Shown here piece after piece: positions 1-49,459 of a stretch of 49,459 bases of DNA. Position 1 is the stretch's first letter; each line of letters opens with the position of its first letter. The translations under genes were made by a program, and so were the position numbers. The notes under the pieces were generated by a model. The model worked only from the letters and a program-made list of their open reading frames with translations. It did not search any database and was not told the origin of the DNA. This DNA is from a virus. Location of the stretch: positions 1 to 49,459 of the IMG/VR virus record IMGVR_UViG_3300044949_001180, one strand, 5' to 3'.

Positions 1-300
1 GTCGCGCACGACGACCTTCCCGTCGCGCCCGAGCTTCCACTTGTCTTTCGCAGCAGGCGGGTTCGTCTGCTTCGAGATCAGATCCACGACCTTGACGGGT
101 TCGATCATCAGCGCCTCCACGACGGCGGGTGGCACCTCGGGTGCCCACTGGAGCGACGAGTCGTTGGCGTAGTTCTGAAGCTGCGCCCACGTCTCGTCTC
201 CGAGGATACCATCCGCGCCGTACTCGGGCAGCGGAAGCCCCGCCGCGATCAGGCGTTGTTGAAGCTCCCGCACCTGTGGTCCCCGGTCGCCGTATCGCAT
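1..300 (-). CDS. Peptidoglycan-binding domain protein, C-terminus cut by window edge
   Basis: The first 100 codons are open to the window edge with no stop, so the protein is partial. It begins MRYGDRGPQVRELQQRL and continues with ADGILGDETWAQLQ, the pattern of a PG_binding_1 domain (GDxGxxVxxLQ ... DGxxGxxT) over residues 4-45. Such domains anchor lysins or virion hydrolases to the cell wall; the catalytic part would lie beyond the edge or on another protein. The start ATG overlaps the upstream stop as TGATG with GAGGTGG as ribosome-binding site. The genome has a separate amidase near 39.9 kb, so this is a second cell-wall protein or belongs to a strain variant (see the contig-end finding). 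Confidence 0.75.
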   Translation of the reverse strand, partial: MRYGDRGPQVRELQQRLIAAGLPLPEYGADGILGDETWAQLQNYANDSSLQWAPEVPPAVVEALMIEPVKVVDLISKQTNPPAAKDKWKLGRDGKVVVRD

Positions 301-989
301 CACTCCACCTCTTCAAGCGTGTCGTCCGCAAGGTCGCGGATCGCGATCATCTCGGAGAATCCCGGCGTATTCGGGTAGGGCACGACGCCGACCCACGGGC
401 GGCACTCGACCAGCCGCGCGCGCAGCTGACGGCGCTCGTCGCGCATCAGCTGGACTGCATCGATCACCGACTCCGATGAAGATGGCGGCTCGTGGTAGTT
501 GCCAAGCACGCGCCAGATCGCGATCAGATCGCGCTCATGCGCAGTGGCAAGCGCATCGAGCTTTCCGCGCAGACCCTCGATCTGGGTCATCAGGTCAGCA
601 CACACCTTCTCGCCATACCGCAGGCCGTCGTCCTGCGTGGCGACGCGCTCTTGCAGTCGCGCGCTCTCGGCCCGCGCCTCGTCGCGCTCGCGTTCGACCG
701 TCTCGCATCGTTCCGTCATCGCGTGCGCGTGTGTGCGGTGGTCGCTTTCGGCGACCTGTGCTTTGGCGATGGCGAACTTCGCTGCGCTTTCGTGATGCAG
801 GGCGCGGACCCATCTTTCGTAGACTTCGCGGGCGGCGACTTGCGCCTCCTCACCCATCTTGGTCGTCGGCTTGCCCCAGCGGGGAAGCGCGCCGTGTGCG
901 ATGGAGTCGAGCGCGTCGCGCAGATCGCGGGGATCGTCGGCAGTGGTCACTTGCTCACCGAAGGCCACAAGATGATGCAGAGCAGGCAT
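300..989 (-). CDS. Coiled-coil early protein
   Basis: A 229-aa protein starting MPALHHLVAFGEQ. Residues about 60-150 are rich in Glu, Arg and Ala in heptad-like spacing, suggesting a long coiled coil; no enzymatic motif is visible. The frame stays open upstream, but that part is Arg-rich and is read as the shadow of the neighbouring gene, so the ATG at 989 is preferred. It overlaps the upstream gene by about 40 nt. The C-terminal third is almost the same as the partial gene at the right edge of the window (about 93% nucleotide identity outside an exact 127-nt block). Function unknown. Confidence 0.6.
   Translation of the reverse strand: MPALHHLVAFGEQVTTADDPRDLRDALDSIAHGALPRWGKPTTKMGEEAQVAAREVYERWVRALHHESAAKFAIAKAQVAESDHRTHAHAMTERCETVERERDEARAESARLQERVATQDDGLRYGEKVCADLMTQIEGLRGKLDALATAHERDLIAIWRVLGNYHEPPSSSESVIDAVQLMRDERRQLRARLVECRPWVGVVPYPNTPGFSEMIAIRDLADDTLEEVE
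471..597 (+). repeat. 127-nt exact repeat, internal copy
   Basis: Identical over 127 nt to 49333-49459, with the base just before it differing (A versus C). Upstream similarity continues at about 93% for roughly 165 nt. The right copy ends exactly at the window end. Confidence 0.85.
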
Positions 990-1420
990 TGCAGGCACCG
1001 CTCGCACTCCTCGTCGTGGCTCTCCTCGTCGTGGTCGCACGGGCAGTCGCAACCCACCTGCGAGATCAACTCGCCCGCGGCCTCGACGCGCTTTTGAAGC
1101 TCCACAAAGTACCCCATCATGCGCGCGTGTTCTTCTCCACAGTCGTGCTCTTGCAGGCGCACGCACGCCTCGTGGTGCGCGTTGCGCCAACGCTCGGCCC
1201 CGCGCTCCTCGGCGCACTTGATGCACACGCCGCACGGGCCGCTCTCAGGTTCGCCCGCCTTCGCTTCGCGACACCCCACGCCCCGGAGCATCTCGACCTC
1301 GGCGCGAAGCGCATCGAGCTTTGACTCGTACCTCTCGCATGTCTCGCAGACCTCGCAGAGACGCACGGTGCTGTGGATCTTTCGCGCCCCGCACTCGGGA
1401 CAGTCTTTGTAGGTGATCAT
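947..1420 (-). CDS. Cys-rich zinc-finger-like early protein
   Basis: A 157-aa protein starting MITYKDCPECGARK. It has several Cys pairs (CPEC, CEVCETC, CGVCIKC near residues 7-77) and a Cys-rich end (CDCPCDHDEE ... CERCLQCLLC), which suggests structural zinc sites. The start overlaps the upstream stop as ATGA, the typical junction in this early operon. Family not recognised. Confidence 0.65.
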   Translation of the reverse strand: MITYKDCPECGARKIHSTVRLCEVCETCERYESKLDALRAEVEMLRGVGCREAKAGEPESGPCGVCIKCAEERGAERWRNAHHEACVRLQEHDCGEEHARMMGYFVELQKRVEAAGELISQVGCDCPCDHDEESHDEECERCLQCLLCIILWPSVSK

Positions 1421-1626
1421 GGCGTCACCATCGCGACCTGCTGCCACGTCGTGTCGGTCGCAGCGAGCTTGTGGACGTAGTAGGTCTGGCCGCTCTTGGT
1501 GGCCCACTCGCGAGCTTTGAGGATCGCCTCGGCCTCGTTCGGCGCGGTGTTCACCATGCTCACGGCGTAGGACAGGGCGTACCGGGGTCGCCGGTCGATG
1601 ACGTAGATGGTTCGATGCGGGGTCAT
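1417..1626 (-). CDS. Small early protein, unknown
   Basis: A 69-aa protein (MTPHRTIYVIDRRPRYALSY...). Its start overlaps the upstream stop as ATGA and its stop overlaps the next start the same way, which fixes both ends. The middle NTAPNEAEAILKAREWA looks helical, flanked by predicted strands. No domain recognised. Confidence 0.6.
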   Translation of the reverse strand: MTPHRTIYVIDRRPRYALSYAVSMVNTAPNEAEAILKAREWATKSGQTYYVHKLAATDTTWQQVAMVTP

Positions 1627-1847
1627 CGTTCGCCCTCCAAGACGATATGCGCCGCGTGCATCTCTCTGGTCCACTGCGCGTAGGGCACCCCATCAGGCTT
1701 GAACAGGCCGCGCAGCGCCGCCCGAAGGCGAGCGTTCTCTTCGCGGAGCTTCGCCACCTCGACGCGGAGGCCCTCCTGCTCTTTCTTCCACTCGCGAAGG
1801 GCACGTTCGCCCTCGGACATATCCGCGTGCCATTGACTGTTACTCAC
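1623..1847 (-). CDS. Small coiled-coil early protein
   Basis: A 74-aa protein starting MSNSQWHADMSEGER. Residues 13-47 (KKEQEGLRVEVAKLREENA) form a clear heptad-rich coiled coil, followed by a short basic and aromatic tail. It is linked by overlapping stop/start codons to both neighbours. Likely a protein-interaction or accessory factor; function unknown. Confidence 0.6.
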   Translation of the reverse strand: MSNSQWHADMSEGERALREWKKEQEGLRVEVAKLREENARLRAALRGLFKPDGVPYAQWTREMHAAHIVLEGER

Positions 1848-2140
1848 TTGTCCTCCTCGGCGCAGTCCTCAAGATCCTCATCGGGCGCGCTCTCTTCTGC
1901 CCACTGGCGGTTTCGCAGAGCGTCGGCGTGGTTGAAAACCCACTCGGCAAGGGCATCGAAGTGCCGCCGATTAAGCCGGACGTATCCCTCGTGCCGATTC
2001 GCGGGCATGCTGCCGTACCCAAGCGTAACGGCTAGTTCGATCACGGCCTCGTCGCCGCTGTCTCCATCGAGCGCCTCGCAGGCGATTTCGGTCTCCCGGT
2101 CAGCGTCGCGCAGTCGCAATACGGTCGTCGTGTAACCCAT
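1844..2140 (-). CDS. Small acidic early protein
   Basis: A 98-aa protein starting MGYTTTVLRLRDADRE, placed at 2140 because GAGGAG lies seven to eight bases upstream; a longer start at 2182 would overlap the upstream gene. The C-terminus is very acidic (EESAPDEDLEDCAEEDK). No family recognised. Confidence 0.6.
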   Translation of the reverse strand: MGYTTTVLRLRDADRETEIACEALDGDSGDEAVIELAVTLGYGSMPANRHEGYVRLNRRHFDALAEWVFNHADALRNRQWAEESAPDEDLEDCAEEDK

Positions 2141-2141
2141 T

Positions 2142-2357
2142 TCACTCCTCCTCATCGTCTCGAAGCCACGCGCGTCCGTCATCCACGATCACCGTGAGCG
2201 GGGCACCGCAGCAGCACGTCCCCGTGTCGCCTTCCTGCCACCATGGATACGGGTGGCGAGGATCGGTGGGCCGATTCGGCGGCATCTCTTCGCAGGCGTC
2301 GCCGCAGCGCGGGCAGTCGAGCAGCCTTCGCCAGCCATCGTCGGTGAAGAGGCTCAT
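2142..2357 (-). CDS. Small zinc-ribbon-like early protein
   Basis: A 71-aa protein with CPRCGDAC near residue 15 and CCCG near residue 49, the spacing of a short zinc ribbon, then an acidic end. Its start overlaps the preceding gene's stop. Such mini zinc ribbons are common in phage early operons and are usually of unknown function. Confidence 0.6.
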   Translation of the reverse strand: MSLFTDDGWRRLLDCPRCGDACEEMPPNRPTDPRHPYPWWQEGDTGTCCCGAPLTVIVDDGRAWLRDDEEE

Positions 2358-2590
2358 GGCTCACCTCTCAGGATGGAATCTTTCCAGCCCGCCTCGCGGC
2401 AGAATCGAAGGAAATGCTCCGCATTTTCGGGGTCGGTCTTGTGGAGCCGCTTGGCGAGCATCGCGACGTTGTGGATCGCCAGCAGCGCGCGATCGTAGTT
2501 GACCTCGACCTCCCACTCGTTGCAGATGTGGCAGAAGCGCGAAGGCACGCCCTCGTACGTCTCCTCGCTCCAGTTGTGGTTGCAGGTCAT
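2354..2590 (-). CDS. Small early protein with CxH...CxxC motif
   Basis: A 78-aa protein beginning MTCNHNWSEETYEG. Cys3, His5 and the pair CHIC at 20-23 could bind one zinc ion. The remainder is helical (NYDRALLAIHNVAMLAKRLH). It overlaps both neighbours by 4 nt. Function unknown. Confidence 0.6.
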   Translation of the reverse strand: MTCNHNWSEETYEGVPSRFCHICNEWEVEVNYDRALLAIHNVAMLAKRLHKTDPENAEHFLRFCREAGWKDSILRGEP

Positions 2591-3252
2591 CGCTCGTGCT
2601 CCCCGCGCTCGATGGCGTTGCCGAGATCGATCATCACGCCGCGCTCGCGCATCGACACGCGATCGTCCATCGTCGCGTACGCAAGGCGCGCGTGAATGTA
2701 CGCGACGATCCGCTGGCGCTCGTTGAACGCCTCGTTGTGTACCGCCTGCTCCGCGTCGGCCTCGGCGTGCGCGAGGCGAGACTTGAGTTCGTCGCGTTCC
2801 CGCTCGGCGACCATCGCGCGGTGCTCGGCGGCGATGCGCTCGCTGTTCTTATTGTCCCGTTCCTCAGAGACCCGCTCAAGGCACTCGTTGAGGCTCGCGA
2901 GGTCTTCGCGCCACATCGCAGGAAGCTCGGCATCGAGCTTGGCCTGTAGCTCGTCGCGCTCCTGAATCAGCTTGGCGTGAATCAACGCCGCGTCGATGAG
3001 CGCCGCCTTGGTCGAGGTCAGCTCGGACTCAAGACTGGCTACGTAAGAAGTTCGATCGACGGGTTCATGCGGCTGCCATACAGACGGCTGTGCCGCCTTT
3101 GCCTCGGCTTTGAACTCGTCACGCTCTCGGCGCAGCTGGTCGTATTCCTCGCGTGCTCCAAGTGCAGACAGTCGCCACGCTTCAGCCTCTGCATCGTCGC
3201 GCCCGACCTGCTGGCGCACTACTGCGGCGCAGAGCTTGATCACGGCGCTCAT
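2587..3252 (-). CDS. Long coiled-coil early protein
   Basis: A 221-aa protein dominated by charged heptads (QERDELQAKLDAEL, ERERDELKSRLAHAEADAEQ), so mostly alpha-helical coiled coil over residues 35-180. The composition resembles the genes at 300-989, 3249-3809 and 3806-4198, hinting at a family of related structural early proteins. No catalytic motif. Overlaps both neighbours by 4 nt. Confidence 0.65.
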   Translation of the reverse strand: MSAVIKLCAAVVRQQVGRDDAEAEAWRLSALGAREEYDQLRRERDEFKAEAKAAQPSVWQPHEPVDRTSYVASLESELTSTKAALIDAALIHAKLIQERDELQAKLDAELPAMWREDLASLNECLERVSEERDNKNSERIAAEHRAMVAERERDELKSRLAHAEADAEQAVHNEAFNERQRIVAYIHARLAYATMDDRVSMRERGVMIDLGNAIERGEHER

Positions 3253-3809
3253 GGCTGCGTTCCTTTCGCGCTCTTGAGTGCATCGAAAAGAGCTGCGATG
3301 TCGTCGATGATGGCTTGTGAATCAGGGTGCGCCACAGAGATAGGCGAGAAGTCCCAGCGCGTGATCTTGTCTGCCGCCTTGCAGACATCTGCCAGCGCGC
3401 GCTCCAGTAGCTGCACCTTCAGTTCCAGCGCATCACGTGTAAGCTCCTCTGAGTCGGCGTCTCGATATTCCTGATGGAGAGAGCGCAGAGTCGACTCCGC
3501 TTCCTCTGCCCGCCGCTGATACAGATCGAGCAGCGCGACAGCGTTCACTTCATCGCCATCGCAGCCGTGCCCGATCAGGCGGTCACGCTCGTCCTCTAGC
3601 GCCGTCACAACGTCAGTCAGATGCGACGCGTGCACTGGGTATATCCGCAGCGCCTTCGCCGCCGACTGCTCTGCGACGGCACGCTGCACCGCACCCTCGA
3701 CCCATAGCGAGAACTTGACGCCAGCGGCCCGTGCAGCCTCGCGCGCATAGTCCCGCAGCACTGGCTCTACCCACGCAGACAGCACGACGCGCCCGTCTTT
3801 GTGGCTCAC
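3249..3809 (-). CDS. Early protein with possible RHH-like N-terminus and coiled coil
   Basis: A 186-aa protein. The N-terminus (RVVLSAWVEPVLRDYAREAA ... SLWVEGAV) resembles a ribbon-helix-helix strand and helices. Residues 65-145 are coiled-coil-like (ALEDERDRLIGHG, YQRRAEEAESTL). It may be a DNA-associated regulator, but the resemblance is weak. It sits in the overlapping early operon. Confidence 0.55.
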   Translation of the reverse strand: MSHKDGRVVLSAWVEPVLRDYAREAARAAGVKFSLWVEGAVQRAVAEQSAAKALRIYPVHASHLTDVVTALEDERDRLIGHGCDGDEVNAVALLDLYQRRAEEAESTLRSLHQEYRDADSEELTRDALELKVQLLERALADVCKAADKITRWDFSPISVAHPDSQAIIDDIAALFDALKSAKGTQP

Positions 3810-4198
3810 GACTCACTCCGCAGCTTCGCGCCGAGCGCCTTGATCTCGGCGAGCGTCTGCGCTGACTGCCGCTCGCGATACGCGCGCTCCGCATCCTCGG
3901 CCCGGCGCAGCGTGTCGCGCTCAACGGTCGCCAGCATCAACTCGCGCTTTGCCGCGTCGAGCTCCGCGCGCAGCTCGCGCACCTCGCGGTCGTGGTGGTC
4001 GCGCATGATGTCGCAGAGCCGCTTGGCGCTGTCACGCTCGCCCTCGGCGCGGAACGCACGCATCGTCATGGCCTGCGCTGCTTCGATCACCTTGTCGTTC
4101 GGTTCCCCGTGCGCGTGCAGCGCCTCAGCGACCTTGTCCAGCGCTTCGCAGAGCTGGTCGTACATATCGCGCAGTCGTGACTCTTCCATCGTGCTCAT
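3806..4198 (-). CDS. Coiled-coil early protein
   Basis: A 130-aa protein starting MSTMEESRLRDMYDQL. The ATG at 4198 is chosen because a GAGG sequence inside the recurring leader ACAAAGTGAGG sits just upstream; a GTG six bases earlier is too close to it. Most of the protein is predicted helix (RAELDAAKRELMLATVERDT). Function unknown. Confidence 0.6.
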   Translation of the reverse strand: MSTMEESRLRDMYDQLCEALDKVAEALHAHGEPNDKVIEAAQAMTMRAFRAEGERDSAKRLCDIMRDHHDREVRELRAELDAAKRELMLATVERDTLRRAEDAERAYRERQSAQTLAEIKALGAKLRSES

Positions 4199-4200
4199 GT

Positions 4201-4449
4201 TCACCTCACTTTGTTTGCTTGCTCGACCTGACCAATCATCGCCTCAAGCCATCGCAATTTCGCGTTGATGCCATCGGCCAACGTGCCCCGCGTCCACGCG
4301 CTTCCCAGCGCGCGCTTCGCGGCATCAACTTCGGCCCGCAGATTATCACGCTCGACCGTCGCCGCATAGAGTGTGCGGCCGAGCGCATCGATCATCGCTT
4401 GTGCGCGTTGCAACTGCTCGCGCGCGTCATCATCAGAACGGAATGTCAT
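4201..4449 (-). CDS. Small helical early protein
   Basis: An 82-aa protein starting MTFRSDDDAREQLQRAQ. It overlaps the 3' end of the ssb gene by 17 nt and is probably translationally coupled to it. Helical and charged (ATVERDNLRAEVDAAKRAL), with a segment similar in style to the 3806-4198 protein. Function unknown. Confidence 0.55.
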   Translation of the reverse strand: MTFRSDDDAREQLQRAQAMIDALGRTLYAATVERDNLRAEVDAAKRALGSAWTRGTLADGINAKLRWLEAMIGQVEQANKVR

Positions 4450-4852
4450 CGGTGTCGTTCGCCGCATCGCTGGCCCAGCTATCGCCAGGGCGCGCGCCGC
4501 GCTTGTGCTCGATCAGCGGGCCGTCGCCGCTGCTCTCCTGCTTGCCGCCAAGCAAGGTCAAGTCGTTGACTGCGACCTCGAGGCCGAAGCCTTCGGTGCC
4601 ATCTTTGCGCGTGAACTTGCGCGGCTTGAGTCGCCCGTTGACTGCGACGCGCGTGCCCTTCTTGAGAAACTGTGCGACGCCGGTCTTGCCGTCGAAGAGC
4701 GTCAAGTCAAAGAACGTCGTCTCGTCCTCGCGGCGATAACCACTGACGGCCAGCGCGACGTTGCAAACGGACTTGCCGCTCTTCGTCTGACGCACCTCAG
4801 CGTCGCGCACGATGCGCCCGGTCAGGTTGATGTTGTTCTGGTCTGCGCTCAC
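4433..4852 (-). CDS. ssb: Single-stranded DNA-binding protein
   Basis: A 139-aa SSB that coats single-stranded DNA during replication and recombination. The OB-fold is recognisable (NNINLTGRIVRDAEVRQT, VAVNGRLKPRKF, GLEVAVNDLTLLGG), followed by a short linker and the acidic tip DTDDIPF, the signature tail by which SSBs recruit partners. The GTG start at 4852 overlaps the upstream stop as GTGA, with GAGGAGG upstream. It lies next to the RecT-like gene, so the two probably act together in annealing. The length is slightly short of bacterial SSB (about 160-180 aa), as is common for phage versions. Confidence 0.92.
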   Translation of the reverse strand: MSADQNNINLTGRIVRDAEVRQTKSGKSVCNVALAVSGYRREDETTFFDLTLFDGKTGVAQFLKKGTRVAVNGRLKPRKFTRKDGTEGFGLEVAVNDLTLLGGKQESSGDGPLIEHKRGARPGDSWASDAANDTDDIPF

Positions 4853-5721
4853 TGGTCCTCCTCTTCTGCGATGTCCGCACGCCGCTCGGCCTCGAGCTGC
4901 GCGATCAGTTGCTGCCGCGCCTGCTCGACGCGCTGCCGCGCACGATGCGCCGCCGACGTCACGCGAGCCCGGTCGTCCTTCGTGAGCTGCTGCCAGTGCT
5001 GCGCGACGAGCGCCGTACGCAACTGCGTGATCTCGACGTCGGTGCTCGCGACGTCGTACGCCGCGACGATGCGCGCGCACGCGTCGTCGAGGACCGCTGC
5101 CGCCGCTGTAGCGGGCTCGCCATGCGCCTCGATGACAGCAGGCGACGACGCAGCCTCGACGCGCTCAGCGGACTGCTGGACGCGCTGCGCGGGCTGCTCG
5201 TCGCGGTCGTCGCCGCCACGCAGTTCGTCGGGCGTGTAGACGCTGCCCGCGAAGCAATCGGCCGCATACGCGCGAGCGCCTGCCGTGATGGCGCGCGCCC
5301 TCAGCATCGCACGCGGGTACTTGCGCCACGTCGCCGAGCCCCACAGGCCCGCACGCTCGGCGTCCTGACGCGAGAACGTCGAGACGTACGGCGGCATCCC
5401 GGCGCGGCTGAGACGCACCGACGCGCACTCGTCGTCGTCGCGCAGCCACTCGAGCGCGATGCCGTGCGCGAGCATACGGCCGCTCACGAAGCTGGCGTCC
5501 ATGCCGAGTTTTCCGTTGACGAGGTAGAAGCTGCGCAACGCCGCCATCGGGCCGACGCCAAGCTCACGGCCTGCGAGGATGACCGCAGCGACTTGCGCCG
5601 AGTTCTTGAAATGGTCAGGGATGAAGCCGCCGCGCGCCTGCGCCAGCGTGTCCGCGAGTCGCAGCACGTCTGCCAAACTCGCGACCATGTCGAGGCCGCT
5701 GCTCTTGATGATATCAGTCAT
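4849..5721 (-). CDS. RecT-like single-strand annealing protein
   Basis: A 290-aa protein. The region around residues 68-170 (LRSFYLVNGKLGMDASFVSG ... WRKYPRAMLRARAITAGARA ... GSVYTPDEL) matches the pattern of RecT-type phage recombinases, which anneal complementary single strands. The C-terminal third is Ala, Arg and Gln-rich helix (ARQRVEQARQQLIAQLEAER). It is next to ssb and a Gp157-family gene, a usual phage recombination cluster; no exonuclease partner is evident here. The assignment is from pattern memory, so moderate. Confidence 0.65.
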   Translation of the reverse strand: MTDIIKSSGLDMVASLADVLRLADTLAQARGGFIPDHFKNSAQVAAVILAGRELGVGPMAALRSFYLVNGKLGMDASFVSGRMLAHGIALEWLRDDDECASVRLSRAGMPPYVSTFSRQDAERAGLWGSATWRKYPRAMLRARAITAGARAYAADCFAGSVYTPDELRGGDDRDEQPAQRVQQSAERVEAASSPAVIEAHGEPATAAAAVLDDACARIVAAYDVASTDVEITQLRTALVAQHWQQLTKDDRARVTSAAHRARQRVEQARQQLIAQLEAERRADIAEEEDQ

Positions 5722-5747
5722 GTGTTCTCACCTTGTTTGGATAGGGG

Positions 5748-6257
5748 TCACTTGATTCGCAGCACGCGGCCGCGCTCGACGCGTGTCCCAGGCACGCATT
5801 CGCCGTGCGCCTTGAGTACATCGAGGATGGCGCGCTTGTCAATCTCAATTTTCGTCCGCAAGAACTCGGCGGGCACGCTGCCCTCGTCCTCGACGACGAC
5901 ACGCTGCGGCCCGTCACCGACGCTAATGGTGTGCGTGGCCGACCTGATCTTGCTGACGCCCGCCGCGTCGAGGCTCATGCGCAGGTAGTCACGCAGCGAC
6001 TCCGCGCGCCGCTCGCGAGCCTGCCGCCGCGCCGCCAGCCGCTTCTCCTCCGCGCGCATCATCTCGGCCTCGGCGTCGAGCTGCGCGAGTACGTGCGCGA
6101 TGGACGCGGCCTTGGCGTCGATGGCGTCGCTGAGCGCGTCGAGGTGCGCGTGGCCGTCGCTGGCGTCACCGTCCTCGTCGAGCGCGTCAATGAGATACGC
6201 GTATGCCGGTGCGAGTTCGTAGAGCCGCAGTCCCACTTTGTTCGTCGTGTCACTCAT
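5748..6257 (-). CDS. Siphovirus Gp157 family protein
   Basis: A 169-aa protein fitting the Gp157 family: N-terminal LRLYELAPAYAYLIDAL, a central coiled coil (KAASIAHVLAQLDAEAEMMR), the RAESLRDYLRMSLDAAGVSK block, then beta-rich ISVGDGPQRV, AEFLRTKIEIDKRAILDVLK and a terminal GTRVERGRVLRIK. Gp157 has been linked to phage resistance in Streptococcus and is regularly found beside phage recombination genes; its biochemical role is unclear. The ATG follows a variant of the recurring ACAAAGTGGAGG leader. Confidence 0.88.
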   Translation of the reverse strand: MSDTTNKVGLRLYELAPAYAYLIDALDEDGDASDGHAHLDALSDAIDAKAASIAHVLAQLDAEAEMMRAEEKRLAARRQARERRAESLRDYLRMSLDAAGVSKIRSATHTISVGDGPQRVVVEDEGSVPAEFLRTKIEIDKRAILDVLKAHGECVPGTRVERGRVLRIK

Positions 6258-6729
6258 TTTCAGTCCTCCACTTTGTGTATGCCTTAGCCGATGATGCTGC
6301 CCGCTTGCCGATGCCCGCTGCCAGCGCAGCGCGCCGTGCCTGCCAGTCGTCGTCGCCCTCCGCGATGTGCTCGCGCGCGATCTCGTCCGCGATTCCGCGA
6401 ATGACGTCTTCGACGTGCGCCTCGAGCGTCTCGCGCGGGATGCCGCGCACGTGCTGAAAATGCTCGCGCACCGCCGCGCCCACCTCGAGCATCGCCAGGT
6501 CGACGTCGTGCTCCGCTCGCTGCTCGGCGTCGAGGATGCTCTCTGCGACCGCGCCCAGATGCGCCCGCTCGCTGTCGGGCGACGCGCTCAGCAGCTCGGC
6601 AGAGTACAGCCGCTCAGCCGTCAGGTCGTCGACGAGGTCGCCGGGCTCAAGACCGAGCGCATCCTCGCGCGACGTGGCGAGCACGGGCACGACGTACTCA
6701 GCGCGGACGCGCAGCCAGTAGCGGCCCAT
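6250..6729 (-). CDS. Early protein, unknown
   Basis: A 159-aa protein starting MGRYWLRVRAEYVVPVLATS. The N-terminus is beta-like and the rest helical and acidic. The start ATG overlaps the stop of the 42-aa gene upstream (TGATG), and its end overlaps the start of the Gp157-family gene by 8 nt. No domain recognised. Confidence 0.6.
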   Translation of the reverse strand: MGRYWLRVRAEYVVPVLATSREDALGLEPGDLVDDLTAERLYSAELLSASPDSERAHLGAVAESILDAEQRAEHDVDLAMLEVGAAVREHFQHVRGIPRETLEAHVEDVIRGIADEIAREHIAEGDDDWQARRAALAAGIGKRAASSAKAYTKWRTENE

Positions 6730-6857
6730 CACGACGGCCTCCCAGCGCGCAGCACGCGCGACCGGAGCTGCTGGCAGGCGGCGCACTGGCAGCCCTGCGC
6801 GAGCGCCGTGAGGGCCGCGTGGAGGCCGACGTGCGGGTGTGGTGCAGTGCGGCTCAC
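6729..6857 (-). CDS. 42-aa Cys-motif small protein
   Basis: A very short gene, GTG start (VSRTAPHPHVGLHAALTAL) followed by GCQCAACQQ, a CxCxxC knot that could bind a metal. It fills exactly the gap between its neighbours: its GTG overlaps the upstream stop as GTGA, preceded by GAGGTGG, and its stop overlaps the next ATG as TGATG. That double fit is the main evidence. Function unknown. Confidence 0.55.
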   Translation of the reverse strand: MSRTAPHPHVGLHAALTALAQGCQCAACQQLRSRVLRAGRPS

Positions 6858-7129
6858 GACGCCACCTCGACGCAAGCGGCGAGTTCGCGCTCGTTCTCGG
6901 CCGCGGTCTCGATCAGCGTCTCCGCGAGGGACACGTCACGCACGACCCGCTTGACGGGGTAGATCCCCACGGTCGCCGCCGACGCGGCAAGGCCGCAAGA
7001 CACCGCGAGGTCGCGGAGCGCGGCGAGTGCGACGTCACGCGATTTGCGCGTGAGGTAGTAGCGTGCTTCCCCATCAGGGGACGCATAGAAACACACGTTC
7101 TGGATTCCGAACAAAGTCTTTTGGCTCAC
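6854..7129 (-). CDS. Small early protein ending in EVAS
   Basis: A 91-aa protein starting at GTG (VSQKTLFGIQNVCFYASPDG), overlapping the upstream stop as GTGA. It looks like a compact alpha/beta fold (EARYYLTRKSRDVALAALRD). The last residues, EVAS, are encoded by the same 16-nt junction sequence found at the ends of two other genes in this block. Function unknown. Confidence 0.6.
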   Translation of the reverse strand: MSQKTLFGIQNVCFYASPDGEARYYLTRKSRDVALAALRDLAVSCGLAASAATVGIYPVKRVVRDVSLAETLIETAAENERELAACVEVAS

Positions 7130-7485
7130 GACGCCACCTCGTACGCCGTCTCGCTGCACCAGACGCTGTACGCGTCGGGCTCACCGGCCTCGAGCATCGC
7201 GCCGAGCTGCGCGACGTCGTCCTCGCTGACGATGATGTACGCGCCGATCTCGTGAGCGTAGTAGCGGATGCCGCGCTCGGTGCGCGTGCCGCTGATCTTG
7301 TCGATGCCGATGCTGAGATGGTCGATGGTCATGAAATCCTCACTTTGTTCGCGGTCAAGCTCGGCCGCGTGCGCCGAGCAGAGATGGCAGACGAGGTCGT
7401 CGACGATGCGCGTCGTCGTCGCGCGTGCGCCGCAGAGCTGCTGCGCGGCGTCGTCGGTGGGAGCGATGCAGCGGTGGGCGGTCAC
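7126..7485 (-). CDS. Early protein with N-terminal Cys cluster
   Basis: A 119-aa reading frame from a GTG that overlaps the HNH gene's stop (GTGA). The first half has CIAP, LCGARA and CHLCSAHAAELD, a small zinc-binding pattern; the second half (MTIDHLSIGIDKISGTRT ... GAYIIVSEDDVAQL) looks globular. An internal ATG at 7332, preceded by ACAAAGTGAGG, could start a 68-aa form alone. Both forms are possible. It ends in EVAS. Confidence 0.55.
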   Translation of the reverse strand: MTAHRCIAPTDDAAQQLCGARATTTRIVDDLVCHLCSAHAAELDREQSEDFMTIDHLSIGIDKISGTRTERGIRYYAHEIGAYIIVSEDDVAQLGAMLEAGEPDAYSVWCSETAYEVAS

Positions 7486-7817
7486 GCGGCCACCGTCGTC
7501 GGCAGGGGGCGCGCAGCGGCGCGGCGGATGCGGCGCACGTCGACGCCGATCTGACGGCACCAGCGCGTGAGCGGCATATCGTGGCGCGTGCTGTTGCACG
7601 AGCGGCAGGCGACGACAAGGTTACCCGCGACGTCCGCGCCGCCCGCGCTGCGGGGCAGCAGGTGGTCGAGATGAAGCTTCGCGCCGCTGCTCGCCTCAGT
7701 CGCGCCGCAGTACTGGCACGCGTGGCCGTCGCGCGCGCGGATCATGAGGCCGACCTTGCCAAGCCGCTTGATCAGGCTCTCGCGATTCGGGCGGCTGGCG
7801 TGTTCGTTGCGCGTCAT
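7482..7817 (-). CDS. HNH endonuclease
   Basis: A 111-aa HNH nuclease. The motif is complete: CQYCG, then KLHLDHLLPRSAGG with the catalytic His-Asp-His segment, then NLVVACRSCNSTR, so two CxxC zinc pairs frame the active site. Small HNH proteins of this type nick DNA; in phages they are homing nucleases or packaging partners. It is far from the terminase, so a stand-alone or early-acting enzyme is more likely. The ATG at 7817 is eight bases from AAGG; ATG 7823 is too near. It is the first gene after the promoter at 7863-7891. Confidence 0.88.
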   Translation of the reverse strand: MTRNEHASRPNRESLIKRLGKVGLMIRARDGHACQYCGATEASSGAKLHLDHLLPRSAGGADVAGNLVVACRSCNSTRHDMPLTRWCRQIGVDVRRIRRAAARPLPTTVAA

Positions 7818-7862
7818 CGTCATCACCTTGTTGCGTCGCAGCCCCGCGCTGCTGACTCCCGA

Positions 7863-7891
7863 TATGTATACCGCGTGCTAGCACCGCGCAA
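7863..7891 (-). promoter_or_regulatory. Leftward promoter with palindromic operator
   Basis: On the minus strand: -35 TTGCGC (7886-7891), 17-nt spacer, -10 TACATA (7863-7868). The spacer holds the perfect palindrome GTGCTAGCAC (7875-7884). About 110 nt around it, including the leader down to the AACAAGGTGA ribosome-binding site, resembles the promoter at 8586-8614. It would drive the HNH gene and the leftward block. Confidence 0.6.
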
Positions 7892-7930
7892 GTTTATTTT
7901 GCACGGTGCCTGTCGATTTTCGCGAAGCCC

Positions 7931-8080
7931 TTATTTTTGCGCGGTCTGCGCCAGCATCAGCAGCGCGTCGAGCTGCGCCGCATCGACCGTCGCGTGCGAG
8001 ACGCTGACCGCCGTGCGCCCGCTCGGCAGCGTCATCCGCGAGCGCCACGTGCCGCCGATGCGCCAGGAGACGCAGGTCAC
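7931..8080 (-). CDS. 49-aa early protein
   Basis: A short gene starting at GTG (VTCVSWRIGGTWRSRMTLPS) that overlaps the upstream stop as GTGA with GAGGTGG upstream. The C-terminal half is a helix (HATVDAAQLDALLMLAQ). It is the last gene before the promoter region at 7827-7930. Function unknown. Confidence 0.5.
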   Translation of the reverse strand: MTCVSWRIGGTWRSRMTLPSGRTAVSVSHATVDAAQLDALLMLAQTAQK

Positions 8081-8535
8081 GACGCCACCTCGTCGCGGCT
8101 GCTCAGCTCGAGCTCGACGGCAGCGCGCCACGCAGCGGCGTACGCGTCGCGGATGGCGGGCCAGCCGATGGCGTCGACGGTCGCGCGCGAAAGGCCCGCC
8201 AGTGCTGCGGTGCCGTAGACGCCCCGCGCGTCCCAGTGGTCGCTGCTGCCCGCGTCGGGGTCGTCGAGGACGTCGGCGGTGCACTCGCCCGACGTGCGGT
8301 CGTCGTCGACCATTGCAGCGGCCAGCGTGGCGAGGTCGGCGGCGTAGTCGTACTCCACGACGATGAGGTCCGCGAGCAGCGCGTCGACCGTCGTGTCCAG
8401 CGCGCGAGCCGCGCCGATGCGGCAGCTGTAGCCCGCGTCGCTGTAGTAGGCGTCGAGCGCCTCGTCGGCGGTGCGGCCGGGGTAGAGGCCGAGATTCTGC
8501 GCCGACGTGCGGTTCGTGATAGAGTAGAGATTCAT
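8077..8535 (-). CDS. First gene of the leftward early block, unknown
   Basis: A 152-aa protein (MNLYSITNRTSAQNLGLYPG), acidic and Ala/Asp-rich, ending in the recurring EVAS. The ATG at 8535 is nine bases after AAGG of the AACAAGGTGA leader; the ATG at 8541 is closer to it. As the first gene behind the 8586-8614 promoter it is probably expressed immediately after infection. No homologue recognised. Confidence 0.6.
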   Translation of the reverse strand: MNLYSITNRTSAQNLGLYPGRTADEALDAYYSDAGYSCRIGAARALDTTVDALLADLIVVEYDYAADLATLAAAMVDDDRTSGECTADVLDDPDAGSSDHWDARGVYGTAALAGLSRATVDAIGWPAIRDAYAAAWRAAVELELSSRDEVAS

Positions 8536-8585
8536 GGTCATTCACCTTGTTACGTCGCGTCGCCCCGTGCGCCGCTGACCCCCTA

Positions 8586-8614
8586 TATCTACGCCCGGTG
8601 CTAGCACCCGTCAA
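8586..8614 (-). promoter_or_regulatory. Strong leftward early promoter with operator
   Basis: On the minus strand: -35 TTGACG (8609-8614), exact 17-nt spacer, -10 TAGATA (8586-8591). The spacer contains the 12-bp palindrome GGTGCTAGCACC (8597-8608), placed where a bound repressor would exclude RNA polymerase. This is the best promoter candidate seen in the window. Confidence 0.7.
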
Positions 8615-8675
8615 GATTTATTTTCGGGGTGCGTGCCGATTTTCTTCCGCGACGATTCTCGAAGATTCCGCTCGC

Positions 8676-8700
8676 GTGCTAGCGCGGCCCGTGCTAGCGC
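8676..8700 (+). promoter_or_regulatory. Two GTGCTAGCGC operator-like sites
   Basis: GTGCTAGCGC occurs at 8676-8685 and 8691-8700, 15 nt apart, directly upstream of the ATG at 8708. They share the GTGCTAGC core with the operators inside both leftward promoters, one base away from the perfect palindrome. The arrangement suggests one regulator acting on both sides of the divergent region, perhaps the protein encoded at 8708. Confidence 0.5.
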
Positions 8701-8707
8701 TCGCGCC

Positions 8708-9037
8708 ATGACGAAACCATCTGCCTCGCTCCCAGTCCTGTACGCCCGCGTCCCTGTCGAGACGTACGCCCTCGCGCAGCTGCTGTCCGGCGCGGGCAAA
8801 ACGTCGATCTCCAGGTGGATCGCGGACCTCATCGAGACGCAGCGCGGCACGCTCGGTGGCCAGCCGCTGCCGCCGTACGCGCAGCCCGTCGCAGCCGAGC
8901 ACGAGCCCGGCTACGCAGTCGCCGCTGTCGCGCCCGTCAAGCGTGGTCGCGGCAGGCCGCGCAAGGCAGCGCCCATCGACCGCGAGGACGGCCACCAGCG
9001 CGCAGCAGAGGCGGCGTGCAGCAGCGGGGATGAGTGA
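8708..9037 (+). CDS. Ribbon-helix-helix protein with AT-hook
   Basis: A 109-aa protein. Residues about 10-42 (LYARVPVETYALAQLL ... SISRWIADLIE) fit a ribbon-helix-helix DNA-binding fold: a short strand, helix, turn and the S.SRWI.DLIE helix. Near residue 80 is KRGRGRPRKA, an AT-hook. Both are DNA-binding elements. It is the first rightward gene and has two operator-like sites immediately upstream, so an autoregulated switch protein is a reasonable inference, not proven. Confidence 0.65.
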   Translation: MTKPSASLPVLYARVPVETYALAQLLSGAGKTSISRWIADLIETQRGTLGGQPLPPYAQPVAAEHEPGYAVAAVAPVKRGRGRPRKAAPIDREDGHQRAAEAACSSGDE

Positions 9038-9270
9038 TGGACCGCAAGACGATCGTGACGTGGGCCGTCGAGTCTACGGTGTGGAACGGCAGCTCGTGGG
9101 AGTGGGTGCGCTTGTCGAGGCACCGCTCGCGCGAGGCTGCGGTGCGTGCGTCTGAGAAGGCGCAGCGCCGCGCGACTATGACAGGCATCGCCGTCCGTAT
9201 CGTAGAGTCGCGCATTATCGAGGGCGTCCGCGATGGCTGGAACATCTCGTTCACGAAGGAGGTGACGTGA
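9037..9270 (+). CDS. Small protein, unknown
   Basis: A 77-aa protein (MDRKTIVTWAVESTVWNGSS) with a basic helix (RHRSREAAVRASEKAQRRAT) and a beta-like end. The start ATG overlaps the preceding stop (TGATG). Its opening MDRK and the DNA around the start are shared with the next gene. Function unknown. Confidence 0.6.
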   Translation: MDRKTIVTWAVESTVWNGSSWEWVRLSRHRSREAAVRASEKAQRRATMTGIAVRIVESRIIEGVRDGWNISFTKEVT

Positions 9271-9503
9271 TGGACCGCAAACTGCGCCGCTCCCTGCTGC
9301 TCGACCTCGCATCGCGGCATATCGCCGTCGCTCGTCGTGGCGGTGCACAGGCCATCGCCGCGCTGCGCGACGCTGCAATCTGCGCGCTGCTCGCGACGCG
9401 CGACTCCGACAACGTGGCGCTGCCCGACGAAGAGGTGGTGTCGCCAGCGCTGCCCGCTCAGGACGGCGACCCGCGCATCAACGGCAAGGGCGGTGACGCA
9501 TGA
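9270..9503 (+). CDS. Small helical protein, unknown
   Basis: A 77-aa protein (MDRKLRRSLLLDLASRHIAV) behind a strong AAGGAGGTGACGTG ribosome-binding region; the start overlaps the upstream stop. The first 50 residues are amphipathic helix, the tail is polar. Function unknown. Confidence 0.6.
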   Translation: MDRKLRRSLLLDLASRHIAVARRGGAQAIAALRDAAICALLATRDSDNVALPDEEVVSPALPAQDGDPRINGKGGDA

Positions 9504-10018
9504 GCCGCTTCCTCGACGACGTCATCATGGGCGCGATTGCCGCAAGCATCATCGTCGGCCTAGGCCTCGACTCGTGCTCGTGCTCGTCGCCGCTACAGGC
9601 GCAGCCACGCCCCGCGCCCGTCGCGGAGCCCGGCGACCTTGAGGACGTCGCGCGCTGCCTCGTCGCGGAGAACGTGCCGGGCACCGACTGGGACGCCATC
9701 CTCGACGTGCTCGAGCGTCGAGCTCGACGCGCACACGTCAGCGTCGGCCGCATGGCGCGCGCGTATTGCGCCGTCCACCGCGCGACTACGCCGACGAAGA
9801 GGCAGGCCCGCATCCGCGCGCTACCTGCGACTGACAGCACGCGGCGGCTGCTCGACAGCTACCAGCGCGCCCTCGTCGCAGCGCGTCGTGGCGGTCCTAG
9901 ACGATGCACCGCTGACCACTGGGGCGACAGAGGCCACGACACCGCGCGAGCGCTGCGCCTCGGCTGGCTGCGCGTCGATTGCGGGCAGACGGCGAACGCG
10001 TTCTGGCGGTTGCACTGA
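9500..10018 (+). CDS. Membrane-anchored or secreted protein, unknown
   Basis: A 172-aa protein. Residues 8-24 (VIMGAIAASIIVGLGLD) form one hydrophobic segment followed by a Cys/Ser cluster, like a signal anchor. The body has Cys53 and the block TDWDAILDVLERRARRAHVS with RMARAYCAVHR. Two Cys-containing C-terminal segments (RRCTADHWGD, RVDCGQTANAF) might form disulfides outside the cytoplasm. The hydrophobic start plus Cys pairs suggest periplasmic location. No family recognised. Confidence 0.6.
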   Translation: MSRFLDDVIMGAIAASIIVGLGLDSCSCSSPLQAQPRPAPVAEPGDLEDVARCLVAENVPGTDWDAILDVLERRARRAHVSVGRMARAYCAVHRATTPTKRQARIRALPATDSTRRLLDSYQRALVAARRGGPRRCTADHWGDRGHDTARALRLGWLRVDCGQTANAFWRLH

Positions 10019-10128
10019 CGGCGCGCGCGGCGTAATCACGTCGCGGACCAGCAGCTCGACGCCGTCGCGACCTCCCTACCCGCGACGAAAGGCGTTTGGC
10101 TGCTGGTTCACTTTGATGCGGAGGCTAC

Positions 10129-10159
10129 TTGACGACGAGCGCCACGGTGGTACGTACCA
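10129..10159 (+). promoter_or_regulatory. Possible promoter and palindrome upstream of the low-GC island
   Basis: TTGACG at 10129-10134 is followed after 16 nt by TACGTA (10151-10156), a weak -10. The 12-bp perfect palindrome TGGTACGTACCA (10148-10159) overlaps the -10, as an operator would. The rest of the 226-nt gap 10019-10244 shows nothing else recognisable beyond the ribosome-binding site AAAGGGG before 10245. Confidence 0.4.
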
Positions 10160-10244
10160 TGGGCCGACTCTGGGCATATCCAACAACAAGCCCCCGTGCG
10201 CTGGCAGGCGACACGAGGGCGATTCACCGCTGAAAGGGGCAACG

Positions 10245-10895
10245 ATGAACAGCAACGAACATAGCACGACGCAAGAAGAAGCCATGCACGCGCTCAGCCT
10301 TGCGATCAAGAACTTCAATGATGCCTTACGTGATGCGAAAGAGATGGAGTCTCCTGCGTTTCCGGCGTTGATGAACGACTACGAACAGCAGGTCATTACA
10401 TCTTATCGGAAGGCGTTTACGCAGGCGTGTTTTGCAGTGTCAAAGATTGCAGATGTGGTGCGTGAGCAATCATCGATCTTTGATGAATTGGAATCTAAGG
10501 TGATTGCGTCGGCTTTCGACCAGTGTGACGTTTACGACGCATACAACGTCTACATGAGCAATTCTCCTGCGATTGCTAAGGCTTTGTTTTTCCATCAGAT
10601 AAAGAACCAGCTTGCCGATTTTCACGTTGATACGTTTACCGCGGGCGAAACCTCAACAACCGATTTCGATTGTTTGAAGTGGTCGGAAAGTCTGATGCAA
10701 TCCATCATCGCGGTGAGCCATGCAATGCGGATATGGTTTAGCCTTTGTTCTATGTTCATCGAACTTGCGACGACGCTGGGTTATGAGATCAACATTGCAA
10801 ACGAAATGATGGATGAGTTGAAGCGTCAGTCGCGAGCTTACGTGTACGACTTGCGTCATTCCGCTTGGGAGATGAGCCATGCAGAACCGAACTGA
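10245..10895 (+). CDS. Low-GC helical accessory protein (moron candidate)
   Basis: A 216-aa protein (MNSNEHSTTQEEAMHALS), mostly alpha-helical, with no recognised domain. The codon use differs sharply from neighbours: in 10441-10500 only 25 of 60 bases are G or C, while flanking genes are far richer. The reading frame is open far upstream, but ATG 10245 has AAAGGGG five bases before it and the base composition changes there. It is followed with a 17-nt overlap by a small DNA-binding protein, so the two likely form one transferred unit. A toxin-antitoxin, superinfection exclusion or anti-defence role is possible. Confidence 0.65.
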   Translation: MNSNEHSTTQEEAMHALSLAIKNFNDALRDAKEMESPAFPALMNDYEQQVITSYRKAFTQACFAVSKIADVVREQSSIFDELESKVIASAFDQCDVYDAYNVYMSNSPAIAKALFFHQIKNQLADFHVDTFTAGETSTTDFDCLKWSESLMQSIIAVSHAMRIWFSLCSMFIELATTLGYEINIANEMMDELKRQSRAYVYDLRHSAWEMSHAEPN

Positions 10896-11064
10896 ACCGC
10901 GCACGAATCCGCAGAAGCCAAAACGGCAACGAGCCGAGCGGTTCAATTTGCGCCTAACCCTTGCTGAGAGAACCGCACTGAACGAGGTTGCCGCGGCTGA
11001 GCACCTGACGCCGTCGGCGTGGCTTCGTCGGGCGGCTATCCTTGCGCGAAAGGCTATGCGGTAA
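10879..11064 (+). CDS. Small RHH/MobC-like DNA-binding protein
   Basis: A 61-aa basic protein. After a basic N-terminus comes FNLRLTLAERTALNEVA and AEHLTPSAWLRRAAI, the strand-helix-helix layout of small ribbon-helix-helix or MobC-like proteins. It overlaps the preceding low-GC gene by 17 nt and could regulate it or act as its partner. The stop TAA overlaps the next ATG (TAATG). Confidence 0.6.
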   Translation: MQNRTEPRTNPQKPKRQRAERFNLRLTLAERTALNEVAAAEHLTPSAWLRRAAILARKAMR

Positions 11065-11264
11065 TGGGAACGTCCGCGAGGCTGTGCCCTGCGACGCTGC
11101 GCGCCGACTACGTGCGCCAGATGCGCGACATGGGCGCGGAGGTGTTGCGGCTGCGCGCTGCTGGCGAGCATGGCCTCGCGGACGAGCTGACGTGCTACCG
11201 CGACCGTCGAGGCGCGGAACTGCGGGCCCTTATTGTACGCGCCGACGAAGGGGCTGACGCATGA
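11064..11264 (+). CDS. Small protein, unknown
   Basis: A 66-aa protein (MGTSARLCPATLRADYVRQM), helical and charged, in an overlapping chain with both neighbours. GC-rich codon use returns here, marking the end of the low-GC island. Function unknown. Confidence 0.55.
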   Translation: MGTSARLCPATLRADYVRQMRDMGAEVLRLRAAGEHGLADELTCYRDRRGAELRALIVRADEGADA

Positions 11265-11656
11265 TCGACGCCGTGCGACGCGCCCGGCTGTCCGCGTTGG
11301 TCGCCGCCGACCTCGACGCCATCGAAGCGCGGGACGTGCTGCCGCCGTGGTTCGGGCTTCCCGAGGACGCGCGCGTGCTCGAGGCGTGGCGCGAGCTTGT
11401 CGCCGTGGACGTCTCCGACCGCACGCGCCACATCGACGAGGTGCACGCCGACCTCGTGCGCGCGCGTGCCCGCTGCGACCTTGCGCTGGCCGTGCGTGAC
11501 GCGGAAATGCGCGAGGCGCTCGATGCGACGCGGCCCACGCTGCGGCGGCTACAGGCTGAGCTAGCGCGGCTGTCGGCTGCGGACCTCGTCGCGCTGGCCG
11601 AGGAGGATGGGCCGCTAGGATTCAGCGCACGGTGTTTGACGCACCGTGGCGTGTAG
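11261..11656 (+). CDS. Helical protein, unknown
   Basis: A 131-aa protein (MIDAVRRARLSALVAADLDA), with a central coiled-coil-like region (DEVHADLVRARARCDLALAV). Start overlaps the upstream stop as ATGA. No family recognised. Confidence 0.6.
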   Translation: MIDAVRRARLSALVAADLDAIEARDVLPPWFGLPEDARVLEAWRELVAVDVSDRTRHIDEVHADLVRARARCDLALAVRDAEMREALDATRPTLRRLQAELARLSAADLVALAEEDGPLGFSARCLTHRGV

Positions 11657-11686
11657 AGTAGCGTTGACGTGTTCGCGTAAAAGAAT

Positions 11687-11715
11687 GGGCTCGCGGCGTG
11701 TCAGCGCCCGAGCCC
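11687..11715 (+). other. RNA hairpin upstream of the replication genes
   Basis: GGGCTCG (11687-11693) pairs with CGAGCCC (11709-11715), with a further inner GGCG/CGCC stem and a six-base loop. There is no U-run, so it is not a standard terminator. It lies in the 153-nt gap before the replication initiator and may shape the leader RNA. Confidence 0.45.
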
Positions 11716-11741
11716 GTGATCAGGAAAGAAAGGATTTCCCG

Positions 11742-11810
11742 ATGCGGTTTTGTATATCGAAAACGGTCGTCCGTCCAGCTAGATCGCGCGCCGAAAGCGA
11801 GGTGCGCTGA
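11742..11810 (+). CDS. 22-aa leader ORF before replication initiator
   Basis: MRFCISKTVVRPARSRAESE plus two residues, with AAAGGA upstream of its ATG and a stop that overlaps the initiator's ATG (TGATG). The tight coupling suggests translation of this peptide sets initiator expression, but such a short frame can be fortuitous. Confidence 0.35.
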   Translation: MRFCISKTVVRPARSRAESEVR

Positions 11811-12682
11811 TGGTCTGGTTCAAAGTGGACGACGGGTTTCATGACCACCCGAAGCTTGAAGCGCTGCTCGAAGGCAAGTACGCCGTCGAGGCAATTGCGC
11901 TTTGGACGCTGGCTGGAAGCTGGTGCGGAAAGCACCTGACCGATGGCGAAATCAACTTGAGCAAGGTCGCGCGACTGGGCATCGCGCGTCACGAAAAGGC
12001 CGCGGCCGAGTTGATTCGCGTTCGACTTTGGGAGAAAACCGCGACTGGTTTTCGCTTCCACAACTGGCTCAAGTACCAGCAGTCGCGCGAAGAAGTTGAA
12101 CATAATCGCTCCGAAACAGCGGAGCGTGTTCGCAGACATCGCGACAACAAGAAGCGAGAAGCGGGTCGCAAAATCATTCATGAATCTGAAAGTGTAACGC
12201 GTTACGCTGGCGAAAATGTAACGCCATCGGATCGCGTTACTAACGCATCATCTAACGGTACTGGTAACAGTGCCCATACCATACCCTTCCCTTCCCTTCC
12301 TATCCTTACCGAAAACCAAACCCAACCCAGCCCGTCCGTAACCGCATCCGTGTTGGTGGACGAGTCGCTTCGCTTCCCGGAGCCTGACGCGGAGAACTTC
12401 AACGAGCGTGACCTTGAGCGTGCTGTCAGCGAGGTGAGAGGCACGCCGTGGAAGATTCCGATTGCTCCACACCATCGCCGCCAAGCACGCGAGACGGCTG
12501 CGCTCATCATGACGTTTGCTTACGAACACGACTGCGACCCGCACGCTGTTGCCAGAGCTGCTTACGACGCGTGGCAAAAAGCGTCGAAGTCCATCGATCC
12601 GATGGCATGGTGCGCCAACTGGGCGGCTAAGCTGCCGCCTCCCCCTAAGCCTCAGGAGCCGTGGCGTGACCTCGAAGGCTGA
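11810..12682 (+). CDS. Replisome organiser (initiator / helicase loader type)
   Basis: A 290-aa protein. The N-terminal MVWFKVDDGFHDHPKLEALL with the winged-helix-like block to about residue 85 fits phage replisome organiser N-terminal domains. Then comes a polar linker of Asn, Ser, Thr and Pro (residues 125-185), and a C-terminal helical domain with ARAAYDAWQKASKSIDPMAW. Such proteins bind the origin and load helicase, and the next gene is a DnaB-like helicase, overlapping by 17 nt. The linker region has lower GC, a possible origin location. Confidence 0.75.
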   Translation: MVWFKVDDGFHDHPKLEALLEGKYAVEAIALWTLAGSWCGKHLTDGEINLSKVARLGIARHEKAAAELIRVRLWEKTATGFRFHNWLKYQQSREEVEHNRSETAERVRRHRDNKKREAGRKIIHESESVTRYAGENVTPSDRVTNASSNGTGNSAHTIPFPSLPILTENQTQPSPSVTASVLVDESLRFPEPDAENFNERDLERAVSEVRGTPWKIPIAPHHRRQARETAALIMTFAYEHDCDPHAVARAAYDAWQKASKSIDPMAWCANWAAKLPPPPKPQEPWRDLEG

Positions 12683-13985
12683 CCAGCTCTGCGACGTGAG
12701 CGCCGAGCGTGCGCTGCTCGCCGCGATGATGGCAGACCCGCGCATCGCGGACGCGTACAGCGTGCCCGCCGACGCGTGGACGACGCCGACGCACGAGGCC
12801 GTCGCCGCTGCGGTTCGTGCGCTACTCGACGCGTCGCTGCGCGTCACGGAAGCGACCGTCGTCTCGCACTTGCGCCAGCGTCAACAGCTGGATGCGGTCG
12901 GCGGCGCTGACGCCGTGTACGCCCTCGCAACGGGCGGCGCGCTACTGGTGGACGTCGCGGTCGTCCACGGGCGCGTGCTCGCGCTCGCGGGGCTGCGGCG
13001 CAAGGAGCGGCACCTGCTCGACGCGCTCGCGGCCGTACGCACCGAGAACGTCGCGGGCGCTGCCGTCCACTGCGCAGCCGCGCTCGAGGACGACGCAGCG
13101 TCGAGCGTCGAATCGTTCTCGCTCGCGGAGGGCGTCGAGCGCGCGTATCTGCGAGCCACCAGCACAGACCAGATTGGACTGGTGCCGACAGGTATTCGCG
13201 CCGTCGACGAGGCTATTGCGGGCCTTGGTCCCGGCGACCTCGCCATCGTCGGCGCAGACACGAACGTCGGCAAGTCGTCGCTGGCGCTGACGATGGGCGA
13301 GAAGCTCGGCGCGCAGAAACTGCTGCTCGGATACATCAGCATCGAAGACCCGCGCCAGCTCATCGAGGACCGTCTGCTGTCGCGATTCTCGCGCGTCAGC
13401 GGGCACGCCATCCGCGCCAAGCAGCTCAGCTACGAAGACCACGAGCGCATCGCGCACGCCGTCGCCACGACGCGGCAAGCTGGACCGACTGCGGGATTCA
13501 TCACGAGCTGCATTCCTGGCGCGACAGACTCCGACGTCGTGCGCGAGATGGCGCGACTCGTGCGCGTCATGCACTGCGACGTCGTCTTCGTCGACTACGC
13601 GCAGGCCATCACGTGCAGCACGAAGACCGAGAACACGCGTCTCGAGGTGCGCACCATCGCGTCGCGCATCAAGGCCGCTGCGTCGCGACTCGGCATCCCG
13701 GTCTGGCTCGCATCGCAGCTCACCGTCGAGCGCGGCGAGGGCAAGGAGCCGGGCAAGCACGACCTGCGCGATTCACGCGATCTCGCGCACCTCGCGGAGC
13801 TCGTCATCGTGCTGTGGCGCAAAGAGGAGCAGGACAGCGCGGTCGTCCACGGCCGCATCGTCAAAGGCAAGACGGGCGGCAATGGCGTCACGTTCCAATT
13901 CAAGCGCGGCGCGGGCGGCAGTCTGAAAGAGGTCGACGCCGTCGAGGATTCCACGCTCTACACAGACCGCAGGGGGCGTCGATGA
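12666..13985 (+). CDS. DnaB-like replicative helicase
   Basis: A 439-aa helicase that unwinds DNA at the fork. It has an N-terminal DnaB_N-type helical domain (SAERALLAAMMADPRIADAY), Walker A GADTNVGKSS near residues 196-205, Walker B DVVFVDYAQAI, and a C-terminal DLAELVIVLWR-type strand (here HLAELVIVLWR). The length is typical. The GTG start at 12666 has AGGAG seven bases upstream and lies within the initiator gene's end, so the two are coupled. Confidence 0.9.
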   Translation: MTSKADQLCDVSAERALLAAMMADPRIADAYSVPADAWTTPTHEAVAAAVRALLDASLRVTEATVVSHLRQRQQLDAVGGADAVYALATGGALLVDVAVVHGRVLALAGLRRKERHLLDALAAVRTENVAGAAVHCAAALEDDAASSVESFSLAEGVERAYLRATSTDQIGLVPTGIRAVDEAIAGLGPGDLAIVGADTNVGKSSLALTMGEKLGAQKLLLGYISIEDPRQLIEDRLLSRFSRVSGHAIRAKQLSYEDHERIAHAVATTRQAGPTAGFITSCIPGATDSDVVREMARLVRVMHCDVVFVDYAQAITCSTKTENTRLEVRTIASRIKAAASRLGIPVWLASQLTVERGEGKEPGKHDLRDSRDLAHLAELVIVLWRKEEQDSAVVHGRIVKGKTGGNGVTFQFKRGAGGSLKEVDAVEDSTLYTDRRGRR

Positions 13986-14341
13986 AACCGCACACGTGGA
14001 AGATCGACGGCGTGCTTGAATGGGGCGAGCCTCGTCGACGCTGCGCTCGATGCGGAATGCTCGCGCACTGGATTGGCGCGCGCGAGGCGTGCCCGTGGAT
14101 GATCTCGCAGCGCGCTGGCGACGAGCGCACGACGCTTGCTGCGGACGTCGTCCACTGGCCGGGACCGTACAAACACAACGCGTGGCGCACCTGCAAGCGC
14201 TGCTCGGCGCGGTTCCGGCAGCCGAAGCGTTACCGCGCGCTCGCCTACTGCGGACCAGTCTGCGTGCGCGAGCACGAGCGCGAGCGCAATCGGGACCACG
14301 CGGCAGCGTATCGCGAGCGGCAGGCAGGCGAGCAGCCGTGA
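13982..14341 (+). CDS. Zinc-finger paralogue 1
   Basis: A 119-aa protein with CARCGMLAHW near residue 20, a WPGPY motif, CKRCSARFR and a terminal CGPVCVREHERER. The Cys pairs suggest two zinc sites. It is the first of four tandem paralogues sharing this architecture. The start has AGGGGG upstream. Phage zinc proteins of this style are of unknown function, possibly nucleic-acid binding. Confidence 0.7.
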   Translation: MKPHTWKIDGVLEWGEPRRRCARCGMLAHWIGAREACPWMISQRAGDERTTLAADVVHWPGPYKHNAWRTCKRCSARFRQPKRYRALAYCGPVCVREHERERNRDHAAAYRERQAGEQP

Positions 14342-14712
14342 CTTTGGATGGCGAATACCTGGCGCACGATTGGACCGACGACGGCCACCGCGAAGTCGGC
14401 GGCGAGCGGCACCGATGCGCGCGTTGCGGTGCGCTGCGCCACTGGCCGATTGCGGACGATACGTGCATCGGTGTTCTCGACTACCGCGCGTGGAAGCCGG
14501 AGCACGTGCCGCCGTTGCATGAGGGCCAGTGGCCCGGCCCGTACAACGCAGGCCAAATCGGCCAGTGCATGGAATGCGCTCGCTCGTTTCGGCGTCCTAC
14601 AAGCCACGGGCAAGCGAAGACGTGCGGGCCGTCGTGCTCGCGGACGATGCTGCATCGCAACCGTCTCGAGCAGCAACGGGCAGCTCGCGCGCGAAAGCGA
14701 GCGGAGCGATGA
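14338..14712 (+). CDS. Zinc-finger paralogue 2
   Basis: A 124-aa protein from GTG 14338 (overlapping the upstream stop as GTGA). It contains HRCARCGALRHW, HEGQWPGPY, CMECARSFR and CGPSCSRT in the same order as its neighbours. A 28-nt block around HEGQWPGPY is identical to that in paralogue 3. Confidence 0.7.
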   Translation: MTLDGEYLAHDWTDDGHREVGGERHRCARCGALRHWPIADDTCIGVLDYRAWKPEHVPPLHEGQWPGPYNAGQIGQCMECARSFRRPTSHGQAKTCGPSCSRTMLHRNRLEQQRAARARKRAER

Positions 14713-15104
14713 TTGATGACGACGAGCTCGATGACGTCGGCGTCTACCTGCCGCACGACTGGCAGCACGAGGGCGAGCGCGAGGTCGGCGGCGAGCTGCG
14801 TCGGTGTCGTCGCTGCGGAGTGCTCGGCCACTGGCCTGCTGCTCACGCGACGTGCGTGGTCATCCTTAGCCGCGTGTCGATGGTGTCGTCCTCGCTTGGC
14901 CCGCTGCATGAGGGCCAGTGGCCCGGCCCGTATGTCGAGGGCGCAGAGCCGACGTGCGTTATCTGTGAGCGTCGGTATCGGCGCAACGTGCGACACGGCA
15001 ACAGCTCGACGTGCGGGCCGGTGTGCTCGCGCGAGCTGAGGATCACTGCGAAGCGCATTCAGCAGCGACGGCTCCGAGCCGAAGCAAAGGCACGCAAGGC
15101 ATGA
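14709..15104 (+). CDS. Zinc-finger paralogue 3
   Basis: A 131-aa protein starting MIDDDELDDVGVYLPHDW. It shows RRCRRCGVLGHW, HEGQWPGPY, CVICERRYR and CGPVCSREL. ATGA overlap with the upstream gene. It is closest to paralogue 2, with which it shares EVGGE and the exact 28-nt block. Confidence 0.7.
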   Translation: MIDDDELDDVGVYLPHDWQHEGEREVGGELRRCRRCGVLGHWPAAHATCVVILSRVSMVSSSLGPLHEGQWPGPYVEGAEPTCVICERRYRRNVRHGNSSTCGPVCSRELRITAKRIQQRRLRAEAKARKA

Positions 15105-15445
15105 GAAAGCACGTGTTCTACGACGACGGCAAGACCAACGACGGAGAGCCGCTGCGACGGTGCTACGGCTGCGGAGTCGCGGCGCACTGGCCCGCAGCGC
15201 AGACCGACTGTAACGCGGCATTCTTCAAGAGCGGCATCCCGCAGATGCCACGCGACGGCACGACGAAGTGGCCGGGTCCGTATCGCAAGGAGCCGCCGAC
15301 AAAGTGCGGGCACTGCGGCGAGCTGTTCGTGCGCGCGAAGTACCAGCATCGCGTGCGCTACTGCGGGCCGGTGTGTTCGGTGGCCGTCGCAAAGGTACGC
15401 CACAACGAAGGCCGCAAGCGCTGGCCGAGCGCGAGGCATCGATGA
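15101..15445 (+). CDS. Zinc-finger paralogue 4
   Basis: A 114-aa protein (MRKHVFYDDGKTNDGEPLRR) with RRCYGCGVAAHW, WPGPYRKE, CGHCGELFV and CGPVCSVAV, the same order of elements as the three genes before it but the most divergent of the set. Overlaps both neighbours as ATGA. Confidence 0.7.
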   Translation: MRKHVFYDDGKTNDGEPLRRCYGCGVAAHWPAAQTDCNAAFFKSGIPQMPRDGTTKWPGPYRKEPPTKCGHCGELFVRAKYQHRVRYCGPVCSVAVAKVRHNEGRKRWPSARHR

Positions 15446-15720
15446 CGCCGCGCTTGCACGCTGCTACGCTCGCGCCCGCGATGCGCCTGATCATTTTCGG
15501 CGGCTGTGGGACGTGCCCGTTTACGGCCACCGACATCATCGGTGAGTCGGCCGACGCGCTGCGCATCGAGCACGCCTGTCGCGTCAAGGACGACCGGCTC
15601 ATCGTCGGCAGCGACGACCTCGCGACTGAGCCGCCCACGGTGCCGCCGCGCTGGTGCCCGATGCGTCTCGAACAGATTGTGGTGCAACTCGACATCGCAC
15701 CGGATAGGACTTCGAACTGA
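15442..15720 (+). CDS. Small protein with Cys motif, unknown
   Basis: A 92-aa protein. FGGCGTCPFT near residue 20 and WCPM near the end suggest a metal site or disulfide. ATG 15442 overlaps the upstream stop; an alternative ATG at 15481 would begin just before the Cys motif. Function unknown. Confidence 0.55.
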   Translation: MTPRLHAATLAPAMRLIIFGGCGTCPFTATDIIGESADALRIEHACRVKDDRLIVGSDDLATEPPTVPPRWCPMRLEQIVVQLDIAPDRTSN

Positions 15721-15977
15721 TGGCCGGTCAACTCCCAGCGCAGTGTCGCAGACACCCCGGTTTCGTCGCGGGCAAGTGCGGCGCGTGCGAGATCGCGAAG
15801 AACCCTGCGGCGGCGACGGCTGAGAAGCGCATGAGCCCGACGCACGCCAAGCACTTTGGGCGCACGTCTCAGCAGTCACGAGAGGCGCGCGAGCAGTACG
15901 AGGCAGACGCTCGAGCTCGACGCGAAGAGCATCTGCGGCAGGAGGCAATGTCCGCGATGCAGGGCAAGGCGCGATGA
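15720..15977 (+). CDS. Small charged helical protein
   Basis: An 85-aa protein with CRRHPGFVAGKCGACEIAK at the N-terminus (possible zinc site) and a long charged helix (REAREQYEADARARREEHL). Starts at TGATG overlap. Function unknown. Confidence 0.6.
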   Translation: MAGQLPAQCRRHPGFVAGKCGACEIAKNPAAATAEKRMSPTHAKHFGRTSQQSREAREQYEADARARREEHLRQEAMSAMQGKAR

Positions 15978-16396
15978 CCCTCGACGTCCGCTTCGTCGTG
16001 CCGGGCCCTGTCGTGCCGTGGCAGCGCGCCGCCAGCGTGGGCACGCGCCGCTTCACGCCCACGGAGCAGCGGGCCTACCAGCGCACCGTGCGCCTCATCG
16101 CACAGGCATCGCGCCCTCGCGGTCCATGGCTGCCGAGCAAGGCGTCGCGCTATCGCGTGGACATCGACGCATATTTGCCAGACGCGCGCAGACGCGACAT
16201 CGACAACATCGCCAAGACCATCCTCGACGCGCTGAACGGCGTCCTGTACCTAGACGACAGCCAAGTGAAGACGCTGTTCGTCGATACGCATATCGACCGC
16301 GCAGAGCCTCGCATCGTCGTATCCGTGCGCGAGGTCGAGCGCGAGCAGGTAGCCCCGCCAAAGAGCCGCCAGCGCGCCGCAAAGGCTATCGCGTGA
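15974..16396 (+). CDS. rusA: RusA-like Holliday junction resolvase
   Basis: A 140-aa RusA-family nuclease that cleaves branched DNA before or during packaging. The signature is clear: LPDARRRDIDNIAKTILDAL followed by NGVLYLDDSQV (residues 69-97), including the acidic residues D70, D75, D77 and D94/D95 that bind the metal. The length matches the family. It overlaps neighbours by 4 nt on both sides. Confidence 0.92.
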   Translation: MTLDVRFVVPGPVVPWQRAASVGTRRFTPTEQRAYQRTVRLIAQASRPRGPWLPSKASRYRVDIDAYLPDARRRDIDNIAKTILDALNGVLYLDDSQVKTLFVDTHIDRAEPRIVVSVREVEREQVAPPKSRQRAAKAIA

Positions 16397-17421
16397 AGCG
16401 GCCTGCACGCAGCCTGCTCAGCATCGACGTCCGACAGGTGCTCGCAGAGCACGTCGCGGAGGTCGAGCTCGTCGCCAGCCTCGAGGCCGCGCCCGTCATC
16501 GACCCGGCCATCGCCAGCCTCGACGACCGCGCCATCGAGACAATCACCGCCGAGCACTCGGCCCGCCGTGCGCGACTGGCAGACGAGGCCACGCGGATGG
16601 CGCTGCTCATCCTCGCGCGGGAGTCGAGAGGCGAGTCGTCGCGCCCGCCGTTCCGTGGCGTGCTCGCAGCCCTGCGCGCTCTCGACGAGGTGCGCGTCGA
16701 TGGTGCGCCGGTGCGCTCTTCGTCGTCGCCGTCGCGATTCGAGCCGGAGCATCGCGGCGCGTCAGGCACCGCCAGCGGAGACGCCGGCCAGCGTGCCGTC
16801 GAGCGCATCGCGCCCATCTCGCGGATGTGGGCGCAGTGCCTCGCCGCAGGGTGGACGCTGACGACGTATCCGGCCACGCAGCGCCTCGACGCCGAGCAGG
16901 CTCGCGAGGTGGTCATCTGGGCGACGCTCGGCATCCCAGGCACGCGCGTCCCGCTACAGCATCCGCAGCCGATGCGCGGTGAGGGCGCACGCCAGAAGCA
17001 GCCGAAGTACCGGCTCGCGGTGCGCGGCAAGCCGAGCGCCGACAGCGTCGACCCCTACGACGACCCGTCGCCGCGAGAGGTCGCAGAGCACGCAAGCGCG
17101 GTGTTCGGCGTCGATGTGCCAGTGGGACACGTCGTCGCACTCCGACGCGACGGCATCGCGGAGCTATACTCACGACTGGCAGGGCGCGGGCTGATACCGC
17201 GCGACGGGAGGCTGGACGCTATGGCCGCGACACGCGCGACACCGTGGGACGTGCAGGGCTGGAAGGAAATCTCGACGGTGCTCGGGTGCAGCGACCGTCA
17301 GGCGCAGAAGCTTGCGGCACGCGCGGAGAAGCCTGCGCCAACGTACAAGACCTTCGTCGGCGTCGTCGCTGTGCAGTCCGAGCTGCACGAGTGGATGCGC
17401 GGCGAGATGCGCCGAAAGTAG
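16393..17421 (+). CDS. DNA-binding protein with C-terminal winged HTH
   Basis: A 342-aa protein from a GTG that overlaps the rusA stop. The N-terminal half is helical; the middle has ISRMWAQCLAAGWTLTTYPA. The C-terminus WKEISTVLGCSDRQAQKLA with YKTFVGVVAVQSELHEWM reads as a MerR/excisionase-like winged helix-turn-helix. Position just before the terminase genes suggests a late regulator or packaging-linked DNA-binding protein, but this is inference. Confidence 0.6.
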   Translation: MKRPARSLLSIDVRQVLAEHVAEVELVASLEAAPVIDPAIASLDDRAIETITAEHSARRARLADEATRMALLILARESRGESSRPPFRGVLAALRALDEVRVDGAPVRSSSSPSRFEPEHRGASGTASGDAGQRAVERIAPISRMWAQCLAAGWTLTTYPATQRLDAEQAREVVIWATLGIPGTRVPLQHPQPMRGEGARQKQPKYRLAVRGKPSADSVDPYDDPSPREVAEHASAVFGVDVPVGHVVALRRDGIAELYSRLAGRGLIPRDGRLDAMAATRATPWDVQGWKEISTVLGCSDRQAQKLAARAEKPAPTYKTFVGVVAVQSELHEWMRGEMRRK

Positions 17422-17426
17422 TGCCG

Positions 17427-17525
17427 ATGCGTGTTCGTTTCTATTCGTGTCAGTTCGCGCCAACGGGCTTGCACGGGATTGAAATGCCGTCCTCACTTAG
17501 AATCGCGAGGCGAGGCGTCACCTGA
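17427..17525 (+). CDS. 32-aa possible leader ORF before terminase
   Basis: MRVRFYSCQFAPTGLHGIEM and twelve more residues, ending in a stop that overlaps the terminase small subunit start (TGATGG). The ribosome-binding site is weak. It fills the only gap between the replication/recombination genes and the packaging genes; it may simply be a leader. Confidence 0.3.
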   Translation: MRVRFYSCQFAPTGLHGIEMPSSLRIARRGVT

Positions 17526-18013
17526 TGGCACGACCAAGCGTCATCACCGAAGCCTTCACGAAGCGCGTATGCGCACGAGTGAGGGCAGGATTGCGTCTGC
17601 AATCGGCACTTGAGGCCGAGGGCGTCGACAAGCGGAACGCGGAATACTGGAAGCGCGAAGCTGAGCGCGGCAACCAGCTATACTCGGAGTTCCTTGCGGC
17701 CGTCGCTCGCGCTCGCGCAGAGTTTGAGGCCGAGACGCTGGACGTCATTCGGCTGCAAGCCACGCCTACCGACAACGGCGAGATTCAAGACTGGAAGGCG
17801 CGAGCGTGGATGCTCGAGCGCATGATGCCTGACGCATACGCGCCGAGTCAGACGATGGTGCTGAAAGCGCAGGACCAAGCGGCGCAGGACGTCCTCGAGG
17901 TCGCGCGCGAGGTGCTGCCGTCGCAGTGGTACGCGGCGCTCTTGGCAGCGCTGGCTGGCGTCGGCGAGGGCGATGCGCAGGGCGACGCCGACGAGGGCGA
18001 CGAGGCGCACTGA
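17525..18013 (+). CDS. terS: Terminase small subunit
   Basis: A 162-aa protein directly before and overlapping the large terminase. The N-terminus (MARPSVITEAFTKRVCARVR ... LRLQSALEAEGVDKRNAEYW) fits the helix-turn-helix of small terminases that recognise phage DNA. It then has a helical oligomerisation region and an acidic tail (DAQGDADEGDE). Assigned by fold pattern and position. Confidence 0.8.
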   Translation: MARPSVITEAFTKRVCARVRAGLRLQSALEAEGVDKRNAEYWKREAERGNQLYSEFLAAVARARAEFEAETLDVIRLQATPTDNGEIQDWKARAWMLERMMPDAYAPSQTMVLKAQDQAAQDVLEVAREVLPSQWYAALLAALAGVGEGDAQGDADEGDEAH

Positions 18014-19518
18014 TGGGGCAGGGCGGCTACGTCCGCGAGCAGATACGGGCGCGCAAGCTACAGCGGGCGAGGGGCAGTCTCGCAGCGCAGGCGGCGCTCA
18101 GGCTGGCAGAGCTGAGGCAGGCAGAGTCGCCGACGAAGCGCGACCTCCGCGCGAAGCTGCCGCTTGTGGAGTACGTGCCCGCGCTGTCACCGCGCTGGTC
18201 TGCGCCGCATCACCTTGCGCCAGTGGCCGAGCTCTTCGAGCGCGCCATTCGCGGCGAAGTCGTCAGGGCTTGCGTCTCGGTGCCTGCGCAGTTTGGAAAG
18301 ACGACGCTCATCCAGCACGGCATCGTCCAGGCGCTGTCGCGGCAGCCGACGTGGCCTGTCGTCTACGCGTCCTACAGCGCGGACTTCGCGCACGACAGGT
18401 CAAAGGAGATTCGCGACCTCGCGCGTGAGGCTGGACTAGCTCTTCGCGACGACACGAGCGCGGCTGGACGCTGGCGGCTGGTCGAGGGTGGCGGTCTGCT
18501 CGCGACGGGCATCGGCGGTCCGTTGACCGGATACGCGGCGCAGATCGTCGTCGTCGACGATCCGCACAAGAATCGCGAAGAGGCTGAGTCGCGACGCGAG
18601 CGCGACAAGGTCGAGGACTGGCTGCGCTCGACGGCGCTGACGCGCATCGCGCCGACAGGCTCGTGTGTGGTGGTCCATACACGATGGCACCCGGACGACC
18701 TGATTGGACGCCTCGAAAGCGATGGATGGGAGACGGTGAACCTCCCTGCGATTACCGCTGACGACGAGTCGCTTTGGCCGTCGCAGAGGCCGCGTGAGTT
18801 CCTGCGCCAGCGCGAGCGCGAGGTCGGCCCGTACGAGTGGGCAGCGCTCTACATGGGCCAGCCTCGAGCACGAGGCGGCGCGGTGTTCTCGGCGTCGCCG
18901 ACGACGTACGCAGTCGCGCCCACGGAGCTTTCGCGCGCGATCGGCCTCGACCTCGCGTACAGCGCGCGGACGTCGGCTGACTGGTCGGTGGCTGTCGTGA
19001 TGGGCAAGCACGGCATCGGGCCGGATGCTCGGTATTACGTCCTCGACGTGATGCGCGAACAGATGCGCGCGAGTGACTTCGCGCTGCGTCTCGCGGAGCT
19101 GAAAGCGCGGTGGCCGCACACGGCGACGCGCATCTACGCAGGCGGCGCTGACCGTGGTGCGCTTGACTTCCTCGCGCTGCCGCCACCTCGCGGCGTGGGC
19201 TTGCAGGTCGATGTGAAGCCCGCGCTTGGCGACAAGTACTCTCGCGCGACTCCCTTTGCCGCAGCGTGGAACGCAGGCCGCGTGCTCGTGCGCGAGGGCG
19301 CTGCGTGGACACGTGACCTGTGCGACGAGGTCGCCAGATTCACCGGGCAGAACGACGCGCACGATGACCAGGTAGACGCGCTCGCAGCGGCCTTCGACTT
19401 GCTCTCAGAGATGCACGTCGGCTCACCAGTCGCGAGCACTGGCCGTCGCGTGAGCGCAGACCTCACTCGCGATTACGCGCCGCGCGATTCACGCGGCCGA
19501 AAGAATTACTGGGGCTGA
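18013..19518 (+). CDS. terL: Terminase large subunit
   Basis: A 501-aa packaging motor. ATPase: Walker A-like PAQFGKTT (residues 91-98) and Walker B VVVDDPHK (179-186). Nuclease: GLDLAYSARTSADWS and the C-terminal HDDQVDALAAA with its metal-binding acidic residues. The ATG at 18013 overlaps the small-subunit stop (TGATG), so the longer upstream extension is not used. Cuts and pumps DNA into the prohead through the portal encoded next. Confidence 0.95.
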   Translation: MGQGGYVREQIRARKLQRARGSLAAQAALRLAELRQAESPTKRDLRAKLPLVEYVPALSPRWSAPHHLAPVAELFERAIRGEVVRACVSVPAQFGKTTLIQHGIVQALSRQPTWPVVYASYSADFAHDRSKEIRDLAREAGLALRDDTSAAGRWRLVEGGGLLATGIGGPLTGYAAQIVVVDDPHKNREEAESRRERDKVEDWLRSTALTRIAPTGSCVVVHTRWHPDDLIGRLESDGWETVNLPAITADDESLWPSQRPREFLRQREREVGPYEWAALYMGQPRARGGAVFSASPTTYAVAPTELSRAIGLDLAYSARTSADWSVAVVMGKHGIGPDARYYVLDVMREQMRASDFALRLAELKARWPHTATRIYAGGADRGALDFLALPPPRGVGLQVDVKPALGDKYSRATPFAAAWNAGRVLVREGAAWTRDLCDEVARFTGQNDAHDDQVDALAAAFDLLSEMHVGSPVASTGRRVSADLTRDYAPRDSRGRKNYWG

Positions 19519-19537
19519 CGCCCTCGGAGCAATACCG

Positions 19538-21019
19538 ATGACGACAACCCGCAAGTCGCGCGCGACACGCACCGTCGCAGCCGCCACGCCTGAGCCGATG
19601 GGCGCGGCGACGCGCATCCCTGAGATGGGGCGCGTCATCCGTCCGCAGCCTCTCAGCGCCATCACGGGCCGTGCGCTCCAGCCGGTGTCGCCGGGGCGCA
19701 TCTCGACTGCGCTGCGTGAGCTGGATTTCGGCAACTACGAGTACTGGGCGGACATGGCGACGCAGATGCGCCGTGACCCTGTCGTGCGTCGTGCGTACGC
19801 CACGCGCCGCTCGTCGGTGGCAGGCCGTCGCTACGCTGTCGAAATGCCGCCTGACGTCGCGCCTGAGATGCGCGGTGCAGCGCAGGAGTTGGTCGAGCTG
19901 ACCAAGGAATGGCTCAACAGCCTTGAGGCTCGCGAGACGTTTCTGATGCGCGTGCTCGACGGCATCGGCATGGGCATCAGCGTCCATGAGCTGGTGTGGT
20001 CGCGCATGAATGGCGCGTGGATGCCGCAGCCTGTGCCGGTGCAGACTCGCAATCTGCGATACGCGCAGGACTGGACTCTCGAGGTCCGCGACTACGACTA
20101 CCAGTGGTACAACACCGCCAACTTCCCCGCGAAGTTTCTCACGCACGTGCCGTGGACGGACCCCGGCCGTCCGATGGATCAAGGGGATTTCCTCGCGTGC
20201 GTGTTCTATTGGATGTTCAAGCGGAACGTATGGACGTTCTGGCTTGTCGGCGCTGAGCGATTCGGCAATCCGCTCGTGCTCGCGCAGATGGCGGCGTCGT
20301 CGGATTCGTCGCAGCGCCAGCGCATCCTTGATGACTTGCAGCAGCTCACGGCCGACAGCGTCGGTGTCACGTCGGGCACGTCGGATATCAAGATCATCGA
20401 CCCTGCGGGCGCTGGCAGCACCGGTGTTTGGAAAGAGCTGCGCGCGTCGCTGAACGAGGAGATTTTCCTCTCGCTCGGCGTCAGTCCTGACCTCTACCTC
20501 AGCGGCGCGAACGGCTCGCGCTCGAGCACGGAGACGCGTGACGGCGTGCGGCTCGAAGGGTCCAAGCTCGATGCCACGCTGATGTGGGGCTCGATCACGC
20601 GCGACGTCGTGAGGTGGTTGGCGTATTACAATCTGCGCCGCGCTGACATCCCGCTGCCGATCATCACGACGCTGTTTGACGACACGCTGCCGATCACGTT
20701 CGACGCCATCAACGTCGGCGCGGTGCGCGTCAATGAGATTCGCGCATCGCTGGGCCTGCCTGCCTGGAGCGTCGAGGACGGCGGCGAGAACATCGCGCGC
20801 CCTGCGCCACCGCCAGCGCCTGCGGGCGTGCCGTTCGCGGAGCCTGCGCCGGTCGAAGAGGTCATCGCCGACACGCTCGGGGGTGCGTCCACGGCTTCCC
20901 CTTTCCAGACATCAGCGGGCTCGGCGGGTGGGATGCCGACCTTCTCGACGACGTCTTCGAGTTCGGTGACGTCCGCGCCCTCGCAGACGAAGCCGAAGCG
21001 ACGCGTGTTCGCGCGGTAA
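19538..21019 (+). CDS. Portal protein (DUF935 / Mu gp29-like), zero-frame form
   Basis: A 493-aa portal. Recognisable blocks include RRDPVVRRAYATRRSSVAGR, a long central region, and EEIFLSLGVSPDLYLSG with SKLDATLMWGSITRDVVRWL, typical of the Mu gp29 / DUF935 portal family that forms the DNA channel of the capsid. The last 37 residues (after Pro-Phe at 20900-20905) are a Ser/Thr-rich string that looks like an off-frame reading. At exactly that point a -1 shift would enter the MuF-like frame. SD GGAG lies before the ATG. Confidence 0.88.
   Translation: MTTTRKSRATRTVAAATPEPMGAATRIPEMGRVIRPQPLSAITGRALQPVSPGRISTALRELDFGNYEYWADMATQMRRDPVVRRAYATRRSSVAGRRYAVEMPPDVAPEMRGAAQELVELTKEWLNSLEARETFLMRVLDGIGMGISVHELVWSRMNGAWMPQPVPVQTRNLRYAQDWTLEVRDYDYQWYNTANFPAKFLTHVPWTDPGRPMDQGDFLACVFYWMFKRNVWTFWLVGAERFGNPLVLAQMAASSDSSQRQRILDDLQQLTADSVGVTSGTSDIKIIDPAGAGSTGVWKELRASLNEEIFLSLGVSPDLYLSGANGSRSSTETRDGVRLEGSKLDATLMWGSITRDVVRWLAYYNLRRADIPLPIITTLFDDTLPITFDAINVGAVRVNEIRASLGLPAWSVEDGGENIARPAPPPAPAGVPFAEPAPVEEVIADTLGGASTASPFQTSAGSAGGMPTFSTTSSSSVTSAPSQTKPKRRVFAR
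20899..20905 (+). promoter_or_regulatory. Candidate -1 ribosomal frameshift heptamer (portal/MuF)
   Basis: C CCT TTC, the X XXY YYZ slippery pattern, read as CCT TTC in the portal frame. Slipping back one base gives CCC TTT and continues in the MuF-like frame. A 5-bp stem TCGGC/GCCGA lies 15-34 nt downstream, a weak stimulator at best. Confidence 0.5.
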
Positions 21020-21912
21020 TCGGCCGCCCGTACGTTGTCGCCGCTGAGACGACCCTTGATGCGGTCGTGCTCTTCACGCCTGTCAGAGAGGCTATAGCGC
21101 GCGCTGCTGAGGGTGCGTCGGGAGCAGCGTCGGCAGAGGACGCGATTCGCGAGGCGGTGGCCGCGTATAAGGGCGACCCGCAGCTTGAGGCGCTCATCTA
21201 TCAAGCGTCGGTCAAGAGCGACCTCGCGGGCCAGATGTTTGTGCGGCTTGTCGAGCTCGACGCGATGGGCGCGCAGCGGCAGCTCGCAACGGACTTGCGG
21301 CCGTCGTTCCTCAAGATGCCATTCGCGGAGGCCGTCGCGTTCTGGCGCGAGCGCGGTGGTGACCCGGCCATCCTCGAGGAAGTGCTGCGCGCGTACCGTC
21401 GCCGTGCGTCGATGGCGACTGACGAGCAGCTCGACGTCATCTCGCGGCGCGCTGTCGAGGAGCTGCAACGCACGCTCGACACGGGCTCTACGCTGCGTGA
21501 CTTTTCGCGCGCGATGGACACGCAGGCCATCACGCTCGGCATCGCGCCTGCGGATCCCAGCTACCTCGAGAACGTCTACAGAACCAACGTCGCGTCGGCT
21601 TACGGCGCTGGCCGCTGGCAGCAGATGAACGACCCCGACGTCATCGACGCGCGGCCCTATCGCCAGTGGTTCACCGCGCGCGACAATCGCGTTCGAGCGG
21701 AACACGCGCCAATGGAAAGCAAGGTCTGGCGCGCTGACAATCCTGCGTTTGGCGTCATTGCGCCTCCCGGTGGATTCATGTGTAGGTGCAGTCTGGTCAC
21801 CGTGTCGCAAGAAGAGTTTGACGACGAGGGCCTCGCGAAGGACTTCGTCGAGAGCATTCCCGCTGGCTTTGTGATGACGCCGGGATTCGGCGCATCGTCT
21901 TTCGTGAGGTGA
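20899..21912 (+). CDS. MuF-like minor head protein region, apparently reached by -1 frameshift
   Basis: About 335 residues ending in the classic MuF C-terminal block: YLENVYRTNVASAYGAG, ARDNRVRAEHAPMES and PPGGFMCRCSLVTVS. MuF proteins sit at the portal vertex and are often delivered with the DNA. The frame is open from 20737 but has no ATG, GTG or TTG until GTG 21067, which lacks a ribosome-binding site, while the sequence before it (GWDADLLDDVFEFGDVRALA) looks coding. So either the portal and MuF are joined by frameshifting into a 791-residue fusion, GTG 21067 is used, or there is an indel. Confidence 0.7.
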   Translation, partial: PFPDISGLGGWDADLLDDVFEFGDVRALADEAEATRVRAVIGRPYVVAAETTLDAVVLFTPVREAIARAAEGASGAASAEDAIREAVAAYKGDPQLEALIYQASVKSDLAGQMFVRLVELDAMGAQRQLATDLRPSFLKMPFAEAVAFWRERGGDPAILEEVLRAYRRRASMATDEQLDVISRRAVEELQRTLDTGSTLRDFSRAMDTQAITLGIAPADPSYLENVYRTNVASAYGAGRWQQMNDPDVIDARPYRQWFTARDNRVRAEHAPMESKVWRADNPAFGVIAPPGGFMCRCSLVTVSQEEFDDEGLAKDFVESIPAGFVMTPGFGASSFVR

Positions 21913-21916
21913 CCTG

Positions 21917-23419
21917 ATGGCTACCAAGCAAACTGCAACCGCGTTCGCTGACCGCCGCATCCTCGCGCTGCGTGCGTCGCTGGGCGCGTTCGCTGACGGC
22001 ATCAAGCCCACGATGAAGTCGCCGCTGCTCGTGGACGCAGCGTGCTCGTGGGTCGAGATGGCCTATGAGTCGGAGTGGAACGGCCATCCCGCTGGGCCGT
22101 TCGCTTTCACGCGCGCGGTGTTCGCGGACATCAAGCGCCTCTACGACATGGGCGAGCAGCCGGTGCCTGTGCTGTGGGGCCATCCTCGCCACGACCTCGG
22201 CGTGCCTATCGATGCGGCTGGCTGGATTCAGGCGCTCGAGATTCGCGACGGTGCGCAGGGCGTCGAACTGTGGGGCTACGTCGAATGGACCAAAGACGCC
22301 GCTGACCGCATCGCGCTTGGTGCGCAGCGCTTCTGCTCGGTGGTCGTGGACTTCGCGCCGATTGACCGCGTCACCGGCGAGAGCGCGGGCCTCGCTGAGC
22401 TGTACGAACTTGGGCTCACGCCGAGTCCATTTCTGCCGGGCATGACGCCCATCACTCTCTCCCGCGTCGGGGCTCCGTCGCGGAAATCCACAAGGAGTCT
22501 CGCAATGGATCCCACGAAGGTTTTGATGGCAATCGCGACGGCGCTCGGCCTCAAGAAGGACGCCACGCCGGAGAAGATGAAGAAGGCCTTTGACGCGCTC
22601 GTTGCGCTCGCTGGCGCGATGGCAGAGGAGTCGATGCCCGTCGCGGAAATCGCGTCGGAGGGCGTCGCTGAGATGATGATGGATGAGAAGAAGGTCAAGG
22701 GCCTCTCGCGCATCGCTGCTGGCGTCCGCAAGCTCGCGGATGAGCTGCTCATCGAGGAGATGCCCGACGTCGAGGATATGGCTGAGGAGGCCAGCGAAGC
22801 GGCTGGCACGATGATTCTCGGCAAGCTCACCGAAGCGACCGGCCTTGACGAAGCTGGCGTCGTCGCGGCCATCACCGAGAAGCTCGACCAGATCGCGGCG
22901 ATGCTCGTCGCGGGCCCGGTGAGCGGCATGAGCGCCGACGCTGGCGCGCAGATGATGCGCCAGACCACGGAACTCTCGGCGCACAAGGCTCGCGCGGTCG
23001 AGCTCGCGGCGACGGTACAGACGCTCCAGGCGCAGGTCGCGGAGCTGTCGCAGGAGCGTGCGCAGCGTCAGGCGCTCGAGCGCACGGCCCGCATCGCGGC
23101 GTCGTTCTCGCGTCTCATGGGCGAGGGCCGCGTCACGGAGGCGCAGCGCGATACGTTCGTGAAGGCGTCAGAGCAGAACGAGACTCTTGCGCTCGACATC
23201 TACTCGGCGCTTCCCGCGACCGCGCAGCCGCCTGTCGGCGCGCTCGTCACCGGCCCGAAGGCCGCGCGCGAGAACAGCGTCGCGAAGCTCTCTTCGAGCG
23301 ACCCGCTCGTCAACATTTTCCGCGCTGACGCAAAGGCCGCTGGCCTGCGTGGCAAGGCTGCGGATGACCATGTCGCCGTGATGCTCTCCAAGCACGCGGC
23401 TCGCAACTCGGGCGCTTGA
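21917..23419 (+). CDS. Mu gpI-like prohead protease-scaffold protein
   Basis: A 500-aa protein. The N-terminal part (VPVLWGHPRHDLGVPIDAAG ... RFCSVVVDF) matches the Mu I-type head maturation protease, which cuts the scaffold once the prohead is built. The C-terminal 300 residues are highly charged helix with a coiled-coil stretch (VELAATVQTLQAQVAELSQE), i.e. scaffold, plus a terminal helical head-binding region. The catalytic residues cannot be placed with certainty from sequence alone. Confidence 0.82.
   Translation: MATKQTATAFADRRILALRASLGAFADGIKPTMKSPLLVDAACSWVEMAYESEWNGHPAGPFAFTRAVFADIKRLYDMGEQPVPVLWGHPRHDLGVPIDAAGWIQALEIRDGAQGVELWGYVEWTKDAADRIALGAQRFCSVVVDFAPIDRVTGESAGLAELYELGLTPSPFLPGMTPITLSRVGAPSRKSTRSLAMDPTKVLMAIATALGLKKDATPEKMKKAFDALVALAGAMAEESMPVAEIASEGVAEMMMDEKKVKGLSRIAAGVRKLADELLIEEMPDVEDMAEEASEAAGTMILGKLTEATGLDEAGVVAAITEKLDQIAAMLVAGPVSGMSADAGAQMMRQTTELSAHKARAVELAATVQTLQAQVAELSQERAQRQALERTARIAASFSRLMGEGRVTEAQRDTFVKASEQNETLALDIYSALPATAQPPVGALVTGPKAARENSVAKLSSSDPLVNIFRADAKAAGLRGKAADDHVAVMLSKHAARNSGA
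22505..23419 (+). CDS. Nested in-frame scaffold protein (Mu gpZ-like)
   Basis: An internal ATG (MDPTKVLMAIATALGLKK) in the same frame as the protease gene has a strong AAGGAG seven bases upstream (22492-22497). It would yield a 304-aa scaffold alone. In Mu the same gene gives protease (I) and scaffold (Z) this way. The SD in the middle of coding sequence is the key evidence. Confidence 0.75.
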   Translation: MDPTKVLMAIATALGLKKDATPEKMKKAFDALVALAGAMAEESMPVAEIASEGVAEMMMDEKKVKGLSRIAAGVRKLADELLIEEMPDVEDMAEEASEAAGTMILGKLTEATGLDEAGVVAAITEKLDQIAAMLVAGPVSGMSADAGAQMMRQTTELSAHKARAVELAATVQTLQAQVAELSQERAQRQALERTARIAASFSRLMGEGRVTEAQRDTFVKASEQNETLALDIYSALPATAQPPVGALVTGPKAARENSVAKLSSSDPLVNIFRADAKAAGLRGKAADDHVAVMLSKHAARNSGA

Positions 23420-23456
23420 CGCGCGCTGAATCCCACGCTCACCAGGAGATCACATC

Positions 23457-23879
23457 ATGGCTGCACTCACCGCAATGACCGCGCGTCAGACGCGCAACGA
23501 CGCTCTCGCTTCCTACGCGACCTACACCTGCACCACCGGCACGACCATTTACGAGGGCTCGCTCGTGATGGTGACGTCGGCCACTGGCCTCGCGCTGCCG
23601 GGCGCTGACACCGCCTCGTGCGCGTTCGTCGGCATCGCCACGGAGACGGTCGTCAGCGCTGCCGCTGGCGCGACCATCAACGTGAAATTTGGCCACGAGG
23701 AGCTGCTTGGCGCTGCGTCGTCGCTCGCGGCTGTCGTCGGCGCTGCCGTCGTCATCTCGGACAGCGACCTCGTCACCACGGCCGCTCTCGGCACCAACGA
23801 CGTCAAGGTCGGCGACCTCATCCAGGCCGTCTCCACCACCGCTGGCTGGGTGCGTATCCGCGGCGCGGCGACGCTCTGA
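23457..23879 (+). CDS. Capsid decoration (cement) protein, DUF2190-like
   Basis: A 140-aa beta-rich protein (TTIYEGSLVMVTSATGLALP, AFVGIATETVVSAAAGATIN) located between the scaffold and the major capsid genes, as decoration proteins of Mu-like and lambda-like heads are. It probably binds the outer capsid surface after expansion. Low charge and many Thr, Ala and Val residues fit a trimeric beta-tulip. Confidence 0.7.
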   Translation: MAALTAMTARQTRNDALASYATYTCTTGTTIYEGSLVMVTSATGLALPGADTASCAFVGIATETVVSAAAGATINVKFGHEELLGAASSLAAVVGAAVVISDSDLVTTAALGTNDVKVGDLIQAVSTTAGWVRIRGAATL

Positions 23880-23912
23880 TAGCGTCAACAGAATCACACT
23901 CAGGAGCAACCC

Positions 23913-24884
23913 ATGTCTGACTCTTCACACGTCATCAATCAGACCGCGATTGACGCGGCGGCAACCGTCTTTCGGACGATGGCCGACGAACTCTTCACCT
24001 CGGGCGCTGACGAAGGACTCGTCAATGCGATGACCGAGATCATCCCCGCGGATGGCGGCACGACCACCAGCGTCATCCTCGAGGACTTCCTCGGCAACTG
24101 GCTCGAGTTCGACGGCGCGCGCCAGACCGGCGTGAGCCGCGCGTACCGACTCGACATCCTGCTCACGACGTGGGCGGTGCAGCTCAAGATCCGTCGTCGT
24201 GACGCGGAGTACGATCGCAGCGGTATCGTCGCGGCGCGCGTGCGCAAGTTCATGTCGGCGGCGCAGTCCTACAAGGACTTCGTCATCCATCAGGGCCTCT
24301 TCTCCAACAGCGGCGCGGGCCCCGTTGGTTTCGACGGCGTCAATCTGCTCTCCAGCGCGCACCCGAATGGGCCTGCGGGCAATCAGAGCAACACCACCAC
24401 CAGCGCTCTCTCGCCGCTGACCTTCGATTCGGCGTTCACGTCGATGACGAGCCTGCGTCGCGAGAACGGCGAGCCGTTCCGCATCGTGCCGCGTTACCTC
24501 ATCGTCGGCCCGAAGAACCGCCTCGTCGGCAGCGAGATCACGAAGATGGACATTCGTGGTCGCTCGGTCGCCAACACCGGCCTTGAGGCTGGTGCGGCGG
24601 TCGTCGCGAGCGCGGGAGTCAGCAATGCCTACAACGGCCTCGTCGACCTCGTCGTCGACTCGCGCCTCGTTGGGACGCAGGACGACTACTGGTACCTCGT
24701 GGGTGAGGGCCCTGGCGGCGCGAAGCCGCTTTTCTTCGTCGAGGGCGCGGCTCCACGTGAGCAGCTCGACATCGACCTCAGCAGCCCGACCGTCATGCAG
24801 AATGACGCGCTGACCTTCGGCCTCGTGGCAGACGGTCAGGTCGCGGCCGGGATGTGGCCCTGTATTTTCGGAGGCATCCTGTAG
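23913..24884 (+). CDS. Major capsid protein (Mu gpT-like)
   Basis: A 323-aa protein, HK97-fold family of the Mu gpT type. Characteristic stretches are LLTTWAVQLKIRRRDAEYDR, GVNLLSSAHPNG, and PRYLIVGPKNRLVG, with LVVDSRLVGTQDDYWYLVG and QNDALTFGLVADGQVAAGMW towards the end. It forms the icosahedral shell. A good SD (AGGAG) precedes the ATG. Probably the most abundant virion protein. Confidence 0.88.
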   Translation: MSDSSHVINQTAIDAAATVFRTMADELFTSGADEGLVNAMTEIIPADGGTTTSVILEDFLGNWLEFDGARQTGVSRAYRLDILLTTWAVQLKIRRRDAEYDRSGIVAARVRKFMSAAQSYKDFVIHQGLFSNSGAGPVGFDGVNLLSSAHPNGPAGNQSNTTTSALSPLTFDSAFTSMTSLRRENGEPFRIVPRYLIVGPKNRLVGSEITKMDIRGRSVANTGLEAGAAVVASAGVSNAYNGLVDLVVDSRLVGTQDDYWYLVGEGPGGAKPLFFVEGAAPREQLDIDLSSPTVMQNDALTFGLVADGQVAAGMWPCIFGGIL

Positions 24885-24893
24885 CGGCCCGAT

Positions 24894-24911
24894 GTGACCT
24901 AATCAGGTCAC
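24894..24911 (+). other. Perfect RNA hairpin after the capsid gene
   Basis: GTGACCT-AATC-AGGTCAC, a 7-bp perfect stem with a four-base loop, ten bases after the capsid stop. No U-run follows, so it is not a classical terminator; it may stabilise or process the capsid mRNA. Confidence 0.5.
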
Positions 24912-24918
24912 GCACAAA

Positions 24919-24978
24919 GACCATGCGAGTCGCAATCGCGCGCGAGCGTGATGGCGGGTGCAACTCCCGCCGATGGTC
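24919..24978 (+). ncRNA. Possible structured RNA element
   Basis: GACCAT (24919-24924) pairs with ATGGTC (24973-24978) and encloses a small palindromic arm (TGCGAGTCGCA), a GC-rich middle and a stem-loop GGCGGG-TGCAACT-CCCGCC with a 7-base loop. The outline mimics a tRNA, but it is only 60 nt and lacks a proper D arm, anticodon arm and CCA, so it is not called a tRNA. It is followed by a second 6-bp hairpin (CGCTGC/GCAGCG). Confidence 0.3.
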
Positions 24979-25016
24979 CCGCTGCATATCGCAGCGTTCA
25001 TCATGAGGAGATGAAG

Positions 25017-25556
25017 ATGGAATACGACCACCACACGCCATACGGGCACGTCGCGAGCAACGCGCGTCCTGAGACTCGACTGCTCGTGCGCGTCACCGTG
25101 CGCGATGGGCATCTCGGCCAGATGCTCAACGACGGCCGCATCTACGCGTCAGGCACGCACGATATCCAGATTTACCGCAGCGACCTTCCCGCGTTGCAGC
25201 GGCTGGTCGAGACGCGCGAGGCTGAGTATCAGGCCGCACGGCAGAACCTCCCGCAGTACGTCGCCGCATGGTGCGAGCAGACCAAGCGCAGCGAGGCCGA
25301 GTGCCCGATCAGCGCGGAGTCGCAGTTCCGGCTCATGGCGCTGCGCGACGTGCTTCCGCTGACGCGCGTCGAGGTGCTGCGCGAGCTCGACACCATCGAG
25401 ATCGAGCACGAGCGCCGGAAGGCCGCTGCAATCGCGGAGACGGCCGCACAGGTCGCAGCGCCCGGCGGTGATGCTGCGGTGCTCGCGGGCATCGTCGCGA
25501 CGCTTGAGAAGCTCAACGCGAAGCTCGACGCGTCGTCGCAGCAGAGGCGCGGCTGA
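25017..25556 (+). CDS. Head-region protein, unknown
   Basis: A 179-aa protein starting MEYDHHTPYGHVASNARPET; ATG 25017 is chosen because AGGAG is seven bases upstream, whereas ATG 25011 is too close. The end is a helical coiled-coil-like region (IVATLEKLNAKLDASSQQRR). It sits between capsid and head-completion genes, so it is probably a head or connector accessory. Family not recognised. Confidence 0.6.
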   Translation: MEYDHHTPYGHVASNARPETRLLVRVTVRDGHLGQMLNDGRIYASGTHDIQIYRSDLPALQRLVETREAEYQAARQNLPQYVAAWCEQTKRSEAECPISAESQFRLMALRDVLPLTRVEVLRELDTIEIEHERRKAAAIAETAAQVAAPGGDAAVLAGIVATLEKLNAKLDASSQQRRG

Positions 25557-25849
25557 TGGCTCGCGCGCGCCGCACGTCGAAGTCGATTGCTGAGGTCGAG
25601 GAGGCCGCTGCGCCCGTCGTCAGCGACGCCCCCATGGCTGAGGAGATCGAGGCTGCGGCGCGCGCTGTGGTGGCTCCTGGCGAGCGCGTCCGATTCATCA
25701 CGGCCACAGGCGTCGTGTGCGAGGCCGTCGTGGTCCGCATCGACTGGATGAACGGCATCGAGCTGCGCGTGCGCAAGCCAAGCGGCATGACGTTCATCAC
25801 CTTTGCTGATGAGGGCGAAGGCCCCGACACCTTCCAGCGCGAGGCGTGA
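25556..25849 (+). CDS. Small head-region protein, unknown
   Basis: A 97-aa protein with a Ser/Ala/Glu-rich N-terminus and a beta-like C-terminal half (RVRFITATGVVCEAVVVRID). The start overlaps the upstream stop. Likely a virion accessory by position only. Confidence 0.55.
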   Translation: MARARRTSKSIAEVEEAAAPVVSDAPMAEEIEAAARAVVAPGERVRFITATGVVCEAVVVRIDWMNGIELRVRKPSGMTFITFADEGEGPDTFQREA

Positions 25850-25850
25850 C

Positions 25851-26315
25851 ATGGCTCTCCTGACCGACGCTTACATCGAGTCGATGCTGGGTGGCGGCAC
25901 GCGTGGTCCCGCGCAGTACGCGGCCATCGCGAGCGACGCAGGGGCACGCTCGGCGTATATCGCTGCGGCCGACGCAACGGTGCTCAGCGCGTGTCGCAAA
26001 GGCGGGTATTCGTCGGTCAGCCTGTCGCCTCAGGTGCCGTCGAGCGGCGACGCCTTCGAGCTGCTGCGTCTCATGTCGTTTGGCGTCTGGCTCAAGACTG
26101 CGTCGTTCTATGCGCGCGGCGTCGAGATCCCCGCGACCATCGTGGCGACGGTGCCTGACCCGTCGTCGCTGTACGCGACCGATGGCGTGCGCGTCGACTT
26201 GCCCGGCCTCGAGCGCGACCCGCTCGGCGGCGACGGTGGCGCGGACATCATCAACGGCACCGAGATGACGAGCAGCGACCCCGTCTTCACGCTGCGCAAT
26301 CTCTCGTTGTTCTGA
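25851..26315 (+). CDS. Mu gp36-like head completion protein (DUF1320 type)
   Basis: A 154-aa helical protein (LLTDAYIESMLGGG ... EIPATIVATVPDPSS) in the place of Mu gp36 / DUF1320 proteins, which complete the head and connect to the tail. The long helix DATVLSACRKGGY fits. Matched mainly by gene order: portal, MuF, protease-scaffold, capsid, gp36, gpG. Confidence 0.65.
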   Translation: MALLTDAYIESMLGGGTRGPAQYAAIASDAGARSAYIAAADATVLSACRKGGYSSVSLSPQVPSSGDAFELLRLMSFGVWLKTASFYARGVEIPATIVATVPDPSSLYATDGVRVDLPGLERDPLGGDGGADIINGTEMTSSDPVFTLRNLSLF

Positions 26316-26316
26316 C

Positions 26317-26790
26317 ATGGGTGTCACCTACCCACCGGGCCGCAGTCCGCAGGACTTGGCGCGCAAGATGAGCGCGATGATGAAGCGCACGCAGGACATG
26401 ACGCCTGCAATGAAGGTCGGCGCTGAGGCGATTGACCGCCTCATGAAAAAGACCTTCGATCTCAGCGCGTCGCCGACTGGCGTGCCTTGGAAAGAACTCA
26501 GCAAGAAGACGATCAAGAAGCGCAAGAAAAAATCGAATACGCCGCTTGTCGACACTGGAATGTTGCGCAAGCGCACGGTCGCGCGCGGTGGTGCACGCAC
26601 CATCTATTTCAGCAGCAACATCGAATACGCAGGATTCCAGCAGTTCGGCACACGCTTCTTTCCAGCGCGGCCATTCATGCCGATCACGCGCTCGGGTGAC
26701 CTCACCGACGACGCGGGCCCTGCAAAGCTCGTGTTTGACCGCATCGCTGCGCAAGTCGGATCGTTCATCGTCAACGGGAGGCTGCGCTGA
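26317..26790 (+). CDS. Phage virion morphogenesis protein (Mu gpG-like)
   Basis: A 157-aa protein of the Mu gpG / virion morphogenesis family: PWKELSKKTIKKRKKKSNTP, LVDTGMLRKRTVARG, YAGFQQFGTRFFPARPFMPI. These proteins act in head-tail joining or tail completion. The block of basic residues and the final FMP motif are typical. Confidence 0.85.
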   Translation: MGVTYPPGRSPQDLARKMSAMMKRTQDMTPAMKVGAEAIDRLMKKTFDLSASPTGVPWKELSKKTIKKRKKKSNTPLVDTGMLRKRTVARGGARTIYFSSNIEYAGFQQFGTRFFPARPFMPITRSGDLTDDAGPAKLVFDRIAAQVGSFIVNGRLR

Positions 26791-27332
26791 TGACTGCCGT
26801 CGCCGACGTCGCCATTCGCCGCGCGCTGCGTGAGGTGCTCGAAGGCACCGCCACGGGCGTACGCGCGATCACGCCGGGCCTGCTCTCGTGCGACGTGGCG
26901 CAGGGCACCGCCGACCTCACGCTGTCGCTGCGCACCGCGACGACCGCGCGCGTCGAGATTGCCGTCGCGTATCCGATGCTCGAGGACCGGCCGCAGCAGC
27001 CGTCCAACATCTGGATGCGCGGCATCGAGGTCACGCTGACGTACAGCTACCTCCTCGAATCGCAGTCACTGCTGCCGACCGAATACGCCGCGGTGAAGGC
27101 CGCTGCGGCGTCGTCCACGGACCTCGTCGCGCAGGCGCTGGCGTGGCCCGGCAAACTGTCCACGACGGTCGGTGGCGTGGCGACGGGCATCGTGAGTGGC
27201 GTTCTGATGTGGCAGGGCACGACGGTCACGCGCGATGACGCGGCACGCTCAGGGCAGACCGATGGTGGTGGCCTCTACCAGCTCGAGCAGCGATTCACGG
27301 GCGTCGTGCTCACCGCAGCCGACATCGTCTAA
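26790..27332 (+). CDS. Probable tail terminator / completion protein
   Basis: A 180-aa protein (TTARVEIAVAYPMLEDRPQQ, GIEVTLTYSYLLESQSL) located between gpG-like and the major tail protein, the usual place of tail terminator proteins. No strong family motif seen, so this is by position and alpha/beta composition. Start overlaps the upstream stop as TGATG. Confidence 0.55.
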   Translation: MTAVADVAIRRALREVLEGTATGVRAITPGLLSCDVAQGTADLTLSLRTATTARVEIAVAYPMLEDRPQQPSNIWMRGIEVTLTYSYLLESQSLLPTEYAAVKAAAASSTDLVAQALAWPGKLSTTVGGVATGIVSGVLMWQGTTVTRDDAARSGQTDGGGLYQLEQRFTGVVLTAADIV

Positions 27333-27343
27333 GGAGATTCACA

Positions 27344-28618
27344 ATGACCGTTCAAGTTTCTGCTCTCGGGCGTACGCGAATCGCCGCTGAGGCTGCGTTC
27401 GCCGTTGATGAGACGGGCACGCTCGCAAACTTTCTCGACCTGCCTATCGTTGAGAGTTCGGGCACATTCGTCGGGCTCACTGACCACCTTGAGCCTGAGC
27501 TTCAGCAGCAGTTCCTGCACGCCTTTGCGAACTCAAAGATGGTGCTTGGCAAGAAGTCCTCGACGCTTGCGTTGCAGACGTATCTTGCGAGCACGTCGTC
27601 GCCGAATCGCGGCAACGCGACATTCGCCAATCCGACGACGAACTGGGCCATCGGTCGCCTGCTCGGCGTGCTGATGGGGGCGGTGCAGCAGGGCACGCCG
27701 CAGGCTACGGTCACCAACGTTACGGCGGGCTCGACCACGACGAGCGTCAACGTCACGGCTGGTCACGGCAACACGCTCGGCTCGCCGGGCTATGCGTATG
27801 CCGTCGAGACGTCGGCAGGCAGCGGCGTCTATGAGGCGCGCGAGATTCTCAGCGTCACGGCCAACGCGATCGTGCCGAAGGTCGCGCATTCGTTCGCGCC
27901 TGCGACGGGCGCTGCCATCATCTGGCCGACGACATTCGCCCTGACGAACAACACGGCGGGCTTTCTATCGACGCTGCAAGTCATCATCGAAGGCCAGGAG
28001 ACGGGCGACCGCTTCATCGGCCTTGGAATGCAGGGCACGCTCGCGATCGACATCACGCAGGGCCAGATCGCGAAGCTGTCCGCAAACATGACGGGCGCAT
28101 CGTGGGCGCGCGGGAGCTCGTCGCTCGCAGCGTCGACCATCACGAACTTCGCGCCGATTGCGCACATGACGTCGGAGTTGATTCTCGGCACGGGCACGAT
28201 CACGGCATCGCAGACGCGCAACGTTGTGTCGCACTCCTCGAGCACGTGGACGCCGGGCTTTGCCAACCTGCCGGTCACGTCGCCGGAAGGCCCCGCAAAC
28301 AGCGGGATGATCGGCTGGAAGCGTGCACGCGGTCGCGCGATTACCGGTCAAGTGCAGGTCTACGACGACGCGGCGACCAACTGGATCACAGCCGACACGA
28401 ATCGCACCGACCTCTCGCTGTTCCAGCAAGTCGGCATGACCACGGCGGGCATCGTGCTGCTTAGCGCGCCGACCGTGCAGCTCTCGGTGGTGCCGCCGCG
28501 CACGCCTGCGAATGACCTTTACGGCTTCCTCGTGAGCTGGGCTGGCCGCAACGACGAAGCCATCAGCAGCCCGTCTACGGACGTGCAGCGCAGCGCTTTC
28601 CGCATTCACATCTTCTGA
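27344..28618 (+). CDS. Major tail tube protein
   Basis: A 424-aa protein, beta-rich with many Thr and Ser, placed before the two-frame gene pair and the tape measure gene, the normal order of siphovirus tails. The first 130 residues may be the tube core, and the middle (TVTNVTAGSTTTSVNVTAGH) resembles an inserted Ig-like or loop domain. Preceded by AAGGAG. Larger than typical tubes (about 200-300 aa), which suggests an extra surface domain. Confidence 0.7.
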   Translation: MTVQVSALGRTRIAAEAAFAVDETGTLANFLDLPIVESSGTFVGLTDHLEPELQQQFLHAFANSKMVLGKKSSTLALQTYLASTSSPNRGNATFANPTTNWAIGRLLGVLMGAVQQGTPQATVTNVTAGSTTTSVNVTAGHGNTLGSPGYAYAVETSAGSGVYEAREILSVTANAIVPKVAHSFAPATGAAIIWPTTFALTNNTAGFLSTLQVIIEGQETGDRFIGLGMQGTLAIDITQGQIAKLSANMTGASWARGSSSLAASTITNFAPIAHMTSELILGTGTITASQTRNVVSHSSSTWTPGFANLPVTSPEGPANSGMIGWKRARGRAITGQVQVYDDAATNWITADTNRTDLSLFQQVGMTTAGIVLLSAPTVQLSVVPPRTPANDLYGFLVSWAGRNDEAISSPSTDVQRSAFRIHIF

Positions 28619-28655
28619 TAGCAACTCGGCAGACTGCGCTTGAGGAGGCGCACGT

Positions 28656-29246
28656 ATGCACTACGAATCCGACCCGACTAAAGAGCTACACGTCAGCGTC
28701 TCTTTCGATCCCGCCATTGACCGTGCTGCAATGGGCCGCGATTTCGCGATTCACTTCGGCGCTGTCGGAGAGCGGCAGGACGACATCCGCTACGGCAACC
28801 GCGACCGCAAGCTGCTGCGCTTCGTCGAGGGCGCACGTGCCAGTGTGTTCGTCCTGCGCCCGCTGCGCGTCTATGAGCGCGCCCAGTGCGACTCTCTGCC
28901 GACTGCTGAGTCACGCTGGCTGCGTGCGCTGTCCTATGCGCTGGTGCGTGCGGAGGTCTGCCAGCCGCTGGCGTGGCGCAGCGAGACGGTGTTCCCGCGC
29001 GAGTCGAGCGACGGGCGGCCGATGCTCGACAGCGATGGGCTCGACTACCTCGGCGAGCTCATCTCATACGAGGCGCTGCTCGAGATCGGAGCGGTGGCGT
29101 ACGCGCGGAGTCGCCTCGGCCCTTTCGGCGGGGGCTTTGCGCCGCTTCCGGCTACCTCGGCGTTCGTGCTGGCGCGGCAACTCCTGTCCCATGCGGACAC
29201 CCACACGGCGACCGGATCCGACACGTCGACCACCGTCGCGGGCTAG
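28656..29246 (+). CDS. Tail assembly chaperone-like protein (first frame)
   Basis: A 196-aa protein between the major tail and tape measure genes, the position of lambda gpG-type chaperones. The zero frame contains C CCT TTC at 29120-29126. A -1 shift there would replace the last 39 residues with 169 residues of the second frame. The zero-frame tail LPATSAFVLARQLLSHADTH still looks coding. No sequence match to a named family; assigned by position. Confidence 0.55.
   Translation: MHYESDPTKELHVSVSFDPAIDRAAMGRDFAIHFGAVGERQDDIRYGNRDRKLLRFVEGARASVFVLRPLRVYERAQCDSLPTAESRWLRALSYALVRAEVCQPLAWRSETVFPRESSDGRPMLDSDGLDYLGELISYEALLEIGAVAYARSRLGPFGGGFAPLPATSAFVLARQLLSHADTHTATGSDTSTTVAG
29120..29126 (+). 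promoter_or_regulatory. Candidate -1 frameshift heptamer (tail chaperone)
   Basis: C CCT TTC, read CCT TTC in the first frame, identical to the heptamer at 20899. It is the only X XXY YYZ site seen in the overlap (28973-29246). A short GGCG/CGCC stem follows at once. A slip would yield a 326-aa fusion. Confidence 0.45.
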
Positions 29247-29248
29247 AC

Positions 29249-29635
29249 ATGGCCCGTGCGGACGCTAGGAGCGTGCGTATCGCGTGGGACTGCGACTGCG
29301 GCGGCGAGAGGCTGGTCGCGGTGCGTCGCGGCTCTAGCGCGGGCCTAGGCGCTGCTGTCGAGCGCATCCGCAACGGCATCGGCCGGATGACCAACGACAC
29401 GCCGACGTCGTGCCCGTGGCGTGCGTACGGCGACCCCGTCGTGTCGGCTGCGATGGCGATGCGTCGGCACTGGTCGCACGGCGCGATTGACGTAGACCAG
29501 CAGCTCGCGGTCGTCGTCGACGCGCTGCTCGAAATCGACGGCGCGCAGAACACGGTCGAGGCGATGGACCAGCGAGCGGAGCGCGAGCGCCGTGAGTCGG
29601 AGCGTCGGATGTCGGAAGCTCAGCAGAAGAGGTGA
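29249..29635 (+). CDS. Tail assembly chaperone-like second frame / small tail protein
   Basis: Read alone it is a 128-aa protein from ATG 29249 (MARADARSVRIAWDCDCGGE), two bases after the first frame's stop and without a good ribosome-binding site. The C-terminus is coiled coil (MDQRAERERRESERRMSEAQ). Its frame is open upstream through the overlap, the arrangement of lambda G-GT. It may be made both alone and as a frameshift extension. Confidence 0.55.
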   Translation: MARADARSVRIAWDCDCGGERLVAVRRGSSAGLGAAVERIRNGIGRMTNDTPTSCPWRAYGDPVVSAAMAMRRHWSHGAIDVDQQLAVVVDALLEIDGAQNTVEAMDQRAERERRESERRMSEAQQKR

Positions 29636-29638
29636 TGC

Positions 29639-31183
29639 GTGGCTGACTTCGACATTCAAGGCAAAATCACCTACGACACCACGCAGGCGACGACCGCGCT
29701 GAAAGGCGTGTCGCAGGCCGCAGGCGAGACTGCGAAGCAAACCGAGAAGGTCGGCGAGGCGACGCAGAAGTCGCAGGTGCAGATCGGCCAGTTTGGCAGC
29801 GCGCTCGGTCTTGCAGGTCAGGCCGCAGGTCAACTGAGCCCTGCGCTTGGAAGCGTTGTGTCTGTTGCGGGTTCAGCGACGGGCGTCATCCAAGGGCTGA
29901 CGACTGCTGGGCTCGGCCCGCTTGGAATCGCGATCAGCGCCATCAGCGTGGCCGTGACGGCTGGTGTTGGCCTTTGGAAGAGTTGGTCTGATGAGCAAAA
30001 GAAGGCCGCAGACTCTATCAGGCAAAACGCTCTTCCAGCGCTTGACGAATTGATTTCGCGACTGGAGCGTGAAAAATCACTGCGTGAAACTAAAGCACGC
30101 TTGGCACGTGGCGAAGGTACCGCGGTAGAACAGGCCGGATTTCGCGTGGAAGCCGAGCAGTATTTGACCGTAGCGGGAGAACGATTCGCGTCAGTTAGTG
30201 AACGATTCCGACGAGAGGAACAAACTCTCTCTTATGCTCGGTCGCGTGGTCTTGCGGCAGTCAATCAATATCAAGAAGAACTTGCGGCCGCACGCGCAGA
30301 ACTCGAACGCGCGAATGCTGTGGTCGAATACCGGATGCAATTGGAGCAAGAAGTCGCGGAGCGGGAGGAGCGTCCAACCACGACGACCGCACCGACTGGT
30401 GCGCCGACGACTGCTCCGATTACACGCGGCGGTGGCGGAGGCGGTGGCGGTCGCGGCGGTGGTGCGCGTCGGCCTACGCTTGAACAACTGATGGCGCAGG
30501 CCGGTGGCGGTGGCGCGCTGTCGCTTGAGGGCCTCAACATGGAGACGCTCGGGCGCGGCGACGACAACTGGATGGCCGAGCAGGACAACGCGCGCGCAAA
30601 GCAAGCGGTAGCTGACGAAGCAGCCGCTGCCGAGAAACTGCGGCTCGCAGAAGAGGTATCGAAAGAGCGCCAGCGCATAGAAGACGAGATGAACAGCGCG
30701 TTGCTCGGTTCGCTTGAGTCGGCGCTGTCGAGCAGTGTTGACGCGTGGCTTAGCGGCACGCGCAGCATGGGCGAGGCCATGCAGGACATGGTCAAGCAAG
30801 TCGCGAAATCGCTGGCAAGCGAGGCCATCATCCAAGGGTTGAAAGAGACAGCGCTTGGTATCGGCGCACTGGCGACGGGTTCACCGACTGCGGCGATCCA
30901 CTTCGCTGCCGCTGGCAAGTGGGCTGCTGTTGGCGCGGCGGCTGGCCTCGTGGGCGCTGCGTCTGGCGCGTTCGGCGGTGGTGGTGGCGGTGGCGGCGCT
31001 GGCCCTGCTGCGGCCACTGGCGGGCCTGCGCTGACGGCTGGCGCGGCAACGGGCGCAGGTACGACGGTCGTCATCAACTGGGGCTCGTCGGGCCTTGTGT
31101 ACGCGGCTGACCGCGCGCAGCTCGGGCGCGACATCAGCGGCATGATCAGCGAGGCGCACGGACGTCTCGGGCGAGGTATGTGA
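29639..31183 (+). CDS. Tape measure protein
   Basis: A 514-aa protein from GTG 29639 with AGAGG upstream. It has an N-terminal polar helix, a long hydrophobic segment (LGPLGIAISAISVAVTAGVG), a helical central region, Gly-rich linkers (residues 263-278 and 449-458), and a second hydrophobic stretch near residues 420-455. This matches phage tape measures that set tail length and form the DNA channel. It is short for the class, predicting a short tail. GC is lower around 30000-30340. Confidence 0.85.
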   Translation: MADFDIQGKITYDTTQATTALKGVSQAAGETAKQTEKVGEATQKSQVQIGQFGSALGLAGQAAGQLSPALGSVVSVAGSATGVIQGLTTAGLGPLGIAISAISVAVTAGVGLWKSWSDEQKKAADSIRQNALPALDELISRLEREKSLRETKARLARGEGTAVEQAGFRVEAEQYLTVAGERFASVSERFRREEQTLSYARSRGLAAVNQYQEELAAARAELERANAVVEYRMQLEQEVAEREERPTTTTAPTGAPTTAPITRGGGGGGGGRGGGARRPTLEQLMAQAGGGGALSLEGLNMETLGRGDDNWMAEQDNARAKQAVADEAAAAEKLRLAEEVSKERQRIEDEMNSALLGSLESALSSSVDAWLSGTRSMGEAMQDMVKQVAKSLASEAIIQGLKETALGIGALATGSPTAAIHFAAAGKWAAVGAAAGLVGAASGAFGGGGGGGGAGPAAATGGPALTAGAATGAGTTVVINWGSSGLVYAADRAQLGRDISGMISEAHGRLGRGM

Positions 31184-32028
31184 TGCCGCGTGACCTCTAC
31201 TCGTGCGCGTGGGACTTCGCGGCGTTCAACCTCGGCACCATCAGCGGCTCTAACGCGGCCGTGTTCGGTGGCGGGTTGACGGGAAGCCTTGGCTTTGCGA
31301 CCGGCATCTACGTGCACGGCAATGCGCAGGGCAGCGCGGACGGTGTCGCCGTCAATTCGTTTATCAGCGCGATGGAGGCGCAGATTTCCGGGCTCACGGT
31401 GGCGTTTAGCCTGTCGACGCTCAAGTACACGCTAAGCGCGTCGGGCACGTTTAGCGTTACCTGGACGGGCGTCGCAGGCACAACGCTGCGCGACATCCTC
31501 GGCTTCACTGGTGACCTCAGCGCCGCGAGCAGCTACACGTCGACGGTGCGCCCGCAATACCTTCTCGTCTCGCGTCTTGCGGGCCAGTCGGAGGTGCACG
31601 AGACATACGAGCCCGGCGGGCGCATCGCATATGCGGAGAGCGACAACGGGCAGTCGTATTCAACGCATCCCGTCGAGTTGCCGACGTACCGCGACTGGGT
31701 GCAACCGTTTGAGACGCTGGAAGGTCCGACCGACAGCGAGTGGAACAGCAACGGCGCAGTGGGCGGCACGGCCGTCCGCACAGCCAACGTGGGCAGCGCG
31801 ACAAAAGTGACGTGGACGTGGGAGGCGATGATCAAGCACCTTCGCGCGACGTTGCCGTTTGCGCTCGTGGACCGCGCGACAAGCGTTGACGGCGAGGGCG
31901 ACCTCTACAAGATGCGCGGTGAAGCGGCGCACTTTGACCCGACGCGCATCACGGCTGACTACGACGGACATTGGTCGATTCCATTTAGAACGCGCGTGCT
32001 GCCTGCGCTGACGCAGTTCCCGTCATGA
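31183..32028 (+). CDS. Tail protein, unknown
   Basis: A 281-aa beta-rich protein (MPRDLYSCAWDFAAFNLGTI, FSLSTLKYTLSASGTFSVTW) just after the tape measure, where distal tail or tail tip proteins lie. ATG 31183 overlaps the tape measure stop; a GTG three bases earlier is less likely. No domain recognised. Confidence 0.6.
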   Translation: MPRDLYSCAWDFAAFNLGTISGSNAAVFGGGLTGSLGFATGIYVHGNAQGSADGVAVNSFISAMEAQISGLTVAFSLSTLKYTLSASGTFSVTWTGVAGTTLRDILGFTGDLSAASSYTSTVRPQYLLVSRLAGQSEVHETYEPGGRIAYAESDNGQSYSTHPVELPTYRDWVQPFETLEGPTDSEWNSNGAVGGTAVRTANVGSATKVTWTWEAMIKHLRATLPFALVDRATSVDGEGDLYKMRGEAAHFDPTRITADYDGHWSIPFRTRVLPALTQFPS

Positions 32029-34697
32029 GCTGGGCCGACGTCATCGCGCGCGGCTCTGGGCCGATTGCGTATCGCCTCGTCATCGCGGGCCATCCGCTCG
32101 AGTTCGTCAGCGCGTCGTCGCTCATCGGCGCAGGCACAGACGACCGCGAGCGCATCGGCGGCCTCGAGGCGCGCAGCATTCAGTGGTCGGAGTCGCTGGA
32201 CCCTGCGGCCGTCAAGCTGCGTGCGCAGGGCTTTACGGCGCGCATCGTCGACGACGGCTCGCATCGCACGGGCGACTCGTTCGTGCGCCAGCCGTCGCGC
32301 ATCAACTACCTCGCGTCGTCGATCACCGTCACCGACACCGTAATTCCGCTGTCGAACACAAATCACAACAACGGCGACATCTTCTACCTCGGCAACGAAT
32401 GCATCCGCATCGACAGCGGCGGCGGCACTGCTGCGCCAACGTGTGAGCGCAACTATCGCGACAGCATCTCGACGGCGCACTACGTCGACCCGACGTTGGG
32501 CCTCTCGCGCCCTGAAGTGACCTTCGAAGAGGCTGACCAGTACAACGGGCGTCCGAGCATCGAGGGCTCGCTCGCGTACCTCTACGCGTACGGCGACGGC
32601 GAGACGGGCACGGGCACGCTCGTCTGGCGCGGCATCGTCGCGGCGCAGCCAAAACTGCGCGACCTGACGGTGTGGGAAGTGGAGCTCGACAGCGTCGCGA
32701 GCGTGCTCGAGCAATCCATCGCCGCAGACCTTGCAGACCCGTCGACGCTGCGCGGTATCTACTACACCGCGAACACTGCGCCGCAATTCACCATCTCGAT
32801 TCTTGCGGGTGCAAACTACAACGACGCCGAAGCGCACAACGCGACAGTCGGCGGCGCGGACCTCGCAGGGCACTACGAGACGCAGGAGGACTTCTGCGCC
32901 GCGCTCGATGCGCTGATCCGCACGGCATCGAGCACGTGGGGCACGCACGCGTTGAATCGCACAAGCGGCGAGAAGCCGACTCTGACCGCGACTCCAACGG
33001 TCACCGGCGCGTGGCGCTTCGTCTACTCGACGCCAAACAGTTCGCACCGCTGGTGCAATGTCGCGACGCTGAACCAGTCGACCGCGTACATCGATCCGAT
33101 CTACTCGTCGCCCGGGATGCCCTTGCAGCGCGTCGATGGCTTACGTGTGTTTGGCGTCGCTTCAAGCAGCAGCTACTACCCCTACAGCTTCGACCGCGTC
33201 GACGCTGCGGGCACGGTGCCGCGTGGCGTGATCGGCCTCGTCGAGGACACGCCTGCTCCGATGGCGTATATCGGCGGCTCGCTCGCGTTGGCGACTGGCG
33301 ACACGGTCATCCTCGAGTGGCCCGCGTTTGACGGCCTCGACGCGCTCACGAAGAGCTACGACGTCATCACGCCCGACAGCGTCACGCGCTCGGCCGAGCT
33401 TGAGGTACCCGACCCGTCTCGCTTCCGGCGTGGTCCTCGTCGCCGTCGCGATTATCGCGTGTACACGGCGACGTCGGTGCCATCGCTGACCACGTCGCGC
33501 ACGTATGCGACCGAAGGCACCGTCGCAGATTTCCTGACGGCGCTCGTGACTGACTCGCCGACACAGTCCGCGCTTGGCCGAATGCCGCTTGTGACCGGCG
33601 ACCACGTCGACATGACCAGCGTCACCACCGACGTCGATGCTATTTCGCTTGGCCGCGACTGGCTGACGGCGCGCACGTACCTCGGCACCAGCGACGTCTC
33701 GCTCGCTAAGATGCTTGAGGAAGAGTGCAAACTGTACGGCCTCGTGCCGTACATCACGACTGACGGCCGCATCAGCTACCGACCGTTCCGCGTTGGCGCT
33801 GCGACTGAGGCGACGAACTACACCGTTGACGAGACGAAGAACCTCAGCGGCGCGCAGATGCCTGGCTTTGAGCCGTCGGCGTTCGGCTTGCTCAACACCA
33901 TCCAGCTCAAAACCGGCTTTGACGCGAAGACGAGCAAACACGTTGGGCGCACCTTCGTCGTGCGAGACGCAGCAGCTCTCAGCCGCAATCCGCTTCCGCG
34001 TCAAATGAAGGTCGAGCCACGGTCGTCGTGGGGCGATGACTCTGGCATCCCGTACAGCGAAGTCCTCGCGATGGCTCAGTGCTGGCTTGGTGTGCTCGGC
34101 GCTGCGTACCAAACGATCACCCTCGCGTGCCGCCTCGACGCCATCGACGCGGTCATCGGCTCGCAGGTAGCCGTCTCGGTCGCGCAGCTGCCGAATACGA
34201 CGTCAGGCGGGCGCGGGATAACCCTCGCGTCGGGCGTCGTTATCGGACGCCGCGTGCGCCCGCTAGACGCCATCGTTGAGTTGACCGTACTGACGACTCA
34301 GGTACGCGTCGCGGGCTATGCGCCGTCGTCGCTGATTGCATCGACCACGCTTGTCACGGGCACGACCTACGACATCGTCCTCGATGCGACGCAGCCTGCC
34401 GGGTACGCAGCGACTGACGTCTGGCAAATCGACGACGAGATCGAAGTCCGGCAGTACGACAACGCGCTTCCAACGAATCGCACGGGCACTGTCACAGCCG
34501 TGACGCCCAGCACGCGCACCGTGCGTGCAGTGCTCAATGCCGCGCCTGCCTCGGGCACGCTGACGCTTGAATACCGCGCGGCGACGCTTGTCGTCGCGCA
34601 GCAGGAAAAGTACGCGTTCATCGCTGTCGACGATGCAGGCGGCAACGTGATCGAGTTCAATTCGGGAAATCAACCGCCGCGTCAATTCGCGAGCTGA
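32025..34697 (+). CDS. Large tail tip / hub protein
   Basis: An 890-aa protein, the largest in the window. It has an N-terminal region with GHPLEFVSASSLIGAG, repeated beta-rich segments, LRDLTVWEVELDSVASVLEQ, and a C-terminal part with LAMAQCWLGVLGAAYQTITL and IGSQVAVSVAQLPN. Size, position and beta content suggest a hub or central tail protein that holds fibres. Specific family not recognised. Start overlaps the upstream stop (ATGA). Confidence 0.65.
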   Translation: MSWADVIARGSGPIAYRLVIAGHPLEFVSASSLIGAGTDDRERIGGLEARSIQWSESLDPAAVKLRAQGFTARIVDDGSHRTGDSFVRQPSRINYLASSITVTDTVIPLSNTNHNNGDIFYLGNECIRIDSGGGTAAPTCERNYRDSISTAHYVDPTLGLSRPEVTFEEADQYNGRPSIEGSLAYLYAYGDGETGTGTLVWRGIVAAQPKLRDLTVWEVELDSVASVLEQSIAADLADPSTLRGIYYTANTAPQFTISILAGANYNDAEAHNATVGGADLAGHYETQEDFCAALDALIRTASSTWGTHALNRTSGEKPTLTATPTVTGAWRFVYSTPNSSHRWCNVATLNQSTAYIDPIYSSPGMPLQRVDGLRVFGVASSSSYYPYSFDRVDAAGTVPRGVIGLVEDTPAPMAYIGGSLALATGDTVILEWPAFDGLDALTKSYDVITPDSVTRSAELEVPDPSRFRRGPRRRRDYRVYTATSVPSLTTSRTYATEGTVADFLTALVTDSPTQSALGRMPLVTGDHVDMTSVTTDVDAISLGRDWLTARTYLGTSDVSLAKMLEEECKLYGLVPYITTDGRISYRPFRVGAATEATNYTVDETKNLSGAQMPGFEPSAFGLLNTIQLKTGFDAKTSKHVGRTFVVRDAAALSRNPLPRQMKVEPRSSWGDDSGIPYSEVLAMAQCWLGVLGAAYQTITLACRLDAIDAVIGSQVAVSVAQLPNTTSGGRGITLASGVVIGRRVRPLDAIVELTVLTTQVRVAGYAPSSLIASTTLVTGTTYDIVLDATQPAGYAATDVWQIDDEIEVRQYDNALPTNRTGTVTAVTPSTRTVRAVLNAAPASGTLTLEYRAATLVVAQQEKYAFIAVDDAGGNVIEFNSGNQPPRQFAS

Positions 34698-34703
34698 GGG
34701 CGC

Positions 34704-35309
34704 ATGAGCACCAGCGACAAAGGCGGCCTGATTGTCGGCAATCTGATCGTTGCCAGTCTGTACGGCAACCAACCTGTGCGGACCAGCCAGTGGCAGACCT
34801 TCGCCAACAACTGGAACCACGATGCCGACGAGCGCTCGCGCGTGCTGACGTGCTGGTCGCCGCGCTCGACCACGACAGGCGGCTATACAAACAAGGCCGC
34901 AAACACGTGGGAGCGCCTTGTCAACTTCGGCCCGTTCCCGTTGCTGGTCGGAGCTGATGGTGCGCCGTATCCCGTGCGCGTCGCGGTTGGTGGCCGCTCG
35001 ACGGCCTCGTCAAAGCTGCGCATCGGCGTTTGTTTGCAAGGGTACGCCGAGACGCAGATGACGTTCCCGACGCCGCTCGCGATGGTTGTCGAGAGCGCCA
35101 ACTTCAACAACGGCACCAACCTCTGGCGTGCCGATGGCGTCGTCACTGTCAACCCGTTCTTTACCGATTACGCAGTGCCGAATGCCATCAACGGCGGCGA
35201 CCCGTCGAGCGTGGCTGCGGTCTTCGTGACGGTCGAGGTGTGGGGCTATGGGCCAGCATCGAGCGTGACGGCGACGCAAGCGTATGCAGCTGAACAGGTG
35301 GCGCTATGA
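34704..35309 (+). CDS. Tail-associated protein, unknown
   Basis: A 201-aa beta-rich protein (MSTSDKGGLIVGNLIVASLY), GAGGG upstream. Contains VRVAVGGRSTASSKLRIGVC and a terminal VTVEVWGYGPASSV. Likely a tail tip or fibre component by position; no motif recognised. Confidence 0.55.
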   Translation: MSTSDKGGLIVGNLIVASLYGNQPVRTSQWQTFANNWNHDADERSRVLTCWSPRSTTTGGYTNKAANTWERLVNFGPFPLLVGADGAPYPVRVAVGGRSTASSKLRIGVCLQGYAETQMTFPTPLAMVVESANFNNGTNLWRADGVVTVNPFFTDYAVPNAINGGDPSSVAAVFVTVEVWGYGPASSVTATQAYAAEQVAL

Positions 35310-36313
35310 CCGCGACAGTCCCGGCCGCGCGACCTGTCATCCAGCACTTGGACATCGTGACCGGGCAGGCCGTCCGCGCGCGCACGTGGCTTGACGCGGC
35401 TGAGCTCGCCAACTGGTGCGGCGGCAACGGCGAGGTGCTGGTGCCGGGCTATTCGCCAGAGCAGACCATCGCAGCCGGTGCGTCCGCGACATTCCGCTAT
35501 CGCGTGACTCCACCCGGCCGCGCCGTGCAACGCGTCTGGCACGTGCAGCTCGAGGGCAACGCCGCCATCACCGTCGACACAACTGAGGGCGCGCCAGCTG
35601 ATTACGTTATCGCCGATGGCGCGCTTGTGCTGTATCGCGAGAACCTGACGGCGAAGTCAGCGGCGCTGCAAGAAATCAAGCTCGACATCACGAACGCGGC
35701 ATCAAGCGCGACCGTCACTGTCAAGTCGATCGCCTGCTTCGAGGCACCGCGCATCGCGCTCGACAAGGACGCTGTCGATTACGGTGTCGAGACGACGACG
35801 ACGGCAGTGCGCGAGCCGATTCAGGAAAACAACTACACCTCGCTCGGCGGCATTGTCGGCGCGTTCAACGCGATGCAGCGCAGGCAGTATTTCAACATCG
35901 CGCGTCCTGACACGAACGCCGATTCGTGGTCTACGACGAGCGGGACATTCAGCATCGTGCTTGACGCTGTGCCGATTCTCGCGAAAAAGATTTTTCCGAC
36001 GTCGACCACCGGAAACGTGCGCTTCGCTGCATTGTGCAAAGCCAGCGACGCCACGACCGACGGCGAGATTCGCATCACGAACAACGCGACCGCGAACACC
36101 GCAACGATTACGGTCACGAATCCAGGCACAGGATGGGATTGGTACACCGTCGATTTCCCGGTGGACATTCTCTGCGAGGATCTCAGCGAGGCGACGGGCT
36201 GGCCTGACGGCGCGCTGCTCACGGCAGTCGCAAAGACGCTCGACATCGATTTCCGCGTCAGTGGTGGCGCGGGCACGTTCTACGTCGCGACCATCGCGGC
36301 CATCGAATACTGA
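35306..36313 (+). CDS. Tail or fibre protein, unknown
   Basis: A 335-aa protein with ATFRYRVTPPGRAVQRVWHV, a region ENLTAKSAALQEIKLDITNA, and a terminal beta domain. Overlaps its upstream neighbour as ATGA. Probably a minor tail or fibre-linked structural protein. Confidence 0.55.
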   Translation: MTATVPAARPVIQHLDIVTGQAVRARTWLDAAELANWCGGNGEVLVPGYSPEQTIAAGASATFRYRVTPPGRAVQRVWHVQLEGNAAITVDTTEGAPADYVIADGALVLYRENLTAKSAALQEIKLDITNAASSATVTVKSIACFEAPRIALDKDAVDYGVETTTTAVREPIQENNYTSLGGIVGAFNAMQRRQYFNIARPDTNADSWSTTSGTFSIVLDAVPILAKKIFPTSTTGNVRFAALCKASDATTDGEIRITNNATANTATITVTNPGTGWDWYTVDFPVDILCEDLSEATGWPDGALLTAVAKTLDIDFRVSGGAGTFYVATIAAIEY

Positions 36314-36339
36314 GCGCCACGCGCGCGAGGAGAGCAGAC

Positions 36340-36708
36340 ATGAGCGATACGATTCTCCGTGAGGACGCCGACATCCTGCCGCCGGAGCAGGACGCCATCA
36401 GCCAGGTGACGATGACCGCCGCGACGGCGACTGCCGCGCAGGACACCGGCATCACGGGCGCGACCAACGCGCTCGGGCCGCAGTTCGTGACGTTCCTTTC
36501 AACGGCCGAGTTCTTCATCGTGTTTTCGAAGGACGGCACGTCGACGATCACGACGCCGGTCGTCACCACGGCGACGTGCTTCGGCCCGTTCCCTGCGGGC
36601 GTGCAAGTGCCCTTCCGCGTGACGCCGACGCAGCGCTACTTCCGCGCCATCAGCACGCCGGGCGGCACGCTCAAGTGGTATCGCAGCAACGGCCCCGGAG
36701 TCCTCTGA
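36340..36708 (+). CDS. Small beta-rich tail protein
   Basis: A 122-aa protein (MSDTILREDADILPPEQDAI), SD GGAG upstream. Beta-rich second half (CFGPFPAGVQVPFRVTPTQR). Position before a fibre gene suggests a connector or fibre base. Function unknown. Confidence 0.55.
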   Translation: MSDTILREDADILPPEQDAISQVTMTAATATAAQDTGITGATNALGPQFVTFLSTAEFFIVFSKDGTSTITTPVVTTATCFGPFPAGVQVPFRVTPTQRYFRAISTPGGTLKWYRSNGPGVL

Positions 36709-36711
36709 GCC

Positions 36712-37845
36712 ATGGCGCGTCGTCTCGCTGGCGCGCGCGGTGGTCGTCGCGGCGCGGTATTCCAGCAACAGCCGCTCGTGCGATGGGCTGACGGCACGTT
36801 TACGCGCACCAGCGAGGCGAGCTTCTACACGCAGCCTCCGGGCGGCGCTGGCTCGACGTTCATCGCGTGGGCCTCGAGCAACGTGCTTCGGTACGACGCG
36901 ATCGACGGCTCGCCGCTCGCGCTCTTCGAAGGTGCGCAGACGAACCTCTGCGAATATTCTGAAGACCTCAATCAAGCGAGTTGGACGAAGACTGGCGCGA
37001 GCATCAGCGGCACGACGGCGACTGCGCCTGATGGCGCGGCTGACTGCTGCACCGTCGCGTTCACTGCTAGTGCGGCAGACATGGTCATGCGCACGGTGTC
37101 CGGCACGGCCGATGCCACGACGTACGTGACGACCGTGTTTGCGCGGCGCACGAGTGGCACTGGCAACGTCCGGCTGCGCATCGTTGGCCGCGATGGCGTA
37201 GCGGCGACGTCAGCCAATCTTCCGATCTCGACTACATGGTCTCGCATCGAGTACGTCGTCAGCTGGGGCACGGGCGCGACGACGCCAGAAGTCGGCGTCA
37301 TCAACGCGTCTGGTGGTGGCGCGCAAAGCGTCGAGGTCTGGGGCTTCGACGTCAAGAGCGCTGCGACTGTTGGCAGTTTCGCGTCGAGTTACATTCGCAC
37401 AACTGTTGGCAGCGCGACGCGCAACGCTGACGTGCTCACGTATGCGTCGCTGCCGCAAGTCATGGCGACAGGTCGATGGCGCGCGGAGATTCGTCCGCAG
37501 CGCGCTAGCACTGAGACGGTCAACCCATCAGGTCAAGTGTCGATGTTTCACCTGGCAAGCGCTGCGGAAAACTTCGTCGGCCTCACGACGACGGCGGCCT
37601 CAGCGTTCAGTGCAGGCGTGTCCCAGTTTACCAAGGGCTCGCTGGTCTATTCGCGACATCAATCGATTGTGGTTACGCCTGATTGCAGCGCATTCACAAT
37701 GACTGTGGCGGGTGCGACGAGCGGCAACGGAACCGGCGCTGTCGGCACCAATCCGGGTTACGGCACCACGTACCTGCGCATCGGGTCGTCGTTCTCTGGC
37801 GCACGTCAAGCGTTCGCACGCATCGGGGAGCCATATGCCGCTTGA
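36712..37845 (+). CDS. Head spike / tail fibre-like protein
   Basis: A 377-aa protein with ALFEGAQTNLCEYSEDLNQA and SWTKTGASISGTTATAPDGA, then repeated beta-sandwich signatures up to SSYIRTTVGSATRNADVLTY. This is the pattern of phage head spike and fibre proteins that carry carbohydrate-binding sandwich domains, implying adhesion to host or environmental glycans. Confidence 0.75.
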   Translation: MARRLAGARGGRRGAVFQQQPLVRWADGTFTRTSEASFYTQPPGGAGSTFIAWASSNVLRYDAIDGSPLALFEGAQTNLCEYSEDLNQASWTKTGASISGTTATAPDGAADCCTVAFTASAADMVMRTVSGTADATTYVTTVFARRTSGTGNVRLRIVGRDGVAATSANLPISTTWSRIEYVVSWGTGATTPEVGVINASGGGAQSVEVWGFDVKSAATVGSFASSYIRTTVGSATRNADVLTYASLPQVMATGRWRAEIRPQRASTETVNPSGQVSMFHLASAAENFVGLTTTAASAFSAGVSQFTKGSLVYSRHQSIVVTPDCSAFTMTVAGATSGNGTGAVGTNPGYGTTYLRIGSSFSGARQAFARIGEPYAA

Positions 37846-38224
37846 GGTCGCCATCTTCACGTGCTCGCCGTCGACGCTGCTCGACGTCGTCGTGCCGGTC
37901 GCGCCGTGGCCCGACACGATGGCTGAGGATGCTGCGTGGTGGACGACGTGGCCGTTGGGTCGTGTCGCCGCGCGCGATGCTTTCGCGAACGGCCGCGCTG
38001 TCACGTCGACCATGCCGAGCGGCGAGGTCGGCTTCTTCGTGCAGTGCGACGCCGCGACGATGCCTGCGATGTTTGTGATTGCGACGACGTTGTGGCCGAG
38101 CATCGCGGCGCTCGGCGCTGACAACAGCGCAGCGGCGCAGGCCGTCAAGGCTGCGTGGCTGGGCGAGGAGTTGACCATCGACGGGCGCATCGCGGGCTAC
38201 CTCGACGTGCCGACGCTGGTGTGA
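37835..38224 (+). CDS. Tail-associated protein, unknown
   Basis: A 129-aa protein (MPLEVAIFTCSPSTLLDVVV) starting at 37835, with GGGGAG upstream and an 11-nt overlap with the fibre gene. Trp-rich core (PWPDTMAEDAAWWTTWPLGR). The overlap suggests coupled expression with the fibre. No family recognised. Confidence 0.6.
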   Translation: MPLEVAIFTCSPSTLLDVVVPVAPWPDTMAEDAAWWTTWPLGRVAARDAFANGRAVTSTMPSGEVGFFVQCDAATMPAMFVIATTLWPSIAALGADNSAAAQAVKAAWLGEELTIDGRIAGYLDVPTLV

Positions 38225-38246
38225 CGCATGGCTTGGAGGCGCGGCG

Positions 38247-38597
38247 ATGAATGTTTGGCAACTCATCGCTGCGCTTGCCGCGACACCGTCCGCTGCGTTT
38301 GTTGTTCGCGCGATATTCCGGCGTCTCGACGGTAGCGCTCGAGCTGCTGCTCGCGAGGTCGACTATCTGCGCGGCGAGCTCGTGCGCGAGCGCCAGCAGT
38401 GCGCCGACGAGAAGAGCGAGCTAGAAGCACGCATCGCGTTTCAAGTCGAAGTGCACGAGTCACTTCGAAAACAGGTCAACTCGCTCGAGCGCCGCAACAT
38501 CGAACTAAAATCAGACCTTGAGGCTACCGAGCGCGAGCTAGCAGATATGCGCGCCGTGGTGCGCTGGGCGACTAGGCAATCGGAGACACCGCAATGA
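38247..38597 (+). CDS. Possible inner-membrane spanin-like coiled-coil protein
   Basis: A 116-aa protein with a weakly hydrophobic N-terminus (WQLIAALAATPSAAFVVRAI) and a long coiled coil to the end. It sits just before the holin-like gene. The layout is like an inner-membrane spanin, but the membrane segment is poor, so low certainty. Confidence 0.45.
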   Translation: MNVWQLIAALAATPSAAFVVRAIFRRLDGSARAAAREVDYLRGELVRERQQCADEKSELEARIAFQVEVHESLRKQVNSLERRNIELKSDLEATERELADMRAVVRWATRQSETPQ

Positions 38598-38839
38598 CGA
38601 AGAAGAAGAGCAAGCCCGCACCGCGCCCGCGAGTGCGCGTTACGTTCGCGATGGTGGTGGGCTGGCTGACGAGCGTGTCGATGGTGCTGGCGGCAGTGCT
38701 GCCGGTGCTGCCCGAAGCGACGCCGTCGTGGCTGCGCGAGGTGCTCGCCGTGCTCGCGGTCGCCATCGCAGCGACGCTGCAATCGTGGCGCGCGCCGTCG
38801 ACGTCGTCGGCTTCTGACGCAAGCGGGGGCGAGACATGA
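38594..38839 (+). CDS. Holin-like small membrane protein
   Basis: An 81-aa protein with a basic N-terminus (MTKKKSKPAPRPRVR), then two hydrophobic helices (VVGWLTSVSMVLAAVLPVL and VLAVLAVAIAATLQSW) and a polar tail. This is the topology of a class II-like holin, which opens the inner membrane for the lysin. ATGA overlaps join it to both neighbours. Confidence 0.65.
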   Translation: MTKKKSKPAPRPRVRVTFAMVVGWLTSVSMVLAAVLPVLPEATPSWLREVLAVLAVAIAATLQSWRAPSTSSASDASGGET

Positions 38840-39360
38840 TCGCGCTCTTCGCATCGCGGGAGTTCCAGCGTCGTGGCGTCATCGCGCTCGGCGTGGCGTG
38901 GCTCGTCGGCATGGCGGGCCTGCTGCTCGCCGCGTGCCTGACCGGCTGCGGGCCCAGCGCGCTGGCCGTCCATGCGGGCGCTGCCGATGTCGCGGGCGTC
39001 GCGATCAACGCGACCGGCGACGAGCTCGTGGCCGCGCGCGGTCGTGCTCTGCGGGAGGCCGTCGACGAGGCCCCGACGCGCGAGGTCGCGGAAAGCGCCG
39101 TCGAGGTTGTCGTCTCCCGCTTCCTGCCCGCGCTCGAAGCGTACGACGCGCTGCGCCTGACGCATGACGCGTACGTCGACGCGCTCGTGCTCGCCGCTGC
39201 GGGTGCGCCTGCTGACCTCGGCCGGTGGGCGCAGCTCGCGGCGCGGCTTGTCCAGGCATGGGGCGCGTGGGCGTCTGCGGGGGCTGCGCTAGGCGTCGAC
39301 GTCGCTGGCCCGCCTGCTGCGCTGGTAGGCGTCGCTGCGGCGGCTGGGAGGGGCCTGTGA
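38836..39360 (+). CDS. Lipoprotein-like lysis-region protein
   Basis: A 174-aa protein with N-terminal hydrophobic signal (VIALGVAWLVGMAGLLLAA) and lipobox LAAC at Cys34, with LTGC at Cys38 as an alternative. The mature part is Ala-rich helix. Next to a holin-like gene and a putative inner spanin, an outer-membrane spanin or lysis regulator is possible, but it is long for an o-spanin. Confidence 0.6.
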   Translation: MIALFASREFQRRGVIALGVAWLVGMAGLLLAACLTGCGPSALAVHAGAADVAGVAINATGDELVAARGRALREAVDEAPTREVAESAVEVVVSRFLPALEAYDALRLTHDAYVDALVLAAAGAPADLGRWAQLAARLVQAWGAWASAGAALGVDVAGPPAALVGVAAAAGRGL

Positions 39361-39614
39361 GCCTCGCGGACGGGCTAGACGCTGCGGCGGTGGCTGCGGA
39401 CGCGACGGCGGCTGCTGCGCCCGCTGGCGTGGCGCGCTCGGTGGCGCTCATCGTCGCGGCTGCGCTGCGCATGGCGGCACGGCTGGCGCGCGCTGGACAG
39501 AGCCCAGCGGCCATCGTTGAGGCTATCGAGCGTGTCGGCGCGCTGGACGAGCGCATCGCGCAACAGGACGCTGACATTGCGGCGCGCATCGCAGGCCGGT
39601 GGCCCCGTGAGTGA
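39357..39614 (+). CDS. Small Ala-rich protein
   Basis: An 85-aa protein from GTG (VSLADGLDAAAVAADATAAA), overlapping the upstream stop (GTGA). Helical, Ala-rich and ending in ARIAGRWPRE. Part of a string of tiny overlapping genes in the lysis region. Function unknown. Confidence 0.5.
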   Translation: MSLADGLDAAAVAADATAAAAPAGVARSVALIVAAALRMAARLARAGQSPAAIVEAIERVGALDERIAQQDADIAARIAGRWPRE

Positions 39615-39753
39615 GTCGCCACGCGACGAGTTAGTACGCGCCGCGCTGGCGCTCGTGAGGGCGCGGCAGGTCGACGGCCTACCGCGCGCACGGGTGCAGG
39701 AACTCGAGCGCGCCCTCGAGGCTGCTGCGCGCCGCTATTGGGCTGCGCTGTGA
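39607..39753 (+). CDS. 48-aa helical protein
   Basis: From GTG 39607 (VSESPRDELVRAALALVRAR), overlapping the upstream stop by 8 nt and the next gene by 4 nt. Nearly all helix. Probably a lysis-region accessory; low certainty because of size. Confidence 0.4.
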   Translation: MSESPRDELVRAALALVRARQVDGLPRARVQELERALEAAARRYWAAL

Positions 39754-39881
39754 GGCGGCTCGTCGCGGCGCTGGTAGCCGACGCGCTGCTAGCGCTTTGG
39801 CAGGCGCTCATCTGGCTTCGCTGCGAGCGTGCGGCGCTTGCCGTTGGGATGATTGCGTGGCGATGGTTGGGACGGCTATAG
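39750..39881 (+). CDS. 43-aa hydrophobic small membrane protein
   Basis: From GTG 39750 (VRRLVAALVADALLALWQAL), mostly hydrophobic with a central Arg-Cys-Glu break and a second hydrophobic half. The start overlaps the upstream stop (GTGA) and AGGAG for the amidase follows its end. A pair of short membrane helices next to the amidase suggests a second holin or antiholin. Confidence 0.45.
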   Translation: MRRLVAALVADALLALWQALIWLRCERAALAVGMIAWRWLGRL

Positions 39882-39891
39882 GAGCGATGCG

Positions 39892-40494
39892 ATGACGTGC
39901 GAGCAGCCGGTGGTGGATGGTCGGACCCTCTCGCCTGCGTGCTGGTGGCAGCCGCCGCAGGAGGGCTGTCGCAAGCGCAAGTCGCCGCCGCGCGCGGTGG
40001 TCTGGCATTGGACGGCAGGCGAGCGTCCCGCTGAGGGCGTCTGCTCGACGCTGCGCTCGCGCAAGCTCTCAATCCACTACGTCATTGATTTCGACGGCCG
40101 CATCGTGGAGTGCGCGGACCCGTCGACGACGGTGGCCTACCACGCAGGCACGGCCAACGAATGGACGGTCGGCGTCGAGATTGTCTCGCGTGGCGTGCAG
40201 CCTGCGCTACCAGCTCGACCGCGCGAGCCCGTATCGGTGCGCGTGCACAACAGGCCAGTCGCCGCGCTGAACTTCTCGTTCGCGCAGTACCTGTCAATCC
40301 AGTCTCTCGCGGAGCAGCTCTCGCACGACCTCGGCATTCCGCGCGTGTGTGCGGGATACGAGCCGCAGGTCATGACGCCAGGCGCGCAGGCTGCGTTTAG
40401 CGGCCATCTTGAGCACGCGCATCTGAGTGCGGGCAAGGTCGACTCGGGCGGTCTGGTCATGCGTTTCCTGCGGGAGCGCTGGGATATCAAGTAA
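39892..40494 (+). CDS. N-acetylmuramoyl-L-alanine amidase endolysin (Amidase_2)
   Basis: A 200-aa endolysin that cuts the amide bond between MurNAc and the stem peptide. It shows the Amidase_2 pattern: VVWHWTAGE with the first zinc His, SIHYVIDFDGRIVECADPST, AYHAG and TVGVEIVSRG, and a C-terminal HLEHAHLSAGKVDSGG segment with a second zinc ligand and the Lys-Asp pair. ATG 39892 follows AGGAG. It lies at the end of the lysis cluster. Confidence 0.9.
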   Translation: MTCEQPVVDGRTLSPACWWQPPQEGCRKRKSPPRAVVWHWTAGERPAEGVCSTLRSRKLSIHYVIDFDGRIVECADPSTTVAYHAGTANEWTVGVEIVSRGVQPALPARPREPVSVRVHNRPVAALNFSFAQYLSIQSLAEQLSHDLGIPRVCAGYEPQVMTPGAQAAFSGHLEHAHLSAGKVDSGGLVMRFLRERWDIK

Positions 40495-40504
40495 GGAGCA
40501 CATC

Positions 40505-40912
40505 ATGGCTGTTCAGCTTTCCGTCGCAGTTCGCAACGCACGCCTCGACGCTATCGAGACGACCATCAGCACGAGCGCCGTCCTCAAAATCCGCACCGGC
40601 ACGCAGCCCGCAAACTGCGCCACCGCTGACAGCGGCACCGTGCTCGCAACGCTCAATCTGCCGTCCAACTGGATGAACGCAGCCAGCGGCGGCACGATGA
40701 CGAAGGCCGGGACGTGGGAAGACCTCAGCGCCGACAACACCGGCACGGCCGGTCATTTCCGCGTCTACGCCAGCGACGGCACGACGTGCGGCATCCAAGG
40801 CACCATCACCGCGACGGGCGGCGGCGGCGATATGACCTTGGACAACACGTCGATCGCGAGCGGACAGACCGTCACGATCACGACGTTCACGCTTACCGAC
40901 GCAAACTCCTGA
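40505..40912 (+). CDS. Beta-rich phage protein, unknown
   Basis: A 135-aa protein (MAVQLSVAVRNARLDAIETT, LKIRTGTQPANCATADSGTV, TLDNTSIASGQTVTITTFTL), a type I remember as a recurring phage protein in tail or fibre regions. Function unknown, probably virion. AAGGAG precedes the ATG at 40505. Confidence 0.65.
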   Translation: MAVQLSVAVRNARLDAIETTISTSAVLKIRTGTQPANCATADSGTVLATLNLPSNWMNAASGGTMTKAGTWEDLSADNTGTAGHFRVYASDGTTCGIQGTITATGGGGDMTLDNTSIASGQTVTITTFTLTDANS

Positions 40913-41052
40913 TGCGCTGTCCTGACTGCGACGGTACCGGCCAGCATCCAGCTGACGTGCAGTGCGCGCTCTGCGAGGGGCGCGGGCACGACGGCAGTGG
41001 CGTCGGATGGCCGCATCAGCACGACCCGGAGCCAGAGCCGCGCGAGGAGTAG
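40912..41052 (+). CDS. 46-aa DnaJ-type zinc-finger mini-protein
   Basis: MRCPDCDGTGQHPADVQCAL followed by CEGRGHDG: two CxxCxGxG-like halves as in DnaJ zinc fingers, then a His/Glu-rich tail. The ATG overlaps the upstream stop (TGATG). A 46-aa zinc protein among virion genes is unusual; role unknown. Confidence 0.55.
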   Translation: MRCPDCDGTGQHPADVQCALCEGRGHDGSGVGWPHQHDPEPEPREE

Positions 41053-41055
41053 CCA

Positions 41056-41847
41056 ATGGCGATCACGACGCTTGCACAGCTGACGACTGCGGCGCGGCAA
41101 ACGGTGTCGCTCACGAGCACTATTTCTCGAGGCGGGTCTTTTATTTCGTCGCGATTCGACGCGACCGGAGAACCGACCGGAACACTGGCGGGTTCATCGA
41201 CGACTGCTGGCGTCGTTCCGACAAGCGCGACAGCTGGGTATCCGCGCATCCTGCCGTTTAGTGGCAGCAACACCGGCTACCTTGGGAACATTCAAGCGAC
41301 GAATATCTGGCCCGGTCGCATGGTCATTTTTGACCGGCTGTGGCTTGCGGGCGCTTACGCGTTCAATGCAAGCGTCACGCTGACTGGTCAACCATCCTAC
41401 TCTGCGCGCGTGCCAAACGGCAATTTCAACGACTTGGAAATCTGGGTCGAAACCGTCACGTCGATTACAGGCAACCTGACGATCGCCGTCGGGTACACCA
41501 ATCAAGACGGCGTGAATAGTCGCAGCACCGGCACCGTCACGTTTGGCACCGCAAACAGCACGCACGCGTGTTTTCGATTTCCACTGCAATCCGGTGACAG
41601 CGGAGTGCAGCAAATCAACAGCGTTGTCAGCACAGTCGCGACAGCCGGGACGTTCAACATCATGGTGCTGCGACGTCTTGCTGAAACGCAGATTACTGCT
41701 GGTAACGAGTTCGACAAAGTATCGGTTATCAACGGTGAACTGCTCCCACAGGTTTACTCCGATTCTGCGCTTTATGTGCTGACTCGTGTCAATGGGGCTG
41801 CTGGGACTCAGCTCGTCCGAGTCCGCGCCGACATTTTGCAGGGGTAA
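41056..41847 (+). CDS. Structural paralogue A
   Basis: A 263-aa beta-rich protein (MAITTLAQLTTAARQTVSLT, MVIFDRLWLAGAYAFNASVT, RFPLQSGDSGVQQINSVVST, MVLRRLAE). The same blocks, in the same order, occur in the next gene, so the two are tandem paralogues. I remember similar proteins recurring in phage structural regions without known function. GC is lower than in neighbours. Confidence 0.65.
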   Translation: MAITTLAQLTTAARQTVSLTSTISRGGSFISSRFDATGEPTGTLAGSSTTAGVVPTSATAGYPRILPFSGSNTGYLGNIQATNIWPGRMVIFDRLWLAGAYAFNASVTLTGQPSYSARVPNGNFNDLEIWVETVTSITGNLTIAVGYTNQDGVNSRSTGTVTFGTANSTHACFRFPLQSGDSGVQQINSVVSTVATAGTFNIMVLRRLAETQITAGNEFDKVSVINGELLPQVYSDSALYVLTRVNGAAGTQLVRVRADILQG

Positions 41848-41848
41848 C

Positions 41849-42646
41849 ATGGCAATCACGACACTCGATGGGCTAATCGGAGCAACCAAGCAGCGGGTGC
41901 GGTGGACCAAAACCACCAATCGAACCACACTGGGAAGCACGTGGTTTTCTCTTTTTGACATTGCAGGCCAGCCCGGAGCAGGGACGCTCGCCGCTGGCAA
42001 TACCGTCAACGGCCTCGTGCCGACAGATGCCACGGCTGGATATCCGATCGTCAGTGCCTTCGGCGGTGGTGCGACTGGCTATCTCGGCCGCGTGTCTTTT
42101 GCCAACACGCAGACGTGCCGCATCGCGTTGTTTGACCGGCTGTTCGTTGCTGGCGCATACGCGTTCAACGCAAACACGACTCTTGGAACGCAGCCTAGCT
42201 ATGCGGCCCGCGTACCGAATACAGACTACAACGGCCTCGAACTTTGGGCCGAGCAAGTCACCGCTGCGACAGGCAACCAGGCGGTAACGATCACGTACAC
42301 CAACCAAGGCGGCACGGGCACGCGGAGCACTGGCGCTGTCGGCATCGGTGCGGCTCCGACGATTGGCCGATGCTGGAATCTGCCGCTGCAATCAGGTGAC
42401 TCCGGTGTGCAGCGTGTCGACGTCGTGCAGGGAACTGTCGCGACTGCAGGGACTTTCAACGTGATGGTGTTGCGTCGGCTCGCTGAGGGTCGCGTAAGTG
42501 CACAGAACCTTGCTGACAGGCAATCGGTAGTCGACGTCGGTGCGTTGCTGGAAGTCTTTGCGGATTCAGCGTTCTATGTGCTGATCAGTACGGACTCGTC
42601 ATCGTCAGGCATTCCTGAGGTTGATTTTCAAGTCATCAACGGCTGA
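41849..42646 (+). CDS. Structural paralogue B
   Basis: A 265-aa paralogue of the preceding gene (MAITTLDGLIGATKQRVRWT, ALFDRLFVAGAYAFNANTTL, LPLQSGDSGVQRVDVVQGTV, MVLRRLAE). ATG 41849 follows AGGGG. The divergence of about half the residues suggests an old duplication, perhaps two subunits of one structure. Confidence 0.65.
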   Translation: MAITTLDGLIGATKQRVRWTKTTNRTTLGSTWFSLFDIAGQPGAGTLAAGNTVNGLVPTDATAGYPIVSAFGGGATGYLGRVSFANTQTCRIALFDRLFVAGAYAFNANTTLGTQPSYAARVPNTDYNGLELWAEQVTAATGNQAVTITYTNQGGTGTRSTGAVGIGAAPTIGRCWNLPLQSGDSGVQRVDVVQGTVATAGTFNVMVLRRLAEGRVSAQNLADRQSVVDVGALLEVFADSAFYVLISTDSSSSGIPEVDFQVING

Positions 42647-42658
42647 TAGGAGCGTGTC

Positions 42659-43600
42659 ATGGCTGCCTCGCTAGACAGAACGCTAGCAAGACTGCTGCCG
42701 ACCTTTCAGGTCTTTGGCACTGGTGACCCGCTTACCGGCTCTGCATCGATTACGCTCGGCGCGCTGACGTCAGCAAGCGACGGTGTCGTCCCTGTCGTCG
42801 GTGCAGCGTCGGTCACGCTCGGCGATGCGACGCTAAGCAGCGACGGCACCGTCTCGTCTGGTGTCAGCGGCAACGCGTCGATCACGCTCGGCGCGCTGAC
42901 CTCGGCAAGCGCTGGCGTCGTGCTCGTCGAGGGCGACGCGGCCGTCACGCTCGGTGCGCTGACGTCGACGAGCGCGGGCGTCGTGCCGGTGCAGGGCTCG
43001 CTCTCTGCGATGCTGGGTACGCTGACGGCGACGAGCTCGGGCACCGTCCCAGCGATTGGCGCGGCGACCATTGCGCTTGGTGCGTTGACGTCCTCGAGCG
43101 CGGGCAAGGTCGCCGTCGTCGGGCAGCTCGCGACGACACTCGGCGCAGCCACGCTAGCGGCCTCTGGCAGCGTCCCAGCACAGGGCGCACTGTCAGCTGC
43201 CCTCGGCGCGCTGACAGCGTCCAGCGCGGGCGTGGTGCCAGCAACAGGCACACTCGCCACTACGCTCGGCGCGCTTACGGGTAGCAGCGCTGGCGTCGTC
43301 GTCGTCGCGGGCACAGTCGACGCAACGCTCGGCGCGCTGACTGCAACTGCGGACGGCGAGGTCGAGACGCGCCTCGTCGCGGCAATCACGCTCGGCAGCC
43401 TCGACTGCTACTCGACGAACATCCCGTTCGTGCCGTCTGCGGAGCGCATTACCGACGTCCCATCGTGGCCGCGTGCGCTCATCGCTGAGGTCGTCGCGCG
43501 CGACAACGTCGTTCCGGCGCAGCCGCGCGAGCGCGAGGCGGTGCAGCCTGAGCGCGTGATCGAACTGACCAGTCCCGTTCGCATCGTGGAGGCCGCATGA
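42659..43600 (+). CDS. Tandem-repeat beta protein
   Basis: A 313-aa protein with about ten tandem units of about 21 residues of the form GxxxxTLGALTxxSxGVVPV (residues about 26-245), then a non-repeat C-terminus (FVPSAERITDVPSWPRALIA). This suggests a regular beta solenoid or fibre, variable in repeat number. The unit of 63 nt is mirrored in the DNA. AGGAG upstream of ATG. Likely a virion fibre-like component. Confidence 0.75.
   Translation: MAASLDRTLARLLPTFQVFGTGDPLTGSASITLGALTSASDGVVPVVGAASVTLGDATLSSDGTVSSGVSGNASITLGALTSASAGVVLVEGDAAVTLGALTSTSAGVVPVQGSLSAMLGTLTATSSGTVPAIGAATIALGALTSSSAGKVAVVGQLATTLGAATLAASGSVPAQGALSAALGALTASSAGVVPATGTLATTLGALTGSSAGVVVVAGTVDATLGALTATADGEVETRLVAAITLGSLDCYSTNIPFVPSAERITDVPSWPRALIAEVVARDNVVPAQPREREAVQPERVIELTSPVRIVEAA
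42734..43390 (+). repeat. Coding tandem repeat, about 63-nt units
   Basis: About ten imperfect units of 63 nt, each containing a version of CTCGGCGCGCTGAC (Leu-Gly-Ala-Leu-Thr). Divergence between units is high, so this is old duplication in a coding frame, not a CRISPR array. Confidence 0.7.
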
Positions 43601-43899
43601 CGACGAAGTTCGCTGGCGATGTTTTGGATTACTCGCTCCGCTTCGACCTCGCATCCGGCGAGAACATCGCGAGCGCGACTTGGACGCTCACGCGCACGAC
43701 TGCGAGCGCGACTACTGGCGTCGACCTGACGTCGGGCGTCGGTGCCTACGCGCCGTATTTCAGCGGCGAGCTCGCGACGGTGTGGCTCAGCGGTGGTCGC
43801 GTCGGCGAGTCGTGGACGGTGGCCGCGATCATCACGACTGACGCGACGCCACCGCGCACGCTCGAAGGCTCGATGCTGATCACCATCGCCGCTCTGTAA
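43597..43899 (+). CDS. Fibre-tail adaptor-like protein
   Basis: A 100-aa protein (KFAGDVLDYSLRFDLASGEN, IASATWTLTRTTAS) that resembles the small beta proteins annotated as phage fibre-tail adaptors (start DVLDY, then a TWT strand). It overlaps the repeat protein by 4 nt and is the last rightward gene. Confidence 0.65.
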   Translation: MTTKFAGDVLDYSLRFDLASGENIASATWTLTRTTASATTGVDLTSGVGAYAPYFSGELATVWLSGGRVGESWTVAAIITTDATPPRTLEGSMLITIAAL

Positions 43900-43938
43900 T
43901 CTCACCTCGGCAGCGGTCATCCTCGCCCGCGCCCGTAG

Positions 43939-43996
43939 GCTCCGCATCTCTGCTCTGCGTGTCGGCGCAGCGCGGGGATGCGGAGCTTTTCGTTTT
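43939..43996 (+). terminator. Intrinsic terminator of the rightward block
   Basis: GCTCCGCATC (43939-43948) and GATGCGGAGC (43977-43986) form a perfect 10-bp stem, followed by TTTTCGTTTT. The loop is 28 nt, so secondary structure within it is likely. It marks the end of the rightward transcription unit against the convergent leftward genes. Confidence 0.8.
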
Positions 43997-43999
43997 CCG

Positions 44000-44746
44000 T
44001 CAGCGCGCCAGCGTAGTGACCTCGACGCGCCCGCAGCCGTACGCGACTCGCGCGCCCAGCCCGACGCCGCGCGACGCAGCCTCGAGGACGTAGCGCGTGC
44101 TCGCATCGCAGACGAGGTCGACGGTGCCGATGAGGCCGTCAACGCGCCCGACCTTGCCTCGGTAATAGACGGGCACCCATTCGGTGCGCGCGTCGAGCAC
44201 CGACAGCGTCAGCTGACCGGGGAACAGCTCGAGCTTGCGCGCCGTCGACCACGCAGCCGACGTGATCGAGCGCGTGTCCGCAGTGCGCGCCGATACCTTG
44301 CGCCCGTCGCTCTGCGTCTCGCTCACGACAAGCGGCGTGCGCAGCGTCAGCCGCGCGAGATGAACGCCTGCGGTGTAGCGCGGTGGCGCGTGCATCCGCA
44401 TCTGCGGGCCGAATCGCAACGCGACGTCGCGTCGCCCGATGCGTGATGCGCGCGAGGTCATCGACAACGCAGCGGCGTCGGCCTCGCTCCACCACGCGAC
44501 GGCCCAGCCTGATGAGCACGCCCATGGAACCAGCGTCCAGTCGCTGCGCGTGTGCCCGGTGCGCGGCTGGTGCCCGCGGCCGAGAGCGCCGCTAATCGCC
44601 GCGTGCAGCCACGAGCACTCGTGCAGTTCGAGCGGGCGCGTGTACCCGTCGAGCGCGATAGGCGTGCCGACGCACAGCACGTCGCGATCGAGCGTCGCGC
44701 AGGGACGCAGCCAGTCGTCGTCAGAGGTCACGGCGAGCGCGCTCAT
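44000..44746 (-). CDS. Cas6-like RAMP protein (candidate crRNA endonuclease)
   Basis: A 248-aa protein, last gene of the type IV operon, start ATGA overlapped with cysH. The C-terminus (residues 193-212 VYYRGKVGRVDGLIGTVDL; 227-243 GVGLGARVAYGCGRVEV) has the Gly-rich loop of Cas6/Csf5-type RAMP proteins; the first half has one region with Trp and His residues (ECSWLHAAISGA). In type IV-A, Csf5 is the crRNA-cutting Cas6. A Cas6-like gene is unexpected beside cysH. The catalytic residue is not evident, so it could also be an RNA-binding paralogue. Confidence 0.6.
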   Translation of the reverse strand: MSALAVTSDDDWLRPCATLDRDVLCVGTPIALDGYTRPLELHECSWLHAAISGALGRGHQPRTGHTRSDWTLVPWACSSGWAVAWWSEADAAALSMTSRASRIGRRDVALRFGPQMRMHAPPRYTAGVHLARLTLRTPLVVSETQSDGRKVSARTADTRSITSAAWSTARKLELFPGQLTLSVLDARTEWVPVYYRGKVGRVDGLIGTVDLVCDASTRYVLEAASRGVGLGARVAYGCGRVEVTTLAR

Positions 44747-45516
44747 CGCAACAGCCTCACGCGCGGGAATGCCGCCTCAAGGCGTCGGTACTCGGCCGGG
44801 AAGTGCTGCGCGAGCCAAGAGATACGACCAGAGCCCGCGCCGGTAGTAGTCAGCCAGCCACCATTACGCAGCGTTTCGCGGGTCTTGCCATGCGTCTCGC
44901 AGTCGTAGAGTCGGTGGTATGGCAAATCGTGTGTCGCGATATACGCCCACACGTCGCGCGCCTCCCACCACGCAAGCGGATTCGCCGTCGTGACGCCCGA
45001 TTGCCGCGTAAAAATCAGACCGTGATATTTGAAATGCGCGCTTCGGCCGGGCGCTTCCTCCGCGCGCATCCCCATGATCGTGACGTCAATTCCGTTCGCG
45101 GCCGTCCACTCAGTGCCGCCGACCTTCTTGTGCGTGGACCGCGCTTGCTTCTCGCGCCGGGTCTTCTCGTAGCCGAGTCCGTTTGTCGAGAGCCACGCGA
45201 TCATCTCTTCGACGCTGCGGCTCGGCGGCACGACGTGGACGTCAGTGCGCGAGCGGAAGTGCTGCTCGACGTGCTCGCTCCCCGGCAGCGGGTACGCGTG
45301 CGCGAGATGATATATGGGCACTCGTCGGCCAAGCGTCCTGAGCACGATATCCGCGACGACGACGGAGTCTTTGCCCCACGACATGGCAATCGCGACAGAG
45401 CCCCGCGATGCCGCACGCTCGACCACGTCGACAGCCATCGCGACGCGTCGCTGGTGGATGCCGCCCTCGGCCCATGCGCGATAGCGCTTGCGCCAGTCCA
45501 GCGTCAGAGCGGACAC
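44743..45516 (-). CDS. cysH: CysH/PAPS reductase-like PP-loop protein
   Basis: A 257-aa protein from GTG 45516 (GAGGAGG upstream), overlapping csf3 by 13 nt. PP-loop motif SWGKDS at residues 46-51 binds the nucleotide pyrophosphate; MGMRAEEAPGR (149-159) and NPLAWWEARDVWAYI (179-193) match the PAPS reductase family core. CysH-like genes are the known companion of subtype IV-B CRISPR loci. Their role there is not established. The long upstream open frame is not coding. Confidence 0.85.
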   Translation of the reverse strand: MSALTLDWRKRYRAWAEGGIHQRRVAMAVDVVERAASRGSVAIAMSWGKDSVVVADIVLRTLGRRVPIYHLAHAYPLPGSEHVEQHFRSRTDVHVVPPSRSVEEMIAWLSTNGLGYEKTRREKQARSTHKKVGGTEWTAANGIDVTIMGMRAEEAPGRSAHFKYHGLIFTRQSGVTTANPLAWWEARDVWAYIATHDLPYHRLYDCETHGKTRETLRNGGWLTTTGAGSGRISWLAQHFPAEYRRLEAAFPRVRLLR

Positions 45517-46160
45517 GCGACCTCCTCTTCGCGCGCGCGCGCCCAGTATGGTGGGCGCACGCAGCCGATACGCGTTGCGTGGTCGCGCAGGCCCGGCACG
45601 TCGAGCGGCAGATGACGCATCGGCACGCCTTCGACGCTCAGCGTCGGAAAGCCCTGCCATGTCTCGTCCATTTCCTCGACGCGCCACGCGTGCACGGTGC
45701 CCTCGCCAGCAGCGCGACGACGGCCAAGGCGCGACACCAGCGACAGCAGCTCGCGCACGCGCTCCGCGTCTCCGATGGCATACCAGTGCAGCTCGCGCAC
45801 GTGCATCGTCTCGACGGGGATGTGGTGTGCCTTGCAGCTGCCCTCCGACATTTGGATGCGGCGCATGGTCGGCCCGCCGAATGTTACCGCCTCTTGCAAA
45901 GGAAACCGCCGATTCAGCCAGCGCTGCTCGCGTGCCTCGACGTGCGCGAGGCTGGTCGTGCAGAGGTAGTAGCGCCCGCAATCGGAGAGCGCGATAGGTA
46001 TGTCGAGCGGATGCGCCTCGACGGCGTCGCGCTGCGTGTAGAGCGGCGGCGCATCGTCGCGGCGTGCGACCGCGGCCATGAGCAGCGCATCGAGGTGAAT
46101 GCCCTCGACGGGCAGCATAAGACGCGTCTCCATCGTCGCGACGACGCGCAGCGGCCTCAT
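45504..46160 (-). CDS. csf3: Csf3 (Cas5-like) type IV effector subunit
   Basis: A 218-aa RAMP protein. Near the start VEGIHLDALLMAA (residues 19-31) matches the Csf3 N-terminal pattern, and residues 129-163 (GDAERVRELLSLVSRLGRRR, then AAGEGTVHAWRVEE) contain the Gly-rich loop that follows the second ferredoxin fold. Csf3 caps the 5' end of the guide RNA in the type IV complex. Start overlaps csf2's end as ATGA. Confidence 0.82.
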   Translation of the reverse strand: MRPLRVVATMETRLMLPVEGIHLDALLMAAVARRDDAPPLYTQRDAVEAHPLDIPIALSDCGRYYLCTTSLAHVEAREQRWLNRRFPLQEAVTFGGPTMRRIQMSEGSCKAHHIPVETMHVRELHWYAIGDAERVRELLSLVSRLGRRRAAGEGTVHAWRVEEMDETWQGFPTLSVEGVPMRHLPLDVPGLRDHATRIGCVRPPYWARAREEEVACPL

Positions 46161-47158
46161 GCCTGCACCTTCTCGAGCATGGCCTTCAACGCGTCAGCCC
46201 GCTCCGCGACGTGCGCGCGGAAGCGAGCAATCTCGGGCGCGCGATTGTCACCAGTGACGGCGAGCGCGTCGAGCTTCTCGGGCGCTGCTGACACGTCACG
46301 CTCGAGGCCGCGCGCGGCGATCGGCACCAGCAGCCCGTGGCCCGTGCCCTTCTTGCCGCCGACACGCGCGCGCGAAAGGAACGCAGCGAGCATCACGTAA
46401 AGCGTGTCGCGCTCAAGTTGCGAGTGCGTCGTCGCATCGAGCCTCCAGATGAACAGCGAGCCCGCGCTCAGCGTCTCGTAGGTGAATGGCATCATCGTCG
46501 ACTTCTCGCGGTCCTTGCCCGCTGCGTCATCGCGCGCGCTGGCGACCTCGCTAGCGAGCAAGCGATTCTCGGTCTTGAGTTGCTCGCCGCCGCTCAGCAG
46601 CAAGCGTTTGCGCGTGTCTAGCGTGGGGTCCATGCGCACGCGCTGCACGAGCTCGACGTGCTCGCGCGCGCTCGACGTCTCCGCGCCCTCGTGTGTCAAG
46701 TGCTCGACCACCCACGCAGGGGTCAAGTGCATCCACTCATCGCAGACAAGCATCGCATCGCCGCATTCGATCTTGCCCGGCTCGATGCGATTGCCGATGC
46801 AGCCGCCGAGCAGCCCGATATGCGGCATCAGTTCGCGCAGCTTGCGCGCGTCATCGATGCGCACGACCTCGTTCGCAGCGCCGAGAACCATTCCGCCAGA
46901 GAACAGCAGCCGCAGCGCAGCCTCGGTGAGCCCCGGCCCGCCGTCGAGCATCCCCGCGGCCTCGAGCAGCGCGTACGTGCCCGCCTCGCGCAGACCGTGC
47001 CGCATGGTGTCGCCGGTGATGTACGGGATTTTCGTCCATCGCCCGCTCGGCAAACGCACTTTGCGGCGCATCGCAACCTGCGTATTTCCGATGGTGCCCT
47101 CGGCGTGCGCGATGGGCTGCTCTGCGCGCAACAGAATCTCGATGCGATGACGCTCCAT
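46157..47158 (-). CDS. csf2: Csf2 (Cas7-like) type IV backbone subunit
   Basis: A 333-aa Cas7-type RAMP that polymerises along the guide RNA. Visible blocks: PYITGDTMRHGLREAG (residues 45-60), MPHIGLLGGCIGNRIEPGKI (111-130) with ECGDAMLVC, a central insertion rich in Arg, and the Gly-rich RVGGKKGTGHGLL near residue 280. These fit Csf2 of type IV. Starts at ATG 47158, overlapping the cas11 stop; GTG 47161 is possible. Confidence 0.85.
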   Translation of the reverse strand: MERHRIEILLRAEQPIAHAEGTIGNTQVAMRRKVRLPSGRWTKIPYITGDTMRHGLREAGTYALLEAAGMLDGGPGLTEAALRLLFSGGMVLGAANEVVRIDDARKLRELMPHIGLLGGCIGNRIEPGKIECGDAMLVCDEWMHLTPAWVVEHLTHEGAETSSAREHVELVQRVRMDPTLDTRKRLLLSGGEQLKTENRLLASEVASARDDAAGKDREKSTMMPFTYETLSAGSLFIWRLDATTHSQLERDTLYVMLAAFLSRARVGGKKGTGHGLLVPIAARGLERDVSAAPEKLDALAVTGDNRAPEIARFRAHVAERADALKAMLEKVQA

Positions 47159-47523
47159 CACTTGCCTTCCTCTCGCGCGGCCTTGCGCCGCTCTGCTTCA
47201 ACGCGTGTCCGCGCCATCAGATATCCAATCTCCGATTCCATCATGCCGAGCCACAACATCGGGTCGGCGTCGAGCACGCGCACAAAGCGGTCGATCGCGT
47301 TAGAACAGCGAGAGCTGCTTGCGCTCAGGTTCAACCCCTTGCGCAGCGCCGTCGTCAACTGCTCGCCGTTCGCGCTCGTGCGCAGCGCCATCAGCGTCCG
47401 GTCGTGCAACTGGTCCCAGTGCTTCATCGCGTTCGCGCCGTTCGCCAGATACTCCGCTCGCAACTCCAACAGCATCTCCACTGCCGCTTCCCGCACCGCG
47501 TCGGCCTTTGCCTCGTCCAGCAT
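47158..47523 (-). CDS. cas11: Cas11 small subunit
   Basis: A 121-aa all-helical protein (MLDEAKADAVREAAVEMLLE, DRFVRVLDADPMLWLGMMES) between csf1 and csf2, as in IV-B operons. ATG 47523 has AAGGAG seven bases upstream. Cas11 lines the inside of the complex. Its first 224 nt overlap the 3' end of the csf1 frame. Confidence 0.72.
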   Translation of the reverse strand: MLDEAKADAVREAAVEMLLELRAEYLANGANAMKHWDQLHDRTLMALRTSANGEQLTTALRKGLNLSASSSRCSNAIDRFVRVLDADPMLWLGMMESEIGYLMARTRVEAERRKAAREEGK

Positions 47524-48253
47524 TCTTCGACTCCTTTTCCAGCGCCATACGCGCCTGTACCGCCTCTTCGTCACGCTGTGAAAGCCACAGCGCCAACTCG
47601 TACCATCCACCGCCGCGCTCGCGTCCGTACTCGCGCTCGAAGTCGCGCACGCCACGCTCGGCCAACTGCCACGCTCGCGGCGTGTACTGGCCCGTCTCAA
47701 GCTCGGCCTTCGTGACGCCGGCCGTCAATAGGTCGCGCATCATGTCGGCCAGCATCCAGTCACCGACGACGACATCGCGCTGCTCAAAGCGCACGACCCC
47801 ATTCCCGCGCCAGCGAGCCGCGTTGACGCGCGCCCACGGTAAGACGTGCTTCTGCCCTGAGTCGGCAATCGCGGCCCACCACGCGCCTTGCTTGGGCCCG
47901 CGCAGCCACTCGCGAATAACAGGCTTCGATCCCTTGTTCGCGAAGACGTATCCGCGCTCGTCGTAGAGATGTGAGAACAGCCGCAGATTCACGCCGCGCT
48001 TGCCATCGGTCGCAGGCGGGTATCCAGGCGGCTGCACCCACGAGTGCACGTACACGCACGGCTCGCAGATGCGGTCCGACAACCCGTGCCCCATGAGCTT
48101 GTTTTGATCGGTGAACGATGCGCCCTGCCAGCGCTTGTAGGCGTGCGTCCGTGGCCAGTCGCGCGCGCAGACCACGCACGCAGCAGCGACGTCCTCGCAG
48201 CCCTCCTGCGGCGGTGAGCCCGCCACGCGGAACACGTCACGCGCCGCAGTCAC
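47300..48253 (-). CDS. csf1: Csf1 large subunit (zinc-finger, Cas8-like)
   Basis: A 317-aa protein. Zinc ligands C26, C29 (CVVC) and C63, C66 (CEPC) flank FTDQNKLMGHGLSDRI, the signature arrangement of Csf1, which is the type IV large subunit at the complex base. It begins at GTG 48253, GTGA overlap. The last about 75 residues (AGRGKGRRGAGSGSGDAVGV to QLSLF) are low complexity and lie over the cas11 frame, so the real protein may end near 47525 or a tail may be overprinted. Confidence 0.8.
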   Translation of the reverse strand: MTAARDVFRVAGSPPQEGCEDVAAACVVCARDWPRTHAYKRWQGASFTDQNKLMGHGLSDRICEPCVYVHSWVQPPGYPPATDGKRGVNLRLFSHLYDERGYVFANKGSKPVIREWLRGPKQGAWWAAIADSGQKHVLPWARVNAARWRGNGVVRFEQRDVVVGDWMLADMMRDLLTAGVTKAELETGQYTPRAWQLAERGVRDFEREYGRERGGGWYELALWLSQRDEEAVQARMALEKESKNAGRGKGRRGAGSGSGDAVGVASGVSGERRERDEALGPVARPDADGAAHERERRAVDDGAAQGVEPERKQLSLF

Positions 48254-48498
48254 GTCTCGCCCTTGCGCGTGACAAGCGCCTCGCGCAGCACCTCGAGCGC
48301 GGCCTCTGCGCGGTGGTACTCCGACTCGCGCCCATCGAGCGCCTGCCGCAGTTCGCGCTGTACGCGCGCGAGCGTCCGCATCGCGTCATCGCGCTGCGCC
48401 ATGCAGCGGTGAAGCTCGGCGTACTGGATGCCGAGCGTCTGCCGCAACTCGCGCAGCTCGGCCTCGATCTGCTGCACTCGCACTGCGTCGTCGCTCAT
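48250..48498 (-). CDS. Small coiled-coil protein, unknown
   Basis: An 82-aa protein (MSDDAVRVQQIEAELRELRQ), almost all coiled coil, GGAGG upstream of ATG. Directly before csf1 with a 4-nt overlap; similar in style to the early coiled-coil genes at the left end. It may belong to the early block more than to the CRISPR operon. Confidence 0.6.
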   Translation of the reverse strand: MSDDAVRVQQIEAELRELRQTLGIQYAELHRCMAQRDDAMRTLARVQRELRQALDGRESEYHRAEAALEVLREALVTRKGET

Positions 48499-48710
48499 AC
48501 CGCCTCCGTGAGCCAGTCCTCGGCCAGCCGCCACACACGCACGCTCGCGCCATCGAGCCACACGCGGCCCTCGCGCGCCGATTGCAGCCCGACAGTCAGC
48601 CCGCCGTCGAGCACCTCGACCACGCGCCAGACGCAGCCCCAGCCGTCGCGCAGGCGCATCCCGACCTCGATGACGGGCAGCGGTGAGGTGCCGGTGTAGA
48701 GCGTCGTCAT
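48495..48710 (-). CDS. Small beta-rich protein, unknown
   Basis: A 71-aa protein (MTTLYTGTSPLPVIEVGMRL) with a beta-like pattern GWGCVWRVVEVLDGGLTVGL, reminiscent of small SH3-like phage proteins. ATGA overlap with its upstream neighbour. Confidence 0.55.
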   Translation of the reverse strand: MTTLYTGTSPLPVIEVGMRLRDGWGCVWRVVEVLDGGLTVGLQSAREGRVWLDGASVRVWRLAEDWLTEAV

Positions 48711-49162
48711 TCGCGCACCTCGAAATACTCCTGCGCCCGTCGCAGGAAGAACTCTTCGTCGCCGACGTCGCCTGTCTTGCGCGAGTCGACCCATCCTTTG
48801 AGCAGCATCCGCGCGTGCGAGTAATCGACCTGCAGCGACTGCAGCCTGTTGTGCGCGTCGCGCAGCTCGTCAAGGCGCGCGACTGCCGTGCGGTACGCCG
48901 ACGCTCTGCGGCCCTGCTCGACAGCCGCCGTCGTTGCCTTGGCCTTCTGCGCGCTGATGGCGTCATTGAGCGCGCCCGTGAGCACGCGCCGCAACTCGTA
49001 CTCCTCCGCGTCGGTAGCATCGGTGCGTCCTCGCGCGCGCAACTCAGCAGCAAGGGCCCGCTCATGCGTGGCGTTCTCTTCGCGAGACATCGCGTCGTAG
49101 CAGCGACGGCACACCCAGTCGGATGCACTCGTGCAGACGTCGCACGTAACCTCGTCGGTCAC
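48707..49162 (-). CDS. Zinc-finger and coiled-coil protein
   Basis: A 151-aa protein from GTG 49162 with CDVCTSASDWVCRRC at residues 7-21 (a four-Cys zinc site) followed by a long helical region. The start overlaps the upstream stop as GTGA. Same style as the early operon genes. Confidence 0.65.
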   Translation of the reverse strand: MTDEVTCDVCTSASDWVCRRCYDAMSREENATHERALAAELRARGRTDATDAEEYELRRVLTGALNDAISAQKAKATTAAVEQGRRASAYRTAVARLDELRDAHNRLQSLQVDYSHARMLLKGWVDSRKTGDVGDEEFFLRRAQEYFEVRE

Positions 49163-49459
49163 GGCTTCACCTCTTCAAGCGTGTCGTCCGCGAGGTCGCG
49201 GATCGCGATCATCTCAGAGAATCCCGGTGTATTCGAGTAGGGCACGACGCCGACCCACGGGCGACATTCGACAAGCCTTGCGCGCAGCTGACGGCGCTCG
49301 TCGCGCATCAGTTGGACTGCATCGATCACCGCCTCCGATGAAGATGGCGGCTCGTGGTAGTTGCCAAGCACGCGCCAGATCGCGATCAGATCGCGCTCAT
49401 GCGCAGTGGCAAGCGCATCGAGCTTTCCGCGCAGACCCTCGATCTGGGTCATCAGGTCA
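49159..49459 (-). CDS. Coiled-coil early protein, N-terminus cut by window edge
   Basis: The C-terminal 99 residues of a gene near-identical to the end of the gene at 300-989 (MTQIEGLRGKLDALATAHER; ends DTLEEVKP instead of DTLEEVE). It is truncated at the right edge; the start lies beyond 49459. See the 127-nt exact repeat. Confidence 0.75.
   Translation of the reverse strand, partial: DLMTQIEGLRGKLDALATAHERDLIAIWRVLGNYHEPPSSSEAVIDAVQLMRDERRQLRARLVECRPWVGVVPYSNTPGFSEMIAIRDLADDTLEEVKP
49333..49459 (+). repeat. 127-nt exact repeat, terminal copy
   Basis: Exact match to 471-597 with the last base of the window as its end. A length of 127 equals a common assembler k-mer size, which suggests the contig was ended where the assembly graph rejoined this sequence. 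Confidence 0.85.

Follow-up and report, generated by a model that had tools for sequence, protein, structure and literature searches.

The early region of the phage genome analysed here probably carries a self-limiting shut-off circuit, in which a small protein combining ribbon-helix-helix (RHH) and AT-hook features would act as an Arc-like repressor, CTAG-core palindromes would be its operators, and early leftward transcription would be turned down as the protein accumulates. The sites, the promoter-like boxes, the A/T tracts, the leader hairpins and their conservation are read directly from the window, that is, the whole 49,459-nt stretch of virus record IMGVR_UViG_3300044949_001180, and from its relatives; binding, repression, timing and the AT-hook contact are what we infer from them. 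Most likely, the control itself is of the ordinary on/off kind found in viruses and the unusual element is the protein design, in which an AT-hook is joined to an Arc-like RHH repressor.

CTAG-core sites in the early region

Two copies of GTGCTAGCAC (operators O1, 7875-7884, and O2, 8598-8607) each fall inside the 17-nt spacer of a leftward promoter, and two copies of GTGCTAGCGC (O3, 8676-8685, and O4, 8691-8700) stand 5' of the RHH/AT-hook gene at 8708-9037, with CTAG at -29 and -14, respectively, from the start codon of this candidate repressor. Both arrangements had been described in an earlier sequence-only reading of the region and are borne out here. The 8-mer GTGCTAGC occurs at 7875/7877 and 8598/8600, where the palindromes are perfect and match on both strands, and at 8676 and 8691; its sole further copy in the 49.5 kb is at 37504, in a tail gene. 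Counted strand by strand, the densest 830 bp of the window hold six matches, against never more than two in 200 dinucleotide shuffles, and the clustering of CTAG cores is far beyond chance. The cluster is the more striking because CTAG is depleted genome-wide, about fivefold in the window (32 occurrences seen versus approximately 156 expected from base composition).

Leftward promoter-operator-leader modules

Both leftward promoters belong to homologous modules on the minus strand. Module 1 (7804-7942; nhmmer E 6.7e-32 to the module family) lies 5' of its first leftward gene, an HNH endonuclease (7482-7826, minus strand; Pfam HNH E 9e-13; likely start ATG 7817), and module 2 (8526-8666; nhmmer E 7.1e-38) lies 5' of a leftward gene of 154 aa (8077-8541) that is conserved in relatives and has no Pfam or PHROG match. 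Their homology, which the sequence-only reading had put at about 110 nt, comprises 76 nt at 75% and 26 nt at 81% identity, with a local alignment score of 115, where 1,000 shuffles reached no more than 35.

Within module 1, the -35 box TTGCGC (7886-7891), which aligns with the TTGAC boxes of other modules, is separated by 17 nt from the -10 box TACATA (7863-7868), an alternative being TATACA at 15 nt; within module 2, TTGACG (8609-8614), also aligned with the boxes of other modules, is followed at the same 17-nt distance by TAGATA (8586-8591). These promoters are called because their boxes are conserved in relatives, not because of a consensus scan, since an automatic scan, set to accept sites agreeing with the E. 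coli consensus at 9 or more of 12 positions, called no promoter in positions 1-15000.

An A/T tract abuts each -35 box (7893-7900 in promoter 1; ATTTATTTT, 8616-8624, in promoter 2). The window has a GC content of 66%, and A/T runs of at least 8 nt occur just four times in it; three of these fall in the two modules, two of the three directly upstream of -35 boxes. In the relatives, too, most long A/T runs of the loci fall within modules, and a tract adjoins almost every -35 box. Judged by position and composition, such a tract may be an AT-hook site and may also be an UP element for RNA polymerase, two readings that are compatible, and it may serve the polymerase alone.

Downstream of each -10 box, starting after about 6-8 nt, the leader can form a 5' hairpin of the pattern GTC-A-GCGGC ... 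GCCGC-GAC, represented by GTCAGCAGC-GCGGG-GCTGCGAC in module 1 (7835-7856, minus strand) and by GTCAGCGGCGCACGGGGCGACGCGAC in module 2 (8554-8579, minus strand). Across 17 leaders, three of the five core pairs are altered on both sides, giving six covariation cells in total against a mean of 2.0 in shuffles that ignore the relatedness of the leaders, none of 500 of which reached six; these compensatory changes lend the predicted hairpin moderate support. Single-sequence folding of the leaders was only modestly better than that of shuffles, RNAalifold returned no consensus structure on the 17-leader alignment, probably owing to two length classes, and an Rfam search produced only a meaningless microRNA match. 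The hairpin may protect early transcripts at their 5' end.

The candidate repressor

The gene at 8708-9037 (plus strand) encodes a protein of 109 aa and 11 kDa whose assignment draws on an RHH profile, predicted helices and an AT-hook motif. Among all PDB sequences, Arc repressor is the best match of the family's RHH profile, ungapped over residues 7-43, at an E-value (0.07-0.12) that is not significant; a RelB-like RHH antitoxin model matches four of nine family members, with a best E-value of 0.0085 that is likewise subthreshold, and Pfam gave no RHH match for the protein. A short N-terminal stretch is followed by predicted helices at residues 17-29 and 34-49, an arrangement that fits RHH at low confidence (pLDDT 58-70), and Foldseek found no significant relative of either model, while phmmer with the RHH core alone found nothing. 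S33, at the start of helix 2, and R14, a basic residue of the strand, are invariant in all nine distinct sequences, and a serine at the first of these positions has a known role in RHH proteins (PMC2812701).

The tail carries the motif KRGRGRPRK within an AT-hook segment (residues 78-89, coded by 8939-8974, plus strand; Pfam AT_hook E 0.0083, 16.3 bits against a cut-off of 17.4), the RGRP core of which is present in 12 of 12 homologous proteins; a second AT-hook copy occurs in L056, L079 and L081. The RHH/AT-hook label of the sequence-only reading is kept here on the convergence of these features, every individual match staying below threshold. In the literature searched, ribbon-helix-helix and AT-hook were named together only in two general reviews.

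Conservation and turnover of the operators

Searches with window proteins recovered three close relatives (L001, L002, L003), then L056 and L057, and then L079-L084, with RHH/AT-hook proteins from 86% down to approximately 40% identical to that of the window. All nine distinct genomes bearing the RHH/AT-hook gene have two to three CTAG cores within 150 nt upstream of its start codon, a grouping with a per-genome chance probability of about 1e-5 to 6e-4, and in each of them the sites cluster 14-29 nt before that codon. A module profile search brought the number of distinct leftward modules to 17, spread over eight genomes; most of these have two, L084 has three, and a single one was seen in each of L002 and L003. 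The spacer measures 17 nt in every one of these modules; 12 of the 17 spacers contain a CTAG core, which in ten cases begins at position 10 or 11 when numbering starts from the -35 box. The remaining five, exemplified by GATATAGCAC, have decayed: four retain a half site or related sequence (GATATAGC, TGTATAGC) and one is mismatched (TATCAAGACA).

On the strength of this conservation, we regard the CTAG sites as a real, conserved operator system, which upholds the earlier proposal of an early control region with operators. Among 2.9 million viral contigs, the strict promoter-plus-operator pattern matches only in this phage family; the tandem-site pattern matched 42 stretches of viral contigs, about the number estimated by chance, with only three family records relevant. 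A search for hosts or prophages among bacterial genomes, conducted with the helicase, gave a single match, at 24%.

The operators also change in flavour between lineages. O2 is kept in L001, L002 and L003, and in L081/L082 the spacer operator is TGTCTAGACA at an unchanged position, with TATCTAGACA before the repressor gene and a second site there that lacks the core (GTGCTACC). L084 is mixed, with CTAGACAG (on the module's strand) in the spacer of its module a and TATCTAGACA plus CTGCTAGCGG before the gene. The left and right sites have thus changed in step, which is what a single protein reading both would lead one to expect. The putative recognition strand LPALFVRLPV is identical in L056 and L081, genomes with GCTAGC and TCTAGA sites, respectively, so that the strand does not explain the change of flavour; the N-terminal arm just before LP differs between them (SSK versus SVQ) and, in a comparison limited to these two lineages, is a candidate cause.

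Extent of the proposed circuit

A fifth element with CTAG, CAGCTAGATC (11776-11785), is found 31 nt upstream of the start codon of a replication initiation protein (11810-12682, plus strand; phrog_2447 E 3.6e-40), a possible further target. CTAG is kept 31-32 nt before the initiator in seven genomes, with the core shifted by 2 nt in L001/L002, and because it persists although its flanks have shifted by two, the initiator may share the same control.

The sequence-only reading had spoken of a complete early control switch with four operator copies. The fifth element and the further copies in relatives exceed that number, and "complete" goes too far, because neither a rightward promoter nor lysogeny genes were found: no sigma-70-like rightward promoter or Shine-Dalgarno sequence was recognised before the RHH/AT-hook gene, no tyrosine recombinase (PF00589) was matched in 12 records, and no serine recombinase (PF00239) or HTH_3 repressor (PF01381) in five. 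Without recombinases of either type or an HTH_3 repressor in those records, and hence without the integrase and HTH repressor gene of a lambda-type switch, a two-state choice between lysis and lysogeny is not indicated and the lysogeny reading was rejected; the circuit looks like an early shut-off instead. A possible rightward promoter of the replication genes was noted elsewhere, at 10129-10152 in the window, where TTGACG, followed after about 16 nt by a box containing TA, stands behind a hairpin element; several relatives have TTGACGCGCGCGC...TAAT at the matching place.

Proposed mechanism and alternative explanations

In the model that we consider likely, host RNA polymerase would start after infection at the two leftward sigma-70-like promoters and transcribe the HNH, RecT, SSB and other genes; the leftward set, which also includes Gp157, is of early type. 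As the RHH/AT-hook protein accumulates, its dimer would set a beta-ribbon on the spacer palindrome and block RNA polymerase, and the AT-hook would probably grip the A/T tract beside the -35 box, thereby also masking an UP element. The two sites before its own gene would limit synthesis of the protein, their positions at -14 and -29 suggesting autoregulation, and the replication initiator may be limited likewise by the site preceding it, so that early transcription would be shut off on a timed schedule, much as by P22 Arc.

The alternative that survives best, though we consider it unlikely, is that another protein binds the operators, be it the NikA-like RHH protein encoded at 10879-11064, the RHH-like protein at 3249-3809 or a host regulator. 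The first of these is the better-supported RHH protein (Pfam NikA-like E 4.9e-7) and is found in nine of 12 records, the window and eight relatives; however, the three closest relatives keep all promoter and repressor-gene sites with no match to it at E <= 1 in the whole record, which makes it an unlikely binder. The 3249-3809 protein was found only in the window and L002. The position of the sites follows the RHH/AT-hook gene in nine of nine genomes, and its product is the only small DNA-binding candidate found in every site-bearing genome; a host protein is a less likely binder.

Less probable still is that the protein acts as an activator or as an architectural, silencer- or nucleoid-like protein. 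AT-hook motifs are known from architectural proteins, and some RHH proteins are activators, for example AmrZ (PMC3325190). Yet the operators sit between -35 and -10 boxes at a normal 17-nt spacing with a near-consensus -35, where a bound protein would compete with polymerase, and they are specific palindromes rather than general A/T sequence. Activators that act on the spacer, of the MerR type, need spacers of 19-20 nt.

Partition sites are frequent targets of RHH proteins, which often repress their own operon as well, and the palindromes could by that token be centromere sites for an RHH centromere protein; this very improbable reading was rejected on the absence of a ParA-type ATPase (PF13614) from the five long records, window included, and on the location of the sites, which lie in promoter spacers at two separate genes and form no centromere-like array. 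That the sites are chance or a functionless by-product of module duplication is the least credible of all and was rejected as contradicted by conservation: the two left sites do derive from one duplicated module and are for that reason not independent, but the two right sites lie outside the duplication, and sites persist or have been rebuilt in place in relatives with repressors 40-48% identical, despite genome-wide CTAG depletion.

Comparison with known systems

The closest parallel to the proposed Arc-like shut-off is P22 itself, in which the Arc operator sits in the Pant spacer and Arc there blocks polymerase. Shared features are a small phage protein, putatively of RHH type here, an operator between -35 and -10, an ungapped profile alignment over the RHH core, and likely autoregulation together with a turn-down of early transcription; the profile match, at E 0.07-0.12, falls short of what would establish homology. 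Arc lacks the AT-hook tail, its operator is 21 bp long whereas the sites here are 10-bp CTAG palindromes, and, unlike in P22, at least two left promoters are combined with a divergent repressor gene and no antirepressor gene was recognised (for RHH proteins in the Arc context, see PMC2812701, PMC5569661). RelB-type antitoxins offer a second comparison, in that the promoters of RelB/RHH antitoxins contain short palindromic repeats which the antitoxin dimers themselves read (PMC2812701), several family members match the RelB-like model and the serine at the start of the second helix is conserved. Differing from such antitoxins, the candidate repressor has no recognised adjacent toxin gene, has putative operators at other promoters as well and carries the AT-hook tail.

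The stoperators of cluster A mycobacteriophages are asymmetric and number dozens per genome, whereas the palindromes here are few and mostly at promoters and no lysogeny module is seen; the resemblance lies in one repressor with several dispersed copies of its site (PMC6550527). With H-NS and Lsr2-type silencers the protein would share an AT-hook or AT-hook-like grip on A/T-rich promoter DNA (PMC4466236, PMC7074111), but the A/T tract here comes together with a specific palindrome, and regulation of particular promoters is more likely than genome-wide silencing.

Taken one step further, and only tentatively, the system might represent a previously undescribed class of phage repressor with a two-part reading of its target, the RHH part on a CTAG palindrome and at least one AT-hook on an A/T tract, coupled to a transferable promoter-operator-hairpin cassette that has been copied and shifted from one early gene to another. 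Should the AT-hook contact be real, it would provide a simple gain of specificity for an 11-kDa protein at AT-rich promoters in a GC-rich genome. The circuit gives a testable regulatory system for a phage group known from metagenomes alone, and the operator series (GTGCTAGCAC, TGTCTAGACA and mixed), together with repressors sharing one recognition strand, forms a ready set for studying co-evolution of protein and site.

Further features of the genomes

Gene order around the modules varies. Comparison of L056 (1310-2205) with the window (7800-8668) shows the HNH gene adjoining the repressor in L056 and the homologue of 8077-8541 lying farther away; because the genes behind the two modules have been exchanged in this genome, modules and genes have been reshuffled. 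Module 2 and the 8077-8541 homologue are separated by an additional gene in L001 (about 3065-3135) and L003 (about 555-625), with a conserved double hairpin, GCACCG/CGGTGC plus GGGCGC/GCGCCC, beside it.

A strong hairpin of about 90 nt, GAACCAGC...GCTGGTTC (-59 to -64 kcal/mol with a little flank included), is present in L001 (4666-4770), L002 (from 6859) and L003 (from 2061), where it follows a further GTGCTAGCAC palindrome after the homologue of gene 9500-10018; paired changes distinguish the L001 stem from that of L003. A related element, GGACCAGC...GCTGGTTC, is present in the window at approximately 10043-10112, where the palindrome is missing. The window's last 295 nt (49165-49459) are 95.9% identical to positions 303-597, with 12 mismatches, and are either an end overlap, though an imperfect one, or a partial copy of a gene, and a PAPS reductase-like gene at 44743-45516 is a candidate for an auxiliary metabolic or DNA-modification function.

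Follow-up and report, generated by a model that had tools for sequence, protein, structure and literature searches.

A type IV-B-like CRISPR-Cas cassette with a Cas6-like gene in the genome of a tailed phage

Reviews of the field call the binding target and the role of type IV-B CRISPR-Cas systems unknown (PMC8175902, PMC11127173), and PMC7937560 describes the subtype as ‘generally’ lacking cas6. What, then, would a Cas6-like gene contribute to a IV-B-like operon that is carried by a phage, and on which RNA would it act? The locus that raises this question lies in a complete viral record of IMG/VR, 49,459 bases long and analysed over its full length (hereafter, the window). The anatomy of the locus, a six-gene cassette on a phage, is well supported; the mechanism discussed below is one that we infer.

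Six genes on one strand of a phage genome

Six overlapping ORFs run along the minus strand from position 48253 to 44000, in the order csf1, cas11, csf2, csf3, cysH-like and Cas6-like (Table 1), in a record that also contains matches to the terminase, portal, head protease, major head protein, tape-measure protein and DnaB of tailed phages. HMM searches support all six gene calls of the original prediction, the Cas6-like one weakly, and, together with the phage structural genes, uphold its central claim that a phage carries a type IV-B-like operon in which CysH is joined by a Cas6-like gene; in particular, the ORFs expected to encode Cas7 and Cas5 (46157–47158 and 45504–46160, respectively) both match these families in PADLOC. 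The terminase has matches in 1,633 phage records, every one below 60% identity (30.7–34.5% among the 12 matches listed), and the host of the phage was not identified from them.

Table 1. The cassette and its immediate flanks in the window
Feature	Position	Strand	Evidence and remarks
Small gene	48250..48498	-	Bounds the cassette upstream, its stop overlapping the start of csf1; boundary seen in the empty sites of G024, G035 and G028
csf1, large subunit, 317 aa	47300..48253	-	PADLOC 8.3e-18; NCBIfam 3.2e-5 (below cut-off)
cas11, small subunit, ~121 aa	47158..47523	-	PADLOC typeIV_Cas11 9.7e-8 on ORF 47158–47700
csf2 (Cas7), 334 aa	46157..47161	-	PADLOC 3.2e-47; NCBIfam 6e-10 (below cut-off)
csf3 (Cas5), 218 aa	45504..46160	-	PADLOC 2.3e-42; NCBIfam 2.6e-20 (below cut-off)
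cysH-like, type alpha, 256 aa	44743..45513	-	Pfam PF01507 6.6e-15 (above cut-off); SWGKDS loop
Cas6-like, 248 aa, last gene of the cassette	44000..44746	-	PADLOC Cas6 2.3e-4, sole match
Stem-loop with T-run	43937..43988	+	Fold -45 kcal/mol, z -5.1; in 8/8 loci including 3 empty sites; outside the cassette

The csf1, csf2 and csf3 genes stand together in one operon in all five cassette-bearing records, each of which also has a cas11-like gene. Two CxxC pairs are conserved in all five copies of Csf1, and cas11 overlaps the end of csf1 in a different frame, probably starting near 47523, at an ATG common to the relatives. For Csf2, the best solved match is the IV-B Csf2 of Mycobacterium sp. JS623 (PDB 7JHY), at 3.8e-13 with the single sequence and 5e-31 with the profile; the other profile matches are a Cas7c entry (5.2e-11) and IV-A Csf2 (2.1e-7 to 7.8e-6). 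By profile comparison, the protein appears nearest to the solved IV-B one, well ahead of IV-A. The proposal that the locus is a mixture of IV-A and IV-B holds only in part: having a Cas6 is the sole IV-A-like trait, with neither DinG nor an array found and Csf2 on the side of IV-B. The DinG helicase domain (PF13307) was detected in 0/4 records and RecD2 (TIGR01448) in 0/4 cassette-bearing records, with positive controls in 10/14 and 11/14 cases, respectively. Because the Cas6-like gene is present in 5/5 records, the locus is rated, on sequence grounds, as a type IV-B variant in which this gene is the unusual component.

Searches for relatives in other collections gave no matches, be it for Csf3 among plasmids (tblastn, cut-off 1e-5), for the Cas6-like protein among plasmids (tblastn, E 1) or for the Csf2 of Skermania phage SPI1 in a scan of viral contigs; scans of a genome collection for Csf2, which also found no relative, were based on short patterns and so constitute weak evidence.

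Gain, loss and exchange of genes

The same six-gene set occupies the same genomic place in four further phage contigs, whereas all six genes are absent from the corresponding sites of three sister phages (G024, G035 and G028, the three records in which empty sites were read). Put differently, all six genes are present in 5/8 records that include both flanks and none in 3/8. The empty site of G024 retains a scar in which the start of csf1 is joined to the end of cas6. Given the joint presence or absence of the six genes and this one csf1/cas6 scar, cas6 can be considered part of a single gain/loss cassette. Among 33 related records, drawn from 65 terminase/tail-gene loci (the longer ones and a few short ones, most being fragments), profile searches detected Csf2 in none and Cas6 in one (the G024 scar), and gave four partial CysH-family matches in other records. 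The dN/dS ratio is below 1 for csf1, csf2, csf3 and cas6 as well as for cysH within types, which places these five genes, the ones measured, under purifying selection. A removable six-gene block in phages that includes a Cas6-like gene and swaps its CysH-like helper makes the job of type IV-B easier to test; as some sister phages have the cassette and others lack it, its benefit can be tested directly.

Within the cassette, the cysH-like gene stands out. Its two types, alpha and beta, are just 27–31% identical to each other but reside in operons with neighbouring genes up to 99% identical, and each is found with each of the two cas6 types; the trees of the cassette genes are discordant. The occurrence of such divergent types in near-identical operons, combined with both cas6 types, shows that cysH is exchanged by recombination, and a conserved operon found with either of two CysH types is in effect a natural experiment on this helper. 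The beta type, the structure model of which is poor (pLDDT 42), escapes Pfam PF01507, so that operons of this kind may be under-annotated.

Both CysH types match PHROG families of phosphoadenosine phosphosulfate reductase (6.9e-20 and 1.7e-10), which brings up the alternative that the locus is a sulfur-metabolism island, with cysH an ordinary auxiliary metabolic gene of the phage beside unrelated genes. The motifs tell otherwise: S-x-GKDS is present in 15/15 CysH sequences but ECGxH, the pattern that we took for the catalytic cysteine in this motif test, in 0/15, including 0/5 among the phage copies. Furthermore, the profile of plasmid IV-B CysH matches those of the phage types at 99.4% (alpha) and 97.2% (hhalign), and cysH is lost along with the Csf genes. 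The sulfur-island alternative, already contradicted by these observations, is hardly conceivable; the motif pattern points to a CasCysH kind of protein, with the PP-loop kept and the catalytic cysteine absent.

The Cas6-like gene and a possible source of guides

The last gene is putatively a cas6. All five copies weakly match the PADLOC Cas6 model, the window copy best and that of L003 at 2.7e-3; Cas6 was not confirmed by Pfam and NCBIfam, where it falls below threshold or is absent, and a PDB profile search with the Cas6-like alignment returned no Cas6 and one unrelated match (E 0.95). The structure model is of low confidence (pLDDT 46). Foldseek with this model puts CRISPR RAMP, Cas6 or Cascade chains in the first ten places, just 3 of them at E <= 0.001, and type IV Cas6/Csf5 at ranks 14 and 18, no nearer than other Cas6 as far as so poor a model can tell; with VIA-align, the same model reaches a Z of 6.6 with Cas6 over 183 residues, below the 7.5 of an unrelated RRM protein. 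Duplication of csf3 was also considered as the origin of this gene and ruled out (hhalign 1.4%).

The weakness of the Cas6 match and the fit of the model to general RRM folds would suit a subunit that binds RNA or plays a structural part but is no nuclease, in a complex that coats RNA unguided and in which CysH is decisive; the JS623 IV-B complex is described as assembling on heterogeneous RNA (PMC7937560). Such a role is nevertheless unlikely, considering that cas6 has a dN/dS of 0.13–0.32 (10 pairs), that four histidines are invariant in 5/5 copies and that the gene belongs to the same gain/loss unit, whereas SPI1 and the plasmid systems manage without Cas6 among the proteins tested. The presence of a Cas6-like gene in a IV-B gain/loss cassette points to a defined RNA substrate, one that can be looked for among repeats.

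Where would this substrate come from? A source within the phage itself, such as a degenerate mini-array or a lone repeat processed by Cas6, has parallels in the two-repeat mini-array of an archaeal virus IV-B locus (PMC10848311) and in the lone repeats of phages (PMC10651486). The five cassette-bearing records contain no CRISPR array by a seeded repeat-pair search (11-nt exact seed, repeat of at least 20 nt, spacing 44–120), from which degenerate pairs would escape. The pairs that this search returned are not array-like: one in the window, two in L003 and two in L007, all inside 63-nt protein repeats of a tail-side gene, one in L002 within coding sequence and none in L006, with none in the rest of the L003 and L006 records; SPI1 has nine, in a repetitive coding region. 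With every pair of at least 20 nt at array spacing lying in coding sequence or protein repeats and no Rfam match in 6 sources, a guide source of the phage's own is quite improbable. No cas1 was found.

The strong conserved hairpin 3' of cas6 could be taken for a Cas6 substrate or lone repeat, a candidate that was rejected, or for a non-CRISPR hairpin of the sort that Cas6 would cut in phage or host mRNA, with the complex acting as a gene regulator. The hairpin is present in 3/3 empty sites and its T-run fits the opposite strand, and for these reasons it is better read as a terminator, probably that of the convergently oriented structural genes; regulation through mRNA hairpins is very improbable. 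A simple terminator scan did not list the hairpin after cas6, probably owing to the loop limit of the scan.

The explanation preferred here, tentatively and somewhat short of an even chance, takes the locus for an accessory cassette of the phage: it would encode an array-less IV-B Csf ribonucleoprotein, a Cas6 to go with it and a CysH-like effector that can be exchanged. Cas6 would cut repeat-bearing transcripts supplied in trans, by CRISPR arrays of the host or of elements that share the cell; Csf3, Csf2, Cas11 and Csf1 would bind the product; and CasCysH, similar to ATP-pyrophosphatases but devoid of the sulfur-reducing cysteine, would act on whatever the Csf complex binds. The likeliest gain would be counter-defence, by taking the guide RNAs of the host system, or the aiming of those guides at competitors. 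Sponging of crRNAs or the use of foreign crRNAs has been proposed for IV-B before (PMC8175902); against the explanation preferred here counts the report that the JS623 complex did not enrich crRNAs when an array and Cas6 were expressed alongside it (PMC7937560). A more specific version, rather doubtful at present, is a guide-stealing counter-defence cassette: an array-less phage IV-B that makes its guides from the pre-crRNA of another genome via a dedicated Cas6 and evolves by CysH swaps between otherwise near-identical operons. If guide stealing is true, this would be a natural case of a type IV-B complex using processed guides.

Relationship to known type IV systems

Virus-borne IV-B is already known, from SPI1 and from an archaeal virus (PMC10848311), and type IV systems in prophages and lytic phages are cited in the latter source. 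A search of open-licence PMC, judged on titles and abstract starts, found no paper describing cas6 in a phage-borne IV-B locus or the exchange of CysH. A counterpart in gene order is orf40-44 of SPI1 (KR011061), a phage-borne csf1-cas11-csf2-csf3-cysH series annotated merely as hypothetical proteins, with Csf2 26.6% identical to that of the phage described here and a Cas6 match in 0/8 neighbouring proteins tested. The IV-B viruses of Bathyarchaeia (Fuxivirus) likewise combine a CysH-like gene with the lack of an adaptation module but are archaeal and carry a two-repeat mini-array; cas6 is not mentioned in the main text of PMC10848311. In general, IV-B is array-less, with exceptions in print.

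Among plasmids, the megaplasmid-borne IV-B of JS623 shares the association of csf1, cas11, csf2 and csf3 with cysH (PDB 7JHY; PMC7937560) but differs in location and in having an operon without cas6; Asp42 of its Csf2 (PMC7937560) falls within an insertion relative to the phage Csf2 profile. The loci of Xylanimonas pXCEL01 and Thermococcus nautili THER333_p have csf genes followed by a co-directional cysH, as in the phage. Plasmid IV-B Csf2 proteins are 21–28% identical to the phage family, and no separate Cas6 was detected among the 10 plasmid IV-B proteins tested (7/10 loci).

Type IV-A has Cas6 (csf5/cas6) alongside the effector genes, as in the phage cassette, but is described with DinG and an array and without Cas11 (PMC8175902, PMC7937560), whereas the phage cassette includes cas11, with neither DinG nor an array found. 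Type IV-D, with Cas5 from IV-A and a RecD helicase instead of CysH in the published descriptions, provides the precedent for an IV-B-like Cas7 paired with Cas6: its Cas7 is described as IV-B-derived and, like that of the phage cassette, is accompanied by Cas6 (PMC12669027, PMC11127173).

A type IV-B cassette with a Cas6-like gene

The virus record that carries the cassette spans 49,459 bases and contains matches to terminase, portal, head protease, major head protein, tape-measure and DnaB genes. The gene order in two related viral contigs, L002 and L003, links the 5.7 kb and 48.4 kb regions of the window within a few kilobases and joins its ends (positions 1 and 49459), which suggests that the genome is circularly permuted and nearly complete. 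PADLOC, NCBIfam and Pfam assign csf1, cas11, csf2, csf3 and a PAPS-reductase-family gene in the operon, but matches to three NCBIfam csf models all fall below the cut-off, so that the operon is a divergent member.

Features of the window and related loci
Feature	Record	Coordinates	Direction	Description
Six-gene operon	window	48253-44000	leftward	overlapping ORFs
csf1-csf3 stretch	window	45501-48508		used for DNA comparison
Tail-side gene	window	42659-43600		~63-nt (21-aa) Ala/Thr/Gly-rich repeats; repeat number varies among relatives
404-aa protein	L007	1494-2708		inside the cassette's upstream flank; absent from the window
Partial CysH-family match	L100 (G007)	22410-22835		related tail genes, no Csf2 match
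Annotated Cas6	L016, Thermococcus nautili plasmid	5339-6082		Csf3 model 1.7e-50 vs 2e-7
110-aa protein	L022, Frondihabitans plasmid	5998-6330		covers Csf3 profile positions 16-102 of 235 only
PAPS-reductase-family annotation	L021, Actinarchaeum plasmid	9130-9363		second such annotation, ~2 kb after IV-B cysH

Scans of IMG/VR viral contigs with Csf2, Cas6, Csf3 and CysH-beta queries yielded four further records (L002, L003, L006 and L007), all with the six genes in identical order and the same adjoining tail-side genes; Csf2 identity among the five cassette records is 86–99%. Among 50,697 phage records, Csf2 has a match only in Skermania phage SPI1 (26.6% identity), where orf40-44 are csf1, cas11, csf2, csf3 and a gene resembling cysH; the eight proteins tested from this locus all lack a Cas6 match. 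The window Csf2 also matches 22 plasmid records, mostly from Rhodococcus and Gordonia; two of the records are archaeal. On the T. nautili plasmid, the gene annotated as Cas6 is probably csf3, given its far better match to the Csf3 model, and the partial profile coverage on the Frondihabitans plasmid points to a possibly split or shortened csf3.

Judged by gene content, the cassette is IV-B plus one gene. A profile of six phage Csf2 sequences matches the solved IV-B Csf2 (7JHY) at 5e-31, compared with 5.2e-11 for an entry named Cas7c and 2.1e-7 to 7.8e-6 for solved IV-A Csf2. No CRISPR array was found in the cassette-bearing records, and Cas1, DinG-type and RecD2 proteins had no match in the four of the five searched (the window, L003, L006 and L007), with positive controls in 9, 10 and 11 of 14 genomes, respectively.

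The additional gene, the last of the operon, matches one PADLOC Cas6 model (2.3e-4 for the window copy), and this model is hit by all five copies. Pfam and NCBIfam do not confirm the Cas6 identity, the window copy matching nothing in either, and a PDB profile search with the Cas6 alignment found no Cas6. A second csf3 was ruled out as its identity (hhalign, 1.4%). With a poor AlphaFold model (pLDDT 46), the first ten Foldseek chains are entries titled RAMP, Cse3, Cas6 or type I-B Cascade (three at E <= 0.001); in VIA-align, a Cas6 aligned across 183 residues scores Z 6.6, below the Z 7.5 of an unrelated two-RRM protein, so that the fold match by itself is not decisive proof of Cas6 identity. 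Four histidines (H42, H48, H59 and H65) are invariant in all five copies.

The six genes are lost together

Sister phages were compared to determine whether cas6 belongs with the csf system. In a small sample of eight records with both flanks (G024 chosen for its scar match, G035 and G028 for length, other related records being mostly fragments), five contain all six genes, these three contain none, and no partial operon occurs. At the empty site of G028, the upstream gene ends in a stop codon that directly abuts the sequence lying 3' of the cas6 stop; in G035, all that is left of the cassette is a few terminal bases of cas6. G024 retains 20 bases from the start of csf1, fused to the final 13 codons of cas6, a deletion scar spanning the first gene through cas6. 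Whole-record searches found no Csf2, CysH or Cas6 elsewhere in the three phages, save the Cas6 match of the G024 scar. The 404-aa protein of L007 resembles a DNA cytosine methyltransferase (PCQSF motif). Partial CysH-family matches in four other loci (L100-L103), from phages whose tail genes are related but which lack a Csf2 match, are probably other PP-loop proteins.

Recombination and selection

The cysH-like gene encodes two protein types, alpha (window and L002, 81% identical) and beta (L003, L006 and L007, 70–92%), with only 27–31% identity between them. L002 and L003 share 98–99% DNA identity across the second half of csf3 and show no difference up to codon seven of cysH, after which identity within this gene drops to 33–47%; from the start of cas6 onward, L003 instead resembles the window (85–91%). 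Likewise, cas6 comes in two types, one in the window and L003 (93% protein identity), the other in L002, L006 and L007 (74–75% identical to the window), and all four combinations of CysH and cas6 types are present among the five records. The unrooted csf1, csf2, csf3, cysH and cas6 trees are discordant, with conflicting splits at 0.99–1.0 and one other split at 0.89. An assembly chimera is an unlikely source of this mosaic because two records carry alpha and the beta records come from three metagenomes.

In profile comparison, the plasmid IV-B CysH aligns with both types (97.2% beta, 99.4% alpha). None of the 15 CysH sequences has the ECGxH motif, and the S-x-GKDS loop is kept in every one: it reads SWGKDS in the five cassette phages and SGGKDS in the SPI1 copy and the nine plasmid copies. 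Pfam PF01507 fails to recognise beta. In a small CysH tree, alpha and beta cluster together (0.967) on long branches, so that the types may be old relatives; the recent event is the exchange, as opposed to the possibly old split.

The csf1-csf3 stretch shows 81–85% DNA identity to L003, L006 and L007, above many matched structural stretches of the same phages (about 67–80%, a few up to 85%), as if the operon had been shared through recombination.

Selection is apparent from dN/dS, calculated for csf1, csf2, csf3, cas6 and cysH: over 10 pairs each, 0.15–0.44 for csf1, 0.07–0.20 for csf2, 0.10–0.31 for csf3 and 0.13–0.32 for cas6. Within CysH types, the values are 0.08–0.28 (4 pairs), and between types 0.53–0.91, resting on nearly saturated changes.

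Possible function and known systems

Composition, joint loss, recombination and selection are demonstrated for the cassette; its function is a proposal. Given that the phage keeps Cas6 without an array, we infer a benefit from cutting repeats that it does not encode, the likeliest substrate being host or third-party pre-crRNA. The cut guides would then feed the Csf complex, resulting in depletion of host guides or their reuse; that IV-B uses or sponges foreign crRNAs has been proposed (PMC8175902). The chief alternative is that the Cas6-like protein serves as a subunit without catalytic activity in an unguided RNA-binding complex. According to PMC7937560, the IV-B RNP of Mycobacterium sp. JS623 assembled on heterogeneous RNA, and co-expressed crRNAs were not enriched. 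Exchange of CysH types suggests variable pressure on the CysH step; CasCysH is described as resembling ATP pyrophosphatases and may act via ATP alpha-hydrolysis (PMC8175902).

In the portion of the open-licence literature covered, we found no report of Cas6 in a phage cysH/cas11 operon or of CysH exchange. Viral IV-B and phage-borne type IV systems are already published (PMC10848311, PMC11656645), and IV-B is described as devoid (PMC8175902), or generally devoid (PMC7937560), of a crRNA-processing enzyme. A published variant combines an IV-B-derived Cas7 with a RecD helicase (PMC12669027) and is listed, with Cas6, as IV-D (PMC11127173), so that an IV-B-like Cas7 beside Cas6 has a precedent.
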